From Lysinibacillus agricola (lineage in GTDB: Bacteria; Bacillota; Bacilli; Bacillales_A; Planococcaceae): a DNA stretch of 64,000 nucleotides. Below the pieces are notes generated by a model. It was given only the letters and a program-made list of their open reading frames with translations. It ran no database searches and had not been told where the DNA came from. How positions within the stretch are numbered: the first letter of the stretch is position 1; the number at the start of each line of letters is the position of its first letter. Of the stretch, positions 1 to 64,000 are shown piece after piece. Both the position numbers and the translations under genes were made by a program. Location of the stretch: assembly GCF_016638705.1 (NCBI RefSeq), contig NZ_CP067341.1, positions 2,111,501 through 2,175,500 on the forward strand, given 5' to 3'.

Positions 1-103
1 TGCCGAATGAAAAATACAATCCTGCAACTAATAACAATACAATGAGGATATATGTCCATAAAATATTATTAGCATCATTTACAATATTCGATATCCATTC
101 CAT
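1..103 (-). CDS. Sodium:alanine symporter (AGCS family), N-terminal fragment
   Basis: The reverse strand opens with an ATG at 103, preceded by GGAGG (115-111) at a good distance, and stays open to the window edge for 34 codons. The peptide begins MEWISNIVNDANNILWTYIL and continues into a hydrophobic helix ending GLYFSFG. This resembles the first helix of AGCS sodium/alanine symporters, where a short amphipathic start leads into a helix followed by a T-R/K-F motif. Only the first helix is visible, so the family assignment is a recognition call. The rest lies before position 1. Confidence 0.6.
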   Translation of the reverse strand, partial: MEWISNIVNDANNILWTYILIVLLLVAGLYFSFG

Positions 104-660
104 TTGCTTTCCTCCAATCTCAGTACGCTTTAGTCTACACTGTTTTTTTGTAATATATCCACTTTTTGAAAATACTGAATTATAGAAATGAATTTGATGT
201 GAAAAATATTTTTACAATAGTAGAAATATCTAGTTCAAAGTCCGGTGCAGTGACGAAGATAATAGATACTTGCTAGTACTCAATACAGAAATATGTCGAA
301 ATTTTACCGAGTAATAATACCAAAGAAAAATGTATATTGAAATGAAAAGGAGGTAACGTATAGGATTTTACTTTCTTTTGAATTGGTACTTTCTGGTGAT
401 GGTTATGTTAATTAGATATTTGCAAGGATTACGAAAAGAAAAGCTGAAGAAATGGAAGAACAGTGTTAAAGCTAGTAAAAGGTTATTTTTCGAAAATTCC
501 CTTATTTCTCCTAGGATTTTTAGTATAATAATGAAATTAAAGGCTCATCACCAAAAGTTGGGTATGAAATTTGTTAAAACTAAGTTGATTGGACGCGCCC
601 AGTCGGAACGGAAAACTACCCAATGTTATGATGAAAAGCCAAATTAAAGGGGGAAATTGC
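104..660. other. Intergenic region with a degenerate repeat
   Basis: No convincing gene is seen. An 89-codon open frame at 378-647 has no family resemblance and overlaps the racemase ribosome binding site. Positions 593-635 hold a degenerate repeat (CCCAGTCGGAACGGAAA) that aligns with 8371-8415, so this is probably an old interspersed element. The gene at 661 has its own GGGGG ribosome binding site at the end of this region. Confidence 0.5.
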
Positions 661-1359
661 GTGAAAACAATTGGCATGATTGGCGGAATGAGCTGGGAGT
701 CTTCTGCAGAGTATTATCGTTTTATGAATGAAGAGGTAAAGCAACAATTAGGAGGCTTGCATTCAGCAAAATGTATTTTGTATAGTGTAGATTTTCAAGA
801 AATCGAGAGATATCAAGCTGAGGGAGCGTGGGAGAAGGCCGGTCAAGTGCTGGGAGAAGCAGCGCAATCTTTAGAGAGTGCAGGGGCAGATTTTATTGTC
901 ATTTGTACAAATACAATGCACAAGGTCATTGATATCATTGCGGCAAAGATCACCATTCCAATTTTACATATTGCGGATGCGACAGCAAATCAAATAGAAA
1001 AAGCTAGTTTACAGAAAGTTGCCCTTCTTGGGACAAAGTACACGATGGAGCAAGATTTCTATAGAGCTAGAGTAGAGGGGTTTGGCATTGAGGTACTTGT
1101 TCCGCTTGCGAACGAGCGTACTGAGGTCAATCGTATCATTTATGAAGAATTATGCTTGGGTCGAATTGAACAAACATCGAAGGAATATTATTTACAGGTG
1201 ATTGGGAACCTTGTGCAATCGGGAGCACAAGGAATTATATTAGGCTGTACAGAGATTGGATTACTTATTAAACAGGAGGATGTTAACGTACCTGTTTTTG
1301 ATACAACAGTTTTACATGCACAGGCAGCTGTAAATATGGCGATTCATAAGGGGGATTAA
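661..1359 (+). CDS. Aspartate/glutamate racemase family protein
   Basis: This 232-residue protein belongs to the Asp/Glu racemase superfamily (YgeA/RacX-like), cofactor-independent enzymes that invert amino acids with two cysteines. The start MKTIGMIGGMSWESSAEYYR is the typical signature. The two catalytic cysteines are expected in ICTNTMH (about residue 80) and GCTEIGLL (about residue 195), and both are present. I chose GTG 661 because AAAGGGGG lies just before it; a longer in-frame start at 589 has no ribosome binding site and adds an unrelated tail. The next gene begins one base after the stop. Pairing with a DmpA-type aminopeptidase suggests a role in D-amino acid or unusual peptide use, which is inference. 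Confidence 0.85.
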   Translation: MKTIGMIGGMSWESSAEYYRFMNEEVKQQLGGLHSAKCILYSVDFQEIERYQAEGAWEKAGQVLGEAAQSLESAGADFIVICTNTMHKVIDIIAAKITIPILHIADATANQIEKASLQKVALLGTKYTMEQDFYRARVEGFGIEVLVPLANERTEVNRIIYEELCLGRIEQTSKEYYLQVIGNLVQSGAQGIILGCTEIGLLIKQEDVNVPVFDTTVLHAQAAVNMAIHKGD

Positions 1360-1360
1360 T

Positions 1361-2404
1361 ATGCCAAAAAAAGTACGAGAAATAGGGATCGTCATTGGAA
1401 CGTTACCAACTGGTGAGAAAAACTGTATTACCGATGTAGCTGGCGTACATGTAGGACATGTAACGCTTGATGAGAAAATTAATCAAGACGGAGCCTATGC
1501 ATGTACAGGAGTAACTGCGATTTTACCACATGAGGGCAATTTGTTTCAGCAAAAGGTTACTGCTGCAAGCTATGTGCTAAATGGTTTTGGGAAAACGACA
1601 GGGCTCGTTCAGGTGAATGAGCTAGGGGTTATTGAATCGCCAATTATGCTCACCAATACATTTGGCGTTCCAGCTGTAACACAAGGAACGCTGCAATTTA
1701 TGCTAGATACGAATAGTGAAATAGGTCATTCAACAGGAACTATTAATATCGTAGTCGGGGAATGTAACGATAGCTATTTAAATTCCATTCGAGAATGTCC
1801 TGTCACACCTGAGCATGCTGTGGAGGCGATTCGCAAGGCGTCAAATGAAATTGCAGTGGAAGGAGCAGTTGGTGCAGGAAAAGGAATGATGTGCTTTGGC
1901 TACAAAGGTGGGATTGGCTCATCTTCCCGAATCGTGACACATGAGTCAACGAACTATACGATAGGATGTATGGTCCTTAGTAATTTCGGGCAAAGCTCAG
2001 AGTTTCTAGCACACCAATATCTTGTTTCCAAAGCTCAAAGTGAATCAACATTATCTCCAACAGATGGCTCCATTATCATCGTACTTGCCACTGATGCTCC
2101 GCTTAGTAGTCGTCAACTGACACGTGTCATTAAACGCTGTGGCATTGGACTAGGACGTACAGGTAGTCATTTTTCACATGGTAGCGGGGATATTGTCATT
2201 GGATTCACAACAGCACACCATATCGCTCATCTATCAGATCAGCTTGTTGAAACACGTACACAACTACGTGAGGATCACCCTATTATGAATCAATTATTTG
2301 CAGCAGCTGCAGAAGCAACAGAGGAAGCCATTTTAAATTCACTATCACAGGCACAGACTACTATTGGTCGAAATGGTCATACAGTTGAAGCTTATCAATT
2401 TTGA
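1361..2404 (+). CDS. P1 family (DmpA-type) aminopeptidase
   Basis: This is a 347-residue member of peptidase family S58/P1 (DmpA, BapA), self-cleaving N-terminal-nucleophile hydrolases that release N-terminal D-amino acids, L-amino acids or beta-amino acids. The start carries ITDVAGVHVGHVTL, a hallmark of the family. The processing region reads GAVGAGKGMMCFGYKGGIG followed by SSSR, so the chain should be cut before one of these serines (about residue 188), which becomes the nucleophile. Length agrees with DmpA. There is no signal peptide, so it is cytoplasmic. It is translated directly after the racemase gene. Confidence 0.88.
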   Translation: MPKKVREIGIVIGTLPTGEKNCITDVAGVHVGHVTLDEKINQDGAYACTGVTAILPHEGNLFQQKVTAASYVLNGFGKTTGLVQVNELGVIESPIMLTNTFGVPAVTQGTLQFMLDTNSEIGHSTGTINIVVGECNDSYLNSIRECPVTPEHAVEAIRKASNEIAVEGAVGAGKGMMCFGYKGGIGSSSRIVTHESTNYTIGCMVLSNFGQSSEFLAHQYLVSKAQSESTLSPTDGSIIIVLATDAPLSSRQLTRVIKRCGIGLGRTGSHFSHGSGDIVIGFTTAHHIAHLSDQLVETRTQLREDHPIMNQLFAAAAEATEEAILNSLSQAQTTIGRNGHTVEAYQF

Positions 2405-2883
2405 CTTTATGAATGATAGGATGTCATTAGATAAAATTGGAGCATATAAATTTTAGCTCTTTACTACCAGCGAGATCGTTCTGGTTTAGCTTTGATAAAA
2501 AAAGTATTCAATGTCATATTTGTTCTTCTGTAAATGAAACCTCATCTTTAGGGCACGAAATATTAATAAAAATACTATTTTGTTGGCCTGTTTAGTAGGG
2601 AAAAAGAAAAATTTACCTTCATTTTGATTAGTATCAAAATGGAGGTTTTTTTATTACCAATTAAATTTGATTCAATTAACTAAGGCTCATCTAGTAGATT
2701 TCTTTACTTATATGAATAGAAACTTACGATCTACTAGTAATCCTGAAACAACGAAATGCCTACAAACACTTTCAATAATTAATCACTCTCTTCAAACTTA
2801 AAGGTAATAACCTTTAATAAATATTTTACTTATAGGTCATGATGTTATATGATGTAATCAAGAAAAATGAAAGAGGTAACAAA
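2405..2883. other. Intergenic region between aminopeptidase and GntR genes
   Basis: No gene was found. It holds a clear terminator at 2616-2653 (listed separately) and an imperfect inverted repeat CTAGTAGAT/ATCTACTAG around 2693-2740 that could be a regulator site in front of the GntR gene. Confidence 0.5.
2616..2653 (+). terminator. Rho-independent terminator after the racemase/aminopeptidase pair
   Basis: CCTTCATTTTGAT and ATCAAAATGGAGG form a 13-bp stem with one G-T pair and a four-base loop. The stem is followed by seven T residues. Confidence 0.85.
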
Positions 2884-3636
2884 TTGAAAAAATTGAACAA
2901 ACAATCTTCCGTACCTCTGTATATTCAATTGAAAGAAGTTCTGACAGAATATATAGAGAAAAATATGACAATTGGGGAAGTTCTTCCAACTGAAAAAGAA
3001 CTAGAAAAACTTTATGGTGTTAGCAGAATGACAGTCCGAAACGCTATAGATGAGTTACAAAGAAGTGGTGTTGTTGTTAAGCAGCAAGGAAGAGGAACTT
3101 TTGTTAACAATAACAAAATGACACAAGATATTGGAACTATTTTTAGCTGGACTGAAGAAATGGGGATTAAGCAGAAAAAATCTTTAACTTTGGAAACAAG
3201 TATTCAGGAAGTAGAACCTTCAAAAAAATTGCGTGACTCTTTAAAACTGGGGCCAGACGAAAAAGTTGTATCTATTGCAAGGGTACGTGCAGTCGAAAAT
3301 GAGCCAGTTGTTATAATGATAAATTATTTAAGAAACAAGTATGTCCCGAACTTGGAAAAAAACGGTCTATCTTCTGATTCTTTATATAAGGATTTAGAGG
3401 AAATATACAACATTTTTTTAGAAAGTGCTGAGGAGGTTATAACAGCTAGGTCTGCTACCTCATATGAAGCAACTAAATTAAGGGTTCCGGAAGGCACTGC
3501 CGTCTTACACGTTAGAAGAACTTCATTCATAAAGAACAAAGTTCCTGTAGAAGTAGTAGATATGGTTGTACGTGGCGATAGATATGAGTATTTTGTTGAA
3601 CTAGAAGGCCGAAGAAAAAAACACATCATTCCATAA
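2884..3636 (+). CDS. GntR family regulator with UTRA domain
   Basis: This 250-residue protein has an N-terminal winged helix-turn-helix (about residues 8-75) containing LPTEKELEKLYGVSRMTVRN and QQGRGTFV, typical of the HutC subfamily of GntR. A UTRA effector domain follows (about 95-245). The start is probably TTG 2884, with AAAGAGGT at 2870-2877; a start at 2839 in the same frame lacks a ribosome binding site. It stands 17 bases before the PTS genes and is the likely local repressor. UTRA domains bind small molecules, commonly sugar phosphates or acids, which fits a PTS substrate or its lactone product. Confidence 0.9.
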   Translation: MKKLNKQSSVPLYIQLKEVLTEYIEKNMTIGEVLPTEKELEKLYGVSRMTVRNAIDELQRSGVVVKQQGRGTFVNNNKMTQDIGTIFSWTEEMGIKQKKSLTLETSIQEVEPSKKLRDSLKLGPDEKVVSIARVRAVENEPVVIMINYLRNKYVPNLEKNGLSSDSLYKDLEEIYNIFLESAEEVITARSATSYEATKLRVPEGTAVLHVRRTSFIKNKVPVEVVDMVVRGDRYEYFVELEGRRKKHIIP

Positions 3637-3653
3637 ACTTAAGGAGAGATATA

Positions 3654-4094
3654 ATGTTACCAATAAAATTTGAACAAATTGCATTAGATGTGGAGCTTAC
3701 ATCTCCTGAAGAAGCCATTCAATTCGCTGGAGATTTACTGCTTCAATCTAACAGTGTTGAACAAAGTTATGTAGAAGAAATGATTAATGGTTATAAAAAG
3801 TTAGGTTCCTACATTGTGTTAGCACCTAACATAGCTATTCCACACGCAAGACCAGAATTCGGAGTGAACGAACAATGTATAGCTTTTGTGAGAGTCAAAA
3901 CTCCTCTATCTTTTGGACATCCACAAAATGATGACGTTAAACTTATTATTCCGATTGGGGGTGTAGACAAACAATTTCACTTAGATATGTTAAGAGATTT
4001 AAGCGCCGTCTTGATGAATGAAGAAAAAGTAACTAGGTTAAAAGAGTCAACTGACACAATGGAAATCTATAATATTTTGAGAGGAGTTAGTTAA
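3654..4094 (+). CDS. PTS EIIA component, fructose/mannitol/ascorbate type
   Basis: This 146-residue cytoplasmic phosphocarrier takes phosphate from HPr and passes it to EIIB. The site is in APNIAIPHARPE, with phosphorylated His about residue 64, matching the PTS_EIIA type-2 domain. It has AAGGAGAG before ATG 3654 and ends one base before the EIIB gene. Together with the next two genes it forms a complete three-subunit permease of the ascorbate (Sga/Ula) class. The sequence does not reveal the actual sugar. Confidence 0.9.
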   Translation: MLPIKFEQIALDVELTSPEEAIQFAGDLLLQSNSVEQSYVEEMINGYKKLGSYIVLAPNIAIPHARPEFGVNEQCIAFVRVKTPLSFGHPQNDDVKLIIPIGGVDKQFHLDMLRDLSAVLMNEEKVTRLKESTDTMEIYNILRGVS

Positions 4095-4095
4095 A

Positions 4096-4383
4096 ATGTT
4101 TATTTTGACTGTTTGTGGTATGGGGTTTGGAACGAGTTTAATGTTACTAATGGAAATTCAAGATTTAGGAAATAAAAATGGTTTTACAATTGATGGAGAA
4201 GCTACCGATTTAAGTTCTGCAAAAGGAAAAAACGCCGATTTGATAGTAGCATCAAGCGAAATAGCGCAAGAACTTGAAAATAATGATATACCTGTAGTAC
4301 CCATCATTAACTTACTGGATAAAAATGAAATTGAAGAAAAAGTACTGCCATATATTACGGAATACCATACACGAGGAGGATAA
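4096..4383 (+). CDS. PTS EIIB component, SgaB/UlaB-like
   Basis: This 95-residue protein starts MFILTVCGMGFGTSLMLLM. Cys7 in the P-loop-like CGMGFGTS motif is the expected phosphorylation site of EIIB subunits of the ascorbate/galactitol class. It sits between EIIA and EIIC with almost no spacing, so the three are surely co-translated. Confidence 0.9.
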   Translation: MFILTVCGMGFGTSLMLLMEIQDLGNKNGFTIDGEATDLSSAKGKNADLIVASSEIAQELENNDIPVVPIINLLDKNEIEEKVLPYITEYHTRGG

Positions 4384-4386
4384 AAT

Positions 4387-5655
4387 ATGCTAAGTTTTAT
4401 TACTGGAGTTTTATCAACCCCTGCCTTTATTTTAGGGATAATCGCAGCTATTGGGCTTATAGCTCTCAAAAAATCTGGATCCGATATTATTAAAGGTACT
4501 TTAAAAACTATTTTTGGCTTCATCATGCTACAACAAGGGGCAAACATCATTGTAAGTAGCTTGGTTCCATTTAGTCAAATGTTTGAAAGCGCTTTCAAAT
4601 TAACTGGCGTTATAGCAGAAGATAATGCTATAGCTGCTGCTGTGCAAAATGTTCTAGGAACAGAAACTTCTTTAATTCTAGTTTTTGGTTTTATCGTCAA
4701 CGTTATACTAGCCAGAATAACAAAATGGAAATATATCTTCTTAACTGGCCATATGATGTTTTCTTTTGCTGCGACAATGGCAATCGTTTTTGATCAAATG
4801 GGCATTCACGGATGGAAAGCTATTCTACTAGGCTCATTAATTCAAGGGATTTCCAGTGTGCTATTTCCTGCATTAGCACAGCCTTTCGTAAGAAAAGTAA
4901 CTAATAACGATAGTGTAGGATTTGGATTTTGGGGGAGTTCCCTTGTTTGGATAAGTGGTTGGATTGGTGGGAAATTGGGAAATAAAGAACACTCGGCTGA
5001 GAACATGAATGTTCCAAAGCAGTTAGATTTCTTAAAAGAAATGTCAATATTAATGGGAATTGTTATGTCTATTATTTATTTAGTCACTTCATTCTTTGTC
5101 GACACTAAACTTATGAATGAGCTTTCGGGTGGTCAAAATATTGCTCTCTTTGCAATCATGCAAGCGTTCACTTTTGTTGTCGGTATTCTTGTATTATTAC
5201 AAGGAGTTAGAATGTTCCTAGGTGAGTTAGTACCTGCTTTCAAAGGAATTAGCGAAAAACTTGTTCCAGGTGCAAAACCAGCGCTAGATATCCCTATTTT
5301 CTATTCTTTTGCACCAACGGCAACGACTATAGGATTTTTATTTGCCTTAGTAGGTGGATTGGGAGCAACACTCATTTCTACTATGCTACCTGTTGTGGTC
5401 TTACCTTCCGTGATTGGTTTATTCTTTATGGGAGGAGCTGCAGGTGTATTCGGGAATGCAATGGGGGGACGTCGTGGCGCCATAATTGCTGGCGTGGTAC
5501 TAGGATTTTCATTTCAAATGATAGTGGCCCTAGCTTATCCAATTATTGATTTGAGCGACTATGGCATAAGCGGATTGTGGTTTGCGTCTACAGATGCTAT
5601 TATCGTCGCTTTACTTATTAGATTAATCGGTTCCCTGTTTGGTATTACAATATAA
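4387..5655 (+). CDS. PTS EIIC component, SgaT/UlaA family
   Basis: This 422-residue membrane protein has about ten or eleven hydrophobic segments and matches the ascorbate-type EIIC (SgaT/UlaA) family. Family-like stretches include ILARITKWKYIFLTGHMMF and the glycine-rich FMGGAAGVFGNAMGGRRGAI near the C-terminus. It forms the sugar channel and is phosphate-coupled through EIIB. The family is known for L-ascorbate, but homologues next to phosphotriesterase-like lactonases probably carry other sugar acids or lactones. GAGGA stands before ATG 4387. Confidence 0.9.
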   Translation: MLSFITGVLSTPAFILGIIAAIGLIALKKSGSDIIKGTLKTIFGFIMLQQGANIIVSSLVPFSQMFESAFKLTGVIAEDNAIAAAVQNVLGTETSLILVFGFIVNVILARITKWKYIFLTGHMMFSFAATMAIVFDQMGIHGWKAILLGSLIQGISSVLFPALAQPFVRKVTNNDSVGFGFWGSSLVWISGWIGGKLGNKEHSAENMNVPKQLDFLKEMSILMGIVMSIIYLVTSFFVDTKLMNELSGGQNIALFAIMQAFTFVVGILVLLQGVRMFLGELVPAFKGISEKLVPGAKPALDIPIFYSFAPTATTIGFLFALVGGLGATLISTMLPVVVLPSVIGLFFMGGAAGVFGNAMGGRRGAIIAGVVLGFSFQMIVALAYPIIDLSDYGISGLWFASTDAIIVALLIRLIGSLFGITI

Positions 5656-5675
5656 AATTTAAAGGAGTGATAAAT

Positions 5676-6593
5676 ATGACTGACAAAATTAGAACTGTTT
5701 TAGGTGATATTAGCAAAGAAGCACTAGGGTTTACTTATTCTCATGAACATTTATGGTGTTGTCCTCCTCCACAACAAAAAGATCGTGACTTTGAACTAAC
5801 AAATTACGAAGCTTCCCTAGAAGAATTAAAAACATTTAAAAAAATCGGGGGTGAAACTTTGGTAGATGCTTCTACCCTCGACTATGGAAGAGATGGTAAT
5901 AAACTTAAAAAAATGGCTGAGGAAAGTGGCGTTAATGTATTAGGGGTCACGGGTTTCAATAAACATATCTATTTTGATGATTGGGTTGAAACAGAAAGTA
6001 TCGATCAAATTGTAGTTAGATTAGTTCATGATATACAAGTTGGAATGGATGGATCCGATGCAAAAGCTGGAATATTAAAGGCTGGATCATGGTATAACGT
6101 TATACATCCACTGGAAGAAAAGATAACACGAGCTGTCGGTAGAGCCCAAAAAATAACCGGTGCTCCTGTATGGTTACATACTGAATCTGGAACACAGGGA
6201 ATAGAAATGTTAGATATTTTAGAGGATGAAGGGGTAGACTTGCATTTGGTTGCTGTAGGACATAGTGATAGAAATGCTGATCCTTATTATCACTTAAATA
6301 TTTTAGAACGTGGTGCCTATATCCAATTCGATGGACCTGGGAAAGTTAAATATTATCCGGATAATATTAGAATAGATTTAATTAAAAATGTTCTGGCACA
6401 TGGATATGGTCATAAGTTACTCATATCAGGAGATATGGGGCGACAAAGCTATTTACACGCTTATGGTGGTGGTCCTGGCTTTAGATATATTAAACAAAAA
6501 TTCATTCCTAGAATGTTGAACGAACGAATTTCCCAACATGCTATTAATCAAATTTTCTATACAAACCCAGCTGATTGGTTAGCAAAATTTTAG
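5676..6593 (+). CDS. Phosphotriesterase-family (COG1735) hydrolase, probable sugar-lactone phosphatase-type lactonase
   Basis: This 305-residue TIM-barrel metallohydrolase starts at ATG 5676. An in-frame GTG at 5667 lies inside the GGAGTG ribosome binding site and is unlikely. Metal ligands are visible: His23-x-His25 in TYSHEHLW, a lysine in AGILKAG, His in LHTESG, His in VGHSDRN and Asp in ISGDMGRQ. Studied COG1735 members encoded near PTS genes hydrolyse phosphorylated pentono- or related sugar lactones, and this context is the same. I therefore infer opening of a lactone phosphate made by uptake through the adjacent PTS. It is not expected to be a pesticide phosphotriesterase. Confidence 0.85.
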   Translation: MTDKIRTVLGDISKEALGFTYSHEHLWCCPPPQQKDRDFELTNYEASLEELKTFKKIGGETLVDASTLDYGRDGNKLKKMAEESGVNVLGVTGFNKHIYFDDWVETESIDQIVVRLVHDIQVGMDGSDAKAGILKAGSWYNVIHPLEEKITRAVGRAQKITGAPVWLHTESGTQGIEMLDILEDEGVDLHLVAVGHSDRNADPYYHLNILERGAYIQFDGPGKVKYYPDNIRIDLIKNVLAHGYGHKLLISGDMGRQSYLHAYGGGPGFRYIKQKFIPRMLNERISQHAINQIFYTNPADWLAKF

Positions 6594-6603
6594 GAGTGAT
6601 TAA

Positions 6604-7254
6604 ATGAAACTTGATAATTTAATGGCCATAATAAGAGATGTTTCGCCAAACGATATTGTTCCAATAGCTCAAGCCTTAATTGATGAAGGGATAACGAATT
6701 TAGAAGTCTCATTAAGTAATGAAACGTTGGGTATAGAATGTATTGAAACTTTAGCCTCTCATTTTACACCGCAACAAATTTATTTAGGAGCAGGTACTGT
6801 TCTAAATGAAGAACAGTTGTATTCAGTAAAAAATGCGGGAGTTCAGTATATTATTACTCCTGGTTGGAATAAAGAACTAGTGAAGAAAGCTTTAGAAACA
6901 GATTTAACAGTATATCCAGGAGTACTCACTCCTGGAGAAATTGCCGAAGCTTTAGAACTGAACATTGACTACCTCAAGCTATTTCCTATTAATAGTCTCA
7001 ATGAGAATTATTTAAAAGCTATTAGTGGTCCGTTTCCCAAGATAAATATTATGGCTGTTGGTGGAGTTACACCGGAAAATATTGAATTCTATAAAAAATT
7101 AGGTATACATCACTTTGGGATTGGCAGTGAACTAGTTTCTAGAGGAGCAACTCAAAATGATATCCCTGTTATTAAAAGTAATGCTAAATTATTTATTAAT
7201 TCAATAAAGAAAGCGAATGAAATTGATGGAAAATCAACCGAAACTAATGATTAA
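6604..7254 (+). CDS. KDPG/KHG aldolase family protein
   Basis: This 216-residue class I aldolase is related to 2-keto-3-deoxy-6-phosphogluconate aldolase (Eda). ITNLEVSL holds the general-base Glu, PGVLTPGEIAEAL is the conserved loop, and DYLKLFPIN holds the Schiff-base Lys (about residue 124). AVGGVTPENIEFY and GIGSELV form the phosphate-binding end. It should cleave a 2-keto-3-deoxy sugar-acid phosphate to pyruvate plus an aldehyde, downstream of the lactonase. TTAGGAGTG precedes the start. Its end overlaps the next gene. Confidence 0.85.
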   Translation: MKLDNLMAIIRDVSPNDIVPIAQALIDEGITNLEVSLSNETLGIECIETLASHFTPQQIYLGAGTVLNEEQLYSVKNAGVQYIITPGWNKELVKKALETDLTVYPGVLTPGEIAEALELNIDYLKLFPINSLNENYLKAISGPFPKINIMAVGGVTPENIEFYKKLGIHHFGIGSELVSRGATQNDIPVIKSNAKLFINSIKKANEIDGKSTETND

Positions 7255-7975
7255 TATGACACGAGACGAAGTTAAAAAGAGTTTAGATGAATTTCCTGTT
7301 GTAATATTACCTTTAGGAGCAACTGAACAACACGGTCACCATTTACCATTAGGTGTAGATATTTACCTCTCCGAATATTTTTCGAAGGAAGTGGCCAAAG
7401 CAACTGGTGCTCTTGTAGCACCAACACTTCCCTTTGGCTATTCATGGGTTTGGCGAGATATTCCTGGAACTATATCGCTACAACAAGATTTAGTAGAAGC
7501 CGTTATCAAAGATGTTGCTCATAGCGTATCACGTTATGGGGGAAAGATGCTTGTTTTAATAAATGGGCATGATTCTAACAACTCATCTATGAAGTATGCA
7601 GTTAGAGAGTTGGAAGATGAGCTTGATATGCCAGTCATTTACCTCTTCTATCCTCGATTGAGTGAAATAATTAAAGAAGTATGTGAGTCTCCAACTTGGA
7701 ATGGTATGATTCATGCGTGCGAGTTTGAGACCTCATTAATGCTCCATGTTAATGAAACACTAGTTGATATGGACAAATCTATTAAGGAATATCCTGAGAC
7801 ACCAGATCTCTACGGAGCATCTACAATTTCACTTGGTGATTTAAGTAAAAGTGGTGTATTCGGAGATTCCACTCTTGCTACAAAAGACAAAGGTAAGAAA
7901 ATGGCAGAAATATTTACTGATAAAATGATTAAACTAGTAAATGAAGGCTATAAAGAATTTGTTATAAGACAATAA
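7217..7975 (+). CDS. Creatininase family protein
   Basis: This is a 252-residue member of the creatininase/ArfB/MftE amidohydrolase family. The metal-binding segment LPLGATEQHGHHLPLGVDIY holds the Glu, His and Asp ligands, and LINGHDSNNSS and HACEFETSLM are also family motifs. The start may be ATG 7217 (AAAGAAAG just before it, 38-bp overlap with the aldolase) or ATG 7247 (8-bp overlap, closer to the usual family N-terminus). Known members hydrolyse cyclic amides or peptide bonds. Its reaction in this pathway is unknown, but opening or deamidating a sugar-acid derivative is possible. It ends the operon. Confidence 0.82.
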   Translation: MKLMENQPKLMINMTRDEVKKSLDEFPVVILPLGATEQHGHHLPLGVDIYLSEYFSKEVAKATGALVAPTLPFGYSWVWRDIPGTISLQQDLVEAVIKDVAHSVSRYGGKMLVLINGHDSNNSSMKYAVRELEDELDMPVIYLFYPRLSEIIKEVCESPTWNGMIHACEFETSLMLHVNETLVDMDKSIKEYPETPDLYGASTISLGDLSKSGVFGDSTLATKDKGKKMAEIFTDKMIKLVNEGYKEFVIRQ

Positions 7976-8244
7976 TAGTATGCATACAAAAAGACCTCTG
8001 ATAAATTTCACTGAAACTGGATTTAAATCTAAACCTTACACATTAGCCATACCATCAGTAATTTAGAAGCGGAGCTAGAGCTATCTCTTATTATCCGCAA
8101 TCGTCCATAATACCAGAAGCCAATAAACGAATTATATCTACATGCATAGGAACTTTCATAGCGATATAATCTGTTAAACTACTGACCTAGAGTAGCTTCA
8201 AATTGTTCGTAAAATGGTAATTTCACTATATTATATTCGACCTT

Positions 8245-8338
8245 GCGAAAAAATGAAAATTTCGTTAGGTCTTATTGGTGTGTGAAAAGTTTAGCTGGGA
8301 GGGGTACCCCTCCCAGCTAAACAAATTCAATTTTTCGC
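8245..8338. repeat. Nested inverted repeat with a perfect 34-bp palindrome
   Basis: The core at 8289-8322 is a perfect loopless palindrome with arm GTTTAGCTGGGAGGGGT. Around it, GCGAAAAAATGAA (8245-8257) pairs with TTCAATTTTTCGC (8326-8338) at 12 of 13 positions. There is no T-tract, so it is not a standard terminator. It may be a small MITE-like element or a bidirectional transcription block after the PTS operon. Confidence 0.75.
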
Positions 8339-8599
8339 ATAAAATTTATCTGAAATCACTGGAGGTAAGAAAGCACCCAGTCGAAACGGAAATCAACCAC
8401 ACGTTATGGCGAATAAGGAAATCCTCGAAGAGTCTTAAATTCGTCATTTTTTATTATATTTCGGTAATCTTCTATCCCCTCCATGAATAAAATTCCTAAA
8501 TAGGTGAAAAAACATTGTCTTTCGACTTCTTGCATCAATTATTTGGCGTATGTTGTTTGAAAAGAAGAGAATAGCTATTACTCTGTAATATTGATTTTT

Positions 8600-8628
8600 T
8601 TAACTAGTCAATAAATTTAAGGTATGAT
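8600..8628 (+). promoter_or_regulatory. Probable sigma-A promoter of the muropeptide operon
   Basis: TTAACT (8600-8605) and TATGAT (8623-8628) are spaced by 17 bases, giving four and five matches to the consensus. It is upstream of the VanX-like gene and of the CodY-like box. Confidence 0.5.
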
Positions 8629-8645
8629 ACATTCAATAAAAACTG

Positions 8646-8660
8646 AATTATCTAAAAATT
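8646..8660 (+). promoter_or_regulatory. Possible CodY-binding box
   Basis: AATTATCTAAAAATT matches the CodY consensus AATTTTCWGAAAATT at 13 of 15 positions. It lies just after the expected transcription start. The Bacillus subtilis dpp operon is a classical CodY target, so the location fits, but AT-rich DNA gives chance matches. Confidence 0.45.
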
Positions 8661-8676
8661 TTATCGAATTCTGAAA

Positions 8677-9429
8677 GTGGAGGTGTGTACTATACATGAC
8701 GCCGTTTTTCAACCCATTGAGGCAAAGAAAACATCAATGAGGGAATCAACACCAGCAATTCGCGAAAATAACGAACCATTAATTCAAATTGGAGCAGAAC
8801 ATGCTAGGATTTTTATTGAGCCAATTTACTATCATCAAAAAATACCAAACAGTTTACAAGCCATTTATTTACGTCAGGGTGTGTATGAGCGATTAACACA
8901 AGCGCTATTATTATTGTCTAAAAATTATAGCCTTATTTTATATGATGGCTATCGTCCATTCCAAGTGCAACAATTTTTGTTTACGAGTTTTTCAAAGCAA
9001 ATCGCACAGCGTTTTCCGCATTTTACTGAACAAGAGGTTGTTAGAGAAACACGAAAGTATATTGCGTTCCCTAGCGCTGAGCATGCTCATCTCGCACCCC
9101 ATTTAACCGGTGGAGCGATTGATCTGACACTAGGAGATTTGGACGGTAATGCTTTAAATCTTGGTACAGCATTTGATGAAATCAGTGAAAAGTCTGCGAC
9201 ATGTTATTTCGAACAACATCCAGAGGAAGATTGGGAAGCCTGTGTTCATCGACGTCTTCTATATAACTGTATGACAATGGTTGGCTTTACGAATTATTCT
9301 GAGGAATGGTGGCATTACGATTTTAATAATGTTTCATGGGCAAGACGTGTAGATGCGCAAGAAGCTAATTATGGGGCTGTGGAAGCAATGATCCAAGACA
9401 ATGAAGTAAAGGAGTTTAGATTTCTATGA
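8677..9429 (+). CDS. VanX/DdpX-like D-Ala-D-Ala dipeptidase (M15D)
   Basis: This 250-residue zinc dipeptidase has LYDGYRPFQVQ, the metal motif HLTGGAIDLTL (HxxGxAxD) and EEWWHYDF holding the catalytic Glu and third His ligand. The expected job is cleavage of D-Ala-D-Ala from wall turnover, and it heads the recycling operon. The start is unclear. GTG 8677 and GTG 8683 sit inside the GTGGAGGTG ribosome binding site; the codon at ideal distance in frame is ATA 8692; the ATG at 8696 is out of frame and stops early; the first in-frame ATG is 8737. Either a rare start or a small lesion is present. The end overlaps dppA by 4 bp. Confidence 0.82.
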   Translation: MEVCTIHDAVFQPIEAKKTSMRESTPAIRENNEPLIQIGAEHARIFIEPIYYHQKIPNSLQAIYLRQGVYERLTQALLLLSKNYSLILYDGYRPFQVQQFLFTSFSKQIAQRFPHFTEQEVVRETRKYIAFPSAEHAHLAPHLTGGAIDLTLGDLDGNALNLGTAFDEISEKSATCYFEQHPEEDWEACVHRRLLYNCMTMVGFTNYSEEWWHYDFNNVSWARRVDAQEANYGAVEAMIQDNEVKEFRFL

Positions 9430-10220
9430 AGGTATATATTAGTGCAGATATTGAAGGGATTACTGGCACAACAGCTTGGAGTGAAACGGAGTTAAATGCG
9501 CCAGATTATCAGTTTTTCAAAAAGCAAATGACAAAGGAAGTAGAAGCCGCTATAGAGGGGGCTATTCTTGGCGGAGCAACTGAAATTTTATTAAAGGATG
9601 CTCATGATTCAGCACGTAATCTTGATATTTCTAATTTACCAGTAAACTGTAAGGTCATTCGTGGCTGGACGTATGACCCGATGTGTATGGTTGCGGGACT
9701 TGATAAAAGCTTTGACCGCGCGATTTTTATTGGCTATCACAGTAAAGGTGGAAGTGAACGTAACCCTTTAGCACATACGCTTTGTGTTTTTGCTGATGTG
9801 AAAATTAATGGTGAGTATGCAAGTGAATTTTTAATTAATACTTACGCAGCTGCTTTACATGGTGTACCGGTGTCATTTGTAAGCGGGGATGTGGGGTTAA
9901 TAGAAGAAATTAGCTCTATCAATGACAACATCATCACATTTGCTACAAAAGAAGGGATAGGGAATGCGACTATTAGCGTGAGCCCGCAGCTGACGATTAA
10001 GGAAACGAAACGACTTGTTGCGTCCTCCATGAAGGTGTCGCGTGAAGATTTGCAAGTGACATTGCCTGAACACTTTGTGGTGGAAATCATTTATCGTGAT
10101 CATACTCGGGCATATCGAAATTCATTCTATCCTAACGCTACGTTTAAACCACATAATACAGTGGAATTCGTAACGGATGATTTTTATGAGGTGCTTCGAA
10201 TTTTACAGTTCTTAACATAA
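9426..10220 (+). CDS. dppA: D-aminopeptidase DppA (peptidase M55)
   Basis: This 264-residue zinc enzyme carries the SADIEG signature with Asp8 and Glu10, His60 in LLKDAHDSARN, His105 in IGYHSKGG, His117 in LAHTLC and Glu134 in INGEYASEF, matching the ligands and catalytic residues of Bacillus DppA. The family releases D-Ala from D-Ala-containing peptides as a decameric self-compartmentalised enzyme in the cytoplasm. ATGA coupling with the VanX-like gene and the following epimerase places it in muropeptide breakdown. Confidence 0.93.
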   Translation: MKVYISADIEGITGTTAWSETELNAPDYQFFKKQMTKEVEAAIEGAILGGATEILLKDAHDSARNLDISNLPVNCKVIRGWTYDPMCMVAGLDKSFDRAIFIGYHSKGGSERNPLAHTLCVFADVKINGEYASEFLINTYAAALHGVPVSFVSGDVGLIEEISSINDNIITFATKEGIGNATISVSPQLTIKETKRLVASSMKVSREDLQVTLPEHFVVEIIYRDHTRAYRNSFYPNATFKPHNTVEFVTDDFYEVLRILQFLT

Positions 10221-10243
10221 GTAACGAAAAAGTAGGTGAATGG

Positions 10244-11308
10244 ATGAAAATTAAAAATATTGTCGTGGGGAAGGTAGAGGCACCGCTTATAACACCATTT
10301 AAAACAGCCTTAAGAACAGTTCATAGCATTCACAATATTGCTGTCTATGTTCATGCGGATAATGGGCAAATAGGTATCGGTGAAGCGGCACCGACTGCGG
10401 CCATTACTGGTGAAACACTAGGGTCTATTTCGCACGCTATCGAAGAGTATATAAAGCCAGCCATTATCGGGATGGATATTGAAGAATTGACAGAAATCAT
10501 GGAGCGAATCGACAGCAGTATTTATCAAAACACCAGTGCAAAAGCCGCGGTAGATATGGCGATTTATGATTTATTTGCGAAACACTATCAAACACCTCTG
10601 TATAAATTATTAGGAGGCTATCGGAAAGAATTAGTAACAGATATTACGATAAGTGTAAATGATTCAGAAGAAATGGTGAAGGATTGTATAGCCGCCGTAC
10701 AGCGAGGTTTTCAAATTTTAAAGATCAAGGTTGGGAAAGATCCTGCAAGTGATGTAGAGCGAGTTGTTGCCATTCGTGATGCAGTTGGACACGCCATTAC
10801 ATTACGAGTTGACGCGAATCAAGGCTGGACACCGAAGCAAGCTGTACAAATTATTCGTGCACTTGAAGATGCAGGTACGAATGTTGAATTAGTTGAGCAG
10901 CCCGTGCATTGTCATGATCTCGCGGGTATGCAATTCGTAACAGCTAATACATTGACAAAGATTTTAGCGGATGAAAGTGTTTTCTCTGCAAAAGATGCCT
11001 ATTCAATTATTGAAATGCGAGCTGCGGATTTGATTAATATTAAGCTCATGAAAACAGGAGGTATTTATCAAGCACAGAAAATATGTCACATTGCAGAGGC
11101 AAACGACATACCATGCATGATTGGCTGTATGCTAGAGACAAAAATTAGCGTAAGTGCAGCTGCACATTTTGCCGCATCACAGAAAAATATTACGATGATA
11201 GATTTAGACGGACCCAGCTTATGTTTGAAAGATCCTGTTCCAGGCGGTCCAATATTTGAAAATGATCGAATTAGGATGACGGATGCAGTTGGAATAGGAT
11301 TTTCATAA
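10244..11308 (+). CDS. ykfB: Dipeptide epimerase YkfB (L-Ala-D/L-Glu epimerase)
   Basis: This 354-residue protein belongs to the muconate-lactonising subgroup of the enolase superfamily. Residues seen are LKIKVGKDP with the K-x-K base, RVDANQGW, VEQPVH and ADES for magnesium, and INIKLMKTGG with the second-side lysine. It should convert L-Ala-D-Glu from murein into L-Ala-L-Glu so that ordinary peptidases can act. The start follows AGTAGGTGAATGG. About 275 bp of repeat DNA separates it from the transporter genes, but the direction and pathway are the same. Confidence 0.92.
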   Translation: MKIKNIVVGKVEAPLITPFKTALRTVHSIHNIAVYVHADNGQIGIGEAAPTAAITGETLGSISHAIEEYIKPAIIGMDIEELTEIMERIDSSIYQNTSAKAAVDMAIYDLFAKHYQTPLYKLLGGYRKELVTDITISVNDSEEMVKDCIAAVQRGFQILKIKVGKDPASDVERVVAIRDAVGHAITLRVDANQGWTPKQAVQIIRALEDAGTNVELVEQPVHCHDLAGMQFVTANTLTKILADESVFSAKDAYSIIEMRAADLINIKLMKTGGIYQAQKICHIAEANDIPCMIGCMLETKISVSAAAHFAASQKNITMIDLDGPSLCLKDPVPGGPIFENDRIRMTDAVGIGFS

Positions 11309-11310
11309 TC

Positions 11311-11390
11311 CATTTCGCCTTGGCGGAATTGTGTCGGATTTTTGAATTGTGCATGCACAATTCATTCCTTTCAAAATCCGTGACATCCTG
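11311..11390 (-). repeat. Dispersed repeat family A, copy 1 (partial, inverted)
   Basis: Read on the minus strand, this matches the second half of the copies at 26424-26555 and 44000-44202: GTCACGGATTTTGAAAGG, then a GAATTGTGC/GCACAATTC hairpin, then CAAAATCC and CGCCAAGGCGAAAT. It lies between ykfB and dppE. Confidence 0.85.
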
Positions 11391-11429
11391 TGAAAACGCT
11401 TGAGTGAGCAACATCCTGTTGCCCCGAAC

Positions 11430-11560
11430 CAATCGGGCTTTTACGGGCAGTTGATCCTCCACTTATATTTTTTGTTTCACATAAATTTTGAAGAGAGAGT
11501 TTTGTACTTGACGCTTCGCTTTCGATACAGATAAGTTACTGCCCGTTTATGCGGGATAAA
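11430..11560 (+). repeat. Dispersed repeat family B, copy 1
   Basis: It shares AATCGGGCTTTTAC-GGCAG at the left and GATACAGATAAGTTACTGCC at the right with the copy at 41822-42005. The ends are inverted (ACGGGCAGT against ACTGCCCGT). It sits in the dppE leader, so it may affect operon expression. Confidence 0.8.
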
Positions 11561-11583
11561 AGAGATTACTAGGGGGGTTGTTT

Positions 11584-13410
11584 ATGATGAAAAGGTATTG
11601 GTTGCTTTTCGTGTGTCTTGTTGTAATGCTTTGTGCAGCCTGTAGTGAGGATTCTTCAGGTGACAAAAAGTCAGAGTATCGCGTTGTTTATTCGGGGGAA
11701 ATAAAAACGTTAAATTACTTAAAGACCTCTGAAACGAATGAGTTTGCTGTGGCAGCGAACTTAGTCGATGGATTAATTGAGTATGATAAGTACGGTGTCG
11801 TACAACCAGGCTTAGCTAAAGATTGGTCATCAAATAACGATGCTACTGTTTGGACTTTCAAGCTTCGTGACGATGCAAAATGGGTTACTCATGACGGTAA
11901 AGAGTATGCGGATGTTGTTGCCCAAGATTTTGTCGATGGCTTACATTATGTGCTTGATGCAAAGAATGAATCATCGACAGCTTGGATTGCTACTGTCGTG
12001 AAAAATGGGGAAGCCTTCTATAACGGTGATATGACAGACTTCACGAAGGTAGGCATAAAGGCGGTAGATAAACATACAGTAGAATATACTTTAGAAACGC
12101 CTACACCTTATTTCCTGTCTATGTTGAACTATGTCTGTTTCTTCCCGGTTAATGGTAAGTTTATAGAAGAAAAAGGTGATAGCTTTGGTACAACTCGTGA
12201 AAATTTCCTTTATAACGGATCCTTTATTTTAGATAAATTTGAACCGCAAAATGAGCGGGTACTTGTGAAAAATGATAAATATTGGGATAAAGACAATGTA
12301 CTGATTGATCGTATTCGCTATAAATACAATAAAGAAGCGGCTACAGTGGCACCAGAATTATTTTTACGAGGAGAAATCGATTCAGCGAGTATTCCAACGT
12401 CTATCATTGATGAATGGTTTAAAGACGAAAAGAAAAAATCACAAGTTCGTCAAACACAAAATAACTTCTATACGTATTTCTTTGCATTAAACTTCAATCC
12501 GCAATTTGATGCAGAATACGAGCCTGAAAATTGGAAAATCGCGGTCAACAATAAAGATTTCCGAAAATCACTTTTCCATGCGCTCGACCGTGTATCTGCA
12601 ATGCTAACTTTAGAACCTTATAATCCAAAAGATTTGCTTAGCAACACAATCACTCCTAAAAACTTTGTGAATGTGGAGGGGGTTGACTATACACAATTAG
12701 CGCCATTAACGGATCTTTCAAATAACGACACATTTAACAAGGAGATGGCCTTACAATACAAGGAAAAAGCGAAGACAACTTTAGAAGGAAAAGTAACTTT
12801 CCCAGTAAAAGTGTTAATGCCTTATAACTCCGGTATGCCAGATTGGGCAAATCGTTCGCAAGTAGTTGAGCAGCAGATTGAAAAATTATTAGGTACTGAT
12901 TATGTAGATGTAATCGTAGAGGCAGGACCATCAACAGGCTTTTTATCAGAGGTTCGTAAACCTGGTAAATTTGCATTACTCGAAGCAAACTGGGGTCCAG
13001 ACTATGCCGATCCATCAACGTATACGGATCCATTCACTGCAGACGGTACTTATAATAAACCAGAGCTAGCTGAAGGCTATACAGAAGCAAACGGAAAATC
13101 AAAATATCAAAACTTAGTGGACGAAGCAAAGGCGACGATAGATACAGCAAAACGTTACGAACTGTTTGCCAAAGCGGAAGCATTCTTAATTGAAGAAGCA
13201 TTTGTCATACCTTATTCGGTAGGGGGTAGCGGCTATGTTGCTTCTAAATTAAATCCATTTGAGGCTCAATACTCTCCATTTGGTGTGACTGCCGAGAAAT
13301 TTAAAGGTCAGCGAATATTAGAAAAACCAATGAGTAACGAGGAGTTTAAAGAAGCTTTAGAGAAGTGGGAGCAGGAGCGTGCAGATGCGTTAGCTAAAGC
13401 AGCACAATAA
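11584..13410 (+). CDS. dppE: Peptide-binding lipoprotein of the ABC importer (DppE/OppA type)
   Basis: This protein of about 608 residues is a cluster C (SBP_bac_5) binding protein. The signal ends in the lipobox LCAAC, so it is lipid-anchored outside the membrane. YSGEIKTLNYLKT and DGLIEYDKYGVVQPGLAKDW are typical of OppA/DppE N-termini. AGGGGGG (11571-11577) favours ATG 11584 or 11587 over TTG 11578. It should capture murein tripeptides or other oligopeptides and feed DppBCDF. A lysine/glutamate/alanine-rich C-terminal tail (EKWEQERADALAKAAQ) extends beyond the usual fold. Confidence 0.92.
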   Translation: MMKRYWLLFVCLVVMLCAACSEDSSGDKKSEYRVVYSGEIKTLNYLKTSETNEFAVAANLVDGLIEYDKYGVVQPGLAKDWSSNNDATVWTFKLRDDAKWVTHDGKEYADVVAQDFVDGLHYVLDAKNESSTAWIATVVKNGEAFYNGDMTDFTKVGIKAVDKHTVEYTLETPTPYFLSMLNYVCFFPVNGKFIEEKGDSFGTTRENFLYNGSFILDKFEPQNERVLVKNDKYWDKDNVLIDRIRYKYNKEAATVAPELFLRGEIDSASIPTSIIDEWFKDEKKKSQVRQTQNNFYTYFFALNFNPQFDAEYEPENWKIAVNNKDFRKSLFHALDRVSAMLTLEPYNPKDLLSNTITPKNFVNVEGVDYTQLAPLTDLSNNDTFNKEMALQYKEKAKTTLEGKVTFPVKVLMPYNSGMPDWANRSQVVEQQIEKLLGTDYVDVIVEAGPSTGFLSEVRKPGKFALLEANWGPDYADPSTYTDPFTADGTYNKPELAEGYTEANGKSKYQNLVDEAKATIDTAKRYELFAKAEAFLIEEAFVIPYSVGGSGYVASKLNPFEAQYSPFGVTAEKFKGQRILEKPMSNEEFKEALEKWEQERADALAKAAQ

Positions 13411-13532
13411 AAACATTTAGTTTCATTGCTACATTTAAGATAAACGTTCAAAAACGGTTTTATTAATGAAGGAGATACCGAATAAGAAAAGTCGGCATCT
13501 CCTTTAATCTTTCTGGAAAAGGAGGATGTTGT

Positions 13533-14477
13533 ATGCTGTGGTATATAGGAAAACGATTATTGCAATCAATTTTAACACTTTTTATTATTATCACGATTGT
13601 CTTCTCATTATTACGTTTAATGCCAGAAGAAGGTTATTTAGGGGCAGCAGCAGATAAGATGTCACCTGCTCAACAAGAGATATATTTAACGAATTTAGGT
13701 TTACGTGACCCGTTACTTGTACAATTAGGAAATTTTTACGCTAATCTGTTTCAAGGTGATTTAGGTAAATCCGTTACATATCGGACAGATGTACCAGTCG
13801 TCACGATTATTGCAGATAAGATCATGTATTCCTTGCTATTTGGCTTAGGTGCTGTTGCGTTATCTCTTCTAATTGGGGTTCCGCTCGGAATATTGATGGC
13901 CCAGATGAAGGGGCGCTGGCTGGATCGCTTAGGGACTGGCTATATTGTCATTGTTGTTGCAGTACCAGCTGCCGTTTATTATTTAGTCATTCAAATGTAT
14001 ATTACAGAAATTTTTCATTTACCAATGCTTTTTGATGAGTATAAACCCATTACTTGGATTTTACCACTCACTTCAATGGCGTTAGCACCGACTGCCTCTT
14101 ATGCTATGTGGATGCGGCGTTACATGGTGGATGAACTAAACAAGGATTATATCAAGCTAGCAAGAGCAAAAGGGGTTAAAGAGCGTACCTTAATGTTTAA
14201 ACATGTACTACGAAACGCCTTTATTCCGATGGCACAATATTTACCCGCAACCATTCTTTTTACTATTACAGGCTCCATCTATATTGAATCCTTATATTCC
14301 ATTCCTGGGATGGGGGGGCTACTCGTAGATGCCATACAGCGACAGGATAATACGATTGTACAAGGCTTAGTACTTGTTTTCTCTTCACTTGGAATTATCG
14401 GACTAATTTTAGGTGATATTGCAATGGCCCTTGTTGATCCACGGATTAAATTAGGGAAAGGGGAGAGTATACGCTAA
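13533..14477 (+). CDS. dppB: Peptide ABC transporter permease, DppB/OppB type
   Basis: This 314-residue integral membrane protein has six predicted helices and the BPD_transp_1 fold. The coupling loop reads KLARAKGVKERTLMFKHVLRNAFIP, the EAA motif for contact with the ATPase. AAAAGGAGG precedes ATG 13533. The gap from dppE contains no clear terminator. Its stop overlaps the dppC start by one base. Confidence 0.93.
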   Translation: MLWYIGKRLLQSILTLFIIITIVFSLLRLMPEEGYLGAAADKMSPAQQEIYLTNLGLRDPLLVQLGNFYANLFQGDLGKSVTYRTDVPVVTIIADKIMYSLLFGLGAVALSLLIGVPLGILMAQMKGRWLDRLGTGYIVIVVAVPAAVYYLVIQMYITEIFHLPMLFDEYKPITWILPLTSMALAPTASYAMWMRRYMVDELNKDYIKLARAKGVKERTLMFKHVLRNAFIPMAQYLPATILFTITGSIYIESLYSIPGMGGLLVDAIQRQDNTIVQGLVLVFSSLGIIGLILGDIAMALVDPRIKLGKGESIR

Positions 14478-15451
14478 TGGGTATGTATTCAGAGGAAATT
14501 AACAATATATCCGATAAATCACGTGAAACATTGTTCGAGTTTGCGGAAGTAGATGAGCGTCAAGCTGAAGAAACAGCCTATTCTAATTATTCCTATTGGC
14601 GTTCCACATGGAAATCCTTTTTGAAAAATCGCATCGCTGTCTTCTTATTAGTTGGTGTTCTTATTATCGTAACCTTTACCATATTACAGCCGTATTTCCC
14701 AGCGCAAAAATCACCGACTGAAATATATTTAGATGAACAGACAGGTCTCCAAGCACGTAATATTGCTCCGAACGCTGAGTTTTGGTTTGGGACAAACTCC
14801 ATTGGACAGGATTTATGGTCACGGATTTGGGCAGGTACAAGGACCTCATTATTTATAGGCTGTGTCGTTGCTTTTGTAGAGGCTATCGTTGGTATTACAA
14901 TTGGTACGCTTTGGGGCTTTTCGCGTAAATTAGAGTTGCCCATCACACAGCTTTACAACGTCGTTGATAACATACCGACGACCATTGTACTTATTTTAAT
15001 GTCCTATATTTTGCGGCCGAGTATTTCGACGATTATTATTGCCATGTGTATTACTGGCTGGGTAGAAATGGCAAGATTTATACGCAATCAAATTGTTATT
15101 TTACGTGATCGTGAATATAACTTAGCCTCAAAATGCTTAGGAACACCTGATTACCGCATTATTTTAAAAAATCTATTACCTTATCTTATTTCCGTGATTA
15201 TGTTACGAATGAGTCTAGCCATACCATTTGCAATAGGCTCAGAAGTTTTTTTAACATACATCGGATTAGGCCTACCGATTAGTGAACCGTCTTTAGGAAA
15301 TTTAATCAATGAAGGACGGGTACTAATGATGTCACCAGATTTAAGATATCAGCTTATTTTTCCGAGTATTGTATTAAGTGTCATTACGATTGCATTTTAT
15401 ATTATAGGAAATTCATTTGCAGATGCAGCAGATCCGAAAAATCACGTATAA
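14477..15451 (+). CDS. dppC: Peptide ABC transporter permease, DppC/OppC type
   Basis: This 324-residue partner permease has the N-terminal extension usual for OppC (about 60 residues before helix 1), then six helices. WFGTNSIGQDLWSRIWAGTRTS is the conserved OppC periplasmic motif, and NLASKCLGTPDYRIILKNLLP is the EAA loop. It is translationally coupled to dppB (TAATG). Confidence 0.93.
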   Translation: MGMYSEEINNISDKSRETLFEFAEVDERQAEETAYSNYSYWRSTWKSFLKNRIAVFLLVGVLIIVTFTILQPYFPAQKSPTEIYLDEQTGLQARNIAPNAEFWFGTNSIGQDLWSRIWAGTRTSLFIGCVVAFVEAIVGITIGTLWGFSRKLELPITQLYNVVDNIPTTIVLILMSYILRPSISTIIIAMCITGWVEMARFIRNQIVILRDREYNLASKCLGTPDYRIILKNLLPYLISVIMLRMSLAIPFAIGSEVFLTYIGLGLPISEPSLGNLINEGRVLMMSPDLRYQLIFPSIVLSVITIAFYIIGNSFADAADPKNHV

Positions 15452-15457
15452 AGGGGG

Positions 15458-16522
15458 ATGATGGAAGTGACACAAACTAAATCACCTATTTTAACCATCC
15501 ATAACCTAGTCATAAAATTTACGCTTCGTGGCAGGGTGCTAACTGCTATTCGTAATATTTCCCTTGATTTGTACAAAGGTGAAAGCCTTGCAATCGTTGG
15601 CGAATCTGGTTCAGGAAAATCAGTACTGATGAAATCAATCATGGGCTTACTCGATAAAAATGGCTACATTGATCAGGGGCAAATCATTTACAATGACCGG
15701 GATTTAGCACAGTTTAAAACCGAGCAGGAGTGGCTAAGCATTCGTGGAAAAGAAGTGGCAATGGTTACCCAGGACCCAATGACATCATTAAATCCACTGA
15801 AAACAATTGGCAAGCAAATTGAGGAATGTGTTATTTTACATCAGAATTTAAAGGGCAAGGTAGCATACGAAGAAACTTTGAAATTGTTAAAAGATGTTGG
15901 CATTTACGATGTGGAAAAACGCTATAAGCAATATCCTCACGAATTTTCGGGTGGTATGCGTCAACGAATTGTAATAGCTATTGCGCTAGCATGTAAGCCT
16001 AAAATCTTAATTTGCGATGAGCCAACAACTGCCTTAGACGTAACAATCCAAGCACAAATTTTGCAGCTTTTAAAAGATCTTCAGCAAAAATATGGACTAA
16101 CAACTGTTTATATAACGCATGATTTAGGAGTTGTGGCAAAGGTAGCTGACCGTATTGCAGTTATGTATGCGGGGGATGTCATCGAAATAGGCAAAACACA
16201 TGAAATTTTCTTTAATGGCAAGCATCCCTATACATGGGCACTTCTTTCTTCATTACCGCAACTAGGCTCAAAAGGGGAGCAACTTTATTCCATCAAAGGT
16301 ACTCCACCTAATCTTTTTCAAGAAATTAAAGGAGATGCCTTTGCACCTCGCAATCAATATGCGTTAAAGATTGATTTTGTGGAACGTCCTCCATTTTTTC
16401 AGGTGAGTGACACACATTATGCTCGCACATGGCTATTAGATCCACTCGCTCCGAAAGTAGAGCCTCCTGAAGCGTTACAAGCATTTTTCGAGGAAGGGAG
16501 ACGATACGCGCATGAGTCATAA
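15458..16522 (+). CDS. dppD: Peptide ABC transporter ATPase, DppD/OppD type
   Basis: This 354-residue ATPase shows Walker [10 protein letters not shown]-loop [10 protein letters not shown], signature FSGGMRQR, Walker [13 protein letters not shown] and the switch His in THDLG. The C-terminal oligo_HPY region follows, although its usual CxxRC-type cysteine cluster is absent here. GTG and ATG choices around 15458 are close; ATG 15458 follows AAAGGGGG. The end overlaps the next ATPase gene by 11 bases. Confidence 0.92.
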
Positions 16523-17459
16523 AGAAGTGTTAGTTGAGGTGAAAAATTTAAAGGTTGTTTTTGGTAAAGGCAAAAATAAATTTATAGCTATTGATGATGT
16601 CAGCTTCGAGATTTTTAAAGGTGAAACATTTGGTTTAGTAGGGGAATCAGGCTCTGGAAAAACAACAATCGGCCGAGCTATTATGCGTATCAATGAAGTC
16701 ACTGAAGGACAAATACTGTATCACGGCAAGAAACTAAATGGCAAAATATCGAAAGAGTGGGATCGAGAAATTACTCAGAAAATCCAAATGATTTTTCAAG
16801 ATCCAATGGCATCTCTAAATGAACGCGCAAAGGTTGACTATATTATTTCTGAGGGGCTTATTAATACAAAAAATTTCAAAAATGAGGCTGACCGTCAACA
16901 GAAGGTGCGCAATGCATTATTAAATGTAGGATTATTACCGGAGTTTTCTAGTCGCTTCCCGCATGAATTTTCAGGAGGACAGCGCCAGCGTATCGGCATT
17001 GCACGCGCATTAGTAATGGAGCCAGAGTTTATAATTGCGGATGAACCGATTTCAGCATTAGATGTTTCCATTCGTGCGCAAGTATTAAATTTATTAGCAA
17101 ACCTACAGCAGCAAAATGATTTAACTTATTTATTCATTGCACATGACTTATCTGTCGTCCGTTTTATTACTGACCGAACTGCTGTTATTTATAAAGGTAA
17201 AATTGTTGAGCTAGCTGAGACAGAAAAGCTATTTACTAATCCCATTCATCCATATACAAGGGCATTATTATCTGCAGTACCTGAGCCGAATCCTTATAAG
17301 GAGCGTGACAAAGTCGTAGAAATCTACGATCCATCACAGCACAGCTATGACATTCAGCCACCGTCATTTATCGAAATGGAGGAAGGTCATTTTGTATTGG
17401 CAAATGAAGAGGAATTAGAAAGATACCGAACTTCACTTAAAATGGAGGTAAGCAAATGA
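16512..17459 (+). CDS. ykfD: Peptide ABC transporter ATPase, YkfD/OppF type
   Basis: This 315-residue second ATPase has Walker [23 protein letters not shown], signature [15 protein letters not shown], Walker [13 protein letters not shown] and AHDLS. With DppD it makes the heterodimeric motor. In Bacillus subtilis the corresponding gene in the muropeptide cluster is ykfD. Four-base overlap with the next gene shows tight coupling. Confidence 0.9.
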
Positions 17460-18388
17460 TTCGTCCAAAGGCATTGAAAAAAGGTGATACAATTGGTCTT
17501 ATAAGTGCTTCGGGTGCAACGCCGCCTGAAAAATTTGTTCCTGCCGTAGAAAGTATCGAGAAGCTAGGGTTTAAAGTCGTCGCTGGGGAGACATGTCGAG
17601 CAAGGCATGGCTACTTAGCAGGCTCTGATGAATTACGTGCCTCTGAAGTTAATCAAATGTTTAGGGATTCAAATATTGACGGCATCTTTTGTATACGTGG
17701 AGGTTACGGAGCGACGAAAATTTTACCGCTTCTTGATTTCGATATGATAAAAGCTAATCCAAAAGTATTTGCTGGTTATAGCGATGTGACAGCACTACAT
17801 ATCGCCTTTAACCAAAAATGTGGCTTTGTCACGTATCATACACCAATGCCCTCTACAGAATTTATTCGGCCGGAGATGGATCACTACACATGGAATTCTT
17901 TTATCGAAAATGTGACCGCAACAGAGCGTAGTGACTACTACCTTGAAAATCCACCTGGACGTCCAATGACAACGCTTGCAGCTGGAAAGGCAACAGGGCA
18001 GCTTATTGGTGGGAACTTAACATTAGTTACAGCATCTCTTGGGACACCATATGAAATTGATACAAAAGGCAAAATATTATTTTTAGAAGATGTAGACGAG
18101 AATGAGCAGCGTGTTGATCGGATGCTTACGCAGCTAAAATTAGCAGGGAAACTAGATGAAGTGGCAGGTATATTATTAGGAGCATGGACTAATTGCGGTC
18201 CTGAAAATCCAAAACATCCAGAGCATAGCCTATCACTACAAACCATTTTTCAGGAAATTTTAGGTCCACTCCACAAACCTATCATAAAGGACATAGCTTG
18301 CGGTCACACCTTACCAACGATGTCCCTGCCACTTGGTAGAACAATAACAATGGACGCGGAGAATCAGATGATAAAAGTTATAGAGTAG
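17456..18388 (+). CDS. ykfA: LD-carboxypeptidase YkfA (peptidase S66)
   Basis: This 310-residue serine peptidase belongs to the LdcA/MccF family. [18 protein letters not shown] is the typical start and [16 protein letters not shown] holds the nucleophile-elbow region. The S66 catalytic Ser is usually in GYSD, present here as [10 protein letters not shown], and the Glu/His pair is expected in FLEDVDE and CGHTLP. It should remove the terminal D-Ala from murein tetrapeptides in the cytoplasm, complementing DppA and the VanX-like enzyme. Confidence 0.92.
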
Positions 18389-18397
18389 GTGTGAAAT

Positions 18398-19183
18398 ATG
18401 AAGCAAACGATAACAGAGATTCTTCAAAATGCACCTTATAAAGTGCATATGTTTGTGAAAGATTGTAAGACTGAGCAATTTTTTATTAGTGAAAAGCTAG
18501 AAGACGCGTTTTCTAGTGCTAGCTTAATTAAAGTGCCTATACTGCTTGCTGTTCTGAATTATTTAGAAAGTAACAACAAATCCATAGAGCAAGAGATTAA
18601 GATTGCACCAGAAGAATGGGGCGATTTTAGTGTTATTAGTGAACAGCACCTAGAGCAATGTACCATCTATGAGCTTTTAGTATGGATGATTATTAAGAGT
18701 GATAATACAGCAACAAATGTACTAATCGATTTTCTAGGGATGGAGGCACTCAATCAATATTTTCGTCAAATTGGGCTTCTGCAAACAACAATTCAACGTA
18801 AGATGATGGATTTTGAAAGGCTTGCAAAAGACTTAGATAATACTACGTCGGCACGTGATATGGCACTGCTATTTTCGCGAATTTATCGCAAGGACTTGTT
18901 ATCATCAGCATTTAGTGAGCTAACGTTAGATATTTTAAGTCGTCAACGTGTACACGAATCACTAAAGCGTTATTTAGTAGATGATGTGAAACTTGCTCAT
19001 AAAACAGGTGGTCTTGATACGGTAGATCATGATGTTGGGATTGTGTACAACAATTCAAGGGATTATCTTATTGGCGTTTTCGTCACGGAGGTTACTAATA
19101 ATGACGATGCAAGACAGCTAATTGGTCGTCTTTCCAAAGTTGTTTACGATTACTTGGTGAAGCGGAAGGAGATGATAGAATGA
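18398..19183 (+). CDS. Class A beta-lactamase-like serine hydrolase
   Basis: This 261-residue protein has the penicilloyl-serine-transferase motifs in order: Ser42-x-x-Lys45 in SASLIKVPILL, SDN in MIIKSDNTATN and KTG in LAHKTGGLD. No signal peptide is seen, so it probably acts in the cytoplasm rather than as a secreted resistance enzyme. Similar genes occur inside muropeptide recycling clusters, where a role on murein peptides or beta-lactam-like compounds is assumed but not proven. It overlaps the following gene by four bases. Confidence 0.82.
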   Translation: MKQTITEILQNAPYKVHMFVKDCKTEQFFISEKLEDAFSSASLIKVPILLAVLNYLESNNKSIEQEIKIAPEEWGDFSVISEQHLEQCTIYELLVWMIIKSDNTATNVLIDFLGMEALNQYFRQIGLLQTTIQRKMMDFERLAKDLDNTTSARDMALLFSRIYRKDLLSSAFSELTLDILSRQRVHESLKRYLVDDVKLAHKTGGLDTVDHDVGIVYNNSRDYLIGVFVTEVTNNDDARQLIGRLSKVVYDYLVKRKEMIE

Positions 19184-19995
19184 ATGCCATTGTGACGTCA
19201 ATGATTGCGAATTTACACGCGAAGCCAGATAAAGCCTCAGAATTAGTGGATGAGATACTATACGGAATGACGGTTCGAATTATGGAAGACATTGATGAGG
19301 GTTGGATACGCATACAAACTGCTTATCGCTATGAAGGTTATTGCCAGAAGGATAACTTAATGTTCCATGAAGTAAAAACGGATACTTGGCTACAAGGAGC
19401 AAAGCATTTTATTAATCAAAGCTTCGCCGATGTTTTGCAGCAACCCCGAATTCAAAGCACGAAAATGATGACTCTCGTTAAAGGCTCAATCATCTGTTCG
19501 ATGGCTATTGACGAGAAAGATCCTGAATGGGCAACAGTGCAATTAGTGTCAGGTGAGATTGGTTACGTACGTAGGGAATGGCTACGAGAAAAAATTCCAG
19601 AAAACAGCTTGTCCGAGCAACAATTACGAGAAAATGTTGTCCAAACAGCTCTTAGCTATTTAGCAGCACCCTATCGCTGGGGAGGAAAATCGCCGCTAGG
19701 TATTGATTGCTCAGGCCTTTGTTCAATGGCATATATGCTAAATGGGGTATATATCTATCGCGATGCCAAAATCGTTGAAGGTTTTCCTATCAAGGAAATA
19801 TCACTAGAACACATACAAAAGGGAGATTTATTGTACTTCCCAGGTCATATTGCTTTATATATAGGAGATAACCTTTATGTACATTCTTCGCTTGGCGGGA
19901 ATGAGGTTACTATTAATAGTCTAGACGACCAGCACCAGCACTATCGAAAGGATTTGGCAACATCTATTACCGCTGTTGGTAGTTTATTTAAATAA
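19180..19995 (+). CDS. ykfC: Gamma-D-glutamyl-L-diamino acid endopeptidase YkfC (NlpC/P60)
   Basis: This 271-residue cysteine peptidase has two N-terminal bacterial SH3-like domains (about residues 1-140) and a C-terminal C40 domain. The nucleophile is Cys177 in GIDCSGLCSM and the base is His223 in PGHIALYIG. Like YkfC, it lacks a signal peptide and should cut L-Ala-gamma-D-Glu from diamino acid, giving the substrate of YkfB. It is the last gene of the operon. Its terminator is interrupted by a MITE. Confidence 0.92.
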   Translation: MNAIVTSMIANLHAKPDKASELVDEILYGMTVRIMEDIDEGWIRIQTAYRYEGYCQKDNLMFHEVKTDTWLQGAKHFINQSFADVLQQPRIQSTKMMTLVKGSIICSMAIDEKDPEWATVQLVSGEIGYVRREWLREKIPENSLSEQQLRENVVQTALSYLAAPYRWGGKSPLGIDCSGLCSMAYMLNGVYIYRDAKIVEGFPIKEISLEHIQKGDLLYFPGHIALYIGDNLYVHSSLGGNEVTINSLDDQHQHYRKDLATSITAVGSLFK

Positions 19996-20000
19996 AAAGT

Positions 20001-20169
20001 TTAGAGAAGCTTGACTAAGGGCACTGAAAAACTAAAGAAATTCATTTTTTTATATTATAAATCTGTCTTTTGTTGGATTTAGAAACTCAAAAAAGTCGAT
20101 TTGCATCACATTTTTTGTGGCAAATCGACTTTTTCAGTGCCCTCGCTTGACTAGGCTTCTCTTTTTCAA
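20001..20169 (+). terminator. Operon terminator split by MITE insertion
   Basis: AGAGAAGC (20003-20010) and GGCTTCTCTTTTTC (20153 onward) form the two arms of a terminator stem. The 124-bp element at 20019-20142 lies in the loop, and GCTTGACT is duplicated on both sides of it. The MITE itself can form a hairpin, so termination may survive. Confidence 0.75.
20019..20142. mobile_element. MITE (family C), copy 1
   Basis: The 124-bp element is bounded by perfect inverted repeats GGGCACTGAAAAA / TTTTTCAGTGCCC. It has an internal hairpin around AAGTCGATTTGC / GCAAATCGACTT and is nearly identical to 27645-27767. Flanking 8-9 bp duplications (GCTTGACT) mark transposition. No transposase is encoded, so it must move in trans. 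The ends resemble those I recall for IS1182-type elements, but this needs a database check. Confidence 0.88.
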
Positions 20170-20219
20170 TTTTTGAGATGAATCGGGAAATTATTGATAG
20201 AGATAACCTATTTTCATTA

Positions 20220-20228
20220 TGCTATAAT
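20220..20228 (+). promoter_or_regulatory. Extended -10 promoter of the coiled-coil gene
   Basis: TGCTATAAT is a perfect TATAAT with an upstream TG, 34 bases before the TTG start. No good -35 lies at 17 bases, consistent with an extended -10 promoter. Confidence 0.6.
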
Positions 20229-20261
20229 GAAATCAAAATTTAGAGGATTGGAGGGTATGTA

Positions 20262-20828
20262 TTGAATCTGGAATTAAAAGAGTTGTTACGTTCCGTGTTA
20301 AAAGAAGAATTGGCACCATTCCATCAACGACTAGATGGAATGGACAAACGCTTTGAGTCTATTGATCATCAATTGGTTGGAATGAACGAACGTTTTGACG
20401 GTATTGAACAGCGCTTTGATAAAATTGAAAATGATGTCTACGAACTTAAGAGTGATGTACATGAACTTAAGAGTGATGTGCATGAACTTAAAAGTGATGT
20501 ACACGTACTTAAGGGTGATGTGCATGAACTTAAGGGTGATGTACATGAACTTAAGAGTGATGTGCATGAACTTAAGAGTGATGTACACGTACTTAAGGGT
20601 GATGTGCATGAACTTAAGAGTGATGTGCATGAACTTAAGAGTGATGTACACGTACTTAAGGATAATGTACATGAACTTAAAATTGGACAAGCTGAGCTTC
20701 AGAAAAACATTGTCGAACATTTAGGTGAGTTTACTGAAAAAATTGCTCAGCAGGTAGAAGATAGAACTTACGTTTTAAACAAACGCGTCTTTGATATAGA
20801 AATAGTTATTCATAGATTAACAAGTTAG
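20262..20828 (+). CDS. Heptad-repeat coiled-coil protein
   Basis: This 188-residue protein starts at TTG 20262 after GGAGGG; the nearby ATG 20257 stops at once. Residues 1-60 are amphipathic helix (LKEELAPFHQRLDGMDKRF). Residues about 60-145 are about twelve copies of a seven-residue unit, DVHELKS or DVHVLKG, encoded by a 21-bp DNA repeat. The C-terminus is again helical. The unit places V and L at a/d-type positions, so a long parallel coiled coil is expected. No membrane segment or known domain is recognised. Similar repeat proteins differ in copy number between strains through slippage. Function unknown. Confidence 0.8.
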   Translation: MNLELKELLRSVLKEELAPFHQRLDGMDKRFESIDHQLVGMNERFDGIEQRFDKIENDVYELKSDVHELKSDVHELKSDVHVLKGDVHELKGDVHELKSDVHELKSDVHVLKGDVHELKSDVHELKSDVHVLKDNVHELKIGQAELQKNIVEHLGEFTEKIAQQVEDRTYVLNKRVFDIEIVIHRLTS

Positions 20829-20861
20829 TAATAATAGATTAAAAAAATTGCTGTTTAATAG

Positions 20862-21060
20862 CAAGCGTGTTGATTAGGTAAATATAGGTTTATTATTGCG
20901 TGATAAAAAGATTTTTTTGTTGATATTTTGCTAATGTAAGCCTATTTTAACTGATTGTAGCTACGGGTTACTCGACTCCCGCGGGAAAGCGAGTAGCCGT
21001 AGCGGAAATCAGAGCCTTCTAATTAATCAGGATGGATAAAAATGGTTAATAAACACATCT
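20862..21060 (+). repeat. Dispersed repeat family D, copy 1
   Basis: This element of about 200 bp starts CAAGCGTGTTGATTAGG and ends near GGTTAATAAACACATCTG, with the two ends inverted relative to each other. It has a strong central hairpin, TACTCGACTCCCGCGGGAAAG followed by CGAGTA. It is about 85-90 percent identical by eye to 22317-22518 in direct orientation. Confidence 0.85.
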
Positions 21061-21070
21061 GATTTAATAT

Positions 21071-21110
21071 AAAAAAATCTCCATGTTAAATTGCACATGG
21101 AGATTTTTTA
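21071..21110 (-). terminator. Terminator of the glucosaminidase gene
   Basis: AAAAAATCTCCATG and CATGGAGATTTTTT form a long stem with T-tracts on both strands, so it can act in either direction. Confidence 0.85.
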
Positions 21111-21112
21111 CA

Positions 21113-21871
21113 TTAATATTGATAAATATTTAATTGTTGACCGGCTTCAAGTCTATCAGATCGAAGCTGATTCCATTGTTTAATGGATGTAACTTTAACG
21201 TTATGGGCCTCTGCAATATGCATAAGAGAGTCGCCATCAGCTACGGTAATTGTTTTTTTATCTTTGACAGGGCTGTCATATTGTTGTAAATCATACTTTG
21301 CAATTAGTGAATTAAGCTTTTCATTGTATGATGAATCTGTAGCATAGGAGCCTGTTAAAAACTTCGTAGCATCTGTATAGGACTTCGTATTGCTTTTATA
21401 AACACCCACATAGAAATCTTTGTTCCAAGAAACCCCTTGACGCATTAATTTAACATAATCTTGCATGGATGCCTCATAAGAAGGGTATTTACGGAATTCA
21501 GCCATCACCGTTGTCATATTACCTGAACCATCATCCTCAAATGTTTCCAAAGTTACGGAGTTATTTTTATAATTACCTTTCATGCCAAATAAATTGTTAT
21601 TAGGTGCAGAGCCAAGGCCACTTTGACCATGCTCACTTTCTAAAACGGCTTGCGCAATGATAATCGATGCGTATAAGTCATTTTCGGCACCGAGTTTCCG
21701 AGCAATTTCAGCAATGGAGCCTATAAACTCTTCAATACTAGGACGATTATCGACAACTACAGTCTCTTTCGTTTCATTAGTATTGAAAAGTTGTGTCACC
21801 ATAAAAAATGAAACACAGATAACAATTATTGTAATTATAAGACCTTTTAAAAAATTTATTAGGTATTTCAC
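21113..21871 (-). CDS. LysM glucosaminidase-family wall hydrolase
   Basis: This 252-residue protein has an N-terminal membrane helix (residues 8-30, uncleaved or signal), a mannosyl-glycoprotein endo-beta-N-acetylglucosaminidase domain (about 45-190) with IIAQAVLESEHGQSGLG holding the catalytic Glu and NNLFGMKG, and a C-terminal LysM (about 205-250). It should cut peptidoglycan glycan strands. The start is odd: the strong AAAGGAGGG site leads to ATG 21901-TTG-TAA, a stop at codon 3, and the long frame begins at GTG 21871 in the same frame. Either a nonsense mutation has removed ten residues or translation restarts at GTG. Family D repeats flank the gene. Confidence 0.85.
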   Translation of the reverse strand: MKYLINFLKGLIITIIVICVSFFMVTQLFNTNETKETVVVDNRPSIEEFIGSIAEIARKLGAENDLYASIIIAQAVLESEHGQSGLGSAPNNNLFGMKGNYKNNSVTLETFEDDGSGNMTTVMAEFRKYPSYEASMQDYVKLMRQGVSWNKDFYVGVYKSNTKSYTDATKFLTGSYATDSSYNEKLNSLIAKYDLQQYDSPVKDKKTITVADGDSLMHIAEAHNVKVTSIKQWNQLRSDRLEAGQQLNIYQY

Positions 21872-21923
21872 TGTTTCATCGATGTTGGTAGATTACAACA
21901 TCTCCCTCCTTTCTTTTCGATAA

Positions 21924-22644
21924 CAAAGTTCATATATTTCTAATTATTACAGAGACATAAATAGAAATAAAGTCAAGATTATTTTTTATAGAGTACATAA
22001 TTCATAGAACGAATAAAGCTCATATTTAGTTCCTCATTTATCGGTATATTTGAGAAATGAAAAACCCCTTAAAATATAGTTGCAACAGTTCCTTGGAATG
22101 GTATTATTACCTTTAAAAAGCTATTAATTTTGAAAGGAAATCTTTATTGCCTACTATTTTTAGTGTTACTCAAAAACAATTATACGACGGATAGAGCTTC
22201 ATAAAGAAAGGGGCAGTCGCCGGAGTGTTTTTTGGGAACCTTAAGAATTGTGCCTCACCCAACATTTGATGTAGAAGCCAAAAAATAAGTTTGAAATGAC
22301 TTTTGTTAGTGAATTACAAGCGTGTTGATTAGGAAAATATAGGTTTATTATTGAGTGATAAAAGGATTTTTTTGTTGATACTTTGCTAATATATGTCCAT
22401 TTTAACTGATTGTAGCGTAGGGCTACTCGACTCCCGCAGGAAAGCGAGTAGCCCGTAGCGGAAATCAGAGCCTTCTAATTAATTTGGATGGATAAAAATG
22501 GTTAATCAACACACCTGAGTAAATTAAATAGTAATATGAAATCACTTTGAAAAAATGCTTAGTTCTATATTTACTATGCTTCACGTATATGAAATGAAGA
22601 AGAACAATAGTTTACGTAAAAGCATGACTAAAGGAGCTTATACA
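21924..22644. other. Intergenic region before the osmoprotectant importer
   Basis: There is no supported gene. It contains repeat D copy 2 (22317-22518). A short stretch around 22210-22270 could encode KGAVAGVFFGNL but stops quickly, so it is at best a relic of a membrane protein. An upstream in-frame start for the ATPase at 22555 lacks a ribosome binding site. Confidence 0.5.
22317..22518 (+). repeat. Dispersed repeat family D, copy 2
   Basis: It begins CAAGCGTGTTGATTAGG and ends GGTTAATCAACACACCTG; the ends are imperfect inverted repeats with core TGTTGATTA. The central hairpin GGGCTACTCG / CGAGTAGCCC is intact. It is the direct partner of copy 1, 1.45 kb away. Confidence 0.88.
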
Positions 22645-23610
22645 ATGATAACTTTTGAAAATGTCACAAAAAAATATGTAAATGATCAAGTCGCAGTGAA
22701 TGCTATTAATCTGGAGATAAATAAGGGAGAATTCTTTGTTCTTATTGGACCTAGTGGATGTGGAAAAACAACATTATTAAAGATGATTAATCGATTAATT
22801 CATTTAACGGAAGGAACTATTCGAATTAACGGTAAAAGAATTAGTGATTACAACATTCATGAATTGCGATGGAATATCGGCTATGTACTTCAGCAAATTG
22901 CGCTCTTTCCCCATATGACGATTGAAGAAAATATAGCTGTTGTACCTGAATTGAAGAAATGGAGTAAGCAGCAAATTCAGCAACGAGTACGTGAGTTATT
23001 AGATATGGTTGGTCTTGAACCAGATAAGTATAGTCAACGCAAACCAAAAGAGCTTTCTGGTGGTGAACAACAAAGGGTCGGTGTTATTCGTGCTTTAGCA
23101 GCAGATCCCGAAATCATTCTAATGGATGAGCCTTTTAGTGCATTAGATCCGATTAGCCGCACAAAATTACAAGATGATCTTCTTGAGCTTCAGCGAGCCA
23201 TACAAAAAACGATCGTCTTTGTTTCGCATGATATGCAAGAGGCTTTAAAATTAGGTGATCGAATATGTGTAATGAAGGATGGAGAGATTGTACAAATTGG
23301 TACGCCTCATGAACTCATACAAAATCCTGTTAATAATTTCGTTCGAGAATTTATTGGAGTAAAAGAGCATGGAATGAATACTTTCCATATCCAAGCTGTA
23401 ATCGAGCCAATTGCTAGTGAAGGTGATCAAAAAAATCTAGAGGATACCATTTCTACTAAGGATTCTTTACAAACTATTCTTCAAAAATTAGCTCATCATG
23501 AATGTTTAGGTGTGGAAGATAACGGAAAAATAATTGGCATTGTCACAAGAGCATCAATGCTTCAATATTTAGCGCATGATTCCATAGAAAGAGGTAATGT
23601 AAATGGCTAA
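22645..23610 (+). CDS. opuCA: Osmoprotectant ABC transporter ATPase, OpuCA-like
   Basis: This 321-residue ATPase has Walker A GPSGCGKTT, VLQQIALFPHMTI, signature LSGGEQQRVGV, Walker B IILMDEPFSALD and VSHD. A C-terminal CBS-type region (about 255-321) is typical of glycine betaine/carnitine/choline importers, where it senses ionic strength. ATG 22645 is preceded by AAAGGAGC; the longer frame from 22555 is unlikely. It overlaps the permease gene by eight bases. Substrate is inferred from family only. Confidence 0.88.
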   Translation: MITFENVTKKYVNDQVAVNAINLEINKGEFFVLIGPSGCGKTTLLKMINRLIHLTEGTIRINGKRISDYNIHELRWNIGYVLQQIALFPHMTIEENIAVVPELKKWSKQQIQQRVRELLDMVGLEPDKYSQRKPKELSGGEQQRVGVIRALAADPEIILMDEPFSALDPISRTKLQDDLLELQRAIQKTIVFVSHDMQEALKLGDRICVMKDGEIVQIGTPHELIQNPVNNFVREFIGVKEHGMNTFHIQAVIEPIASEGDQKNLEDTISTKDSLQTILQKLAHHECLGVEDNGKIIGIVTRASMLQYLAHDSIERGNVNG

Positions 23611-25117
23611 TTTTTTTGACGTTTTTAGCGAACGAAAAGGCCAGCTATTGGCATCATTATTAGAGCATATTCAAATTTCCTTCATTGCGCTATTTCTTGC
23701 AGTAGTAATTGCTATTCCTCTAGGAATCTATTTAACGAATAAAAAGAAAATAGCAGAAAGTATTATTGGTATTAGCGCAGTGTTACAAACGATTCCTTCA
23801 TTAGCGCTATTAGGGTTATTAATTCCGTTGTTTGGCATCGGAAAAGTACCTGCTATTATTGCCTTAGTTGTTTATGCACTTCTTCCGATTTTACGCAATA
23901 CATTTACTGGGATAAACGAGGTGGACCCATCTTTAAAAGAGGCAGCGATGGCCATGGGGATGAATACTCGTAAGCGATTAATGAAGGTAGAATTGCCCCT
24001 TGCTATGCCTGTTATGATGGCGGGTATTAGAACTGCGATGGTATTAATCGTTGGAACGGCAACTTTAGCAGCATTAATCGGAGCTGGAGGATTAGGGGAT
24101 ATCATTTTGCTTGGTATCGACCGAAATAATACAGCCTTAATTATTTTAGGGGCTGTTCCAGCGGCGATTTTAGCATTACTGTTCGACTACTTACTGAAAA
24201 AGCTAGAATCACTTTCCTTTAGAAAAACGATTATAGCATTAAGCTCTATAAGTGTTGTGGCATTATTAATGATAATCCTACCGCTACTCAACTTTAAAGA
24301 GAAAGAAGAAATTGTCATTGCAGGGAAGCTTGGCTCTGAGCCTGAGATTCTTATTAATATGTATAAATTGCTTATTGAGGATGAAACCGACTTAAAGGTG
24401 CAATTAAAACCTGGACTTGGAAAGACTTCCTTTGTATTTAATGCGCTAAAATCTGGTAGTGTTGATATTTATCCAGAATTTACTGGGACGGCAATTTCTG
24501 AGTTTTTAAAAGAGGAAGCTATCAATAATAATCAGAAGGATGTTTATAATCAGGCAAAAGAAGGAATGATGGAGCAATTCGGAATGGTTATGTTAAGTCC
24601 GATGAAATATAACAATACGTATGCATTGGCAGTATCAAAGGAAATGGCTGAAACCTATCATTTACAATCAATTTCTGACATTAAGCTTATTCAAGAAACT
24701 ATAAAAGCTGGCTTCACATTGGAATTTAATGATCGAGAAGATGGTTATTTGGGCATTCAAAAGCGTTACGGTATTACACTTTCTAATTTAACAACAATGG
24801 AGCCAAAGCTTAGATATCAGGCTATCGAATCAGGAAATATAGAATTATTAGATGCTTATTCAACAGATAGTGAAATACGTCAATATAAATTGAAAGTTTT
24901 GGAAGATGATCAGCAACTATTTCCACCTTATCAAGGAGCCCCTTTATTAAGGAAAGAGACGCTAGATAAATATCCCGAAATCGAAAAAGCCTTAAACAAG
25001 CTGGCCAATCAAATCACAGATGATGAGATGCGCGAAATGAATTATCAAGTAAATGTAGAAGGCAAAAATATAGCAGATGTGGCACGTGAATATTTAATAA
25101 AGGCAGGACTACTGTAA
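23603..25117 (+). CDS. Fused permease and substrate-binding protein of an OpuC-type importer
   Basis: This 504-residue protein joins an ABC permease domain (about residues 15-205, six helices, with NEVDPSLKEAAMAMGMNTRKRL as EAA loop) to an OpuAC-type binding domain (about 235-504, starting EEIVIAGKLGSEPEIL). Fusion of both functions is known in several Firmicute choline/betaine importers, so two genes make the whole system. The binding domain is expected outside the cell, anchored by the preceding helix. It needs no separate lipoprotein. Confidence 0.88.
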   Translation: MANFFDVFSERKGQLLASLLEHIQISFIALFLAVVIAIPLGIYLTNKKKIAESIIGISAVLQTIPSLALLGLLIPLFGIGKVPAIIALVVYALLPILRNTFTGINEVDPSLKEAAMAMGMNTRKRLMKVELPLAMPVMMAGIRTAMVLIVGTATLAALIGAGGLGDIILLGIDRNNTALIILGAVPAAILALLFDYLLKKLESLSFRKTIIALSSISVVALLMIILPLLNFKEKEEIVIAGKLGSEPEILINMYKLLIEDETDLKVQLKPGLGKTSFVFNALKSGSVDIYPEFTGTAISEFLKEEAINNNQKDVYNQAKEGMMEQFGMVMLSPMKYNNTYALAVSKEMAETYHLQSISDIKLIQETIKAGFTLEFNDREDGYLGIQKRYGITLSNLTTMEPKLRYQAIESGNIELLDAYSTDSEIRQYKLKVLEDDQQLFPPYQGAPLLRKETLDKYPEIEKALNKLANQITDDEMREMNYQVNVEGKNIADVAREYLIKAGLL

Positions 25118-25135
25118 AAAATACTGTGAAACAAG

Positions 25136-25178
25136 TAGCTAGAAAAGAGATGTTTATCTTTTCTCTAGCTATTTTTTT
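25136..25178 (+). terminator. Terminator of the osmoprotectant operon
   Basis: TAGCTAGAAAAGAGAT pairs with ATCTTTTCTCTAGCTA around a short loop and is followed by a run of T residues. Confidence 0.85.
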
Positions 25179-25229
25179 AGGTAAAAAAGCAACGTTTACA
25201 TTACCGAAATAAATAGAAATTTTGTAGAG

Positions 25230-25262
25230 GCCCTTTCAAATTGTTTTGAGAGGGCTTGTTTT
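25230..25262 (+). terminator. Second terminator-like hairpin
   Basis: GCCCTTTCAAA and TTTGAGAGGGC make an 11-bp stem with one mismatch, followed by TTGTTTTAT. It may back up the preceding terminator. Confidence 0.6.
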
Positions 25263-25461
25263 ATACTGTTATAGAAAGATCTCTAAGCTCTAATCCATTT
25301 TGATTCACTTGCAGGATAACTCTAAATGCATTCAAAAAATTCAATCATCCCTTACAAAGTTATAACATGAAAACAATAATTATTTAATGATAAACATTAA
25401 TTAATTATTGAAAAAGATAAAATGAAATGTATAATTAACAATAAGAGAGGGGATGCTTGGA

Positions 25462-26100
25462 GTGGAACAAAGAATTCAAAGTAAAGAGTTTCGATTTTTA
25501 ACAAAAGGGTTACGTACAATCTTTACAATCATTATGGTGTTGATGATTTTTGGCCTTACACTGATAGGTATATTATTTGTTGGGGCAATTTGTATACCAG
25601 AAAATCAAGTAAATAATTTTTTATCACAGGGTAATATAACAGCTTCCGTTCAGTTAGAGGGGATGGAAATTGAATTGGCAGATAAGGTAGCGAAGGATAT
25701 TCAATATACAAAAATGAATGTCGTGAAATTATTATTTACTGCTACAATATACATAGGATTATTACTATTGATCGTTGTCCAAGTAAGAGGTCTGTTAAGT
25801 AATTTAAGTAAAGGAATTATTTTTTCAGGAACGAATAGTAGAAAAATGGAGTGGATTGCTTACGCTGTAGTTGTATTAAGCTTGACAGTAGATGCATTCC
25901 GAACGTACATTGCCTATACAGTTATTGAACAATTTAAATTAGGTGAGCTGTTAGTAGGAACAGGATTGATAAAAGGATTAAGCTTTCACTTCACTGGAAT
26001 TAATTGGACATTATTATTGTGTGGATTAGTTATTTGGACGATAGCCCGTGTATTCCGATACGGCGCGTTTTTACAAGATGAATATGATGCAACAGCTTAG
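25462..26100 (+). CDS. DUF2975 membrane protein
   Basis: This protein of about 212 residues has four membrane segments (near residues 20-45, 95-115, 140-160 and 175-195) and matches DUF2975, a family nearly always encoded next to a small HTH protein, as here. GTG 25462 suits the GAGAGGGG site better than ATG 25453, which touches it. DUF2975 proteins are thought to be sensors or partners of the regulator, but the function is not established. The HTH gene begins 11 bases later. Confidence 0.8.
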   Translation: MEQRIQSKEFRFLTKGLRTIFTIIMVLMIFGLTLIGILFVGAICIPENQVNNFLSQGNITASVQLEGMEIELADKVAKDIQYTKMNVVKLLFTATIYIGLLLLIVVQVRGLLSNLSKGIIFSGTNSRKMEWIAYAVVVLSLTVDAFRTYIAYTVIEQFKLGELLVGTGLIKGLSFHFTGINWTLLLCGLVIWTIARVFRYGAFLQDEYDATA

Positions 26101-26111
26101 GAAGTGAAAAA

Positions 26112-26324
26112 ATGACAATCATTATTCGATTAGATCGAATGCTTGCTGATCGAAAAATGCAGCTAAGTGAGCTAGCAGAAAAGGTAGATGTGTCGATAGT
26201 CAATCTATCCAACTTAAAAACAGGAAAGGTTCGAGCCGTGCGTTTTTCTACGTTAAATGCGATATGTAAAGCATTGGGCTGTCAACCTGGAGATATTTTA
26301 GAGTATATAGAGGATGAAGAATAG
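26112..26324 (+). CDS. Small XRE/Cro-type regulator (YozG-like)
   Basis: This 70-residue protein is essentially one helix-turn-helix domain: MLADRKMQLSELAEKVDVS, then INALCKALGCQPGDIL-like C-terminus (read here as NAICKALGCQPGDILEYI). It belongs to the group of short regulators paired with DUF2975 proteins, and GAAGTG precedes the start. The pair probably regulates itself. Confidence 0.85.
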   Translation: MTIIIRLDRMLADRKMQLSELAEKVDVSIVNLSNLKTGKVRAVRFSTLNAICKALGCQPGDILEYIEDEE

Positions 26325-26392
26325 TGGAGGCCCGAAGAGTGAATGCTATTCGGGTCTCAAAAATTGATGATGTGAAATATGAACTATACAAT

Positions 26393-26419
26393 AAAAAAGG
26401 CCGTCCAGACGGTTTTTTA
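26393..26419 (+). terminator. Short terminator after the DUF2975/HTH pair
   Basis: AAAAAAGG, the stem CCGT-CCAG-ACGG and TTTTTT follow the HTH gene. A weaker hairpin GAGGCCCGAA / TTCGGGTCTC lies at 26327-26357. Confidence 0.6.
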
Positions 26420-26423
26420 TGCT

Positions 26424-26555
26424 TTTATCTTCATTCAGCAGAAGACTATCACCTCTGCAGGTGGTGAGATGAATGCAGATGTCACGGATTTTGAAAGGAA
26501 TGAATTGTGCAGGCACAATTCAAAATCCGGACGCAATTACGCCAAGGTGAAGTTG
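26424..26555 (+). repeat. Dispersed repeat family A, copy 2
   Basis: The left module TTATCTTCATTCAGCAGAAG with CACCTCTGCAGGTG hairpin is followed by the right module GTCACGGATTTTGAAAGG, GAATTGTGC/GCACAATTC and ACGCCAAGGTGAAGTTG. It ends exactly where homology to a TetR protein starts, so its insertion probably removed the N-terminus of that gene. Confidence 0.85.
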
Positions 26556-26943
26556 AGGATGCCCTTCAATCAGCAATAGCTGAAACGATTTTGAGCGAGG
26601 TTATACAATCCTATGAACCCCTAACAAGCCAAGAGCAAGGGAAAGGGAGATTAACGAGAGCATTTATTTTTGCTTCTCCAAAAGATCTTGCGAATGGCGC
26701 ATCCTTAAATATTGCGATTCAAATTATGCAAAATGACCATCATCCATCTTAACAGCTTATGATTGATTACTAGAAGAGTTGTTTCAGGATGGATTGGAGT
26801 TACCCACTGTTCATTTGATTCGGTTAACGATTGATGGGTTGTATTATTCTAGACTATTAAATATCGCACCGATTTCTAATGAAGCAACAGAAGGTGCCTT
26901 TGAACAATTATTGCAAATGACAAGGAAGGACTATCATACATGA
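26556..26943 (+). pseudogene. TetR family regulator, C-terminal remnant
   Basis: The sequence after the repeat reads in two frames: first EDALQSAIAETILSEVIQ through SLNIAIQIMQNDHHPS, then after a frameshift near 26750 and a TGA inside the reading near 26764, LLEELFQDGLELPTVHLIRL through QLLQMTRKDYHT. This is a TetR-type ligand-binding domain lacking the N-terminal DNA-binding part. Its final TGA overlaps the ATG of the SMR gene (ATGA), so it was once the first gene of the operon and presumably its repressor. Loss would leave the efflux pair without this control. Confidence 0.8.
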
Positions 26944-27266
26944 GTACTTTTGGTTTTTTATTTATTTCAATTATCTCAGAAGTTTTCGCGAGCTCGATGC
27001 TGAAACTTACAAATGGCTTTAAACGATTACTACCTTCAATAGGTGTAGTGGTTGGTTATGGAACAGCTTTTTATTTCCTTTCTTTAACATTACAAACTTT
27101 AGCGATTGGCACAGCTTATGCGATATGGGCAGGGGTAGGAACGGCACTAACAGCGATAATCGGTATAGTCTTTTATAAGGAATTATTCAATGTAAAAAAG
27201 CTTATGGGCATTCTATTAATTATTGTTGGTGTGGTTGTTCTTAACCTTGCTGGTGGGGGACATTAA
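26940..27266 (+). CDS. SMR family efflux protein, subunit 1
   Basis: This 108-residue protein has four membrane helices and the small multidrug resistance signature. Glu14 in ISIISEVFASSMLKL is the proton/substrate-binding residue, and the AYAIWAGVGTALTAIIG motif marks helix 3. It is followed 14 bases later by a second SMR gene, so the two probably form a heterodimer like EbrAB or YkkCD, exporting cations or guanidinium-like compounds. No guanidine riboswitch was seen upstream. Confidence 0.9.
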   Translation: MSTFGFLFISIISEVFASSMLKLTNGFKRLLPSIGVVVGYGTAFYFLSLTLQTLAIGTAYAIWAGVGTALTAIIGIVFYKELFNVKKLMGILLIIVGVVVLNLAGGGH

Positions 27267-27280
27267 GGAGGAATTTGTAA

Positions 27281-27616
27281 TTGAAGGGTTATTTATTTTT
27301 AACGTTATCTATTGTCAGCGAGGTCTTTGCAACGACAATGCTCAAGTTTTCAGAAGCATTTACAATTTTAGGTCCGTCTATTGCAGTTGCATTAGGATAT
27401 GGCATTTCGTTTTATTCATTGTCCCTATGCTTGAAAACATTACCATTGAGCCTGGCATACGCTATTTGGTCAGGTGTAGGCACAGCATTAACAGTCATTG
27501 TGGGAATCGTTGTATGGGGAGATATTTTTAATCTATACTCAGCGATCGGAATTACACTGATTATTGGTGGTGTTATTCTTCTAAATCATGGAGATCAACA
27601 TAATGCGACAACGTAG
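27281..27616 (+). CDS. SMR family efflux protein, subunit 2
   Basis: This 111-residue partner starts at TTG 27281 with AAGGAGGAA at suitable distance. It has four helices, Glu14 in LSIVSEVFATTMLKFS, and LAYAIWSGVGTALTVIVG. Charge distribution differs from subunit 1, which suits dual-topology heterodimers. It ends before a terminator that carries a MITE. Confidence 0.9.
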   Translation: MKGYLFLTLSIVSEVFATTMLKFSEAFTILGPSIAVALGYGISFYSLSLCLKTLPLSLAYAIWSGVGTALTVIVGIVVWGDIFNLYSAIGITLIIGGVILLNHGDQHNATT

Positions 27617-27625
27617 CGCCAAAAT

Positions 27626-27789
27626 GAAAACGTCCAAAAAAAAAGGGCACTGAAAAACTAAAGAAATTCATTTTTTATATTATAAATCTGTCTTTTATTG
27701 GATTTAGAAACTCAAAAAAGTCGATTTGCATCACATTTTTTGTGGCAAATCGACTTTTTCAGTGCCCTCCCAAAAAAATGGACGTTTTC
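27626..27789 (+). terminator. Terminator of the SMR operon split by MITE
   Basis: GAAAACGTCCA (27626-27636) and TGGACGTTTTC (27779-27789) pair perfectly, and the second copy of the family C element is inside the loop. CCAAAAAAA is duplicated on both sides. Confidence 0.78.
27645..27767. mobile_element. MITE (family C), copy 2
   Basis: This 123-bp element is almost identical to 20019-20142, with perfect GGGCACTGAAAAA / TTTTTCAGTGCCC ends and the same internal hairpin. The flanking repeat is CCAAAAAAA. As with copy 1, it sits inside a terminator loop. Confidence 0.9.
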
Positions 27790-27790
27790 T

Positions 27791-28156
27791 TCATTTGGTA
27801 GAATCTTTGAATTTATAAAAAGTGGTAGAGAAGAGAACTGTTAAAAATAAAATGACATAGCTTATAGGAATAGCGATAAAAAATCTAATTATTATTTCTT
27901 TTTGTGGATTGTGTAATAATACTGTCATCGTATAGAAAACAGGAGCGAATAATAAAATTGAAAAAAGTGTTTGATACATGCATATTGTTTTGCGAGATTG
28001 GGGATGCGTAAAATTTACAATGAAAAGTGCTATTATATGCATGCCTGTGATGATAGCAGCCACCTGTAACAGTTCACTCGGTAGTTGATGATATAGAAGG
28101 AAATAGGGAATTAACAATATAATTAAAAGTATGAATGCATAACTGATGATTCTCAC
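27791..28156 (-). CDS. Small membrane protein of unknown function
   Basis: This 121-residue protein has four hydrophobic helices (near 5-22, 30-50, 65-82 and 92-112) and few charged residues. GTG 28156 follows AGGAGG; the overlapping ATG is followed by a stop. No family is recognised. It ends close to the MITE-bearing terminator of the SMR genes, so convergent transcription is expected. Confidence 0.65.
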   Translation of the reverse strand: MRIISYAFILLIILLIPYFLLYHQLPSELLQVAAIITGMHIIALFIVNFTHPQSRKTICMYQTLFSILLFAPVFYTMTVLLHNPQKEIIIRFFIAIPISYVILFLTVLFSTTFYKFKDSTK

Positions 28157-28270
28157 ATAACGAACCTCCTTTCTAATTAACGACTGATTTAGAAAAAAGT
28201 AAATAAGAATGTTTATTTATTTGTATTCAGTAAACTACAGCAAAATGATAATTACTTCTGTATAAGTGAG

Positions 28271-28585
28271 TTAGCTTGGATAGTTCTCGGATTCTTTCGC
28301 AATGTTCTTGGAATTTACTTTATCTAAATAATATTTTAAAAATAATAATTGGTCTTCAGCAGATAAATGTATTAAAAGCTCCTCTACGTCTTCTAAATTA
28401 GTCCTCTCAGCATTTGTGAACTCCATTGTTGAAATATAGCGTTCATTATAACGTTGTAACTTTTTTCTTCGATCTAGTGCTTTATATTTTGCGATAATCG
28501 CAATCCAATTTTTAAAAGATCCCTTCGCTTCATCGAAAAATTTGCCATTCTGCCAAATAGCAACGACGCAATTATGCCGAGGCAT
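28271..28585 (-). pseudogene. Truncated ECF-type sigma factor
   Basis: The central stretch AIWQNGKFFDEAKGSFKNWI and IIAKYKALDRRKK is sigma region 2 of ECF factors. LSAEDQLLFLKYYLDKVNSKNIAKE is the first part of region 4, but the remaining helices are missing and the frame ends ENYPS. The N-terminal half of region 2 is replaced by a CCTCGGCATAATTG-type palindrome, so MPRHNC is not a true start. It cannot make a complete factor. Confidence 0.7.
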
Positions 28586-28947
28586 AATTGATATATAACG
28601 TAATTTCCCGAAGAAGGAGCTTTGCTCGATGTCCTTTGCTTTTACTTTTTTCGAAGACGGCGTAAGAATAGCGTAAATCTTTTCTCTCTATTGAAGCATA
28701 TATATTAAATCGAAAGGACCAGTTTTATTTGTAAAACGAAAAAAGTCGTCATATTTCTTGTCTTTACATATTATATCGAGAGGATGTTGAATAAAGTGAA
28801 ACTTCAATCAGTGGGGTTTCCTCAATGTTAATGGCAAAAATTTGTTTGACTTAAATCTTGAAGAGGAGTCTTACTGCTCGTTTATGGAGGATAAATTAAA
28901 AAAATAATTGACGAATGACTCATTAAGACTTGGGAGGGGCTGGGGAA
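28586..28947. other. Intergenic region with repeat relics
   Basis: It contains the lost upstream part of the sigma gene and repeat B copy 3 (28793-28897). No gene was found. Confidence 0.5.
28793..28897 (+). repeat. Dispersed repeat family B, copy 3 (degenerate)
   Basis: It shares GTGAAACTTCAATCAGTGGG with the left end of the copy at 41822, and TTACTGCTCGTTTATG-GGATA with the right end of the copy at 11430. The middle is shorter. Confidence 0.6.
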
Positions 28948-29379
28948 ATGAATAGTGAAAACAGAAAAAACCATTTTCTATGTGAAGCACTCTACGACAT
29001 AAAAGCACTCCAGGATGTGATGAAGGATTTTCATTCTAAATATTTTGGTCAGCTGCTCGTGAAAATAGTTGGAAGTGATACGATACCCTTTTTTTTAATA
29101 ACACATAACGGCAGTCATTTAAAATTAATGGATACAGTAAAGCAATTTGAAACAGAGTTTTTTCGTATAGAGGCTATTGATAGGGAGCGTTGTCGAGGAA
29201 CTGTTTCGCTTTTGCGTGCTTTTGATTATGAAGGGCATGATACGAATATAATTTCAGATGTAGTGAGGTTAGAAAAAACATCCACAGAAAAATCCATTGA
29301 ATTAAGAGGTATATCTGCGATTCAGTTATTAAAGCCTGACATGTTAAAAGGGAAATTCATCATTGAGCCCAAATGGTGA
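28948..29379 (+). CDS. CotY/CotZ family spore-coat-like protein, cysteine-poor
   Basis: This protein of about 143 residues aligns along its length with CotZ/CotY/ExsY crust proteins: LCEALYDIKALQDVMKDF, the core GQLLVKIVGSDTIPFFL, FFRIEAID, GTVSLLRAFD, VVRLEKT and the end SAIQLLKPDML. CotZ-type proteins are very cysteine-rich and cross-link by disulfides, but this one has only two cysteines, so assembly must differ. ATG 28948 is better than TTG 28930, which lies in the GGGAGGGG site. The neighbouring YheC/D-Mur ligase fusion supports a spore-surface role, which is inference. Confidence 0.72.
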   Translation: MNSENRKNHFLCEALYDIKALQDVMKDFHSKYFGQLLVKIVGSDTIPFFLITHNGSHLKLMDTVKQFETEFFRIEAIDRERCRGTVSLLRAFDYEGHDTNIISDVVRLEKTSTEKSIELRGISAIQLLKPDMLKGKFIIEPKW

Positions 29380-29412
29380 TGAATTTTTAATAGGGGAATA
29401 TTGGTATTTGTT

Positions 29413-29440
29413 GGATTGAAATGGTGAATCAACACACCTG
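29413..29440 (+). repeat. Repeat family D, right-end relic
   Basis: GGATTGAAATGGTGAATCAA followed by CACACCTG matches the right end of the copy at 22317-22518. Only the terminal 28 bases remain. Confidence 0.6.
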
Positions 29441-29535
29441 CTAAAATAACATAATATTTAGAGCATCTGTCTATATGTATGTTCATTGACTGAATTTATT
29501 AGTGAGAGAATCCTATGAAAGGAAGAGATTAGTGG

Positions 29536-31854
29536 ATGACAATTATCGGAATGCTTCATCATCGTCTAGATCCTAGAACAGTTATTAAGTCATATGCATA
29601 TGCGGCCGTCGCAAAAGCAGAAGGCGCTCAATTTTTTTATTTCACACCAAAAAGCGTTGACTTTGATAAACGTTCCATTAGAGGAAAGGTATATGAAAAT
29701 GGTGATTGGCATGAAAAAATGATGCCCTTCCCAGATGTTATATACAATGCAGGAAGTCCCGAAAAATTATCGGTATCAAAGGACATTATTGAGAAATTGA
29801 AAAAGGAAATACCTTTTACAACTTACTCTATAGGGAATAAATGGAATGTTATGAAACGACTTAAAGAAGCAAAGGAATTTGATAAGTATTTAATTCCATC
29901 TGAGGTTGTGGAAAATGTTGATTTACTCCATAATTTTATGGCTTATTATAAAAAAGTCGTATTTAAACCGATAGATGGCCGGAAGGGAAAAGGGATTTAT
30001 TTTATTTCGAAAGTAGGAAGGACTAACTTTGAGGTAAGGAAGGATAGGGAAACTACTGTTTGTTCAAAGTCACAGCTAGATGAATTAATTAGAGGGCAAC
30101 TTACTACAGGCACCTTTATCGTGCAGCCTTATATCCAATCCAAAACAAAATCCGGTCAAATATATGATTTTCGTCTTCACGTTCAAAAAGACGGTGAAGG
30201 TAAATGGGTTATAACGACAATTTATCCACGGATTGCACCAAATGGCTCGATTATACCGAATATTAACAATGGTGGTTTTACGAATTATTTAGATCCTTTT
30301 CTAGAGCAGGAATTTAAAGAAGATGCTTATGATATTCGGCGTATGTTAGAGCATTTTTCTTTGTCACTGGCTCGCCATTTAGATGAAATTCAGATGGAAC
30401 AATTTGGAGAGGTTATTGATGAAATTGGCATTGATGTAGGCTTAGATGAGCAAAGAAAAATTTGGATGTATGAAGTGAACTGGCGACCAGGTTGTCCTCC
30501 TGCTTTTTATTTAGAATTAGATGTGGTCATTAATACTATAAGGTATGCAATGTACCTTGCTAAGAACCAGGAACAAGTTAAAAAGGAAATTAGGCAACAT
30601 AAGAAAAATAAGGATATAGCCGAAGTTAAAAGGGAAATTACACAACAGGAGGAGTATGAAGAAATAGCCGAAGTTAAAATGGAATTTACGCAACAGGAGG
30701 AGTATGAAGAAATAGTTGAAGTTAGAAGGGAAATTACGCAACGGAAGAAAAATAAAGATATAGCTGAAGAAAAGGCTTTACCGATTATCGCGATTACCGG
30801 CAGTGCTGGAAAAACGACATCAAAAGCATTCCTTGCCTCTATTTTATCGGAAAAATGGAATATCTTTGAGTCAAAAGATTATTGGAATACAACAGAGCAT
30901 ACGAAAAAACATAAAGAAGAAATTAATGCTTCGCATGAGGCTGTTGTACTTGAGTACGGGATGGCTTACCCAGGTATCATAACAAACCATTGTAGCATTA
31001 TCCAACCGAATATTAGTATTATTACAAACATCGGTTTAGCTCATGTAGGCAACTTTGATGGAGATATTAAAGGAGTGGCCAAGGCAAAGTCGGAATTAAT
31101 ACATGGAATGGACCAAAACGGTTTATTAATCCTGAATCAGGATGATGAGAATTCAAAATATTTAGAGACACAACAGTTTGAAGGGGAAATCTTAACAGTT
31201 GGTATTCATAGCACAGCGAACTATAAAGCTTATGATATTCAATATAAAGATATCGGAATGACCTTTAAAATAAAGCTGCAAGGTCAGGAAATGGCTATGT
31301 ATATCCCAATTTTAGGAGAACATCATGTTTATAATGCACTTAATGCAGTTGCGGTTGCAGATTATTTAGGGTTTAGTCCAGAAGATATTAAAGCAGGGTT
31401 AAATTTCAAAAAACCACCTAGAAGATTAACAATTTATAACTGTCGTGATGACATTACAGTTATTGACGATACTGTTCACTCTCATCCCCAGGGCGTACGT
31501 GCTGCTATTGACGTTCTTACAAATATAGCGAAGCAACGTAAAATTGCTATTATAGGTCAAATGCGAGAATTAGGAGATTTGAGAGAAGAGGAATATCGTA
31601 AATTGGGTGAATACATTTATGAGCAAGATATAGATTTATTCATCACTTATGGTTTTAGAACGGAGGAAATGGGAGCGGCAGCGAAGGCAAAAGGGATGGA
31701 TCCTTCTAAAATTTATCATTTCCTGGATAAGGAAAAATTGCATGCTCTCTTAGAGAAAGTCATAAAACCTAACGACACCATTTTAGTAAAGGGTGCTAGT
31801 AAAACGAATATGTTTGATACGGTTAAATTTTTAGATCAAAAATATCAAGAATAA
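29536..31854 (+). CDS. YheC/D-type ATP-grasp enzyme fused to a Mur ligase
   Basis: This 772-residue protein has three parts. Residues 1-340 are a YheC/YheD-type ATP-grasp domain, with VVFKPIDGRKGKGIYFI as the ATP loop, FIVQPYIQS, DFRLHVQKD and a metal site in YEVNWRPGCPP. Residues 347-410 are four 16-residue charged repeats. Residues 415-772 are the Mur ligase central and C-terminal domains with P-loop GSAGKTTSK (Lys426), EYGM, NIGLAHVGNFDG, AKAKSEL, NALNAVAVA and IDDTVHSHPQGVRAAI. The usual Mur N-domain is replaced by the ATP-grasp part, the same order as in cyanophycin synthetase. It should form amide bonds by two acyl-phosphate steps; substrates are unknown. GGAAGAG precedes the start. Confidence 0.85.
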   Translation: MTIIGMLHHRLDPRTVIKSYAYAAVAKAEGAQFFYFTPKSVDFDKRSIRGKVYENGDWHEKMMPFPDVIYNAGSPEKLSVSKDIIEKLKKEIPFTTYSIGNKWNVMKRLKEAKEFDKYLIPSEVVENVDLLHNFMAYYKKVVFKPIDGRKGKGIYFISKVGRTNFEVRKDRETTVCSKSQLDELIRGQLTTGTFIVQPYIQSKTKSGQIYDFRLHVQKDGEGKWVITTIYPRIAPNGSIIPNINNGGFTNYLDPFLEQEFKEDAYDIRRMLEHFSLSLARHLDEIQMEQFGEVIDEIGIDVGLDEQRKIWMYEVNWRPGCPPAFYLELDVVINTIRYAMYLAKNQEQVKKEIRQHKKNKDIAEVKREITQQEEYEEIAEVKMEFTQQEEYEEIVEVRREITQRKKNKDIAEEKALPIIAITGSAGKTTSKAFLASILSEKWNIFESKDYWNTTEHTKKHKEEINASHEAVVLEYGMAYPGIITNHCSIIQPNISIITNIGLAHVGNFDGDIKGVAKAKSELIHGMDQNGLLILNQDDENSKYLETQQFEGEILTVGIHSTANYKAYDIQYKDIGMTFKIKLQGQEMAMYIPILGEHHVYNALNAVAVADYLGFSPEDIKAGLNFKKPPRRLTIYNCRDDITVIDDTVHSHPQGVRAAIDVLTNIAKQRKIAIIGQMRELGDLREEEYRKLGEYIYEQDIDLFITYGFRTEEMGAAAKAKGMDPSKIYHFLDKEKLHALLEKVIKPNDTILVKGASKTNMFDTVKFLDQKYQE
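30574..30765 (+). repeat. 48-bp in-frame tandem repeat in the fusion linker
   Basis: Four units of 16 codons (types EVKREITQQEEYEEIA and EVRREITQRKKNKDIA) join the ATP-grasp and Mur ligase parts. Outer units are lysine-rich and inner units glutamate-rich. Such a run would form a charged helix and could vary in copy number. Confidence 0.85.
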
Positions 31855-31863
31855 ATAAAAAAG

Positions 31864-31913
31864 CCCGAGTAATTGACCTTATTGAAAGGAGACAATTATT
31901 CGGGATATTTTTT
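31864..31913. terminator. Terminator after the fusion gene
   Basis: CCCGAGTAATTG and CAATTATTCGGG form a stem with one mismatch, a loop of 17 bases and a T-rich tail. It lies between two convergent genes and can serve both. Confidence 0.7.
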
Positions 31914-31963
31914 ATAGCTAAATAAATCATCGTATGAGAGCATTTTCAGAAAGTACTTTAAAT

Positions 31964-33178
31964 CTAAGATACTTTGAGAATGAATTTTATTTCTTTTGCG
32001 GCGTTAATGGCTTTATTTTTAGCTTCAGCTAATGTAGCGCCTTCCGCAATTACATAAGCATAACGATGTCCCATCGATAAAGGAGGGGTCAGCAATGTCC
32101 CTCTTTTTGGTTTCACATATACATCCACAACACCTGGTGAATTCGTTGCTCTATTTCTTCCAAGAACTTTTTCTAGAATACCTTTACTTTCAACGATGAT
32201 GTATTTAGTATAGACAAACTTTAGTTTCTTTGGATTGATATCGGGGCGTTCACCTAAAAATAGTTTAAGTGTTTCTTCCACTAAATTAAATCCAAAAGCA
32301 GCGTGAAGCATAGTATTCATTGCTCCTCCTGAGATTCGCGGATTAATCTCGATAAGTTTCCAGCCGTTCTTTGTTAAACGAAGCTCTAAATGCAAAGCAG
32401 CATTTTCGATGTTAAACGCTTTTACAATAGATTGGAGAACTTCCTCAAGACCACTTTGAATTTCTTTTGGAGCTTTAACGAGAACACCGTATCCAGTAAT
32501 GATAAAACGTTTACCTTGAGTAATTTCTTGTTCAATAATACCGATGACATTAGCTTGTCGTTTATAGACAAGTGCTTCTACTAAATATTGCGGACCTTCG
32601 ATATATTCTTCAATCATAAGTGTTTCACGAGGATTTTTGCTTCGTAGATAGCTCAGGTGTTTGTTCAGTTCACTTGAGTCGTTTGCTAACAAAACATCTT
32701 TAGAGCCTGTTGATTTTGGAGATTTTACAATAAGTGGGAATTCGAAATTATTAGAGACTGGCTCATTTGGCTTGAGAAGAAAAAACTTAGGCGAGTAAGG
32801 CTGATTCTTTAAAAAATTTCTAGTTTTCTCTTTATCCTCCATCATTTCAATAGCTGTTGAAGATGTATAGTTATCACAAAATTCATCACATAAAATTGAG
32901 GCAATATGGACAAAAGGATCGACAAAGCTAACAATAGATTTTATTTCTAATCCGAATTTAATTAGATTATAAATCTCATCTTTCATGTCTTCTATATTCG
33001 AAGTATCAATAAGAACCATTTTATGAATATCTGGGTAGGCTTTTCTCTGCTGTATTTGCTTTTCGTTGTTAGTAAAAAGTACAGTAAAATAACCTAATTT
33101 TTCTGCTGCTTTTGTTGCTTCGCGACTTGACCCAGATTTGTTAGTGCCGATAAATATAATCGTTTTCAGGTATATCAC
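31964..33178 (-). CDS. ATP-grasp ligase related to L-amino acid ligases
   Basis: This protein of about 401-404 residues has an N-terminal pre-ATP-grasp Rossmann domain (IIFIGTNKSGSSREAT), the ATP-grasp core with PLIVKSPKSTGSKDVLL, MIEEYIEGPQYLVEALV and metal ligands in LHLELRLT and LIEINPRISGGAM, and a C-terminal domain ending TLAEAKNKAINAAKEI. This layout is that of BacD/YwfE-type L-amino acid ligases, which join two amino acids with ATP. GTG 33178 is inside the GAAGGAG site; CTG 33169 is better placed and may be the true start. It is divergent from the next Mur ligase, in a locus of amide-forming enzymes. Confidence 0.82.
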   Translation of the reverse strand: MIYLKTIIFIGTNKSGSSREATKAAEKLGYFTVLFTNNEKQIQQRKAYPDIHKMVLIDTSNIEDMKDEIYNLIKFGLEIKSIVSFVDPFVHIASILCDEFCDNYTSSTAIEMMEDKEKTRNFLKNQPYSPKFFLLKPNEPVSNNFEFPLIVKSPKSTGSKDVLLANDSSELNKHLSYLRSKNPRETLMIEEYIEGPQYLVEALVYKRQANVIGIIEQEITQGKRFIITGYGVLVKAPKEIQSGLEEVLQSIVKAFNIENAALHLELRLTKNGWKLIEINPRISGGAMNTMLHAAFGFNLVEETLKLFLGERPDINPKKLKFVYTKYIIVESKGILEKVLGRNRATNSPGVVDVYVKPKRGTLLTPPLSMGHRYAYVIAEGATLAEAKNKAINAAKEIKFILKVS

Positions 33179-33318
33179 TCCTTCTATTGTTACTTAGATG
33201 CTTAATCAACTATATATATATGCGAAGAAATAGATTTCCTCTAGTTAAGTATCTCGTGTACATCCAAGCAACTTTTAAGAAGTTACATATACTAGAGTGG
33301 AAGGGAGGGGAAAATAAT

Positions 33319-34713
33319 ATGAAGCCTCTTACGGTGCAGAATTTAACAGTCATTACTGCAGGCCATTTAGTGCAAGGGTCGGAGGAAGTGTTAATTCAAC
33401 ATGGAGCTTATCGACTAAAGCAAGTGAAAAGACCAAATACCGTACTTTTTATGAGTAAGCGTATTGTCAACTGGAAAGACTTAGAGCCATTTTATCCTAT
33501 AGTTCTTGTAACCGATAGACTATACAGTCAATATGAAATACCTGAGCAAATCATCATCATTAAAGTAAATAATATAGATGAGGCATATTGGAAATTTGTA
33601 AATTATTATCGCAATCAATTTGATATCCCTATCGTAGCCATTACTGGTACTTCTGGTAAATCGACGACGAAGGAAATGATCAAACATATACTTTCTGCAG
33701 ACAAAAATGTAGCATCCACGCCACTTAGTAGTAACTCTAGAACTGCTTCTTTGCAATATTTAATGAATATTGATGATGATACCGACGCGGCCGTTTTTGA
33801 AACTGCTGTTGGTTCACCAGGAGACATCAAACTTGCGGGGGAATATTTTAAGCCGACTATTGGGATTATTACAAATATAGGGGAACATCATTTAAATTAT
33901 TGTAAAACTTTAGAGGGGTATATCCAAGCAAAGGGTGAAATGTTGGACATTATTAGTCCCACAGGCGTGTTAATCCTTAATGCTGAGGATATTAACACAA
34001 GTAAAATAGATTTATCGAGGTTTAAAGGACGTATCATTAAAGTAGGTAAGCATGAATCTTGTGATTTTCGAGCAAGTAATATTCGCTATCATGAAAATGG
34101 TATGCTGTTCAACGTCCATCACAAGAAGAAACTCTATGAAATCTTTGTACCAGGTTTTGGCGAGCACCAAGTATATAATGCCCTTGCTGCGATTGCAGCT
34201 ATTTATGAAATGGATTTGCCGATTTCATTGGCAGCTGAACGACTACCATCATTCAAAAAATTGAATAAGCAGCTTCAAGTATTTAAGGGCATCAATAATT
34301 CCATATTAATAGATGATACATGGAATATTACGACCACTTCTTTGGAGGCAGGATTAAAGGTTTTGAATGCGCTCGGAGAAGGCAAGAAAACGATTGCCGT
34401 TATTGGGACGATTACAGATTTAGGGTCTTGGGGATATATTATTCACGAGCAAGCGGGAGAATTAATCAGTGAAATTGGGGTCGATGTACTCATTACGATA
34501 GGGGAACATGCAAGCATTATGGCGCTTCATGCCATTGAGGCAGGACTTACTTCACCTGTTTATATTTTTAAAAATAGTACGCGCGTCTATAAATTGTTAG
34601 ATGAGATTGTAGATGAAAACACTATTCTTTTCATTAAAGGAGATATGTACAGTAAGGAAGTTTCGAAGTTGGCAGATGATTTAAAAATAAAAAAATCATC
34701 TACTTCTGAATAG
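33319..34713 (+). CDS. MurF-like ligase, paralogue 1
   Basis: This 464-residue protein starts at ATG 33319 after GGGAGGGG; the longer frame from 33187 adds an unrelated tail. Residues 1-105 are a short MurF-like N-domain, then comes the P-loop GTSGKSTTK (Lys114), Glu161 in VFETAVGSPGDI, ITNIGEHHLNYC, Lys205 in QAKGEM (the carbamylated lysine of Mur ligases), FGEHQVYNALAAIAA and LIDDTWN (Asp329-Asp330). It differs from true MurF, where NPxS follows the DD motif; here the text is ITTTS. A cell needs one MurF, so this paralogue probably adds an amino acid or peptide to another acceptor. Confidence 0.85.
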   Translation: MKPLTVQNLTVITAGHLVQGSEEVLIQHGAYRLKQVKRPNTVLFMSKRIVNWKDLEPFYPIVLVTDRLYSQYEIPEQIIIIKVNNIDEAYWKFVNYYRNQFDIPIVAITGTSGKSTTKEMIKHILSADKNVASTPLSSNSRTASLQYLMNIDDDTDAAVFETAVGSPGDIKLAGEYFKPTIGIITNIGEHHLNYCKTLEGYIQAKGEMLDIISPTGVLILNAEDINTSKIDLSRFKGRIIKVGKHESCDFRASNIRYHENGMLFNVHHKKKLYEIFVPGFGEHQVYNALAAIAAIYEMDLPISLAAERLPSFKKLNKQLQVFKGINNSILIDDTWNITTTSLEAGLKVLNALGEGKKTIAVIGTITDLGSWGYIIHEQAGELISEIGVDVLITIGEHASIMALHAIEAGLTSPVYIFKNSTRVYKLLDEIVDENTILFIKGDMYSKEVSKLADDLKIKKSSTSE

Positions 34714-34861
34714 ATTCTTCTTTTCACCTAAATAAATGTTATTTTTCATCATTTACTAGATTGAGCATGCCAATAGCCAATTGCTAAGAAATGCAGAAGC
34801 ATGGTCATATATTAACGCATTTATACAGAAATATACTTTATAGAAAGGGGGCGTAGTTAAC

Positions 34862-36247
34862 TTGCAACATATAAGAGTTAGCGATATAAGAAAATTATTG
34901 CATGGAGAATTAATAAGCGGTTCTGAACTCTGGTCTGTAAAGCATGCAATTTATTATAACCGACATGAACTGACACAAAATCATACACTTATGTTTGTTA
35001 GTAAAAGTGATACAATCAACTGGCAAGAGATAGATCGAAAAGGCCCATCTCTAGTCATTTCGGATAAATCATCAGAAGAATTGAAAAAATCGCTGAAGAA
35101 TACCACCGTTATTCGCGTTAAGAGTATTGTGCAGGCCTATTGGAAATTCATTGAATATTACAGAAATCTATTTCAAATACCAGTCGTTGCTTTGACCGGA
35201 ACATGTGGTAAAACGACAACAAAAGAGATGATTAAACACATAGCTAGTAAGGAATGGAATGTTCAAGCATCTGTAAGCAGTAAAAATGAGCCACGGCAAT
35301 CCCTACCGTATTTGACTGGGATCGATCAGAAAACAAAAGCAGCTATCTTTGAATTAGGTTTGGGGAATATAGGGAATATTAAACACCAATGTATGATCTA
35401 TCAGCCGACGATTGGTATTATTACGAATATCGGTGTCCATCATTTAGACGGATGTATAAACCTTGATGGTTATATAAAAGCAAAGGCAGAAATTTTAGAA
35501 GGAATAAAAAAAGATGGCACGTTAATCATTAATGGTGATGATGAAAACACTAAAAAGATCCCCTTGCATAAATTTAAAGGGAAGATCATTACCTTTGGCG
35601 TTCACGAAAATTCAGATTATCAAGCTACGAATATCCAATTCGCAAAAGGTGGCATGAAATTTGTACTAAAAGTGTCAAATGTCCAGTACAATGTATTTGT
35701 TCCAGGATACGGAGAGCACCAAGTATATAATGCATTAGCGGCTATAGCTGCGGTAAAGGAAATGGGACTTTCCATTGCTGTCGCTATTTCGCAATTAAAA
35801 ACGTTCAAAGCGATGGCACGGCACTTAGAGATTTCTACAGGCATCGGTGAAAGTACGATAGTAGATGATACATGGACAAATAACCCGACTTCTGTTGAAG
35901 CAGCACTAAAGGTTTTAGATACGATTGGAAAAGGGAAAAAAGTAATTGTTATTTTAGGTGACATTAAGCGATTAGGTAGTTTCGAAGAAAAATATCATCG
36001 AGAGATTGGCACATTGGTCGCGGAAAGAAATGTTGATACGCTTATTACTATTGGTAAAAGAGCAGAAAATATAGCGAATCAAGCGTTGAAAGAAGGTACG
36101 AAGGCAGACGTTCATATTTTTCAAGACGTTATAGGCGTTTTAGATGTACTAAAGCCTAAGCTTGATAGTGAAACCATTGTACTTATTAAAGGTCCGATGT
36201 CTAGCAAATCTATGATTGATTTTGCAAATCAGTTAAAAAATAAATAA
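34862..36247 (+). CDS. MurF-like ligase, paralogue 2
   Basis: This 461-residue protein starts at TTG 34862 after AAAGGGGG. It resembles paralogue 1 along its whole length. It has P-loop GTCGKTTTK (Lys117), FELGLGNIGNI, ITNIGVHHLDGC, IKAKAEI, GYGEHQVYNALAAIAA, and IVDDTWTNNPTSVEAAL with a regular NPTS motif. The N-domain (1-108) with MFVSKSDTINWQEI is shared with paralogue 1 and not with classical MurF. Duplication followed by divergence of the substrate pocket is likely. A terminator follows directly. Confidence 0.86.
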   Translation: MQHIRVSDIRKLLHGELISGSELWSVKHAIYYNRHELTQNHTLMFVSKSDTINWQEIDRKGPSLVISDKSSEELKKSLKNTTVIRVKSIVQAYWKFIEYYRNLFQIPVVALTGTCGKTTTKEMIKHIASKEWNVQASVSSKNEPRQSLPYLTGIDQKTKAAIFELGLGNIGNIKHQCMIYQPTIGIITNIGVHHLDGCINLDGYIKAKAEILEGIKKDGTLIINGDDENTKKIPLHKFKGKIITFGVHENSDYQATNIQFAKGGMKFVLKVSNVQYNVFVPGYGEHQVYNALAAIAAVKEMGLSIAVAISQLKTFKAMARHLEISTGIGESTIVDDTWTNNPTSVEAALKVLDTIGKGKKVIVILGDIKRLGSFEEKYHREIGTLVAERNVDTLITIGKRAENIANQALKEGTKADVHIFQDVIGVLDVLKPKLDSETIVLIKGPMSSKSMIDFANQLKNK

Positions 36248-36250
36248 TAG

Positions 36251-36286
36251 AAAAAGAAGCTTCCTTTAAGGAAAGCTTCTTTTTTC
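36251..36286. terminator. Terminator between Mur ligase 2 and the NlpC/P60 gene
   Basis: AAAAAGAAGCTTCC and GGAAAGCTTCTTTTTT make a stem with T-tracts on both strands, so it serves both convergent genes. Confidence 0.82.
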
Positions 36287-36362
36287 TATATACTCTATAA
36301 AACATGTAATTCTGTTGGTCATCTCAAATTTGAAGTGTTTGAAATGATTCTAGTAAACTTTC

Positions 36363-37295
36363 TTAAAAAACACGTTTTGCTGTAATATAATGCTCTTTAT
36401 AATAGTCAACCATTAGTACTCTTGTAGTAATACCACTAGAGCTTGGAATGATAAGACGATGATCTCCTGCATAAATAGCTACTAGTGAAGGGTTTTTAGA
36501 GCCTTTAACACTATTGAAGAACACTAAATCACCCTTTTTTAAATTGGCACGTGAAACCGTTGTGCCAACATTCATTTGTTCCTTTAAATTGGTTGTACCA
36601 AGTTTAATTCCACTCTTACGATAGATAAAGTCTACATATCCTGGCGCTGTAAAGCGAAGACTTGCTTCATTATTTGTAGAGCTCATAGTTACTTTATTTT
36701 TATAATTAAAGGCGTTTTCAACAATTTTATCGCCTTTTGTTGCAGGATTAGCTGAAAGTAATGTAGGTAATACTCTACGGGCACCTACATAATTATCTGT
36801 ATAATATGGTTTACCGTTTAGATCCGAAATAACGATATTTTGCTTCGTATCAGCCATGTGAATCATTTTGTTGTTGCCAATATACATGCCCACATGATCA
36901 GGATCTGTTCCTGTTTTTTTACTCTTAAAGAAAAGTAAATCACCTTTTTGTAATTGATTTCTGTTAACGGGTGTTCCTTGTTGTATCATATAATCTTCAT
37001 TATAAGTCGCAAGGTCGACACCATTTTTCTCGAAAATATACATTATAAATGATGCACAAGAAAATTTATAAGGATATGTAGCCTTGTATGTTGTATTGCT
37101 GTATGTCGCCTTACCAATTAAGCTTTTCCCAGTTTGAATTAGTTGATCTGCTTTCGCATTAACTGCTTGTGCGTTATTCAGGGCATTTGTTGTTGCTGCC
37201 TCTACTTCTATAGGGTGAATAGTTGGTTGTACCATCCCCACTGTGCTAAAACCTATCGTCAATGCTAATGTTGTTGTTAAAAATCGTTTATTCAT
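36363..37295 (-). CDS. Secreted NlpC/P60 protein with one active and one dead domain
   Basis: This 310-residue protein has a signal peptide (ending near VEA, residue 33) and two tandem NlpC/P60 domains. Domain 1 (about 45-175) has Cys80 in KFSCASFIMYIF, His134 in DPDHVGMYIG and a third polar site, so it should be active. Domain 2 (about 190-310) aligns closely, but the Cys position is Ala217 in FTAPGYVDFIY and the His position is Leu271 in PSLVAIYAG, so it cannot be a cysteine peptidase and may bind wall material. AGGAGG precedes ATG 37295. Confidence 0.87.
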   Translation of the reverse strand: MNKRFLTTTLALTIGFSTVGMVQPTIHPIEVEAATTNALNNAQAVNAKADQLIQTGKSLIGKATYSNTTYKATYPYKFSCASFIMYIFEKNGVDLATYNEDYMIQQGTPVNRNQLQKGDLLFFKSKKTGTDPDHVGMYIGNNKMIHMADTKQNIVISDLNGKPYYTDNYVGARRVLPTLLSANPATKGDKIVENAFNYKNKVTMSSTNNEASLRFTAPGYVDFIYRKSGIKLGTTNLKEQMNVGTTVSRANLKKGDLVFFNSVKGSKNPSLVAIYAGDHRLIIPSSSGITTRVLMVDYYKEHYITAKRVF

Positions 37296-37810
37296 GTTGT
37301 TAAATTCCTCCTGAAGCTATTTGCTAAGTTTAATCCTGTTTTGGATTTCCACTGGAATTAATCGTAGCATGAAAAAGTAGGGCTTCTTTGAGGTAAATGT
37401 TACCATGACGAATGGGAAATCGCTGTAAACACCTGATATAAAAGGCTTCATCGCCTTAATTTACAGTTTTATTACAAATGTTTCAGTTGGGTGAAGTGTT
37501 TGTAGAAATGAAAGGTCAGAGAGGCAGTACAATCCTTTCAAAGCAGTGGAAGGCAGATGTCGATAAAATTCATAGGTTGGGTGATAAAACGCGAAAGTTA
37601 GTCGATAAAACTGAAAAGTTGGGCGATAAAACGTAAAAGTGTTCCGATAAAATTAAAAAGTTGGATGACATTTTGTTAAAACGTCGGTCATGTGGATAAG
37701 TTGATTTGCCGAAGATTTATACTTTATTTCACAAAAAATTTTTTTACAGCATGACAGTTGAATAGAAATTAACTTCTATTCAACTGTTTCTAAATTTGTA
37801 GAGGACCTTT
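37296..37810. other. Intergenic region with a 21-bp repeat array
   Basis: It holds the tandem array at 37561-37665 and a hairpin CAGTTGAATAGAA / TTCTATTCAACTG at 37755-37786 that may end the glyoxalase transcript. No gene is seen. Confidence 0.6.
37561..37665 (+). repeat. Tandem array of five exact 21-bp units
   Basis: Each unit begins GATAAAA and most end in AAAAGTTGG-type sequence (for example GATAAAACTGAAAAGTTGGGC). Five units are each exactly 21 bases; a sixth, beginning GACATTTTG, is diverged. There are stops in the frames, so it is not coding. The 21-base period equals two DNA helical turns. Confidence 0.8.
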
Positions 37811-38173
37811 TTAAATTTCCTGAATCATCTCCACTCTATTACCGAACGGATCTCTAAATTCAAAGCGTTCAAAATGAGGAATAGGAACTGCGTCGAAAAT
37901 TTCTATATGATGTTCGGCTAATGCCTTTTTCCACTGTTCTATATTTTCAACTTGGTAGGCAATATGAGCCTTTGTCGTTAATCTATCAAAGCCATCTTCT
38001 GTCCCTACATGTACCTCTTTATTGCCGATTTGTAACCAAAATCCACCTCGTCCTTTAAGTGAATCTGGCTTTTCAACTTCTTTTAGTCCTAATACTTGAC
38101 AGTAAAATTGTTTCCCTTTTTCTTCTTCACCTTTTGGAATTGTTATTTGAACGTGATGTAAGCCTATAACCAT
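37811..38173 (-). CDS. Glyoxalase/VOC family protein
   Basis: This 120-residue protein is a single vicinal-oxygen-chelate unit: IGLHHVQITIPKGEEEKGKQFYCQVLGL at the start and PHFERFEFRDPFGNRVEMIQ at the end. His5-His6 and the final Glu are candidate metal ligands. The type is common in Bacillales and can be a lyase, dioxygenase or antibiotic-binding protein; the substrate cannot be told. GGAGTTG precedes the start. Confidence 0.85.
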   Translation of the reverse strand: MVIGLHHVQITIPKGEEEKGKQFYCQVLGLKEVEKPDSLKGRGGFWLQIGNKEVHVGTEDGFDRLTTKAHIAYQVENIEQWKKALAEHHIEIFDAVPIPHFERFEFRDPFGNRVEMIQEI

Positions 38174-38232
38174 TTTTTCAACTCCTTTAATTCAGATCGA
38201 TACTTACTTCTAGAATAATAATGCCAAATCCT

Positions 38233-38515
38233 TCAAATTGACGAATGAATAGTTTTTTTCTTCACGAATGAAGCCTTAACAAAACTAGTAATGAATATTA
38301 AGGAGTAAGCCCTTAACAGCCATGAGGCAAAAAAACGGTCTAAATCAGCCGATAAATTCAGGAAAATGTTGTCAAAAAATAATAATACGATTGCATCGAT
38401 AAGCATTCCGGGTAATGCAATGCAGATTGCGACCAGTAATCGCTCTGTGTCCTATATTTTTTTATAGGTATTGTTACTACCCAAATGAGTGGAATAGCTA
38501 AAATACAAGCAGCAT
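38233..38515 (-). pseudogene. Broken DUF5367-like membrane protein
   Basis: The minus strand reads LLVAICIALPGMLIDAIVLL, then LSADLDRFFASWLLRAYSLI and ends SFVKKKTIHSSI, like the second half of small DUF5367-type membrane proteins. The upstream part (AACILAIPLIWVVTIPIKK) is in another frame, so a frameshift near 38450 breaks the gene, and no start codon with a ribosome binding site was found. Confidence 0.6.
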
Positions 38516-38525
38516 CATGAGGAAA

Positions 38526-38688
38526 GGTTCTTCAAGGATAAAAAAGTATTGCCCCATTTAGTCGAAGCAGTGGGGAGAAAAGGCGAAATGCTGAATAGAT
38601 TTTCGAAAATAGATGGTAAATTAGCAAAAGAGTATCCTGAAATTATTAAAGATCAAGATGTGGCATATTGCCTTCTTGATCTTAATTA
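38526..38688 (+). pseudogene. Orphan C-terminal gene fragment
   Basis: An open stretch of 53 codons reads RFFKDKKVLPHLVEAVGRKG and ends DQDVAYCLLDLN. It has a protein-like composition but no start or ribosome binding site, and may be the tail of a deleted gene. I do not recognise it. Confidence 0.4.
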
Positions 38689-39069
38689 AAAGGAGAAATG
38701 ATTTTGTAAATATTTAAGTTTATTTGTTGTTCCGATTTACTATGTAAAATGCCGCATCATTGTATTTTTCAATCAACTATTCATGCTTCAAGTTTCATTC
38801 TTATTTTTTGTTCTTAACCAGTTGAAGGAAAGTCTTATTTTAACTTTAACAAGTAACATATTGCTGTTCTGTATATATCCAAGAGTACCGCGAGTAAAGA
38901 TAACAATTAGAAAAGTTAGAAGTACAAATTTATCCGTTATTCGATACAATCCTTAAATTTGTTGCGGAACATTTTGACGAAAGAAACAATTAAAAGGGTC
39001 ACCAGGATGGGAGTGACCCTTTTTCATAAGAGAGGTGTTAAAGGCGTGAAGATTATTAGTATTGAAATG

Positions 39070-39231
39070 TTAACAGTGTTCTCTATTTATGAAAGTAGCG
39101 CCGATAATAATTAGAAGGATGAATAGAACAACGAGTAGAGCGAATGATGAACCAGGGCCACGCCTATAGCCACCGTCACAGCCACAGGAATAACAATTGT
39201 TAAAGTTACCTATATTTCCATAGTATCCCAT
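39070..39231 (-). CDS. YjcZ-type small sporulation protein
   Basis: This 53-residue protein starts MGYYGNIGNFNNCYSCGCDG and ends in a single membrane helix, SFALLVVLFILLIIIGATFI, followed by NREHC. A Gly/Tyr/Cys-rich head and a FALIVVLFILLIIVGA-type helix define the YjcZ/YtrI-like sporulation peptides of Bacillales. AAGGAGGGA lies at a good distance before ATG 39231. Three of its four cysteines lie in the head and could cross-link at the spore surface. Confidence 0.85.
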   Translation of the reverse strand: MGYYGNIGNFNNCYSCGCDGGYRRGPGSSFALLVVLFILLIIIGATFINREHC

Positions 39232-39290
39232 AAAAAATCCCTCCTTTCTACAATATATAATATGTTAGCTGTAGAAAAGAGAGGAGGTAT

Positions 39291-39382
39291 TTATCTTCAT
39301 TCAGCAGAAGACTCCCACCTCTGCAGGTGGTGAGATGAATGAGGATAAAGTCTCCAGACGAAATTACGCCAAGGCGAAATTG
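39291..39382 (+). repeat. Dispersed repeat family A, copy 3
   Basis: It has TTATCTTCATTCAGCAGAAG, the CCACCTCTGCAGGTGG hairpin, and the right end ACGCCAAGGCGAAATTG. The middle module with CGGATTTTGAAAGG is deleted. Confidence 0.82.
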
Positions 39383-39684
39383 CTCTAATCAATACTTCCC
39401 TTACTTTAGAAATTTGAAAAATAATTAATCAAGTTGAGTTTTTGTGGGATCAAGACAATAAAAAAGGTCACTTGGGATTGGAGTGACCCTTAAAACAAAA
39501 GGAGGATAATGGCTTTACATTACTATTATTATGAAGTCAAAGTTATTTTGAATAGTGACTAGTCTGTGAAATATATTAAAAATAAAAGCTATAGCGAATT
39601 ACGACACTGTAGCTTACTTTTAAGTAAATTAACAAACAAGGTAGGTGCTTGCACACGCCTACGTTATCGCATAGCGAAATATAG

Positions 39685-40088
39685 AACATCGAGAAATATT
39701 GGATTGAATATGAACAATATAAGAAGAAATTAAAAAATCGTGAATGGGAGTTGTTGCCTCCACATAACCAAGGCGGAGAAATGGTTGGTGGTCGTAGTAA
39801 TACGTTTTCCGAAAATACAGCTAAGAAAGCTATGATGCTTACTACCAAAATTTAAAGCGCACCATAAAGACTGTGGAAGACCTTTATAACGAACTAGACG
39901 AAGGTATACGTACCATCGTAGACATGCGCTACTGGGATAAAGACGACTGTTACGAATGGGAGGATATTTCGGTTCGATTGTATATTTCACGCCATAAAGT
40001 GCCAAAAACCCTTCAACTGGTAATTCATCAAAACAATATACAAATAATTGCATTGAAAGAGGGATTTGGTGATGGCAAGGAGGTTGAT
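39685..40088 (+). pseudogene. Phage-type transcription regulator remnant (RinA/ArpU-like)
   Basis: The first frame reads EKYWIEYEQYKKKLKNREWE and then NQGGEMVGGRSNTFSENTAKK; a frameshift near 39830 leads into DAYYQNLKRTIKTVEDLYNE, then IRTIVDMRYWDKDD and WEDISVRLYISRHKV. This order (N-terminal helix, GGRS-type linker, RYW and a region-4-like HTH) is that of phage late-gene regulators of the RinA/ArpU group. The frame after HKV does not continue the family. It is a decayed prophage gene. Confidence 0.6.
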
Positions 40089-40277
40089 ATGGAGAAGAAG
40101 CAACTCAAAGCAATTGTTATGGAGCATAGAGAACCTTTAGCTGATATGTATTTTGAACATTGTGAGGAACTGTTTGAAGTCTTCAATGATGTTGCCATTG
40201 TGACTGATGAGGAAATCGTTCCAATTGCACCTATTTGGCTCGCACAGGTCGATTTACTCCCTCCTGTTACAGACTAA
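40089..40277 (+). CDS. Small acidic protein of unknown function
   Basis: A 62-residue protein starts at ATG 40089, just after AAGGAGGT. It is rich in Glu and reads MEKKQLKAIVMEHREPLADM to the end WLAQVDLLPPVTD. The frame is shared with the upstream regulator remnant, but the ribosome binding site suggests a separate gene. It may be another prophage leftover. No family is recognised. Confidence 0.5.
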   Translation: MEKKQLKAIVMEHREPLADMYFEHCEELFEVFNDVAIVTDEEIVPIAPIWLAQVDLLPPVTD

Positions 40278-40380
40278 TGCTGTAAGTAGAGTACAGTAGA
40301 ACAAAAGGACTTGCGCATTTGAAAAGCAATCATACACGCAAGTCCTATCTTGATGGCTATGTCAAAATTGCACCATTGAT

Positions 40381-40500
40381 TTAAATATCATCTTTATATT
40401 TTTTTACAATAGAGATAGTTAATCGAATAGCATAATAAACCCCATAAATCATAGTTAATAATATAAGGAAAATTACTATTTGACCTATCCATACTCCCAT
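40381..40500 (-). CDS. Small single-helix membrane protein
   Basis: This 39-residue peptide reads MGVWIGQIVIFLILLTMIYG and ends in the basic tail KKYKDDI. One strong membrane helix and a ribosome binding site AAGGTGGG six to seven bases before ATG 40500 support it. Many Bacillales membrane peptides of this size are real, but nothing shows its role. Confidence 0.55.
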   Translation of the reverse strand: MGVWIGQIVIFLILLTMIYGVYYAIRLTISIVKKYKDDI

Positions 40501-40700
40501 CGTTTGTCCCACCTTATTGTTGTAGTCTTAAATTACTGCCCTTTTCTTTAGTTAAAGAATAATCAGTTATTCGTTAAAGTGTAACATATTTACAAATATT
40601 GATTTGAGAAGAATGTGTGAGGAGCAACAAACACACATCTCGGTTAAGAAAAAACGAGGCGAGCGTGTCTAAATATCTTAGAAGCTTATTCATTAACTAT

Positions 40701-40898
40701 CCATGATTAACATCTGTTGATGGTGGATATTCTGATTCGTGGTATGTATACTTTCATAGAGATAATTCATTTGACAAAGTTTATCAAGCATTATTAGATG
40801 GAAATGTTGATATGAAAATTGTAGCGAAAATACCTAGTAAGGGTTATAAACGAGGTCAAGGGTATATGGCTGTTGTGAAAGCTACTGAGGATTATTAA
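40701..40898 (+). pseudogene. Orphan C-terminal fragment without start
   Basis: The open frame reads SVDGGYSDSWYVYFHRDNSF, then QALLDGNVDMKIVAKIPSKG and ends VVKATEDY. It looks like real protein sequence, but no start codon or ribosome binding site precedes it and stops close the frame upstream. I do not recognise the family. Confidence 0.45.
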
Positions 40899-41033
40899 TC
40901 ACTGTAACATTCTTCCGTATTTTCTTCTGTATTTAAAGTTTAAAATATATATGGTAATATTTATCTATATCCACTTTTTAACTTCTTTTCGAGACGAGAA
41001 AATGAAAAAAGCTACTGTGGAAGGTAGCGGAAG

Positions 41034-41063
41034 GGCTACAGTATTTTGCTGTAGTCTTTTTTT
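41034..41063 (+). terminator. Terminator-like hairpin
   Basis: GGCTACAG and CTGTAGTC make a short stem followed by seven T residues. It probably ends transcription from the remnant upstream. Confidence 0.75.
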
Positions 41064-41242
41064 ATGAAGGAAGATTTCCTCTTTTTTGTTTTGTAAAAAA
41101 ATGAAAAAGTAATATCAAGTTACTAGAATGACTAAATTGACTTTTTAAAAAATTAACTCCATTACAATAGATATTAGTAATCTATTAGGATAGTGTCCGT
41201 GTACACAAACCTTTATGGTATAATAATAAAAACGGAATAATA

Positions 41243-41412
41243 AGATAGAGGTACAAATCATAAATTCGATTTGTTTAAAAGGGAAGATCGGTGCAAATCC
41301 GACGCTGTCCCGCAACTGTAAATGGGAGCACGTTTCAAAAGACCACTGTTACGCATTGTAATGGGAAGGTGAAAGGTGTGATGAACATAAGCCAGGAGAC
41401 CTGCCTTTATCT
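41243..41412 (+). promoter_or_regulatory. Cobalamin (B12) riboswitch
   Basis: The conserved core is present in order: AAAAGGGAAGATCGGTGC, AAATCCGACGCTGTCCCGC, AACTGTAAATGGGAGC, CCACTGTTACG, AATGGGAAGG, and AAGCCAGGAGACCTGCC. P1 is closed by AGATAGAGG (41243-41251) with CCTTTATCT (41404-41412). It senses adenosylcobalamin or related forms. Downstream are a 40-codon ORF, an intrinsic terminator and a 60-codon ORF, and no gene of cobalamin transport or biosynthesis is in reach. Confidence 0.95.
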
Positions 41413-41452
41413 AGTACAACCAAAAAACCTACGAGGATAGGGGGTGTTGAGT

Positions 41453-41575
41453 GTGACTAGAGAAATTCTCCTGCATGCTCATAGTACGATGATTGCTACA
41501 AAGGTAGCTTCTATTATTAATAGAAAGCTTTTTTCGCCATGGCAATCACCGTATTATGTCGTGTATTTGTCATAA
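41453..41575 (+). CDS. Forty-residue ORF between B12 aptamer and terminator
   Basis: GTG 41453 follows AGGGGG and opens a 40-residue frame, VTREILLHAHSTMIATKVAS through PWQSPYYVVYLS. It is basic, has no clear membrane helix, and stops four bases before the terminator stem. It could be a leader peptide, a riboswitch-controlled micro-protein, or the start of a deleted gene. Translation is not proven. Confidence 0.4.
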   Translation: MTREILLHAHSTMIATKVASIINRKLFSPWQSPYYVVYLS

Positions 41576-41578
41576 CAG

Positions 41579-41610
41579 ACATCTTTCTGTAGAGGGAAAG
41601 ATGTTTTTTT
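41579..41610 (+). terminator. Riboswitch expression-platform terminator
   Basis: ACATCTTTC and GAAAGATGT form a nine-bp stem with an eight-base loop followed by seven T residues. It is likely the regulated terminator of the B12 riboswitch, though it lies 165 bases past the aptamer. Confidence 0.75.
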
Positions 41611-41636
41611 ATGCTAAAAATGAAGGAGTGTTACAC

Positions 41637-41819
41637 ATGAATCCACAAGTAATCGAGTATTATGAAAGTCTGTTAAAATTTGAAATCATGGAAACGCAGT
41701 ATACAAGTGCTTCTCAAACATTAAGAGAATTAGTTGAACAGTATGTAGGGCAGGATGCTGTTCATAAAAATGATATTTTAACGGCGTATACGAATGTGAT
41801 GAAAGAACTAATTGGATAA
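41637..41819 (+). CDS. Small 60-residue protein downstream of the B12 riboswitch
   Basis: It starts at ATG 41637 after GAAGGAGTG and reads MNPQVIEYYESLLKFEIMET to the end TNVMKELIG. It is acidic, helical and soluble in appearance, with no cysteine or histidine-rich metal motif. It is the only well-formed gene after the riboswitch terminator. No family is recognised, so its B12 link is by position only. Confidence 0.6.
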   Translation: MNPQVIEYYESLLKFEIMETQYTSASQTLRELVEQYVGQDAVHKNDILTAYTNVMKELIG

Positions 41820-41821
41820 AG

Positions 41822-42005
41822 TGAAACTATAATCAGTGAGGGGGTTTTTATCCCCACTGATTATTAGTCTTCACCAATCGGGCTTTTACCGGCAGTTAAT
41901 AATCCTACCTAACCTATTTGCTTTTGCTGAATTTGGAGATGGGAATCTTGTACCTGACGCTCCGCTTTCGGTACAGATAAATTACTGCCCGTTAAAGCGG
42001 AATAA
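41822..42005 (+). repeat. Dispersed repeat family B, copy 2 (longest)
   Basis: It begins GTGAAACTATAATCAGTGAG with a hairpin AATCAGTG / CACTGATT, continues CAATCGGGCTTTTACCGGCAG, and ends TGTACCTGACGCTCCGCTTT then GGTACAGATAAATTACTGCC. It is the best copy for defining the element. Confidence 0.82.
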
Positions 42006-42014
42006 AATTTATAG

Positions 42015-42059
42015 GCTATTTAATGTTCACTATTTTGCGGAACATTAAATAGCTTTTTT
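42015..42059 (+). terminator. Strong terminator
   Basis: GCTATTTAATGTTC and GAACATTAAATAGC are perfect 14-bp arms with a loop of 11 and a TTTTTT tail. It separates the riboswitch unit from the TetR operon. Confidence 0.88.
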
Positions 42060-42110
42060 AATGAAAAAATTTCCTCGTTTGGAGAGATTATATAACAGCA
42101 TGCTAAATGA

Positions 42111-42139
42111 TTGACATACTAAAAACACAGGGGTAAGAT
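42111..42139 (+). promoter_or_regulatory. Promoter of the TetR-bdhA operon
   Basis: A perfect TTGACA (42111-42116) is spaced 17 bases from TAAGAT (42134-42139). The repeat operators follow immediately. Confidence 0.7.
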
Positions 42140-42144
42140 TTTGT

Positions 42145-42185
42145 TGAACAGCTGTTTTGAACAGTTGTTTTGAACATTTGTTCAA
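42145..42185 (+). promoter_or_regulatory. Probable TetR operator, three 13-bp repeats
   Basis: TGAACAGCTGTTT, TGAACAGTTGTTT and TGAACATTTGTTC follow one another at a 13-bp period; each is a near palindrome (GAACA-N3-TGTTC type). They cover the expected transcription start and reach the TetR gene, suggesting autorepression. Confidence 0.72.
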
Positions 42186-42191
42186 AAAGAG

Positions 42192-42800
42192 GTGAGTCCC
42201 TTCAATAAAAAATTAGATGTGCAAAACGAGAAAAATAAAGAAGTAAAGGAGCAAATTTTAAAGGCCGGAAAATCCCTGTTTTCTTCAAGAGGCTATAATG
42301 GGACAACTGTAAGGCAAATTTGTGATGAGGCGAATGTTTCTCTTGCCTTAGTTTCATATCATTTTGGTGGGAAAGAAAATGTTTTTAATGCTTTATTTGA
42401 ACCTCTTCGCCACACCTTTATGAATGCAAATTATGACTTGAATGATTCATTAGATTCGCTCAAAAGCTTTTGCAGAAATTTCGTCCTTTATCGAACTAAT
42501 GAACACGAATTGATTGATATTTTACAGCAAGAGATCGTCATGAATAGTCCTAGATTAGAAATGCTAAAGGATGTTTTTTTACCATCTTGGGAGCAACTTC
42601 GCGCTATTTTAGTAGCCTGTAAAGAGCAAAAGATAATTGATTTTGAATCGATTGATATAGCAATAAATTTTGTTATGGGAACGTTAATGTTCTCCTTTAA
42701 TAATCCATTTTTAAATCGTTCTTCGTTCGATACAACTCCTGAATATATAGCAGATCTTGCAGTAAGCTTCGTATTAGATGGTCTTAAGACAAAAAAATGA
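42192..42800 (+). CDS. TetR family regulator
   Basis: This protein of about 202 residues has an N-terminal HTH (about residues 18-65): KEQILKAGKSLFSSRGYNGT then TVRQICDEANVSLALVSYHF. The C-terminal ligand domain (70-202) is typical of YfiR/CecR-type regulators. The start is uncertain: GTG 42192 overlaps the AGAGGTG site, and an in-frame GTG at 42219 is also possible. Its stop overlaps the dehydrogenase frame, so the two are co-transcribed. It probably controls the operon through the 13-bp repeats just upstream. Confidence 0.88.
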   Translation: MSPFNKKLDVQNEKNKEVKEQILKAGKSLFSSRGYNGTTVRQICDEANVSLALVSYHFGGKENVFNALFEPLRHTFMNANYDLNDSLDSLKSFCRNFVLYRTNEHELIDILQQEIVMNSPRLEMLKDVFLPSWEQLRAILVACKEQKIIDFESIDIAINFVMGTLMFSFNNPFLNRSSFDTTPEYIADLAVSFVLDGLKTKK

Positions 42801-42817
42801 AAAAGAAGGTTTTAACA

Positions 42818-43837
42818 ATGAAAGCAGCAAAATTTTATGGAATAAAAGATATCCGTGTCGAAGAAGCAGAACTTTCAGCATTAGAAAATGGAATGGTCAA
42901 AGTAAAAGTTGAATTTGCAGGTATTTGTGGCAGTGATATGCATGAATACGTAGCGGGTGCCTATCCATTCCGTATACAACCAGTACTAGGGCATGAGTTT
43001 GCAGGTGTGGTTGTTGAAGTTGCGGACGGTGTGACACATACAAAAGTAGGTGACCGCGTTGCAGTTGAACCACCAATTCCATGTGGAAAATGTGATAACT
43101 GTAAACGTGGCTACTTAAATCTTTGTAAAAAAGGACAGTCATATGGATATACAATTTCTGGTGGTTTTGCTGAATATGCAGTTATCAGAGAAGAAAATGT
43201 ATATCAATTACCAGATAATATGAGCTTAGAGCTAGGGGCACTTGTCGAACCAACAGCGGTTGCCGTACATGCAGTGCGTCAAAGTCAGCTAAAACTTGGC
43301 GATACAGCAGCAATTTTCGGTGCTGGTCCAATTGGATTATTAGTTTTACAAGCAGTAAAAGCAGCGGGCGCTAGTGAAATTTTTGTTGTAGAAGTTTCAG
43401 ATGAAAGACGTCAAAAAGCACTTGAGTTAGGTGCAACTTATGTCATTAATCCAATTGAAACAGATGCAGCTGCCTTTATCCGTGAAAAAACAAATGGTGG
43501 TGTCGAAGTAGCCTATGACGCAGCTGGTGTTCAAGCTACATTTACAAATGGGGTAAATTCTGTACATCCAGGTGGCGAATTCAAAATCGTCAGTGTTTGG
43601 GAAAGACCTGTTGAATTCAATCCTAACGCAGTCGTTTCACCAGAAGTGAAAATTAGTGGTTCATTTGCTTACGTTAATATATTCCCAGAAGTCATTCGCT
43701 TACTTGCACGCGGCGTTATTGATGGAAATGCCGTTATTACAAGTCAAATTAGCTTAGATGATATTGTGGAAAAGGGCTTTGAAGCACTAGCAAAAGATCG
43801 TAGCCAATGCAAAATTCTTGTGAATATGAATTTGTAA
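42818..43837 (+). CDS. bdhA: Zinc-dependent 2,3-butanediol/alcohol dehydrogenase
   Basis: This 339-residue medium-chain dehydrogenase has catalytic zinc ligands in FAGICGSDMHE and VLGHEFAG, the structural zinc loop CGKCDNCKRGYLNLC, and NAD-binding AIFGAGPIGLLVLQ. It matches (R,R)-butanediol/acetoin reductases of the BdhA type. ATG 42818 is chosen because AGAAGG lies seven bases before it, with ATG 42797 as alternative. Butanediol is the family's common substrate; the TetR control suggests it may instead respond to another alcohol or carbonyl. Confidence 0.87.
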   Translation: MKAAKFYGIKDIRVEEAELSALENGMVKVKVEFAGICGSDMHEYVAGAYPFRIQPVLGHEFAGVVVEVADGVTHTKVGDRVAVEPPIPCGKCDNCKRGYLNLCKKGQSYGYTISGGFAEYAVIREENVYQLPDNMSLELGALVEPTAVAVHAVRQSQLKLGDTAAIFGAGPIGLLVLQAVKAAGASEIFVVEVSDERRQKALELGATYVINPIETDAAAFIREKTNGGVEVAYDAAGVQATFTNGVNSVHPGGEFKIVSVWERPVEFNPNAVVSPEVKISGSFAYVNIFPEVIRLLARGVIDGNAVITSQISLDDIVEKGFEALAKDRSQCKILVNMNL

Positions 43838-43851
43838 TATTATAGAAAAGT

Positions 43852-43897
43852 AGAGTAGCCAAACTTGAAAATGATTGCGTTTGGCTACTCTTTATTT
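43852..43897 (+). terminator. Terminator of the TetR-bdhA operon
   Basis: AGAGTAGCCAAAC and GTTTGGCTACTCT are perfect 13-bp arms with a TTTATTTC tail. Confidence 0.88.
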
Positions 43898-43999
43898 CTT
43901 ATAAACTTATTATATTAATAGGAATACATATAATTGTCATGAAATAATCCCTAGTACTTCATACTTATTTCACTTTTTAACTATATAATTATTTTGCGC

Positions 44000-44202
44000 T
44001 TATCTTCATTCAGTAAATGTTTTTTTATTAAAACTTCCATCTCTAGAGGTGATGGAAGAATACAGATGTGGATATCTTTCAGTGGATACCCAAACATCTA
44101 CTGAATGAAGATAATGCCTCCGGCGGATGTCACGGATTTTGAAAGGAAGAATTGTGCGTCCACAATTCAAAATCCGGACGCAATTACGCCAAGGCGAAAT
44201 TG
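44000..44202 (+). repeat. Dispersed repeat family A, copy 4 (longest)
   Basis: TTATCTTCATTCAGTA (44000) is repeated inverted as TACTGAATGAAGATAA (44099-44114), enclosing an imperfect hairpin. The right module GTCACGGATTTTGAAAGG, GAATTGTGC-type hairpin and ACGCCAAGGCGAAATTG follows. It shows the full two-module structure. Confidence 0.85.
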
Positions 44203-44227
44203 ATTATTATAGATTGGAGAATTCAAC

Positions 44228-45586
44228 ATGAAAAACAAGCTTTACCAAAGCTTTTGGCGAACGCACTTTTATGCAGCACTATTTATTACTCCACTTCTTA
44301 TTTCACTAACACTAAGTGGTATAGGTTTTTTATTTTATACCAATGTTGAAAATCAGTTATATGATAAATACTTTTTTGGTGAAAGTGGAAAAACCGAGGT
44401 ACAATCTATTGATGATGCTGTTAAACTTGCGGAAGAATCATATGCTGGCTATAAAACAAACAAAATTATAGAGTTAGAAGAGCCATACAATACACGTTTA
44501 TCGATGAAAAATGCAGATGGCAAAGAGAAATATGTGTTCTTAGATGATCATAACCAAATTATTGGTGGTCAGGATGCTGATTACACATTTGCAAATATCA
44601 TGAGAAATACCCATAGTTCCTTATTTATTGGTGGGACGGTTGTCAATTATTTAGTCGAATTAGCTGCGTGCTGGGCTATTTTTCTAATGCTTTCAGGCAT
44701 TTACATGACGTTTAAAGCAAGACTACTAAAGAAAACAAAGCAGACAAACAAACGTCAAAAGAGCAGAAAATTTCATGCCCTTGTCGGGACAATTATTACG
44801 ATTCCGATGCTTGTTATTATTTTCACAGGCTTACCATGGTCTGCGTTTATGGGGAAATATATTTACCAAGCTTCACAAGATCATCCATCTTTCGGAACGC
44901 CATTATTGCAGCAACAGCCGCCTACATCTGATGTAAGTGAGATTCCTTGGGCTACTCGTCAAGAAACCCCTCCAACGTCAGATTCAGGACATGCAGCCCA
45001 TCACGGTATGGGGGCAGATATGGGCTATGTTGCGAACCCTAACCAACTAAGTGTGGAAAAGCTACAACATGAAATTGATGCAATGAATATTTCAAAACCA
45101 TACGCTATTATTTATCCTACTAGTGAAGATGGAGTCTATACGGTTGCAAAATCTAGTAACACAGGTGTCACAGGTCTTGATGTTAGTCCGGATGATGAAA
45201 CGACAATGTATTTTGATCAATATAGCGGGAAATTTATAGACAAAGTTGGCTATGAGGACTATGGTATTCTTGCCAAATGGTTCACTTGGGGAATTCCTTT
45301 ACATGAAGGTCATTTGTTTGGCTGGCCAAATAAATTAATCAATTTACTAGTATGTCTAGCATTTTTAGTGGTTATTGTTTGGGGAGTTAGAACATGGCTA
45401 TTACGAAAGAAAAAAGGTATTCTATCTGCACCACCTAAAATCTCTCAAAAGGTTTCCATTCCTTTTATCATTTTCATGATTATATTAGGTATACTGATGC
45501 CATTATTTGGACTTTCTTTAATTGCTGTCGTACTGATTGAAATAATCATAAATTTGGTGTCTAAAAATAAAAAAGAAGCCAATTAA
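44228..45586 (+). CDS. PepSY-associated transmembrane protein
   Basis: This 452-residue protein has membrane helices near residues 15-38, 140-162, 190-212, 375-395 and 415-445, and matches the PepSY_TM family (FWRTHFYAALFITPLLISLTL at the start; WFTWGIPLHEGHLFGWPNK near the end, with conserved His). An extracellular PepSY-like domain lies at 50-130 and a His/Met-containing loop at 255-265 (GHAAHHGMGADMGY). The family is often linked to iron, siderophore or copper handling, possibly as a reductase. A two-component pair follows on the other strand. Confidence 0.85.
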   Translation: MKNKLYQSFWRTHFYAALFITPLLISLTLSGIGFLFYTNVENQLYDKYFFGESGKTEVQSIDDAVKLAEESYAGYKTNKIIELEEPYNTRLSMKNADGKEKYVFLDDHNQIIGGQDADYTFANIMRNTHSSLFIGGTVVNYLVELAACWAIFLMLSGIYMTFKARLLKKTKQTNKRQKSRKFHALVGTIITIPMLVIIFTGLPWSAFMGKYIYQASQDHPSFGTPLLQQQPPTSDVSEIPWATRQETPPTSDSGHAAHHGMGADMGYVANPNQLSVEKLQHEIDAMNISKPYAIIYPTSEDGVYTVAKSSNTGVTGLDVSPDDETTMYFDQYSGKFIDKVGYEDYGILAKWFTWGIPLHEGHLFGWPNKLINLLVCLAFLVVIVWGVRTWLLRKKKGILSAPPKISQKVSIPFIIFMIILGILMPLFGLSLIAVVLIEIIINLVSKNKKEAN

Positions 45587-45592
45587 AATAGT

Positions 45593-45645
45593 AAGCGATA
45601 CTGTATCCTTTATAGAAGAGGAACACAGTATCGCTTTTCTTTTTT
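45593..45645. terminator. Bidirectional terminator
   Basis: AAGCGATACTGT and ACAGTATCGCTT are perfect 12-bp arms with a TTCTTTTTT tail. It separates two convergent genes. Confidence 0.85.
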
Positions 45646-46249
45646 AAAGCCACCCTTTATCACTGGCGACTTGGACTGCTTGTTGTCTTGATTCGACTTG
45701 TAGCTTTTGAATAGAGGTGGATAAGTAGTTTCGAATAGTGCCTTTCGTTAAAAATAATTTTTTACTAATCTCATTTGTTGAGAGGCCTTCTTTAACAAGC
45801 TGCAGAACAGCAATTTCACGTTCATTCAATGGATTCTGTTCCTTCATAAACAACGTGGCAGCTAAATCTCTGCTGACGACCTTTTCACCTTTCATCACTT
45901 TCCTTATTGTTTCAATTAAATAGTCGATCGGTTCATCTTTTAATAAATAACCTTGTACCTCACAATCCATCGCTTTTTGTAAATAGCCAGGGCGTGCAAA
46001 AGTAGTGACAATCATCACCTTGCACGGTAAATTTGCCTGTCTTATTTTTTCAGCAAGTTCAAGACCGGTAAGATTTGGCATTTCGATGTCCAATACACAA
46101 ACATCGGGTAGCTCATGTTGAATATATTCCCACGCTTTTAGACCATCTGAAACTTCTGCAATCACTTCTATATCTGGCTCAAACGACAATAAGGAATTTA
46201 AGGCGCCACGTAACATTTGTTGATCCTCTGCTAATAGTACTCTTATCAT
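45644..46249 (-). CDS. Response regulator, NarL/DesR type
   Basis: This 201-residue protein has a receiver domain (1-120) with phospho-acceptor Asp in VCVLDIEMPNLTG, Thr in IVTTF and Lys in LLKDEP, and a C-terminal LuxR-type HTH (NEREIAVLQLVKEGLSTNEIS). It overlaps the kinase gene by four bases, so the two form a pair. Homologues such as DesR control membrane functions; here a DUF418 gene is next to it, but the target is not known. Confidence 0.92.
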   Translation of the reverse strand: MIRVLLAEDQQMLRGALNSLLSFEPDIEVIAEVSDGLKAWEYIQHELPDVCVLDIEMPNLTGLELAEKIRQANLPCKVMIVTTFARPGYLQKAMDCEVQGYLLKDEPIDYLIETIRKVMKGEKVVSRDLAATLFMKEQNPLNEREIAVLQLVKEGLSTNEISKKLFLTKGTIRNYLSTSIQKLQVESRQQAVQVASDKGWL

Positions 46250-47277
46250 GTAGTTGGCTCCTTTTTATAGTGTTGGATAGGCATTGTTAATGTCACAATC
46301 GTTCCGCCTGTCGGGAAATTGTCAATGGAAGCATTTCCTTGAAGGGCATTCATTCGTTCTTTCATCGATGATAGTCCATTTCCATGCCCTTGGTTATGTA
46401 AGCCGATACCATCATCCACAACGTTTATCTTTAAAATTCCATTAATATAGTTGATATCTATTTGGCATTTTTTTGCTTGACTATGTTTAATAATATTTGT
46501 AGTTGCTTCCCGAAGACATAAGGACAGCATCGTTTCCTCCACACTAGCTAGTAGCAGCTTTGGACAGTTATTTTTTATTTTTATGGAGATATCTGCTGTT
46601 TGTAAATGCTGCTTACAATGTATTAGCTCACTTTCCAACGAAATAAAATTCATATCGGAGACTAATTCCCTTACTTGCTTTAGCGCTGTCCGCGTTGTTG
46701 CTAAAATCTCATTTAGCTCATCTTTAACACGCATTGTATCTTTATCGACTAATTTTGTTGTTAGTTCGGTTTTTATTTTAATCATCGTCAATGTATGACC
46801 AATCGTATCGTGAAGGTCTCTCGCAATACGTTGTCTTTCTTCTTGCTGCACAAGCTGAGTATTTACCTCTGTTAATTCTGATTGTAATTTCTTAGATTTT
46901 TCCACATAATAAATTAACATTGGAAATAGTAGCTGAATGATCATAATAGGTATTAAAACTTCGGTTTTCAATGTGAAAGATGTTTCAGATTCAAACCAAA
47001 TAACGATAAAAAACATAGAGGCAATTGCAATCATTCCTACTGCAATATGCCGCTTAGTTTTAGCTCTACCAATTAAATCAGCAAATGTAAATCCAAAGAC
47101 TAACATTGCAGATCCTTCATAAATACCCAGTATGATAATAAGTGTAAAGCCTAGTAAAGAAGCTAACAGTAAACGCCAATCTTTAAACCATAAAGCAATA
47201 TAGAAGGCTACTAAAAATAAGATAAGGATAGTGATTTTAGCCATTAATGGTAATGGAGAATTCGAACCTAATACCAT
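46246..47277 (-). CDS. Sensor histidine kinase, DesK/NarL-partner type
   Basis: This 343-residue kinase has four or five membrane helices (1-130), a HisKA_3 domain with phospho-His in RIARDLHDTIGHTLTMIK (about residue 158) and a C-terminal ATPase domain (NIIKHSQAKKC, DDGIGL, GNGLSSMKERM). The frame stays open upstream of ATG 47277: codons reading IKIYPRDQAKQYLIID then VVSLIFLF encode a likely first helix, and the reading begins at ATA 47352 after a stop. Either a rare start is used or the original ATG is lost. It should phosphorylate the adjacent regulator. Confidence 0.88.
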   Translation of the reverse strand: MVLGSNSPLPLMAKITILILFLVAFYIALWFKDWRLLLASLLGFTLIIILGIYEGSAMLVFGFTFADLIGRAKTKRHIAVGMIAIASMFFIVIWFESETSFTLKTEVLIPIMIIQLLFPMLIYYVEKSKKLQSELTEVNTQLVQQEERQRIARDLHDTIGHTLTMIKIKTELTTKLVDKDTMRVKDELNEILATTRTALKQVRELVSDMNFISLESELIHCKQHLQTADISIKIKNNCPKLLLASVEETMLSLCLREATTNIIKHSQAKKCQIDINYINGILKINVVDDGIGLHNQGHGNGLSSMKERMNALQGNASIDNFPTGGTIVTLTMPIQHYKKEPTT

Positions 47278-47374
47278 GGTGAATAAAAAAATGAGCGATA
47301 CTACATCTATGATTAAATATTGTTTTGCCTGATCTCTTGGGTAAATTTTTATATGCTACACCAGCCCTTAATGA

Positions 47375-48499
47375 TTATTTACGTGTGACAGCTTGAATGG
47401 TGTGTTTACGAACCCATTCTAATGGACCAAAATGAAAGTGCTTTATGCACATATGGGCGATAAAAATTTGTAGAATGGAAAGGGTAATCCAAATGGCAAT
47501 AATCTCAATGCTATTCAGCTTTCCTCCTAAACCTAAGCCCCAGCCATAGAAAATGACGGATGCCATAATATTTTGCAGGACATAGCAACTTAAAGACATT
47601 TTGCCAACGTCTCCAAGCTTCTTCCATAACCAATCTACCTTCTTGTATTCTATTAGCTTACCTAATATACCAATATAACCAATTGATAGGATTGGTGCAA
47701 ATAAATAACGAACTGGGAAATCAAAAATTCCTCCAGGTATAAAAATAAGAAGATTCAATGGTATCCCAATATAAATACCAATAGAGAATAGCTTTTTTCG
47801 TACTTGGCGGCCATGCTCACTTTGAGAAAATACACCGTTACGCATAAATTTAACCCCAAGTAAAAATAAAAAGATGTTCATTGGAATAATAAAGATTGCT
47901 TCTGCTCTATAGTAAAGAAAATGTGTTAAACGATATTGTATTTGCTCAAACCAAGTGCCGCTTTGATAAAGTGAAACAACTGAATCGATTTCATAGAGTA
48001 CATTGCCTTGCAATGTACTTAATAAAATTAAAAGAATCATAATTGCATGAAAACCACCGAACACATATAAACAACGATTTATCGCTTTATCACCAACTTT
48101 GACGATAATGGCAACGATGATCCCTGTCACAGCATAGCTCATTAAAATATCGTATTCCATTACCAAAGTAAAGTGGATAAGCCCTTCCGCAAATAAAAAT
48201 AACAGTGTCCAAATATACATACCTGGCCAAGCATTTCCTTTTCGAATGGACTGCTGATATTTTAATTCTAGACCGACTCCAAACATAATCGTTAACAAAC
48301 CAAGTAGTTTGCCGTTTACTAAAAATAAAACGGACATTTTTAAAAAGTCATTAAATGACCACCAGCCTGAATAATTATTTGTCATAATAGCTGATGCTTC
48401 ACCGAGATAAGCAAAAATCCAAATATTTGTGCCAAGTGTCCCTAATACTGCAAAACCTCTTAAAATATCAATTAACGGTAGCCTTTGATTATTTTGCAT
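47375..48499 (-). CDS. DUF418 family membrane protein
   Basis: This 374-residue protein has about nine helices and starts RLPLIDILRGFAVLGTLGTN, typical of DUF418/YeiB proteins. The C-terminal DUF418 region (about 210-365) has the conserved GRMSLSCYVLQN-like motif (read VGKMSLSCYVLQNI). Function is unknown, although some relatives are acyltransferase-like. The kinase gene lies downstream in the same direction with about 100 bases between. Confidence 0.87.
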   Translation of the reverse strand: MQNNQRLPLIDILRGFAVLGTLGTNIWIFAYLGEASAIMTNNYSGWWSFNDFLKMSVLFLVNGKLLGLLTIMFGVGLELKYQQSIRKGNAWPGMYIWTLLFLFAEGLIHFTLVMEYDILMSYAVTGIIVAIIVKVGDKAINRCLYVFGGFHAIMILLILLSTLQGNVLYEIDSVVSLYQSGTWFEQIQYRLTHFLYYRAEAIFIIPMNIFLFLLGVKFMRNGVFSQSEHGRQVRKKLFSIGIYIGIPLNLLIFIPGGIFDFPVRYLFAPILSIGYIGILGKLIEYKKVDWLWKKLGDVGKMSLSCYVLQNIMASVIFYGWGLGLGGKLNSIEIIAIWITLSILQIFIAHMCIKHFHFGPLEWVRKHTIQAVTRK

Positions 48500-48780
48500 A
48501 ATTTCAAATCACTCTTTCTTTGTTTTCTTACTAAAATCATATGGAAAATCAAAGAAAAAACATATTCACACCAGTCAAAGGTTCTTTATGACAGGTGTCA
48601 TTTTATAGTGTATCAAGAGCTAAGAAAACAAAAAAACAGCAACGCTTTGGCTGCTGATTTTGAATATTTATTTCCTTAACAGTAACGTCTTTGAAAAAAA
48701 CTTAACTGCCATTCGTTTTTGAAGCATGCAAAAACACTTGCAATGGAGGCTTGAAGTAGAAGTCATTTACTATTTTTAAA

Positions 48781-49554
48781 CTATTTAGTACATGAATAAA
48801 TTCTATAGTCGAAAACCCCTTCATACTTTAAGTTCATATCAAAATGTTTATCCATTACTTCGTAAAGTTCATGTTTAATATCCTTCGAGTAATGAAATTC
48901 AGGTATTGAGGAGATGGATTTGTTTTTTTGTATACGAATATTTTTAAAACCGGCCCGTTTTAAGAAAGATATCCAATCCTTTTTCATTGAGAAAGAATCA
49001 AATCCATAAAACTGTTTGATTTCCTTTTCAATTTTCTCTTCAAGTGGTTGATGAATAGTAAATTCAATGGCAATAAACCGACCGCCATTCTTTAATAAAC
49101 GAAAGATTTCTTTTAGGGCATTAGGTTTATTGACAAAAGAAAGCACAGATTCAGAAATAATAAAATCAAATGTATTATCCGGTAATGGTATTTGTTCTAT
49201 AGAGCACTGAATTATTTTTACGGGTAAGCGGTTTTTTTTCATTCTTCTTTGCGCCTTTGCGACCATTATGGAATTGATATCTATACCAGTTACTTTTGCT
49301 TCATATTTGTCAGCTAAATAGGCAGCGGTTTGTCCTGTGCCACATCCTATATCTAAAATGTGAGACATTTTGCTAATGTTCTCGGTCTTGAATATTTCCT
49401 TTGTTAGATTTATACCACCGGGATGTGCCCCTCCAACACCAAATTTGGACAGAAAATCTAGATATTTTGAATTTTGAATCAGAATCCCTTCTTTAGTCGT
49501 ATTTTTGTATAATATGAAATTAAAAATAGTATGGTTCCTGCACAAAGTTGTCAT
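48781..49554 (-). CDS. SAM-dependent methyltransferase, class I
   Basis: The open frame is 257 residues, with SAM-binding HILDIGCGTGQTAAYL and Asp in VTGIDIN, then IPLPDNTFDFIIS and the FRLLKNGGRFIAIE motif, as in UbiE/Methyltransf_11 proteins. The start is uncertain. ATG 49554 has no ribosome binding site, while AAGAAGGG points to CTG 49482 or ATT 49479, from which the typical text IQNSKYLDFLSKFGVGGAHP begins. The N-terminal 24 residues are probably not translated. Substrate unknown. Confidence 0.82.
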   Translation of the reverse strand: MTTLCRNHTIFNFILYKNTTKEGILIQNSKYLDFLSKFGVGGAHPGGINLTKEIFKTENISKMSHILDIGCGTGQTAAYLADKYEAKVTGIDINSIMVAKAQRRMKKNRLPVKIIQCSIEQIPLPDNTFDFIISESVLSFVNKPNALKEIFRLLKNGGRFIAIEFTIHQPLEEKIEKEIKQFYGFDSFSMKKDWISFLKRAGFKNIRIQKNKSISSIPEFHYSKDIKHELYEVMDKHFDMNLKYEGVFDYRIYSCTK

Positions 49555-49571
49555 TACAATAAGAAGAGGTA

Positions 49572-49655
49572 AATTTATCCCGTAAAAACAGCCCGTAAAA
49601 GCCCGATTAATCAGTGGGGATGAAGAAAACTCCTCTTGATTAAAGTTTCATTTTA
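49572..49655 (-). repeat. Dispersed repeat family B, copy 4 (inverted, partial)
   Basis: On the minus strand it reads ATGAAACTTTAATCAAGAGG, then CCCCACTGATTAATCGGGC and TTTTACGGGCTG, matching the left half of the copy at 41822-42005. Confidence 0.65.
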
Positions 49656-49828
49656 TTGCCTTGATGGTATCGTAATATCTATTAGAGGTAGAATAATAAA
49701 TCATTAGATTTCAATATTTTTTGCACAATACATATGTATATTAATTTTCAGCAACTTCTCCGATAGTCTAAACAATAAAAAAATACAGACATATACTAGT
49801 TAAAAGATATCTGATAGGGGGTGAATTG

Positions 49829-50074
49829 ATGCCATTTTATCCGCCTAATTCTAGAATGAGACCATTCCCACCACCAAGAAATAGACAAAGTTTTGGCCCA
49901 CCTATTCGAGGTAGAAGGGAGCAACCTTTCTTTTACCCTAATCAACAACCCAGAACTTCTAGATTTGGAAGATTACCAGAGCATTTAAATACAATTATGG
50001 GCCATGCGGGAACAATAACAAATGGAGTTGGTATGTTAAGACAAATGGGATCATTTTTGAATTTCTTTAGGTAG
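49829..50074 (+). CDS. Small Pro/Arg-rich protein, YppG-like
   Basis: This 81-residue protein has a Pro/Arg/Phe-rich head (MPFYPPNSRMRPFPPPRNRQ) and a hydrophobic tail, LPEHLNTIMGHAGTITNGVG followed by MLRQMGSFLNFF. The tail resembles YppG-family spore-coat-type proteins of Bacillus, which end in a similar VGHAGTVxNGVxxxRQxG pattern. ATG 49829 follows AGGGGGTGA. Sporulation expression is inferred. Confidence 0.65.
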   Translation: MPFYPPNSRMRPFPPPRNRQSFGPPIRGRREQPFFYPNQQPRTSRFGRLPEHLNTIMGHAGTITNGVGMLRQMGSFLNFFR

Positions 50075-50153
50075 TTTTTTTCGATGGAACGGAGTCCGCC
50101 TTTATAAAAATTAGCAAAAAAGCTTGGGGCATTGTTAGTGTTGAGCTTAATCT

Positions 50154-50190
50154 AAACCCCTCTTAAGAGTAAATTCTTAAGAGGGTTTAT
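50154..50190 (+). terminator. Terminator after the YppG-like gene
   Basis: AAACCCCTCTTAAGA and TTCTTAAGAGGGTTT form a long stem with a short loop and T-rich tail. It may also serve the pseudogene on the other strand. Confidence 0.85.
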
Positions 50191-50204
50191 TGTGATCATG
50201 ACGT

Positions 50205-51219
<1,015 letters not shown>

Positions 51220-51256
51220 TTATATCGCACATCCTTAAAAAATAATAAAAAAGTAT

Positions 51257-51285
51257 TTGACAAAACCTTATAGGAAAACTAGACT
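51257..51285 (+). promoter_or_regulatory. Promoter of the siderophore ABC operon
   Basis: TTGACA (51257-51262) and TAGACT (51280-51285) are spaced 17 bases. The Fur box begins 10 bases later. Confidence 0.65.
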
Positions 51286-51294
51286 AATTTTAGT

Positions 51295-51313
51295 GATAAT
51301 GATTATCATTATC
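51295..51313 (+). promoter_or_regulatory. Fur box
   Basis: GATAATGATTATCATTATC is an 18 of 19 match to the Fur consensus and covers the expected transcription start. A further half-site AATCATTATCA follows at about 51318. Iron repression of the operon is expected. Confidence 0.92.
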
Positions 51314-51366
51314 GGAGAATCATTATCATAGCATGGAAAGAAGAAAAAGGAAAGAGAGGTTACGTT

Positions 51367-52155
51367 GTGCGTTTACAAGTTGAATCGATTCGTATCGGCT
51401 ATGAGAACAAAACGATTGTGCATGATTTGTCGCTACAAATTCCAGACGGTAAAATAACGACCATTATTGGTTCTAATGGCTGTGGTAAATCTACACTTTT
51501 AAAGGCTATTACAAGAATTTTGAAGCATAAGAGTGGACAAGTCATTTTAGACGGTCAAAATATTTCCGAGATGAATACAAAAGAATTAGCGAAAGAGCTG
51601 GCCATATTACCACAAAGTCCAGAAAGTGCACATGGTTTAATTGTGGAAGAGCTTGTATCCTACGGTCGATTTCCATATCAAAAGGGCTTCGGTAATTTAT
51701 CGCAAAAGGATAAAGAAATGATTGACTGGGCCTTAAAGGTAACTAAAACGGATGACTTTCGTCAGGATACAGTTGATGCCTTATCTGGTGGACAGCGTCA
51801 ACGAGTGTGGATTGCGATGGCATTAGCGCAAGAGACCGATATTATTTTTTTAGATGAGCCAACAACTTATTTAGATATGGCGCATCAATTAGAAGTTTTA
51901 GAATTACTTTACAAGCTAAACGAAGAAGAAGGACGCACAATTGTCATGGTGCTACATGATTTAAATCAGGCAGCACGTTTTTCAGATTATATTGTTGCGC
52001 TGTCAAAAGGAGAGCTTGTGAAGTTTGGTACTGCAGAGGAAGTCATTGTACCTGCAGTATTAGAAAAAGTGTTTAATATTGATGCGGTTATTGGTAAGGA
52101 TCCACGGACAGACAGACCAATGTGCATTACATATAACTTACTACAAACAGTGTAA
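51367..52155 (+). CDS. Siderophore ABC transporter ATPase, FecE/FepC type
   Basis: This 262-residue ATPase has Walker A GSNGCGKST, Q-loop LPQSPES, signature LSGGQRQRVWIAMAL, Walker B IIFLDEPTTYLD and LHDLNQA. The spacing and the LDMAHQ motif are typical of the iron-siderophore/B12 class. GTG 51367 follows AGAGAGG. Fur control and the following binding protein and permeases confirm iron uptake. Confidence 0.93.
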   Translation: MRLQVESIRIGYENKTIVHDLSLQIPDGKITTIIGSNGCGKSTLLKAITRILKHKSGQVILDGQNISEMNTKELAKELAILPQSPESAHGLIVEELVSYGRFPYQKGFGNLSQKDKEMIDWALKVTKTDDFRQDTVDALSGGQRQRVWIAMALAQETDIIFLDEPTTYLDMAHQLEVLELLYKLNEEEGRTIVMVLHDLNQAARFSDYIVALSKGELVKFGTAEEVIVPAVLEKVFNIDAVIGKDPRTDRPMCITYNLLQTV

Positions 52156-52169
52156 AAGGAGATTTATTC

Positions 52170-53087
52170 ATGAAAAAGTGGTTATTACCAATGTTTATGA
52201 TGGTCGTACTAGTGCTTGCAGCGTGCGGCAATAAAGAAGAGAAGGCAGATGAGGGCTCTAAAGAAGCATCATCAGCAGAAACGATTATGTATCAATCAGA
52301 ATCTGGCCCTATTGAAGTACCAGCTAACCCAAAACGTGTAGTTGTGTTATCTTCTTTTGTTGGGGATTTATTACAACTTGGTGTAAATGTCGTTGGCGTT
52401 GATTCATGGGCTACGAATAATCCAAACTTCCAAGATGATATTAAAGATGCTGTAGTTGTTGAGAATACGGATATTGAAAAAATTATTGAGCTTGACCCAG
52501 ATTTAATTATTGGTTTAAATGGTATTGAAAATGCGGATAAATTAGCAGAAATTGCACCAACTGTATTGTTCACTTACGGTAAAGTTGATTATTTACAGCA
52601 ATTTATTGAAATCGGTAAAGTTGTCAACAAAGAAAAAGAAGCAACTGAATGGGTGAAAGATTTTAAAGCGCGTGCTGCAGAAGCGGGTACGAAAATTAAA
52701 GAAAAAATCGGTGAAGATGCAACCGTTACTGTTGCAGAAATGTTCAATAAACAATTGTATGTTTATGGAGATAATTGGGGCCGTGGAACTGAAATTTTAT
52801 ATCAAGAAATGGGCTTGAAAATGCCTGAACAAGTGCAGGAAGATACTTTAAAGCCAGGTTATTTTGCAATTTCACAAGAGGTATTGGGTGATTACGCAGG
52901 TGACTATGTGATTTTTAGTATGTTTAAAGACCAAGATAATTCCTTTACAAATGCTGCATGGTTTAAAGATTTAGAAGCGGTGAAGAATAGTCATTTATTT
53001 GAAGTGAATGCCAACGCATTTTACTTTAATGACCCAATCACATTAGACTATCAACTAGATTTCTTTAAAGAGAAATTTTTACAATAA
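52170..53087 (+). CDS. Siderophore-binding lipoprotein (class III)
   Basis: This 305-residue protein has a lipoprotein signal with lipobox LAACGN, then a peripla_BP_2 (FepB/FhuD) fold. Visible are VEVPANPKRVVVLSSFVGD-like text (here IEVPANPKRVVVLSSFVGDL), ELDPDLIIGL and a single long inter-domain helix. It captures ferric siderophore and passes it to the permeases. Closest in look are FpuA/YfiY-type hydroxamate binders, but substrate cannot be set from sequence. AAAGGAGAT precedes ATG 52170. Confidence 0.9.
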   Translation: MKKWLLPMFMMVVLVLAACGNKEEKADEGSKEASSAETIMYQSESGPIEVPANPKRVVVLSSFVGDLLQLGVNVVGVDSWATNNPNFQDDIKDAVVVENTDIEKIIELDPDLIIGLNGIENADKLAEIAPTVLFTYGKVDYLQQFIEIGKVVNKEKEATEWVKDFKARAAEAGTKIKEKIGEDATVTVAEMFNKQLYVYGDNWGRGTEILYQEMGLKMPEQVQEDTLKPGYFAISQEVLGDYAGDYVIFSMFKDQDNSFTNAAWFKDLEAVKNSHLFEVNANAFYFNDPITLDYQLDFFKEKFLQ

Positions 53088-53112
53088 TTTCAGTAGAGAG
53101 TAGCGAAGGCAA

Positions 53113-54114
53113 ATGACAAAGTTTCGACATTTCCCATTTTGGCTTCAGGTGTTGCTTGCGCTGATTTTATTAACAGTGACGGTTACACTCTCGCTTTGTG
53201 TCGGCGCGGCAAATACGAGTATTGAAGATGTCTATCAAGCGATTGTCGGACAAAGCGGTGGCAAGCATTATTCTATTTTACGTGAAATTCGATTTCCTCG
53301 TATTATTGCTGCTATTTTTGTGGGCAGTGCACTCGCAGTTGCTGGGGCTATTATGCAAGGAGTTACTAGAAATCCATTAGCAGATCCAGGACTGCTTGGT
53401 CTCACAGCAGGTGCGAATGCGGCACTTGCATTGACGATGGCATTTATCCCAAATATCTCGTATTATACGCTTATTTTTGCATGTTTCGTAGGTGCAGGCA
53501 TAGGGATGATTGTAGTGTATGGTATTGGCGCTTCAACAAAGAATGGCTTTTCTCCATTAAAGCTTGTCTTAGCTGGGGCAGCTGTATCCGCTCTATTACA
53601 AGCAATAGCAGATGGTACGGGAATATTATTTCAAATTTCAAAAGATGTTTCGATGTGGACGAGTGGTGGTTTAATTGGCACTACATGGCAAGCTTTAATG
53701 ATTGTTCCTGTTATTTTAATAGGATTAGTGATAGCGTTTGCGTTTAGTCGTCAACTAACCATTTTAAGTTTAAATGAAGAAGTAGCTGTTGGGTTAGGGC
53801 AAAATACAGCAGTCATTAAAGGAATTATGATGTTTGTAGTAGTAGTTCTTGCAGGCTCCGCAGTTGCGCTAGTAGGTAATTTAGCATTCGTTGGTTTAAT
53901 GGTGCCGCATATTGTCCGTGCAATTGTTGGGACGGACTATCGATTTGTCTTACCAATGAGTGCCATTATCGGTGGATGGTTTATGGTAACAGCGGATTTT
54001 GCAGGTAGAATGATTAATGCTCCATATGAAACACCGGTAGTTGCCATTATTTCAATTATCGGCCTTCCATTCTTCTTACTTCTTGTTCGGAAGGGAGGTC
54101 GTCAGCTTGTTTAA
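53113..54114 (+). CDS. Siderophore ABC permease 1 (FecCD family)
   Basis: This 333-residue membrane protein has nine or ten helices and the FecCD motifs RFPRIIAAIFVGSALAVAGA, GVTRNPLADPGLLGLTAGAN, and the coupling region GLMVPHIVRAIVGTDYR. It is expected to pair with the next gene. AGCGAAGG weakly precedes ATG 53113. Confidence 0.93.
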   Translation: MTKFRHFPFWLQVLLALILLTVTVTLSLCVGAANTSIEDVYQAIVGQSGGKHYSILREIRFPRIIAAIFVGSALAVAGAIMQGVTRNPLADPGLLGLTAGANAALALTMAFIPNISYYTLIFACFVGAGIGMIVVYGIGASTKNGFSPLKLVLAGAAVSALLQAIADGTGILFQISKDVSMWTSGGLIGTTWQALMIVPVILIGLVIAFAFSRQLTILSLNEEVAVGLGQNTAVIKGIMMFVVVVLAGSAVALVGNLAFVGLMVPHIVRAIVGTDYRFVLPMSAIIGGWFMVTADFAGRMINAPYETPVVAIISIIGLPFFLLLVRKGGRQLV

Positions 54115-55114
54115 TGTCGGGCGAAAAAAACAACGTAAATGGTTAACGGCTTGGATATTATTAACAATAGTTATTTTTGTGATGGGTATTTCAATGGGAG
54201 CAGCTTCGGTTTCGATGGATCGCATAATACCAATTTTACTAGGAGACGGTAACTTCAAAGAATCGTTCGTCTTGTTCTCTGTTCGTTTACCGAGAATGTT
54301 TGTGCTAGCTGCGGCGGGGATGGCGTTAGCATTAGCTGGTGCCGTTTTACAAGGAGTGACTCGCAATGATTTAGCTGACCCTGGTATTATTGGGATCAAC
54401 GCTGGAGCAGGTGTTGGGATTACGCTTTTTTATCTCCTTGTCGATGGTGATCTGCCTAATTTTGCGTATGTGTTACCAATTGTAGGATTTGGCAGCGCTT
54501 TATTAACGGCAATCTGCATTTACTTTTTCTCGTATAAGCGCAATGAGGGTGTTCAGCCGGTCCAACTCATTTTAGTCGGAGTAGGTGTAGCATCTGCCTT
54601 ATCTGGTGTAATGATGATATTAATTTCCTCAGCTGAGCGTAGTGATGTGCAATTTATCGCACAATGGCTTGCGGGCAGTGTTTGGGGAACAGATTGGCCA
54701 TTTTTCTGGGCTTTATTACCTTGGCTTGTGCTAGGCATTCCATTTATTTTTTATAAAGCAAATGTGTTAAATGTCCTGGCGATGACAGAACAAACGGCAG
54801 TTGGCTTAGGCTTGAATATCGGCCGAGAGCGTTTACAATTATTAGTTGTCTCTGTAGCATTAGCTGCGGCAGCTGTATCGGTAACAGGGGGCATTGCCTT
54901 TATCGGTCTTATGGCACCACATATTGCGAAGCAGCTTGTCGGACCGCGCTTCCAATTCTTTTTACCACTCACATTGTTTATCGGTGCAAGTTTACTAATG
55001 CTAGCGGATACTATAGGCCGCGTAGCTATTTCAACTGCGACAGTGCCAGCAGGTATCGTCGTGGCATGTATCGGGGCACCATATTTTTTATATTTACTAC
55101 GAAAAAACGACTGA
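54107..55114 (+). CDS. Siderophore ABC permease 2 (FecCD family)
   Basis: This protein of about 335 residues has the same motifs (RLPRMFVLAAAGMALALAGA, GVTRNDLADPGIIGINAGAG, GLMAPHIAKQLVGPRFQ). TTG 54107 is chosen because GGGAGG lies at about eight bases; the reading open from 54041 is inside the previous gene. The 8-bp overlap with permease 1 couples the two, making a heterodimeric channel as in FeuBC or FhuBG-like systems. Confidence 0.92.
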   Translation: MFNVGRKKQRKWLTAWILLTIVIFVMGISMGAASVSMDRIIPILLGDGNFKESFVLFSVRLPRMFVLAAAGMALALAGAVLQGVTRNDLADPGIIGINAGAGVGITLFYLLVDGDLPNFAYVLPIVGFGSALLTAICIYFFSYKRNEGVQPVQLILVGVGVASALSGVMMILISSAERSDVQFIAQWLAGSVWGTDWPFFWALLPWLVLGIPFIFYKANVLNVLAMTEQTAVGLGLNIGRERLQLLVVSVALAAAAVSVTGGIAFIGLMAPHIAKQLVGPRFQFFLPLTLFIGASLLMLADTIGRVAISTATVPAGIVVACIGAPYFLYLLRKND

Positions 55115-55205
55115 ATGGCATAGGCTGTTCGGTTGTTTTTTATTTTGAAAGGATTTCGGAATATTTGTTAAATATGCAATACTAATATAAATGGGGGGAT
55201 AGTGG

Positions 55206-55589
55206 ATGAGGAAATTATTAGCTGTTTTATTATGTTCCATAATTGTATTGTCAGCATGTACTTCAGAATTAGCGATTACAGAAGTAAAGTCTGTACCAAA
55301 GGATTTACAAGAAACTTTAAATGTTCTTGGAATGGAAGATTATGTGCAAAAGATTAATAATGGTGAAAAACGCTCGTATATTGTGATTAATACAAAGGGA
55401 ACTATTACGGTCAGCTTGGAGAGTAAGGACGATACGATTGTAATAAACATCGATGAAGTTGAAAATCCAAACGACGAAGTTATTAAGCAGCATATTTTTA
55501 AACTAACGACAGATACTAAATATGTATATACTATTGACTTATATAAAAATGGTGAACCAATTCCGTTTGATACCGTGGGGGCTTTTTAG
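55206..55589 (+). CDS. Small lipoprotein of unknown function
   Basis: This 127-residue protein has a lipoprotein signal with lipobox LSACTS (Cys18) and a small soluble domain, including KRSYIVINTKGTITVSLESK and LTTDTKYVYTIDLYKNGEPI. No family is recognised. The gene sits before a 545-bp repeat array that has no terminator before it, so its transcript may carry the array as a long 3-prime UTR. Confidence 0.75.
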   Translation: MRKLLAVLLCSIIVLSACTSELAITEVKSVPKDLQETLNVLGMEDYVQKINNGEKRSYIVINTKGTITVSLESKDDTIVINIDEVENPNDEVIKQHIFKLTTDTKYVYTIDLYKNGEPIPFDTVGAF

Positions 55590-55598
55590 TTTTAAGGA

Positions 55599-56142
55599 GA
55601 CGGATAGGATTTGCGATATCGACGGATAAAAATCCCAAGGAGACGGATAGAATTAGCATCGACGGAAAGCAAGGCCAGAACGCCGGAAAGGAATCTCCGA
55701 GCGACGGAAAGAACGACGGCAACGACGGATAGAAATCCCAAGGAGAAGGATAGAATTAGCGGCGACGGAAAGCAGGCCAGAACGCCGGAAAAGAATCTCC
55801 GAGCGACGGAAAGAACGACGGCAACGACGGATAAAAATCCCAAGGAGACGGATAGAATTAGCATCGACGGAAAGCAAGGCCAGAACGCCGGAAAGGAATC
55901 TCCGAGCGACGGAAAGAACGACGGCAACGACGGATAGAAATCCCAAGGAGAAGGATAGAATTAGCGGCGACGGAAAGCAGGCCAGAACGCCGGAAAAGAA
56001 TCTCCGAGCGACGGAAAGAACGACGGCAACGACGGATAAAAATCCCAAGGAGACGGATAGAATTAGCATCGACGGAAAGCAAGGCCAGAACGCCGGAAAG
56101 GAATCTCCGAGCGACGGAAAGAACGACGGCAACGACGGATAG
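55599..56142 (+). repeat. Higher-order tandem repeat array (205/103/about 21 bp)
   Basis: The smallest unit is about 20-21 bp and starts GACGGA (for example GACGGATAAAAATCCCAAGGA). Five such units make a 103-bp block; two block types (with AAGCAAGGCC or AAGCAGGCC) alternate to give a 205-bp repeat present about 2.6 times (type starts at 55655, 55860, 56065). Since 205 is not a multiple of 3, the long open frames seen on both strands are not coding. A related array is at 57298-57640. Confidence 0.9.
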
Positions 56143-56252
56143 CGAGCAAAAAAATACTAGTAAGAGCTGAATCGCGGGGATTTTTCCGTTCTTTTTATCT
56201 AAAAAAGTTGGTGAAAGATTTAATTTGTACTATATGTATTTCAAGTTTTTTG

Positions 56253-56281
56253 GAACCTCTTTTTATGAGGTTCTTTTTTTA
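56253..56281 (+). terminator. Terminator after the repeat array
   Basis: GAACCTC and GAGGTTC form a stem with an eight-base T-rich loop and a tail of seven T residues. It ends the transcript through the array before the NERD gene. Confidence 0.75.
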
Positions 56282-56309
56282 TACAATAGATATAGGAGGT
56301 GAAGAAACA

Positions 56310-57257
56310 ATGATTTTATTAGACCGTCAGGAATCGGAGCAACACAAAATTTTAGAAGCTTTGATACGAAGATTACCTAGTACACATACAGAATACATGA
56401 ATTATTTTGAGAAGTTGAGGCGAATACACGCAGGCTTTGCTGGGGAGCAAAGAGTAGACGCAGAATGGCTTGAAATTATTTTACCTCATCCGCATTATTT
56501 TCTTCATGATTTGCAAATACTTAATCACTTTGGTACTACACATCAAATAGACACCGTTTTACTATGTCCTCAATTTATATTGATACTTGAAATTAAAAAT
56601 ATAACAGGATTTCTGGACTTTGATGAATCTTTTAATCAATTTACACGAACTACAGCAGAAGGCGATGTCGAGGGAATGACTAATCCCCTTCATCAAAGTA
56701 GGCGACATATGGAGTGGATGAAGGGGATGTTACAACAGTCACGGCTTGAGATTCCCATTCATCATGCTGTCGTTTTGGCAACGAAAAATGCTATTTTATC
56801 GAAGAGTTTAAGGGGACAACCAATTTTTCATGTTTCAGGTTTACGTTATCACGTGAGAGAATGGCTTCAACAGCATAAAAAAACAGTAGTGGATGAAGAT
56901 AAGCTTTTTCAATTTGCTTCTAAATTATTATCCATGCATACGCCAATCAAAAGAGAAATAGCATTGCCTGTCCAAGATTTAGTAAAAGGTGTACTATGCG
57001 AAAGTTGTTTAAATGGACAGACATTAAACTATCGTTACCCAAAATGGTATTGTCAACGCTGCGGAGCAGTTGATCAAGCAGCAATTTTTAGGACCCTTGA
57101 AGATTATCGATTGCTAATAGGAGAAACGTTAACAAATAAAAGCTTTTGCGAGTTTTTTGCAATAGATTCGCCGAATACAGCTTATAAATTACTACAAAAG
57201 TTACCGTTGAAAGCAGAGGGAACAACAAGTAATAGGAAGTATTTAATTGTTAATTAA
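56310..57257 (+). CDS. NERD domain protein
   Basis: This 315-residue protein has an N-terminal NERD (nuclease-related) domain, with FAGEQRVDAEWLEIILPHPH, HQIDTVLLCPQFILILEIKN (the acidic-ExK core of the PD-D/ExK fold) and NPLHQSRRHMEWM. The C-terminal third has a zinc-ribbon-like pattern, CESC...CQRCGA (about residues 232-265). ATG 56310 after TAGGAGG is far better than the upstream in-frame start. NERD proteins are common in Bacilli, mostly uncharacterised. The DNA arrays on both sides are conspicuous. Confidence 0.87.
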   Translation: MILLDRQESEQHKILEALIRRLPSTHTEYMNYFEKLRRIHAGFAGEQRVDAEWLEIILPHPHYFLHDLQILNHFGTTHQIDTVLLCPQFILILEIKNITGFLDFDESFNQFTRTTAEGDVEGMTNPLHQSRRHMEWMKGMLQQSRLEIPIHHAVVLATKNAILSKSLRGQPIFHVSGLRYHVREWLQQHKKTVVDEDKLFQFASKLLSMHTPIKREIALPVQDLVKGVLCESCLNGQTLNYRYPKWYCQRCGAVDQAAIFRTLEDYRLLIGETLTNKSFCEFFAIDSPNTAYKLLQKLPLKAEGTTSNRKYLIVN

Positions 57258-57294
57258 CATACAAAAATTCATGCGGTCTGAATTTTTGTATGTT
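57256..57294 (+). terminator. Hairpin after the NERD gene
   Basis: AACATACAAAAATTC and GAATTTTTGTATGTT are perfect 15-bp arms with a nine-base loop. The T-tract lies inside the stem, so termination efficiency is unclear. Confidence 0.6.
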
Positions 57295-57297
57295 AAG

Positions 57298-57640
57298 TTG
57301 TAGACGGATTGAACTAGTATTGATGGAAAAAACCACTAAAGTGACGGGTAAAATTAGCAGCTACGGAATGAAAGGACTCATCGACGGAAAGAAGCCTCGA
57401 AGCGACGGAAGAAACCAATGCAACGACGGAAAGAAACCCCAAGGAGACGGATAAAACTAACGGCGACGGAATGAAAGGGCTCATCGACGGAAAGAAGCCT
57501 CGAAGCGACGGAAGAAACCAATGCAACGACGGAAAGAAACCCTAAGGTGACGGATAAAACTAACGGCGACGGAATGAAAGGACTCATCGACGGAAAGAAG
57601 CCTCGGAGCGATGGAAGAAACCAATACAACGACGGAAACA
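57298..57640 (+). repeat. 103-bp tandem repeat array related to the 55.6-kb array
   Basis: About 3.3 blocks of 103 bp (block marks GGAATGAAAGG at 57365, 57468 and 57571). Each block has five GACGGA-type units of 19-21 bp: GACGGATAAAACTAACGGC, GACGGAATGAAAGGACTCAT, GACGGAAAGAAGCCTCGAAG, GACGGAAGAAACCAATGCAA and GACGGAAAGAAACCCCAAGG. Unit order and the AAGGA-GACGGATA junction match the first array. Confidence 0.9.
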
Positions 57641-57701
57641 CCCCTCAAAACCCCGAACTTCTCACTAATTTCCTACTAGACAAATAAAAACCTAAGGTAT
57701 A

Positions 57702-57720
57702 TAGTTAGCTAGGCTAACTA
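57702..57720 (+). promoter_or_regulatory. Palindromic operator of the MarR operon
   Basis: TAGTTAGC-TAG-GCTAACTA is a perfect 8+3+8 palindrome 21 bases before the MarR start. Its form and location suit MarR autoregulation. Confidence 0.78.
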
Positions 57721-57740
57721 ATCGAAAAGGAGTGGTATTT

Positions 57741-58160
57741 TTGACGATCGAACAAGATTTTTTTAATCAGTACCGCTTGATGTACAGACCGTTTATCAAT
57801 CAACTAAATGTGGAGTTAGAGAAATATCACCTGTATAGCTCACAGTGGGCTGTTCTTCGATTATTGATGGATAAAGGGCCACATACATTTGTTGACATTG
57901 CGAATTTTATGTCTATTGAAAAGCCGAGTGTGACGAGGCTTGTGCAAAAGCTTGTGGAGCTTGGCTATGTGGAAACGGTAGTGGGCAGGGATAAGCGCGA
58001 AAAGCTTGTTCAATTATCAGCTTATGGTGAAGAGCTTGTGCTAGAAATTAAGGCTCATTTAAAACCATTTTTTGAACAGGCACTGGCAGGTGTATCGAAG
58101 CAGGATATTGAGATTGCGACACAAGTTTTAGCGGACATTTGTGCAAACATCAATCGGTAG
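57741..58160 (+). CDS. MarR family regulator
   Basis: This 139-residue protein is a winged-helix regulator: YSSQWAVLRLLMDKGPHTFV, then IANFMSIEKPSVTRLVQKLV as recognition region, and GRDKREKLVQLSAYG as wing. TTG 57741 follows AAAGGAGTGG at suitable distance. It overlaps the MFS reading frame, and the palindrome in front suggests it represses itself and the pump. Confidence 0.92.
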   Translation: MTIEQDFFNQYRLMYRPFINQLNVELEKYHLYSSQWAVLRLLMDKGPHTFVDIANFMSIEKPSVTRLVQKLVELGYVETVVGRDKREKLVQLSAYGEELVLEIKAHLKPFFEQALAGVSKQDIEIATQVLADICANINR

Positions 58161-58171
58161 GAGAGAAAAAA

Positions 58172-59371
58172 GTGGAAGCAACTAGACATAAACTATGGAC
58201 AAAAGACTTTTTAATCGTCTCACTTATTAACTTTACCATTACATTAATCTTTTATTTATTGATGGTAACAATTGCGGGCTATGCGGTTGAGCATTTTGGG
58301 GCTTCAACTAGTACGGCAGGGCTTGTATCGAGTATTTTTATTATTGGTACTTTATTTGGACGTCTCGGGACAGGACGTATCATTGGGGATTGGGGTAGCA
58401 AAAAAACATTATTTTATGGATTATTATTGTTTATGCTATCAACGATGTCTTATTTTATCGCGGCAAATTTGCCACTACTAATGCTCAATCGTTTAGTACA
58501 AGGAATTGCGCTTGGGATGGCAAGTACGGCAACGGGAACCATTATTGCACAAATTTTACCTCCTGACCGACGCGGTGAAGGTATAGGGTATTACAGTTTA
58601 AGTGCCATCTTAGCAACTGCTATAGGACCGTTTGTTGGTATTCTTTTAACACAGCTGTTTGAAGATTATCGTATGATTTTTGCAGTCGATTCAGTATTAG
58701 CCATTGTTTGCTTTTTGATGTATTTTATCGTAACCGTTCCAGACGCACCGAAGAAGGCTAAAGAAATGGCTGAGAAAACAGGATTTAAGCTATCCAATTT
58801 TATCGAAATGCGTGCTCTGCCAATTGCTTTTGTGGCGCTCGTTATTGGCTTTGCCTACTCGGGAATTATGTCATTTATGACGTTTTACGCGAAAGAGCTT
58901 GATTTGGTAAAAGCGGGAAGCTATTTCTTTATCATTTATGCAATTGTCATTTTAGCGACACGTCCATTTACCGGGAAATTACTAGACACTAGAGGTGCGA
59001 ATATTGTTATTTATCCATGCCTAATCATTTTTGCGATCGGTATGTATGCCTTTAGCTCAGCGACAAATAGCGTTGTATTTTTACTAGCTGCTGCTTGCAT
59101 AGGAATTGGTTATGGTAACTTCAACTCTGTAGCGCAAGCAATAGCTATTAAGGTTACACCAAATGAGCGTTTAGGCCTGGCGACATCGACATATTTTATA
59201 TTATATGATTTAGGTTTAGGGGTTGGTCCTTATTTCTTAGGATTCTTTGTTCCAACGATGGGGTACAGTGCCATTTTCTTCGCGATGGTATTCGTTATTT
59301 TAGTGTCAATTATTCTTTATTATTTTTTATATGGAAAATATGAAAAATTAAAGCAAGCGAAAATTTCGTAG
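58172..59371 (+). CDS. MFS efflux transporter
   Basis: This protein of about 399 residues has twelve helices and the MFS motif A-like GRLGTGRIIGDWGSKK between helices 2 and 3. LQGIALGMASTATGTIIAQI is like motif C of drug antiporters. GTG 58172 after AGGAGAG is better than a start at 58139 inside the MarR gene. MarR linkage suggests export of a toxic compound. Confidence 0.88.
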   Translation: MEATRHKLWTKDFLIVSLINFTITLIFYLLMVTIAGYAVEHFGASTSTAGLVSSIFIIGTLFGRLGTGRIIGDWGSKKTLFYGLLLFMLSTMSYFIAANLPLLMLNRLVQGIALGMASTATGTIIAQILPPDRRGEGIGYYSLSAILATAIGPFVGILLTQLFEDYRMIFAVDSVLAIVCFLMYFIVTVPDAPKKAKEMAEKTGFKLSNFIEMRALPIAFVALVIGFAYSGIMSFMTFYAKELDLVKAGSYFFIIYAIVILATRPFTGKLLDTRGANIVIYPCLIIFAIGMYAFSSATNSVVFLLAAACIGIGYGNFNSVAQAIAIKVTPNERLGLATSTYFILYDLGLGVGPYFLGFFVPTMGYSAIFFAMVFVILVSIILYYFLYGKYEKLKQAKIS

Positions 59372-59392
59372 ATTAGAATAATTATGTTGTAG

Positions 59393-59450
59393 AAAAAACG
59401 TTATTTTACTAGTTGTCTAAATATATCAACTAGAAAATGACGTTTTTTTC
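59393..59450 (+). terminator. Terminator of the MarR-MFS operon
   Basis: AAAAAACGTTATTTTACTAG and CTAGAAAATGACGTTTTTTT form a long stem with a TTG/CAA-closed loop and T-tract. It is symmetrical enough to work in both directions. Confidence 0.82.
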
Positions 59451-59468
59451 TTTAAATAAAAATACTTC

Positions 59469-59497
59469 TTGCAATCGATTATGATAATCATTATCAT
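59469..59497 (+). promoter_or_regulatory. Promoter and Fur box of the efe operon
   Basis: TTGCAA (59469) and TATCAT (59492) are 17 bases apart. The Fur box GATTATGATAATCATTATC (59477-59495) lies between and over the -10 and matches the consensus at 18 of 19 positions. Confidence 0.88.
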
Positions 59498-59533
59498 TCT
59501 CAGTATAAACTATTTCGGAAGTAGGTACTTAGC

Positions 59534-60400
59534 ATGAAAAAAACATCATTCTTGTCAGTATTAGTTGCAGGGAGTATTCTAATGACTGGCTGTGGCGATA
59601 CAGAAGAGTCTAAAAAAGAAGATAAGCCAGCAACAGAGCAAGCAGAACAAGATACAAAGGTTGATTTATCTGCTGAACTAGCAGCCTATCAACAATTTGC
59701 CTTAGAGCAAATGGACCAATTTTTAATAGCAACAGAAAAATTTGTGAACTTATTTAAAGCAGGTGACATTGAAGGAGCAAAAGCAGCCTACGCACCAGCA
59801 CGTATGTATTTCGAACGTTCAGAACCAATTGCAGAGAGCTTTGGTGACCTTGACCCACGTATTGACGGTCGTCTAGCTGATATCCAAGAAGAAGGTAAGG
59901 GCGAGGAAGAATGGACGGGCTATCATAAGCTTGAACATGCGCTTTGGGTAGAAAATAAAACTGCCGGCTACGAAAAAATTGCAGATCAACTACTAGCAGA
60001 TGCTAAAGAATTACATGCATTAGTTCAAACTGTAGAAGTAACACCAGATGTCATGATTACAGGTGCGGTTGATTTATTAAATGAAGTATCGACATCTAAA
60101 ATCACTGGTGAAGAAGAAATCTATTCCCACACTGATCTTTATGACTTTAAAGCAAACATCGAAGGCGCAGAAAAAATCTTTGAAATCTTACGTCCAAAAT
60201 TAGAAGCGAAAGACAAAGACTTAGTAGCAACATTAGATGAAAAATTCAAAGCAGTAGATGATTTATTGGCACAGCATGCGACAGCTGATGGTGGGTATGT
60301 TTCGTACGAGGAATTAACAGAAGAAAATACAAAAGCACTTTCAGCAGCAGTTAATCAACTTGGAGAACCATTAAGTCAAATGGGGATTATTTTGGAGTGA
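59534..60400 (+). CDS. efeO: Iron uptake lipoprotein EfeO/EfeM (imelysin M75 type)
   Basis: This 288-residue lipoprotein has lipobox MTGCGD (Cys20) and an EfeO-type peptidase M75 domain. TGYHKLEHALW contains the HxxE metal-binding motif, and SHTDLYDFKANIEGAEKIFE is also conserved. The cupredoxin part found in proteobacterial EfeO is absent, as in Bacillus YwbM. It should bind ferric or ferrous iron outside and hand it to EfeU. Confidence 0.9.
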   Translation: MKKTSFLSVLVAGSILMTGCGDTEESKKEDKPATEQAEQDTKVDLSAELAAYQQFALEQMDQFLIATEKFVNLFKAGDIEGAKAAYAPARMYFERSEPIAESFGDLDPRIDGRLADIQEEGKGEEEWTGYHKLEHALWVENKTAGYEKIADQLLADAKELHALVQTVEVTPDVMITGAVDLLNEVSTSKITGEEEIYSHTDLYDFKANIEGAEKIFEILRPKLEAKDKDLVATLDEKFKAVDDLLAQHATADGGYVSYEELTEENTKALSAAVNQLGEPLSQMGIILE

Positions 60401-60406
60401 TCATAA

Positions 60407-61666
60407 ATGACAGTGTCAAATGATGAAAAATGGATCGATAAAAAAATATCTAGACGTGAAATGTTAAAGCTATCAGGTATCGGAGTAGCTGGTGTAGCTA
60501 TTGGAGCTTCTGGCTTAGGTGGTGTCATGAAAGTAATGGGCTATGATGTGTTTGAGCCCGTTGCAGACAGCACGACTGCGCGTAATAAAGTTGATTTCTA
60601 TGGAAAACATCAATCTGGCATAGTTACACCTGTTCAGACAAATATTTATTTTGCTTCTTTGGATGTTTTATTTACATCAAAGAAAGAGCTACAAGAGTTG
60701 TTCAAACAATGGACACCTCTTGTTGTACGTTTAATGAATGGTGAATTAATGGTAGATTTAACAACAAATACTAGAGTTCCTACAGGAGATACAGGCGAAG
60801 CGGAGGGTTTAGATGCTTCGAATTTATCGATTACAATAGGCGTTGGGCCATCTTTGTTCGATAAACTTGGTATCCAGCATTTGAAGCCCGCAGAATTAAA
60901 CGATTTACCACATTTCCCAAAAGATCAGCTACTAAAAGAGTTTACAGGTGGAGATCTTTGTATTCAAGCATGTGCGGATGATCCACAGGTGGCATTCCAC
61001 GCAGTACGTAATTTAGTGCGTGCGGCCTCAGGCAAGGTAGAGATTAAATGGTCACAGGCAGGCTTCAACTCTTTCCCAGCTGGTGGAGGAACACCTCGTA
61101 ATTTATTTGCATTCAAGGATGGTACGGTAAATCCATCGATTACAGATGAAAAAGATTTAAACAAAGTTGTATGGGTCGATAAAGGCTGGCTAAAAGGTGG
61201 CTCTTATTTAGTTGCCCGTAAAATTCAAATGCATCTTGAAACATGGGATCGCACATCTTTGAAGGATCAGGAAGCGACATTTGGTCGTTATCGCGACAGT
61301 GGAGCTCCATTAGGGAAAAAGAAGGAATTTGATGATTTCGATGTAGAGGCGAAGGATAGCAACAGCGAGTATATTATGCCAGATACTTCACATGTGCATT
61401 TGGCACGTAAATCAGGTGCTCGTATTTTACGTCGCTCATACTCTTATGCATCAGGTGTTATGACTAATACAGGCGCGCATGATGCAGGGCTATTATTTGT
61501 ATCTTTTCAGAAAGACCCAGCACAATTTACAACAGTCCAAAATAGCTTAGGGCGAATGGATAAGATGAATGAGTACATTACCCATCGAGGCAGCGCAGTG
61601 TTTGCTTGCTTCCCTGGTGTACAAAAGGGGAGTTATATAGGTGAAGCACTTTTTAACGCGCTGTAG
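60407..61666 (+). CDS. efeB: DyP-type peroxidase EfeB
   Basis: This 419-residue haem peroxidase has a Tat signal (SRREMLKLSG then an Ala/Gly helix), the GxxDG motif in FAFKDGTVNPS, a likely proximal His in TSHVHLARKSG, and Arg and Asp in ILRRSYSYASG. As with Bacillus YwbN, it is exported folded by Tat and oxidises ferrous iron for EfeU. It is coupled to efeO by six bases and overlaps efeU by 26. Confidence 0.93.
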   Translation: MTVSNDEKWIDKKISRREMLKLSGIGVAGVAIGASGLGGVMKVMGYDVFEPVADSTTARNKVDFYGKHQSGIVTPVQTNIYFASLDVLFTSKKELQELFKQWTPLVVRLMNGELMVDLTTNTRVPTGDTGEAEGLDASNLSITIGVGPSLFDKLGIQHLKPAELNDLPHFPKDQLLKEFTGGDLCIQACADDPQVAFHAVRNLVRAASGKVEIKWSQAGFNSFPAGGGTPRNLFAFKDGTVNPSITDEKDLNKVVWVDKGWLKGGSYLVARKIQMHLETWDRTSLKDQEATFGRYRDSGAPLGKKKEFDDFDVEAKDSNSEYIMPDTSHVHLARKSGARILRRSYSYASGVMTNTGAHDAGLLFVSFQKDPAQFTTVQNSLGRMDKMNEYITHRGSAVFACFPGVQKGSYIGEALFNAL

Positions 61667-63359
61667 TTTAGTACTTTGCTTGTTATTGGCACTTGCTGTA
61701 CCAGTGCAGGCAGCGCAATCATATAGTCACTTGTACATTTCTATTAGTGATGCGCTGATGAATACGAAGCAGGACAAGGAAGCTGAGGCAGAGCGTGCAC
61801 TTGAACAGTTTGCCACAGACTGGGCATCAGTCACATCTGAGCAAAAGGAAGCACAAGAAAAAGTGGATGAAATTCTTGCACAAGCAATTGAAGCTACTTC
61901 TAAGGATGAACGTTTAAAGGCACTGTCTGAATTGTCAAATGCCTTACGTGCATTAGAAAAGCTTGAAAATCCTGTAGATGAAGCGGCACAGCGAGCAGAA
62001 TTCGGCACGAAATTTAAACCCATCATGAAAGCATTTGAAGATGCCTTAGCAAGCGGTGACATAACTACAATCGACGCAGCGTATAAAGATTTTAATGCGA
62101 AATGGAAGAAAATTGAACGGCCTGTGCGTGAGCAAAGCATTGCCATGTACGGCCAAATTGAAACACAGATGGCCTTTATACGAATCACAATTGCTTCTGA
62201 AGAGCCAGATGTAGCTTTAATGCAATCTCAATATGCAGAATTAAAACAAACAATTGAGGATTTTGTAGCAGGTAATGATACGGCGAAAGTTGTAGAAGGA
62301 GAGTATTCCTTAGCAACATTACTTGCTTATATTGATGAGACGAACGATTTTATCGATGCAGGTGACTACAAGGCTGCTTCTAATAAAATTCGAGATTTCA
62401 TTAAAATATGGCCAAGTGTAGAAATAGATATTTCAACACGTAACGGCAGCCTTTATACAAAAATTGAAAGTGATATGCCGATTCTCGTTAGTGACTTATT
62501 GAAGTCTAACGTCGATGTTAAAACAATAAAAAGTAAGTTAGATAATTTCCGCACTGAAATTGAACTGATTCAAGGTGACTCAGATTATACGATGTGGGAT
62601 GCGGCTTTAATCTTACTGCGAGAAGGCTTAGAAGCATTGCTCATTATTATGGCATTAGTATCGTTCCTAGAGAAATCTGGACAAAAAACAATGCGCAAAT
62701 GGATATATACTGGTGCATTTGTTGGGATCTTACTATCAGCAGTAGCAGCTGTTTTAATGTCGACAATTTTCCAATCTGCGACAGTTGATACAAGTCGAGA
62801 GTTGATGGAAGGATATATTGGTTTACTAGCTGCTGCCATGATGATCGGGGTAGGTATTTGGCTCCATAGTAAATCGAGTGTGGTAAGCTGGAATCGCTAT
62901 ATTTCCAAACAAATGGGCAATGCCATCTCAAGTGGCTCGGTGTTTGCGATGGCCGCAATTAGCTTCTTATCCGTTTTCCGTGAAGGGGCAGAAACACTTG
63001 TCTTCTATGCAGGAATTGCACCTAAAATGGAGACATCTCAATTTGTGCTAGGAATCGTAGTAGCACTTCTAGTATTAGCTATTTTTGCATTTGTGTTATT
63101 TAAAGCAAGTGGAAAAATTCCAATTCATAAATTTTTCGCAGTGGCAACGGTGTTAATCTACGTACTGGCATTTAAAATCATTGGTGTTAGTCTGCATACA
63201 TTGCAGCTACGGGATACAGTTTCAACAACGATTGTAGATGGCTTGCCAGTTGTCAACATCATTGGTTTCTATCCAACTGTCGAAACAATGATTGGACAAT
63301 CGATTTTACTTTTACTTATTGTCGCTACGATCATTTATAAAAAGAAACAAAATAAATAG
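61641..63359 (+). CDS. efeU: Iron permease EfeU (FTR1 type) with N-terminal extracellular domain
   Basis: This 572-residue protein has a signal peptide (MKHFLTRCSLVLCLLLALAV), an alpha-helical extracytoplasmic domain (about 25-320) and seven FTR1 helices (325-570). Both REGxE motifs are present: LLREGLEALLII and FREGAETLVFYAG, which hold iron during transport. Bacillus EfeU (YwbL) has a similar long N-terminal domain. GTG 61641 is inside the end of efeB. Uptake of oxidised iron with EfeO and EfeB is expected. Confidence 0.92.
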   Translation: MKHFLTRCSLVLCLLLALAVPVQAAQSYSHLYISISDALMNTKQDKEAEAERALEQFATDWASVTSEQKEAQEKVDEILAQAIEATSKDERLKALSELSNALRALEKLENPVDEAAQRAEFGTKFKPIMKAFEDALASGDITTIDAAYKDFNAKWKKIERPVREQSIAMYGQIETQMAFIRITIASEEPDVALMQSQYAELKQTIEDFVAGNDTAKVVEGEYSLATLLAYIDETNDFIDAGDYKAASNKIRDFIKIWPSVEIDISTRNGSLYTKIESDMPILVSDLLKSNVDVKTIKSKLDNFRTEIELIQGDSDYTMWDAALILLREGLEALLIIMALVSFLEKSGQKTMRKWIYTGAFVGILLSAVAAVLMSTIFQSATVDTSRELMEGYIGLLAAAMMIGVGIWLHSKSSVVSWNRYISKQMGNAISSGSVFAMAAISFLSVFREGAETLVFYAGIAPKMETSQFVLGIVVALLVLAIFAFVLFKASGKIPIHKFFAVATVLIYVLAFKIIGVSLHTLQLRDTVSTTIVDGLPVVNIIGFYPTVETMIGQSILLLLIVATIIYKKKQNK

Positions 63360-63394
63360 AAGGGCGGATGAATATTCTTTCATCTGCTCTTTAT
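63360..63394 (+). terminator. Terminator of the efe operon
   Basis: GGGCGGATGAA pairs with TTCATCTGCTCT (G-T pairs included), followed by TTTATGTG. A second hairpin AGCAACAGATT / AATCTGCTGCT is at 63448-63474 and may serve the opposite gene. Confidence 0.7.
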
Positions 63395-63482
63395 GTGTTG
63401 AAAGCTATTGCGTCATTAAAGCGTCATCTGTATTTTGTGTATTAAAAAAAGCAACAGATTAGAATCTGCTGCTTAAATAAAT

Positions 63483-64000
63483 CTATAGTTTTGATATATT
63501 AGAAGCTAAAAATAATAAAAAGTAAACTCCCAAAATTCCAAAGAATATTTTTCTTTCTCCTCTAGCTATAAAGGAAATACATGTAAATACAATTGAAACA
63601 CCTGAAATCACACCATAAATAGGATTTTCTAATAAAAGGCTCAGAACGAGAAATATAATAAATGTTAAAAATGAAATATGTTTTAACACATAAAAAAATC
63701 GTTGGCCTCCTGTTTCAACAACTTTCCATCGACCAAGGTAAATAGTAGCATCCTTTTTTGGAGGAGATTCTAGCATTTCATTTGAAAATTTAGTATAAAT
63801 AGGTTGAATATAAGGTGCTCGATTGTCAATAGACTGAAACCCCCAATAAAACGGCTCTTTATTAATTAAAAACGGAGATAGGGGCTTAAATGAGGCTCCT
63901 TCTAGCTTGTCATCTGACTCATCTCTGTAAATAGGCAATAACTCTAATTCAGCATCGTATGAAAAAATAACACGTTGGTTTCCTATATCACCAAAATATT
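63483..64000 (-). CDS. Membrane protein of unknown function, N-terminus beyond the window
   Basis: The frame stays open to the window edge, with YFGDIGNQRVIFSYDAELEL preceding an in-frame TTG at 63938, so the gene begins past 64000. Visible are about 173 residues: a soluble N-terminal part, SFKPLSPFLINKEPFYWGF, and three hydrophobic helices near the C-terminus (FLTFIIFLVLSLLL, ISGVSIVFTCISFI and FFGILGVYFLLFLA). No family is recognised. The C-terminus ends SNISKL. Confidence 0.65.
   Translation of the reverse strand, partial: YFGDIGNQRVIFSYDAELELLPIYRDESDDKLEGASFKPLSPFLINKEPFYWGFQSIDNRAPYIQPIYTKFSNEMLESPPKKDATIYLGRWKVVETGGQRFFYVLKHISFLTFIIFLVLSLLLENPIYGVISGVSIVFTCISFIARGERKIFFGILGVYFLLFLASNISKL

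Follow-up and report, generated by a model that had tools for sequence, protein, structure and literature searches.

The window, by which we mean the whole stretch of 64,000 nucleotides of Lysinibacillus agricola that was analysed, contains a group of five genes that encode, in this order, a CotZ-like protein, a YheC/D ATP-grasp enzyme fused to a Mur ligase, a BacD-like ligase and two MurF-like ligases (Table 1). The BacD-like gene is convergent with the fusion gene and divergent from MurF-like 1, whose start is most likely the ATG at 33319 and not the TTG at 33187, because the ribosome-binding site and this ATG are conserved. An earlier note on this DNA had claimed a cluster of several ligases next to a CotZ-like gene and had proposed its conservation across Lysinibacillus as a check. 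The cluster is confirmed as real: all genes are in place, and the five follow each other in identical order in 32 of the 32 genomes of the genus examined, so the arrangement is more than chance. A literature search found no study of this ligase cluster.

Table 1. Features of the ligase cluster and its surroundings (positions in the window).
Feature	Position	Strand	Remark
-10 box CATATTATA, sigmaE/K-type, upstream of CotZ-like gene	28767..28775	+	CATAT[TG]ATA in 32/32 genus genomes
CotZ-like protein	28948..29379	+	143 aa; PF10612 15 bits, below cut-off
EPKW, last four codons of CotZ-like gene	29365..29376	+	conserved unstructured C-terminus (44 sequences)
YheC/D ATP-grasp + MurF-like Mur ligase fusion	29536..31854	+	772 aa; domain profiles
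YheC/D ATP-grasp domain of fusion	29809..30558	+	PF14398, residues 92-341
Fusion linker	30575..30769	+	48-bp tandem repeat, 4.1 copies
Mur ligase middle and C-terminal domains of fusion	30793..31797	+	PF08245 and PF02875, residues 420-754
BacD-like L-amino-acid-ligase-type ATP-grasp enzyme	31964..33178	-	404 aa; PF18603 above cut-off
-10 box CATATACTA, sigmaE/K-type, upstream of MurF-like 1	33286..33294	+	CATATA[ACG]TA in 32/32 genus genomes
MurF-like ligase 1	33319..34713	+	464 aa; degenerate UDP-binding N-domain
MurF-like ligase 2	34862..36247	+	461 aa; degenerate UDP-binding N-domain
NlpC/P60 protein	36363..37295	-	PF00877; common neighbour, cluster membership doubtful

The wider neighbourhood was followed in 80 named loci sampled via YheC/D alone. 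They were taken as the best 80 among 234 confirmed loci and include seed genomes of alignment A1; some of them end at contig ends, and since the loci are related to one another, P-values are descriptive. Genes were labelled by phmmer on self-called longest frames, so gene starts are approximate. Within about 8 kb of YheC/D, a BacD-like gene is found in 78 of these best 80, a MurF-like gene in 57 and a CotZ-like gene in 44. In two genomes of another family the BacD-like, YheC/D and MurF-like genes adjoin on the same strand, in one of them with an extra gene between. Near the fusion gene, an NlpC/P60 gene occurs in 25 of 42 fusion loci of the best 80; the pathway proposed below does not account for it.

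In 35 of the 42 fusion loci a CotZ-like gene stands immediately before the fusion, whereas 30 of the 38 YheC/D-only loci (37 under a stricter rule for the centre) have none nearby. Both counts again come from the best 80 of 234, and they show that the coat protein is no universal component. They also bear on a reading in which a small peptide (an antibiotic, signal or metabolite) is produced in free form during sporulation and the CotZ-like protein is a mere neighbour or scaffold. The YheC/D-only loci speak for it, as does the fact that BacD-type L-amino-acid ligases make free dipeptides such as bacilysin; the position of the CotZ-like gene in the fusion loci and its conserved tail (see below) speak against it. 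Among unlabelled neighbour families, moreover, none recurs in more than 4 of the 65 non-Lysinibacillus loci, an exporter or self-protection gene included, and we consider a free peptide possible but doubtful.

The fusion protein belongs to PF14398 (ATPgrasp_YheCD) over the whole domain, with 216.4 bits against a cut-off of 26.8, while its second half scores 112.6 bits for Mur_ligase_M and 64.1 bits for Mur_ligase_C and is devoid of the N-terminal UDP-binding domain. The Mur catalytic positions are invariant in 31 aligned fusions. An assembly or frameshift artefact was rejected, as the fusion is a single open frame in 42 of the 80 loci (best 80 of 234) and fused rows cluster together in the tree, with one split row among them; this topology is consistent with one fusion event and one later split. 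The two halves also occur as separate genes.

New here is that the nearest solved relatives of the YheC/D half are, at weak similarity, tubulin-tyrosine ligases. Searched against solved structures, the YheC/D profile matches TTL best (E 0.001-0.007), with TTLL next to it among the first matches (E 0.01-0.3), and most of the similarity falls in the final third of the ATP-grasp. Pfam TTL is matched by 27 of 31 YheC/D members at E <= 0.001; members match ATPgrasp_ST (31/31) and glutathione synthetase (22/31) as well. TTL, TTLL polyglutamylases and RimK are enzymes that attach amino acids to the ends or the side chains of proteins.

The earlier note had also compared the fusion with cyanophycin synthetase, and the domain order, ATP-grasp then Mur ligase in one chain, is borne out, because among the 50 solved structures listed only CphA1 rows start before residue 200 of the fusion and reach its end. 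The amino-acid polymer on or for the spore surface that it suggested can be read as the product of a cyanophycin-like synthetase, which would coat the spore or be stored inside it. This reading draws on the domain order and on CphA1 splitting main-chain and side-chain work between its domains, as described in PMC9262961. The fusion is, however, rejected as a cyanophycin synthetase: it reaches 68.2 bits in TIGR02068, with the Mur part only, and 52.9 bits in a second model, against cut-offs of 850 and 877. It combines a YheC/D ATP-grasp with a MurF-like half, has no CphA N-domain and has halves that exist separately; in addition, the cluster adds further separate ligases and a coat-like gene, and a lone polymer synthetase would not require two or more extra Mur ligases. 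We therefore regard the polymer as quite unlikely, and a short peptide or protein tail would fit at least as well as the product.

The BacD-like protein is of the L-amino-acid ligase (BacD) type, with 70.7 bits for PF18603 (LAL_C2, cut-off 29.4) in addition to ATP-grasp domains, and it is the sole LAL_C2 match in the genome. Both MurF-like ligases score about 134.6 bits for Mur_ligase_M. MurF is the closest solved relative of the Mur parts, but MurF membership was rejected, since they score 254.6, 239.5 and 246.8 bits in TIGR01143, below the cut-off of 288.6. In the Mur catalytic core, the P-loop, the Glu that binds metal, the His and the Lys at the carbamylated position are invariant in 9 aligned rows, and the UDP-binding motifs of the MurF N-domain are missing in both MurF-like ligases when compared with the genome's own MurF. 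Elsewhere the genome encodes a MurF beside ddl, two MurE, MurD, MurC and two FolC. The idea of the pair as the only MurF genes of the genome, in which case the earlier note was ready to drop the cluster, is rejected, since a separate canonical MurF lies beside ddl. The lack of joint conservation that the note named as part of another refutation is not seen either, because these neighbours stay together.

These results also bear on a role of the MurF-like enzymes in the spore cortex or the germ-cell wall, as modifiers of peptidoglycan precursors. That MurF is the nearest solved relative of the Mur parts and that the fusion often has the NlpC/P60 neighbour is in its favour, but the UDP-binding motifs or the whole domain are absent, the Mur parts fall below the MurF cut-off and canonical MurE and MurF are present elsewhere, which makes this role very improbable. 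A known parallel is the Ddl/MurF pair, in which Ddl makes D-Ala-D-Ala and MurF adds this dipeptide to an acceptor. The cluster likewise pairs an ATP-grasp ligase of a dipeptide-making type with MurF-type ligases that keep the MurF catalytic positions; unlike in that pair, the ATP-grasp enzyme is of the L-amino-acid-ligase type, the UDP-binding motifs are lost, and the genome retains its canonical ddl-murF besides the cluster.

For the window protein itself the CotZ call falls short of Pfam's threshold, with 15 bits in PF10612 (cut-off 24, E 0.027). We consider it homologous to CotZ but divergent, on the strength of relatives that share the gene order: of 31 that were aligned, 24 have a PF10612 match at E <= 0.01, the best of them at 4.8e-16, and the three tested, from G033, G035 and G036, exceed the cut-off. 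The canonical cotZ is located elsewhere in the genome. Cysteines are not abundant in the 44 CotZ-like proteins (0-14, median 3; two in 11 of 15 from Lysinibacillus), in comparison with 19 in each of five canonical CotZ listed. A further new observation is that the C-terminus (...IIEPKW) is conserved, predicted to be unstructured (pLDDT below 50 for residues 135-143) and absent from true CotZ. The pattern EPKW-stop matches the genome once, at the CotZ-like gene; since its reversed control gives one match too, this search proves little. Profiles of the CotZ-like and S146 families found no PDB relatives up to E 1.

The sporulation link claimed from the sequence was supported by the CotZ family, the distribution with spoIVA within the host family and sigmaE/K-type -10 boxes, and we hold this inferred link to be a good one; the note's interpretation as a whole is supported in part. 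Of 261 host-family genomes 197 have spoIVA, and all 101 that carry the fusion or its YheC/D half belong to these 197; counted by genus, this is 11 of 13 against 0 of 6. YabG, taken as a late-sporulation control, was found in 0 of 25 genomes.

The sigmaE/K -10 consensus is CATANNNTA, and such a box is also upstream of the genus's true cotZ. Conserved boxes precede MurF-like 1, MurF-like 2, the BacD-like gene and, in Lysinibacillus, the CotZ-like gene, but not the fusion. Upstream of MurF-like 1, CATANNNTA is present in 19 of 33 non-Lysinibacillus cases versus 37 of 443 controls; it is not enriched upstream of the fusion (1/42), YheC/D (6/45), S146 (1/17), double YheC/D (1/17) or NlpC (0/22). 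Outside Lysinibacillus the CotZ-like gene, which there often follows a BacD-like gene, has the box in only 2 of 29 cases; in G035 none was found at this gene, and the MurF-like 1 box reads CATATGATG. The reversed motif is itself mildly enriched (MurF-like 1 9/48, MurF-like 2 8/33, double YheC/D 4/17 and BacD-like 11/104, versus 25/519 controls). The control motif GATANNNTA is not enriched at MurF-like 1 (3/48), BacD-like (2/104) or CotZ-like (1/44) genes but is at the fusion (8/42), versus 42/519 controls. At the CotZ-like locus, the one scored, the -35 fits poorly and the spacing departs from what has been published. Genome-wide, the combined pattern TCATATT-N9-15-CATANNNTA shows no enrichment (7 matches versus 5 for the reversed control).

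Iyer and colleagues, in their 2009 amidoligase paper, reportedly predicted proteins of the spore wall as targets of YheC/D, which means that the idea of a spore ligase has probably been published in part. YheC and YheD of B. subtilis, which share the PF14398 family with the fusion half, were assigned to the sigmaE regulon by 2004 (PMC517825), and as late as 2021 YheD was described as a protein of undetermined function (PMC7911427). In the available excerpts of these sources, in contrast to our cluster, no Mur or amino-acid-ligase partner is mentioned for them.

To the reading that mother-cell ligases build a ribosome-independent, coat-destined peptide linked to sporulation we give a little less than an even chance; what each step does chemically, which amino acids and which acceptor it uses, when it happens and where the product ends up are what we infer from the genes. 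The BacD-like ligase would couple two free amino acids, and the MurF-like ligases, freed from UDP-MurNAc, would attach the dipeptide to an acceptor carboxylate, as MurF does with D-Ala-D-Ala. The YheC/D ATP-grasp half, distantly like protein-end ligases, may then prime or extend the chain; joined to a MurF-like half, it could allow two consecutive ligations in one protein, as in cyanophycin synthetase. Finally, the conserved, flexible C-terminus of the CotZ-like protein would be where the product is made or docked, and would carry it into the coat. A more specific version, which we consider unlikely, is that the ligases extend the CotZ-like C-terminus post-translationally, possibly into a polymeric tail, by a TTL-like ATP-grasp and UDP-free MurF relatives with dipeptides from the L-amino-acid ligase.

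Through this cluster the YheC/D family is connected with defined amide ligases and with a coat-like protein whose linear tail is conserved, and thereby with a concrete, testable reaction. Should the product be a free peptide, a widespread group of spore formers would still be making something that has not been described. Should the tail be the acceptor, this would be a new kind of bacterial spore protein modification, in which chemistry of the Ddl/MurF type works away from the cell-wall precursor. If tail extension is true, bacteria would have their own, sporulation-specific counterpart of the ligation of tubulin tails, built from cell-wall-type enzymes, and the spores of Lysinibacillus and its relatives would carry a coat protein with a ribosome-independent C-terminal extension.

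The source genome (G000) is a single contig of 5.29 Mb, the window being G000:C1:2111501-2175500, and the five genes of the ligase/CotZ-like cluster were present as the earlier note had claimed (table). In a tree of YheC/D domains, the fusion protein is closest to those of named Lysinibacillus. Intergenic distances in the cluster are 109-156 bp, so it is not one tight operon, and MurF-like 1 and the BacD-like gene are divergently oriented. At the BacD-like start (window about 33178), an RBS-like AAGGAG overlaps the GTG with which the longest frame opens, and the true start may be a CTG a few codons further in, present in most relatives. In the whole genome, Mur_ligase_M matched ten proteins, three of them in the cluster; the others, named by reading sequences and neighbours, are two MurE, MurD, MurC, two FolC and a MurF adjoining ddl, so that the cluster does not hold the sole MurF genes, the case in which its earlier interpretation was to be given up. 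In this genome LAL_C2 matches the BacD-like protein alone, and elsewhere there is one more YheC/D gene, of smaller size.

Features of the cluster and other observations in the window
Feature	Position in window	Strand
Murein-peptide recycling type genes: M15 D-Ala-D-Ala dipeptidase, M55 D-aminopeptidase, MR_MLE enzyme, S66 LD-carboxypeptidase, SH3-NlpC/P60; between them, ORFs reading as a putative peptide ABC transporter	8677-19995	
ORF of repeated DVHELKS units, coiled-coil-like; minus strand open as well	20262-20828	
CotZ-like protein	first gene, 28.9-36.3 kb cluster	+
Fusion of YheC/D ATP-grasp ligase and Mur ligase, 772 aa (707-766 aa in the other 31 genus genomes)	second gene	+
Fusion linker: 48-bp tandem repeat, 4.1 copies, 16-aa charged units	30575-30769	
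BacD-like L-amino-acid ligase	third gene	-
MurF-like 1 and MurF-like 2 ligases	fourth, fifth genes	+
Pyridine-nucleotide-disulphide oxidoreductase fragment, 133 aa, gene probably truncated	50430-50828	

Conservation of the neighbourhood across Lysinibacillus, on which the earlier proposal depended, is borne out: the order CotZ-like, fusion, antisense BacD-like, MurF-like 1, MurF-like 2 occurs in 32/32 genomes examined, the window's included. All five genes are also found in G035 (another genus, same family), with an additional BacD-like gene upstream and, between the MurF-like genes, S146 (152 aa), a double YheC/D and a short YheC/D; S146 and the double YheC/D also occur in two Lysinibacillus genomes (G025, G010). 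Two genomes (G036, G033) have BacD-like, CotZ-like and single YheC/D genes without a Mur ligase, and in two of a different family (G594, G618) BacD-like, YheC/D and MurF-like genes lie together on one strand, with one extra gene within the run in G618. Two genomes from another family, G057 (L050) and G591 (L132), carry a short MurF-like ligase by itself with an NlpC/P60-like gene after it, which recalls the NlpC neighbour of the window cluster.

Scanning named genomes with the YheC/D alignment gave 234 confirmed relatives, and the locus counts here and below refer to the best 80 of these 234, centred on a fusion in 42 and on a single YheC/D in 38. Within about 8 kb, fusion and YheC/D loci respectively had BacD-like genes in 42/42 and 36/38, MurF-like in 40/42 and 17/38, CotZ-like in 36/42 and 8/38, S146 in 16/42 and 1/38, double YheC/D in 16/42 and 1/38, and NlpC/P60 in 25/42 and 1/38. 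A CotZ-like gene stands immediately 5' of the fusion, in the same orientation, in 35/42; the next labelled gene 3' is an antisense BacD-like in 41/42, and the labelled gene after that is MurF-like 1 in 39/42. Labelled genes aside, every neighbour family was confined to at most 4 of the 65 non-Lysinibacillus loci. The conserved protein S146 (about 146 aa, MGVxCPCGV start, GCQ end; e.g., L181:13145-13582, L043:8743-9201) is absent from the window and in the cluster at 17/80 loci; Pfam gave nothing for the L052 copy and one weak match below cut-off for the L054 copy, and the PDB gave no match. It may be a second structural protein of the spore, or a second acceptor.

Of the 93 YheC/D domains in the tree, the 44 fused rows cluster, with one unfused row among them, from Cytobacillus depressus, in which neighbouring genes encode the two halves; this topology fits a single fusion event and then one split. 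The halves are also adjacent in G353, where a stop interrupts the YheC/D frame.

As for the spore link, the CotZ-like assignment of the window protein, which itself falls under the Pfam cut-off, is backed by its aligned relatives, 24/31 of which hit PF10612 (E <= 0.01). The fusion or its YheC/D half (E <= 1e-75) occurs in 101/261 family genomes, all of them among the 197/261 with SpoIVA; counted by genus, this is 11/13 versus 0/6 (P 0.001, kinship ignored). YabG (PF05582) had no match in 25 genus genomes, with a positive Bacillus subtilis control.

The aligned CotZ-like proteins from outside the genus are 24-55% identical to the window's. Over all CotZ-like proteins of the loci (n=44, best 80 of 234) the last residues are conserved: W in 36/44, K in 40/44, P or Q in 39/44 and E in 38/44, those of L214 and L219 being one residue longer. 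In canonical CotZ of the genus the C-terminus is DVDLGIC followed by one residue (24/25) or DVDLNICN (1/25). The ending [EDG][PQH]K[WC] is found in 37 of the 1345 ORFs of the same loci, all of them CotZ-like. In the 30 CotZ-like genes with an EPKW end, four codons serve for proline (10, 10, 5, 5) and each of the three stops is used (14, 10, 6), so the constraint acts on the protein. In the AlphaFold model (mean pLDDT 78.7, pTM 0.72) the core is well folded, and residues 135-143 have pLDDT <50 without secondary structure. A C-terminus that is conserved, unstructured and fixed would be expected at a site of either docking or ligation.

The -10 element of sigmaE and sigmaK reads CATANNNTA. In 32/32 genus genomes CATAT[TG]ATA lies upstream of the CotZ-like gene and CATATA[ACG]TA upstream of MurF-like 1, within variable DNA, and an alignment of 25 genomes shows CATATTGTA before canonical cotZ of the genus (consensus >=90%); in G035 neither of the first two is present in that form. 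Among the best 80 of 234 loci, the -10 motif precedes MurF-like 1 in 28/48, MurF-like 2 in 15/33, BacD-like in 29/104, CotZ-like in 16/44 and short YheC/D in 4/9, against 37/519 control genes, and is not enriched before the fusion (1/42), YheC/D (6/45), S146 (1/17), double YheC/D (1/17) or NlpC (0/22). With Lysinibacillus left out, the counts are 19/33, 11/18, 28/89 and 2/29 for the first four (controls 37/443). The reversed motif is also mildly enriched (MurF-like 1 9/48, MurF-like 2 8/33, double YheC/D 4/17, BacD-like 11/104, versus 25/519), so part of the -10 signal may be base composition. From the end of TCATATT, the candidate -35, to the CATA of the CotZ-like gene there are 11 nt, below the published gap, which is 12 +/- 1 between 8-nt and 10-nt elements, the -10 being common to both sigma factors (PMC517825). 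TCATATT combined with the -10 showed no enrichment in the genome.

YheC/D has reportedly been predicted in print as a spore-wall ligase, and the YheC/D ligase of the cluster distantly resembles protein-tail ligases. Both YheC and YheD depend on sigmaE, YheD coats the spore, and no reaction is known for them from these sources (PMC517825, PMC7911427). No published study of the cluster was found in a literature search that had most subscription papers outside its reach; the protein families are already known, and within the reach of that search neither the combination nor the tail has been described.

In peptidoglycan synthesis Ddl makes a dipeptide that MurF attaches to an acceptor. The cluster holds enzymes of both types, an L-amino-acid ligase standing in for Ddl and the MurF relatives being without the UDP-MurNAc motifs; after this pattern, the BacD-like ligase would supply a dipeptide and the MurF-like ligases would add it to an acceptor. 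Ligation of the chain to the CotZ-like C-terminus seems unlikely. Counting against a coat chain, 30/38 YheC/D-only loci (best 80 of 234) are without a nearby CotZ-like gene. Coat proteins assemble from the mother-cell cytoplasm, so an exporter would be unnecessary for a product made there. Taken together, the Ddl/MurF-type enzymes, the YheC/D ligase and the tailed coat-like protein lead us to favour, at somewhat less than even odds, a peptide or amino-acid chain that the mother cell would produce for the spore coat.
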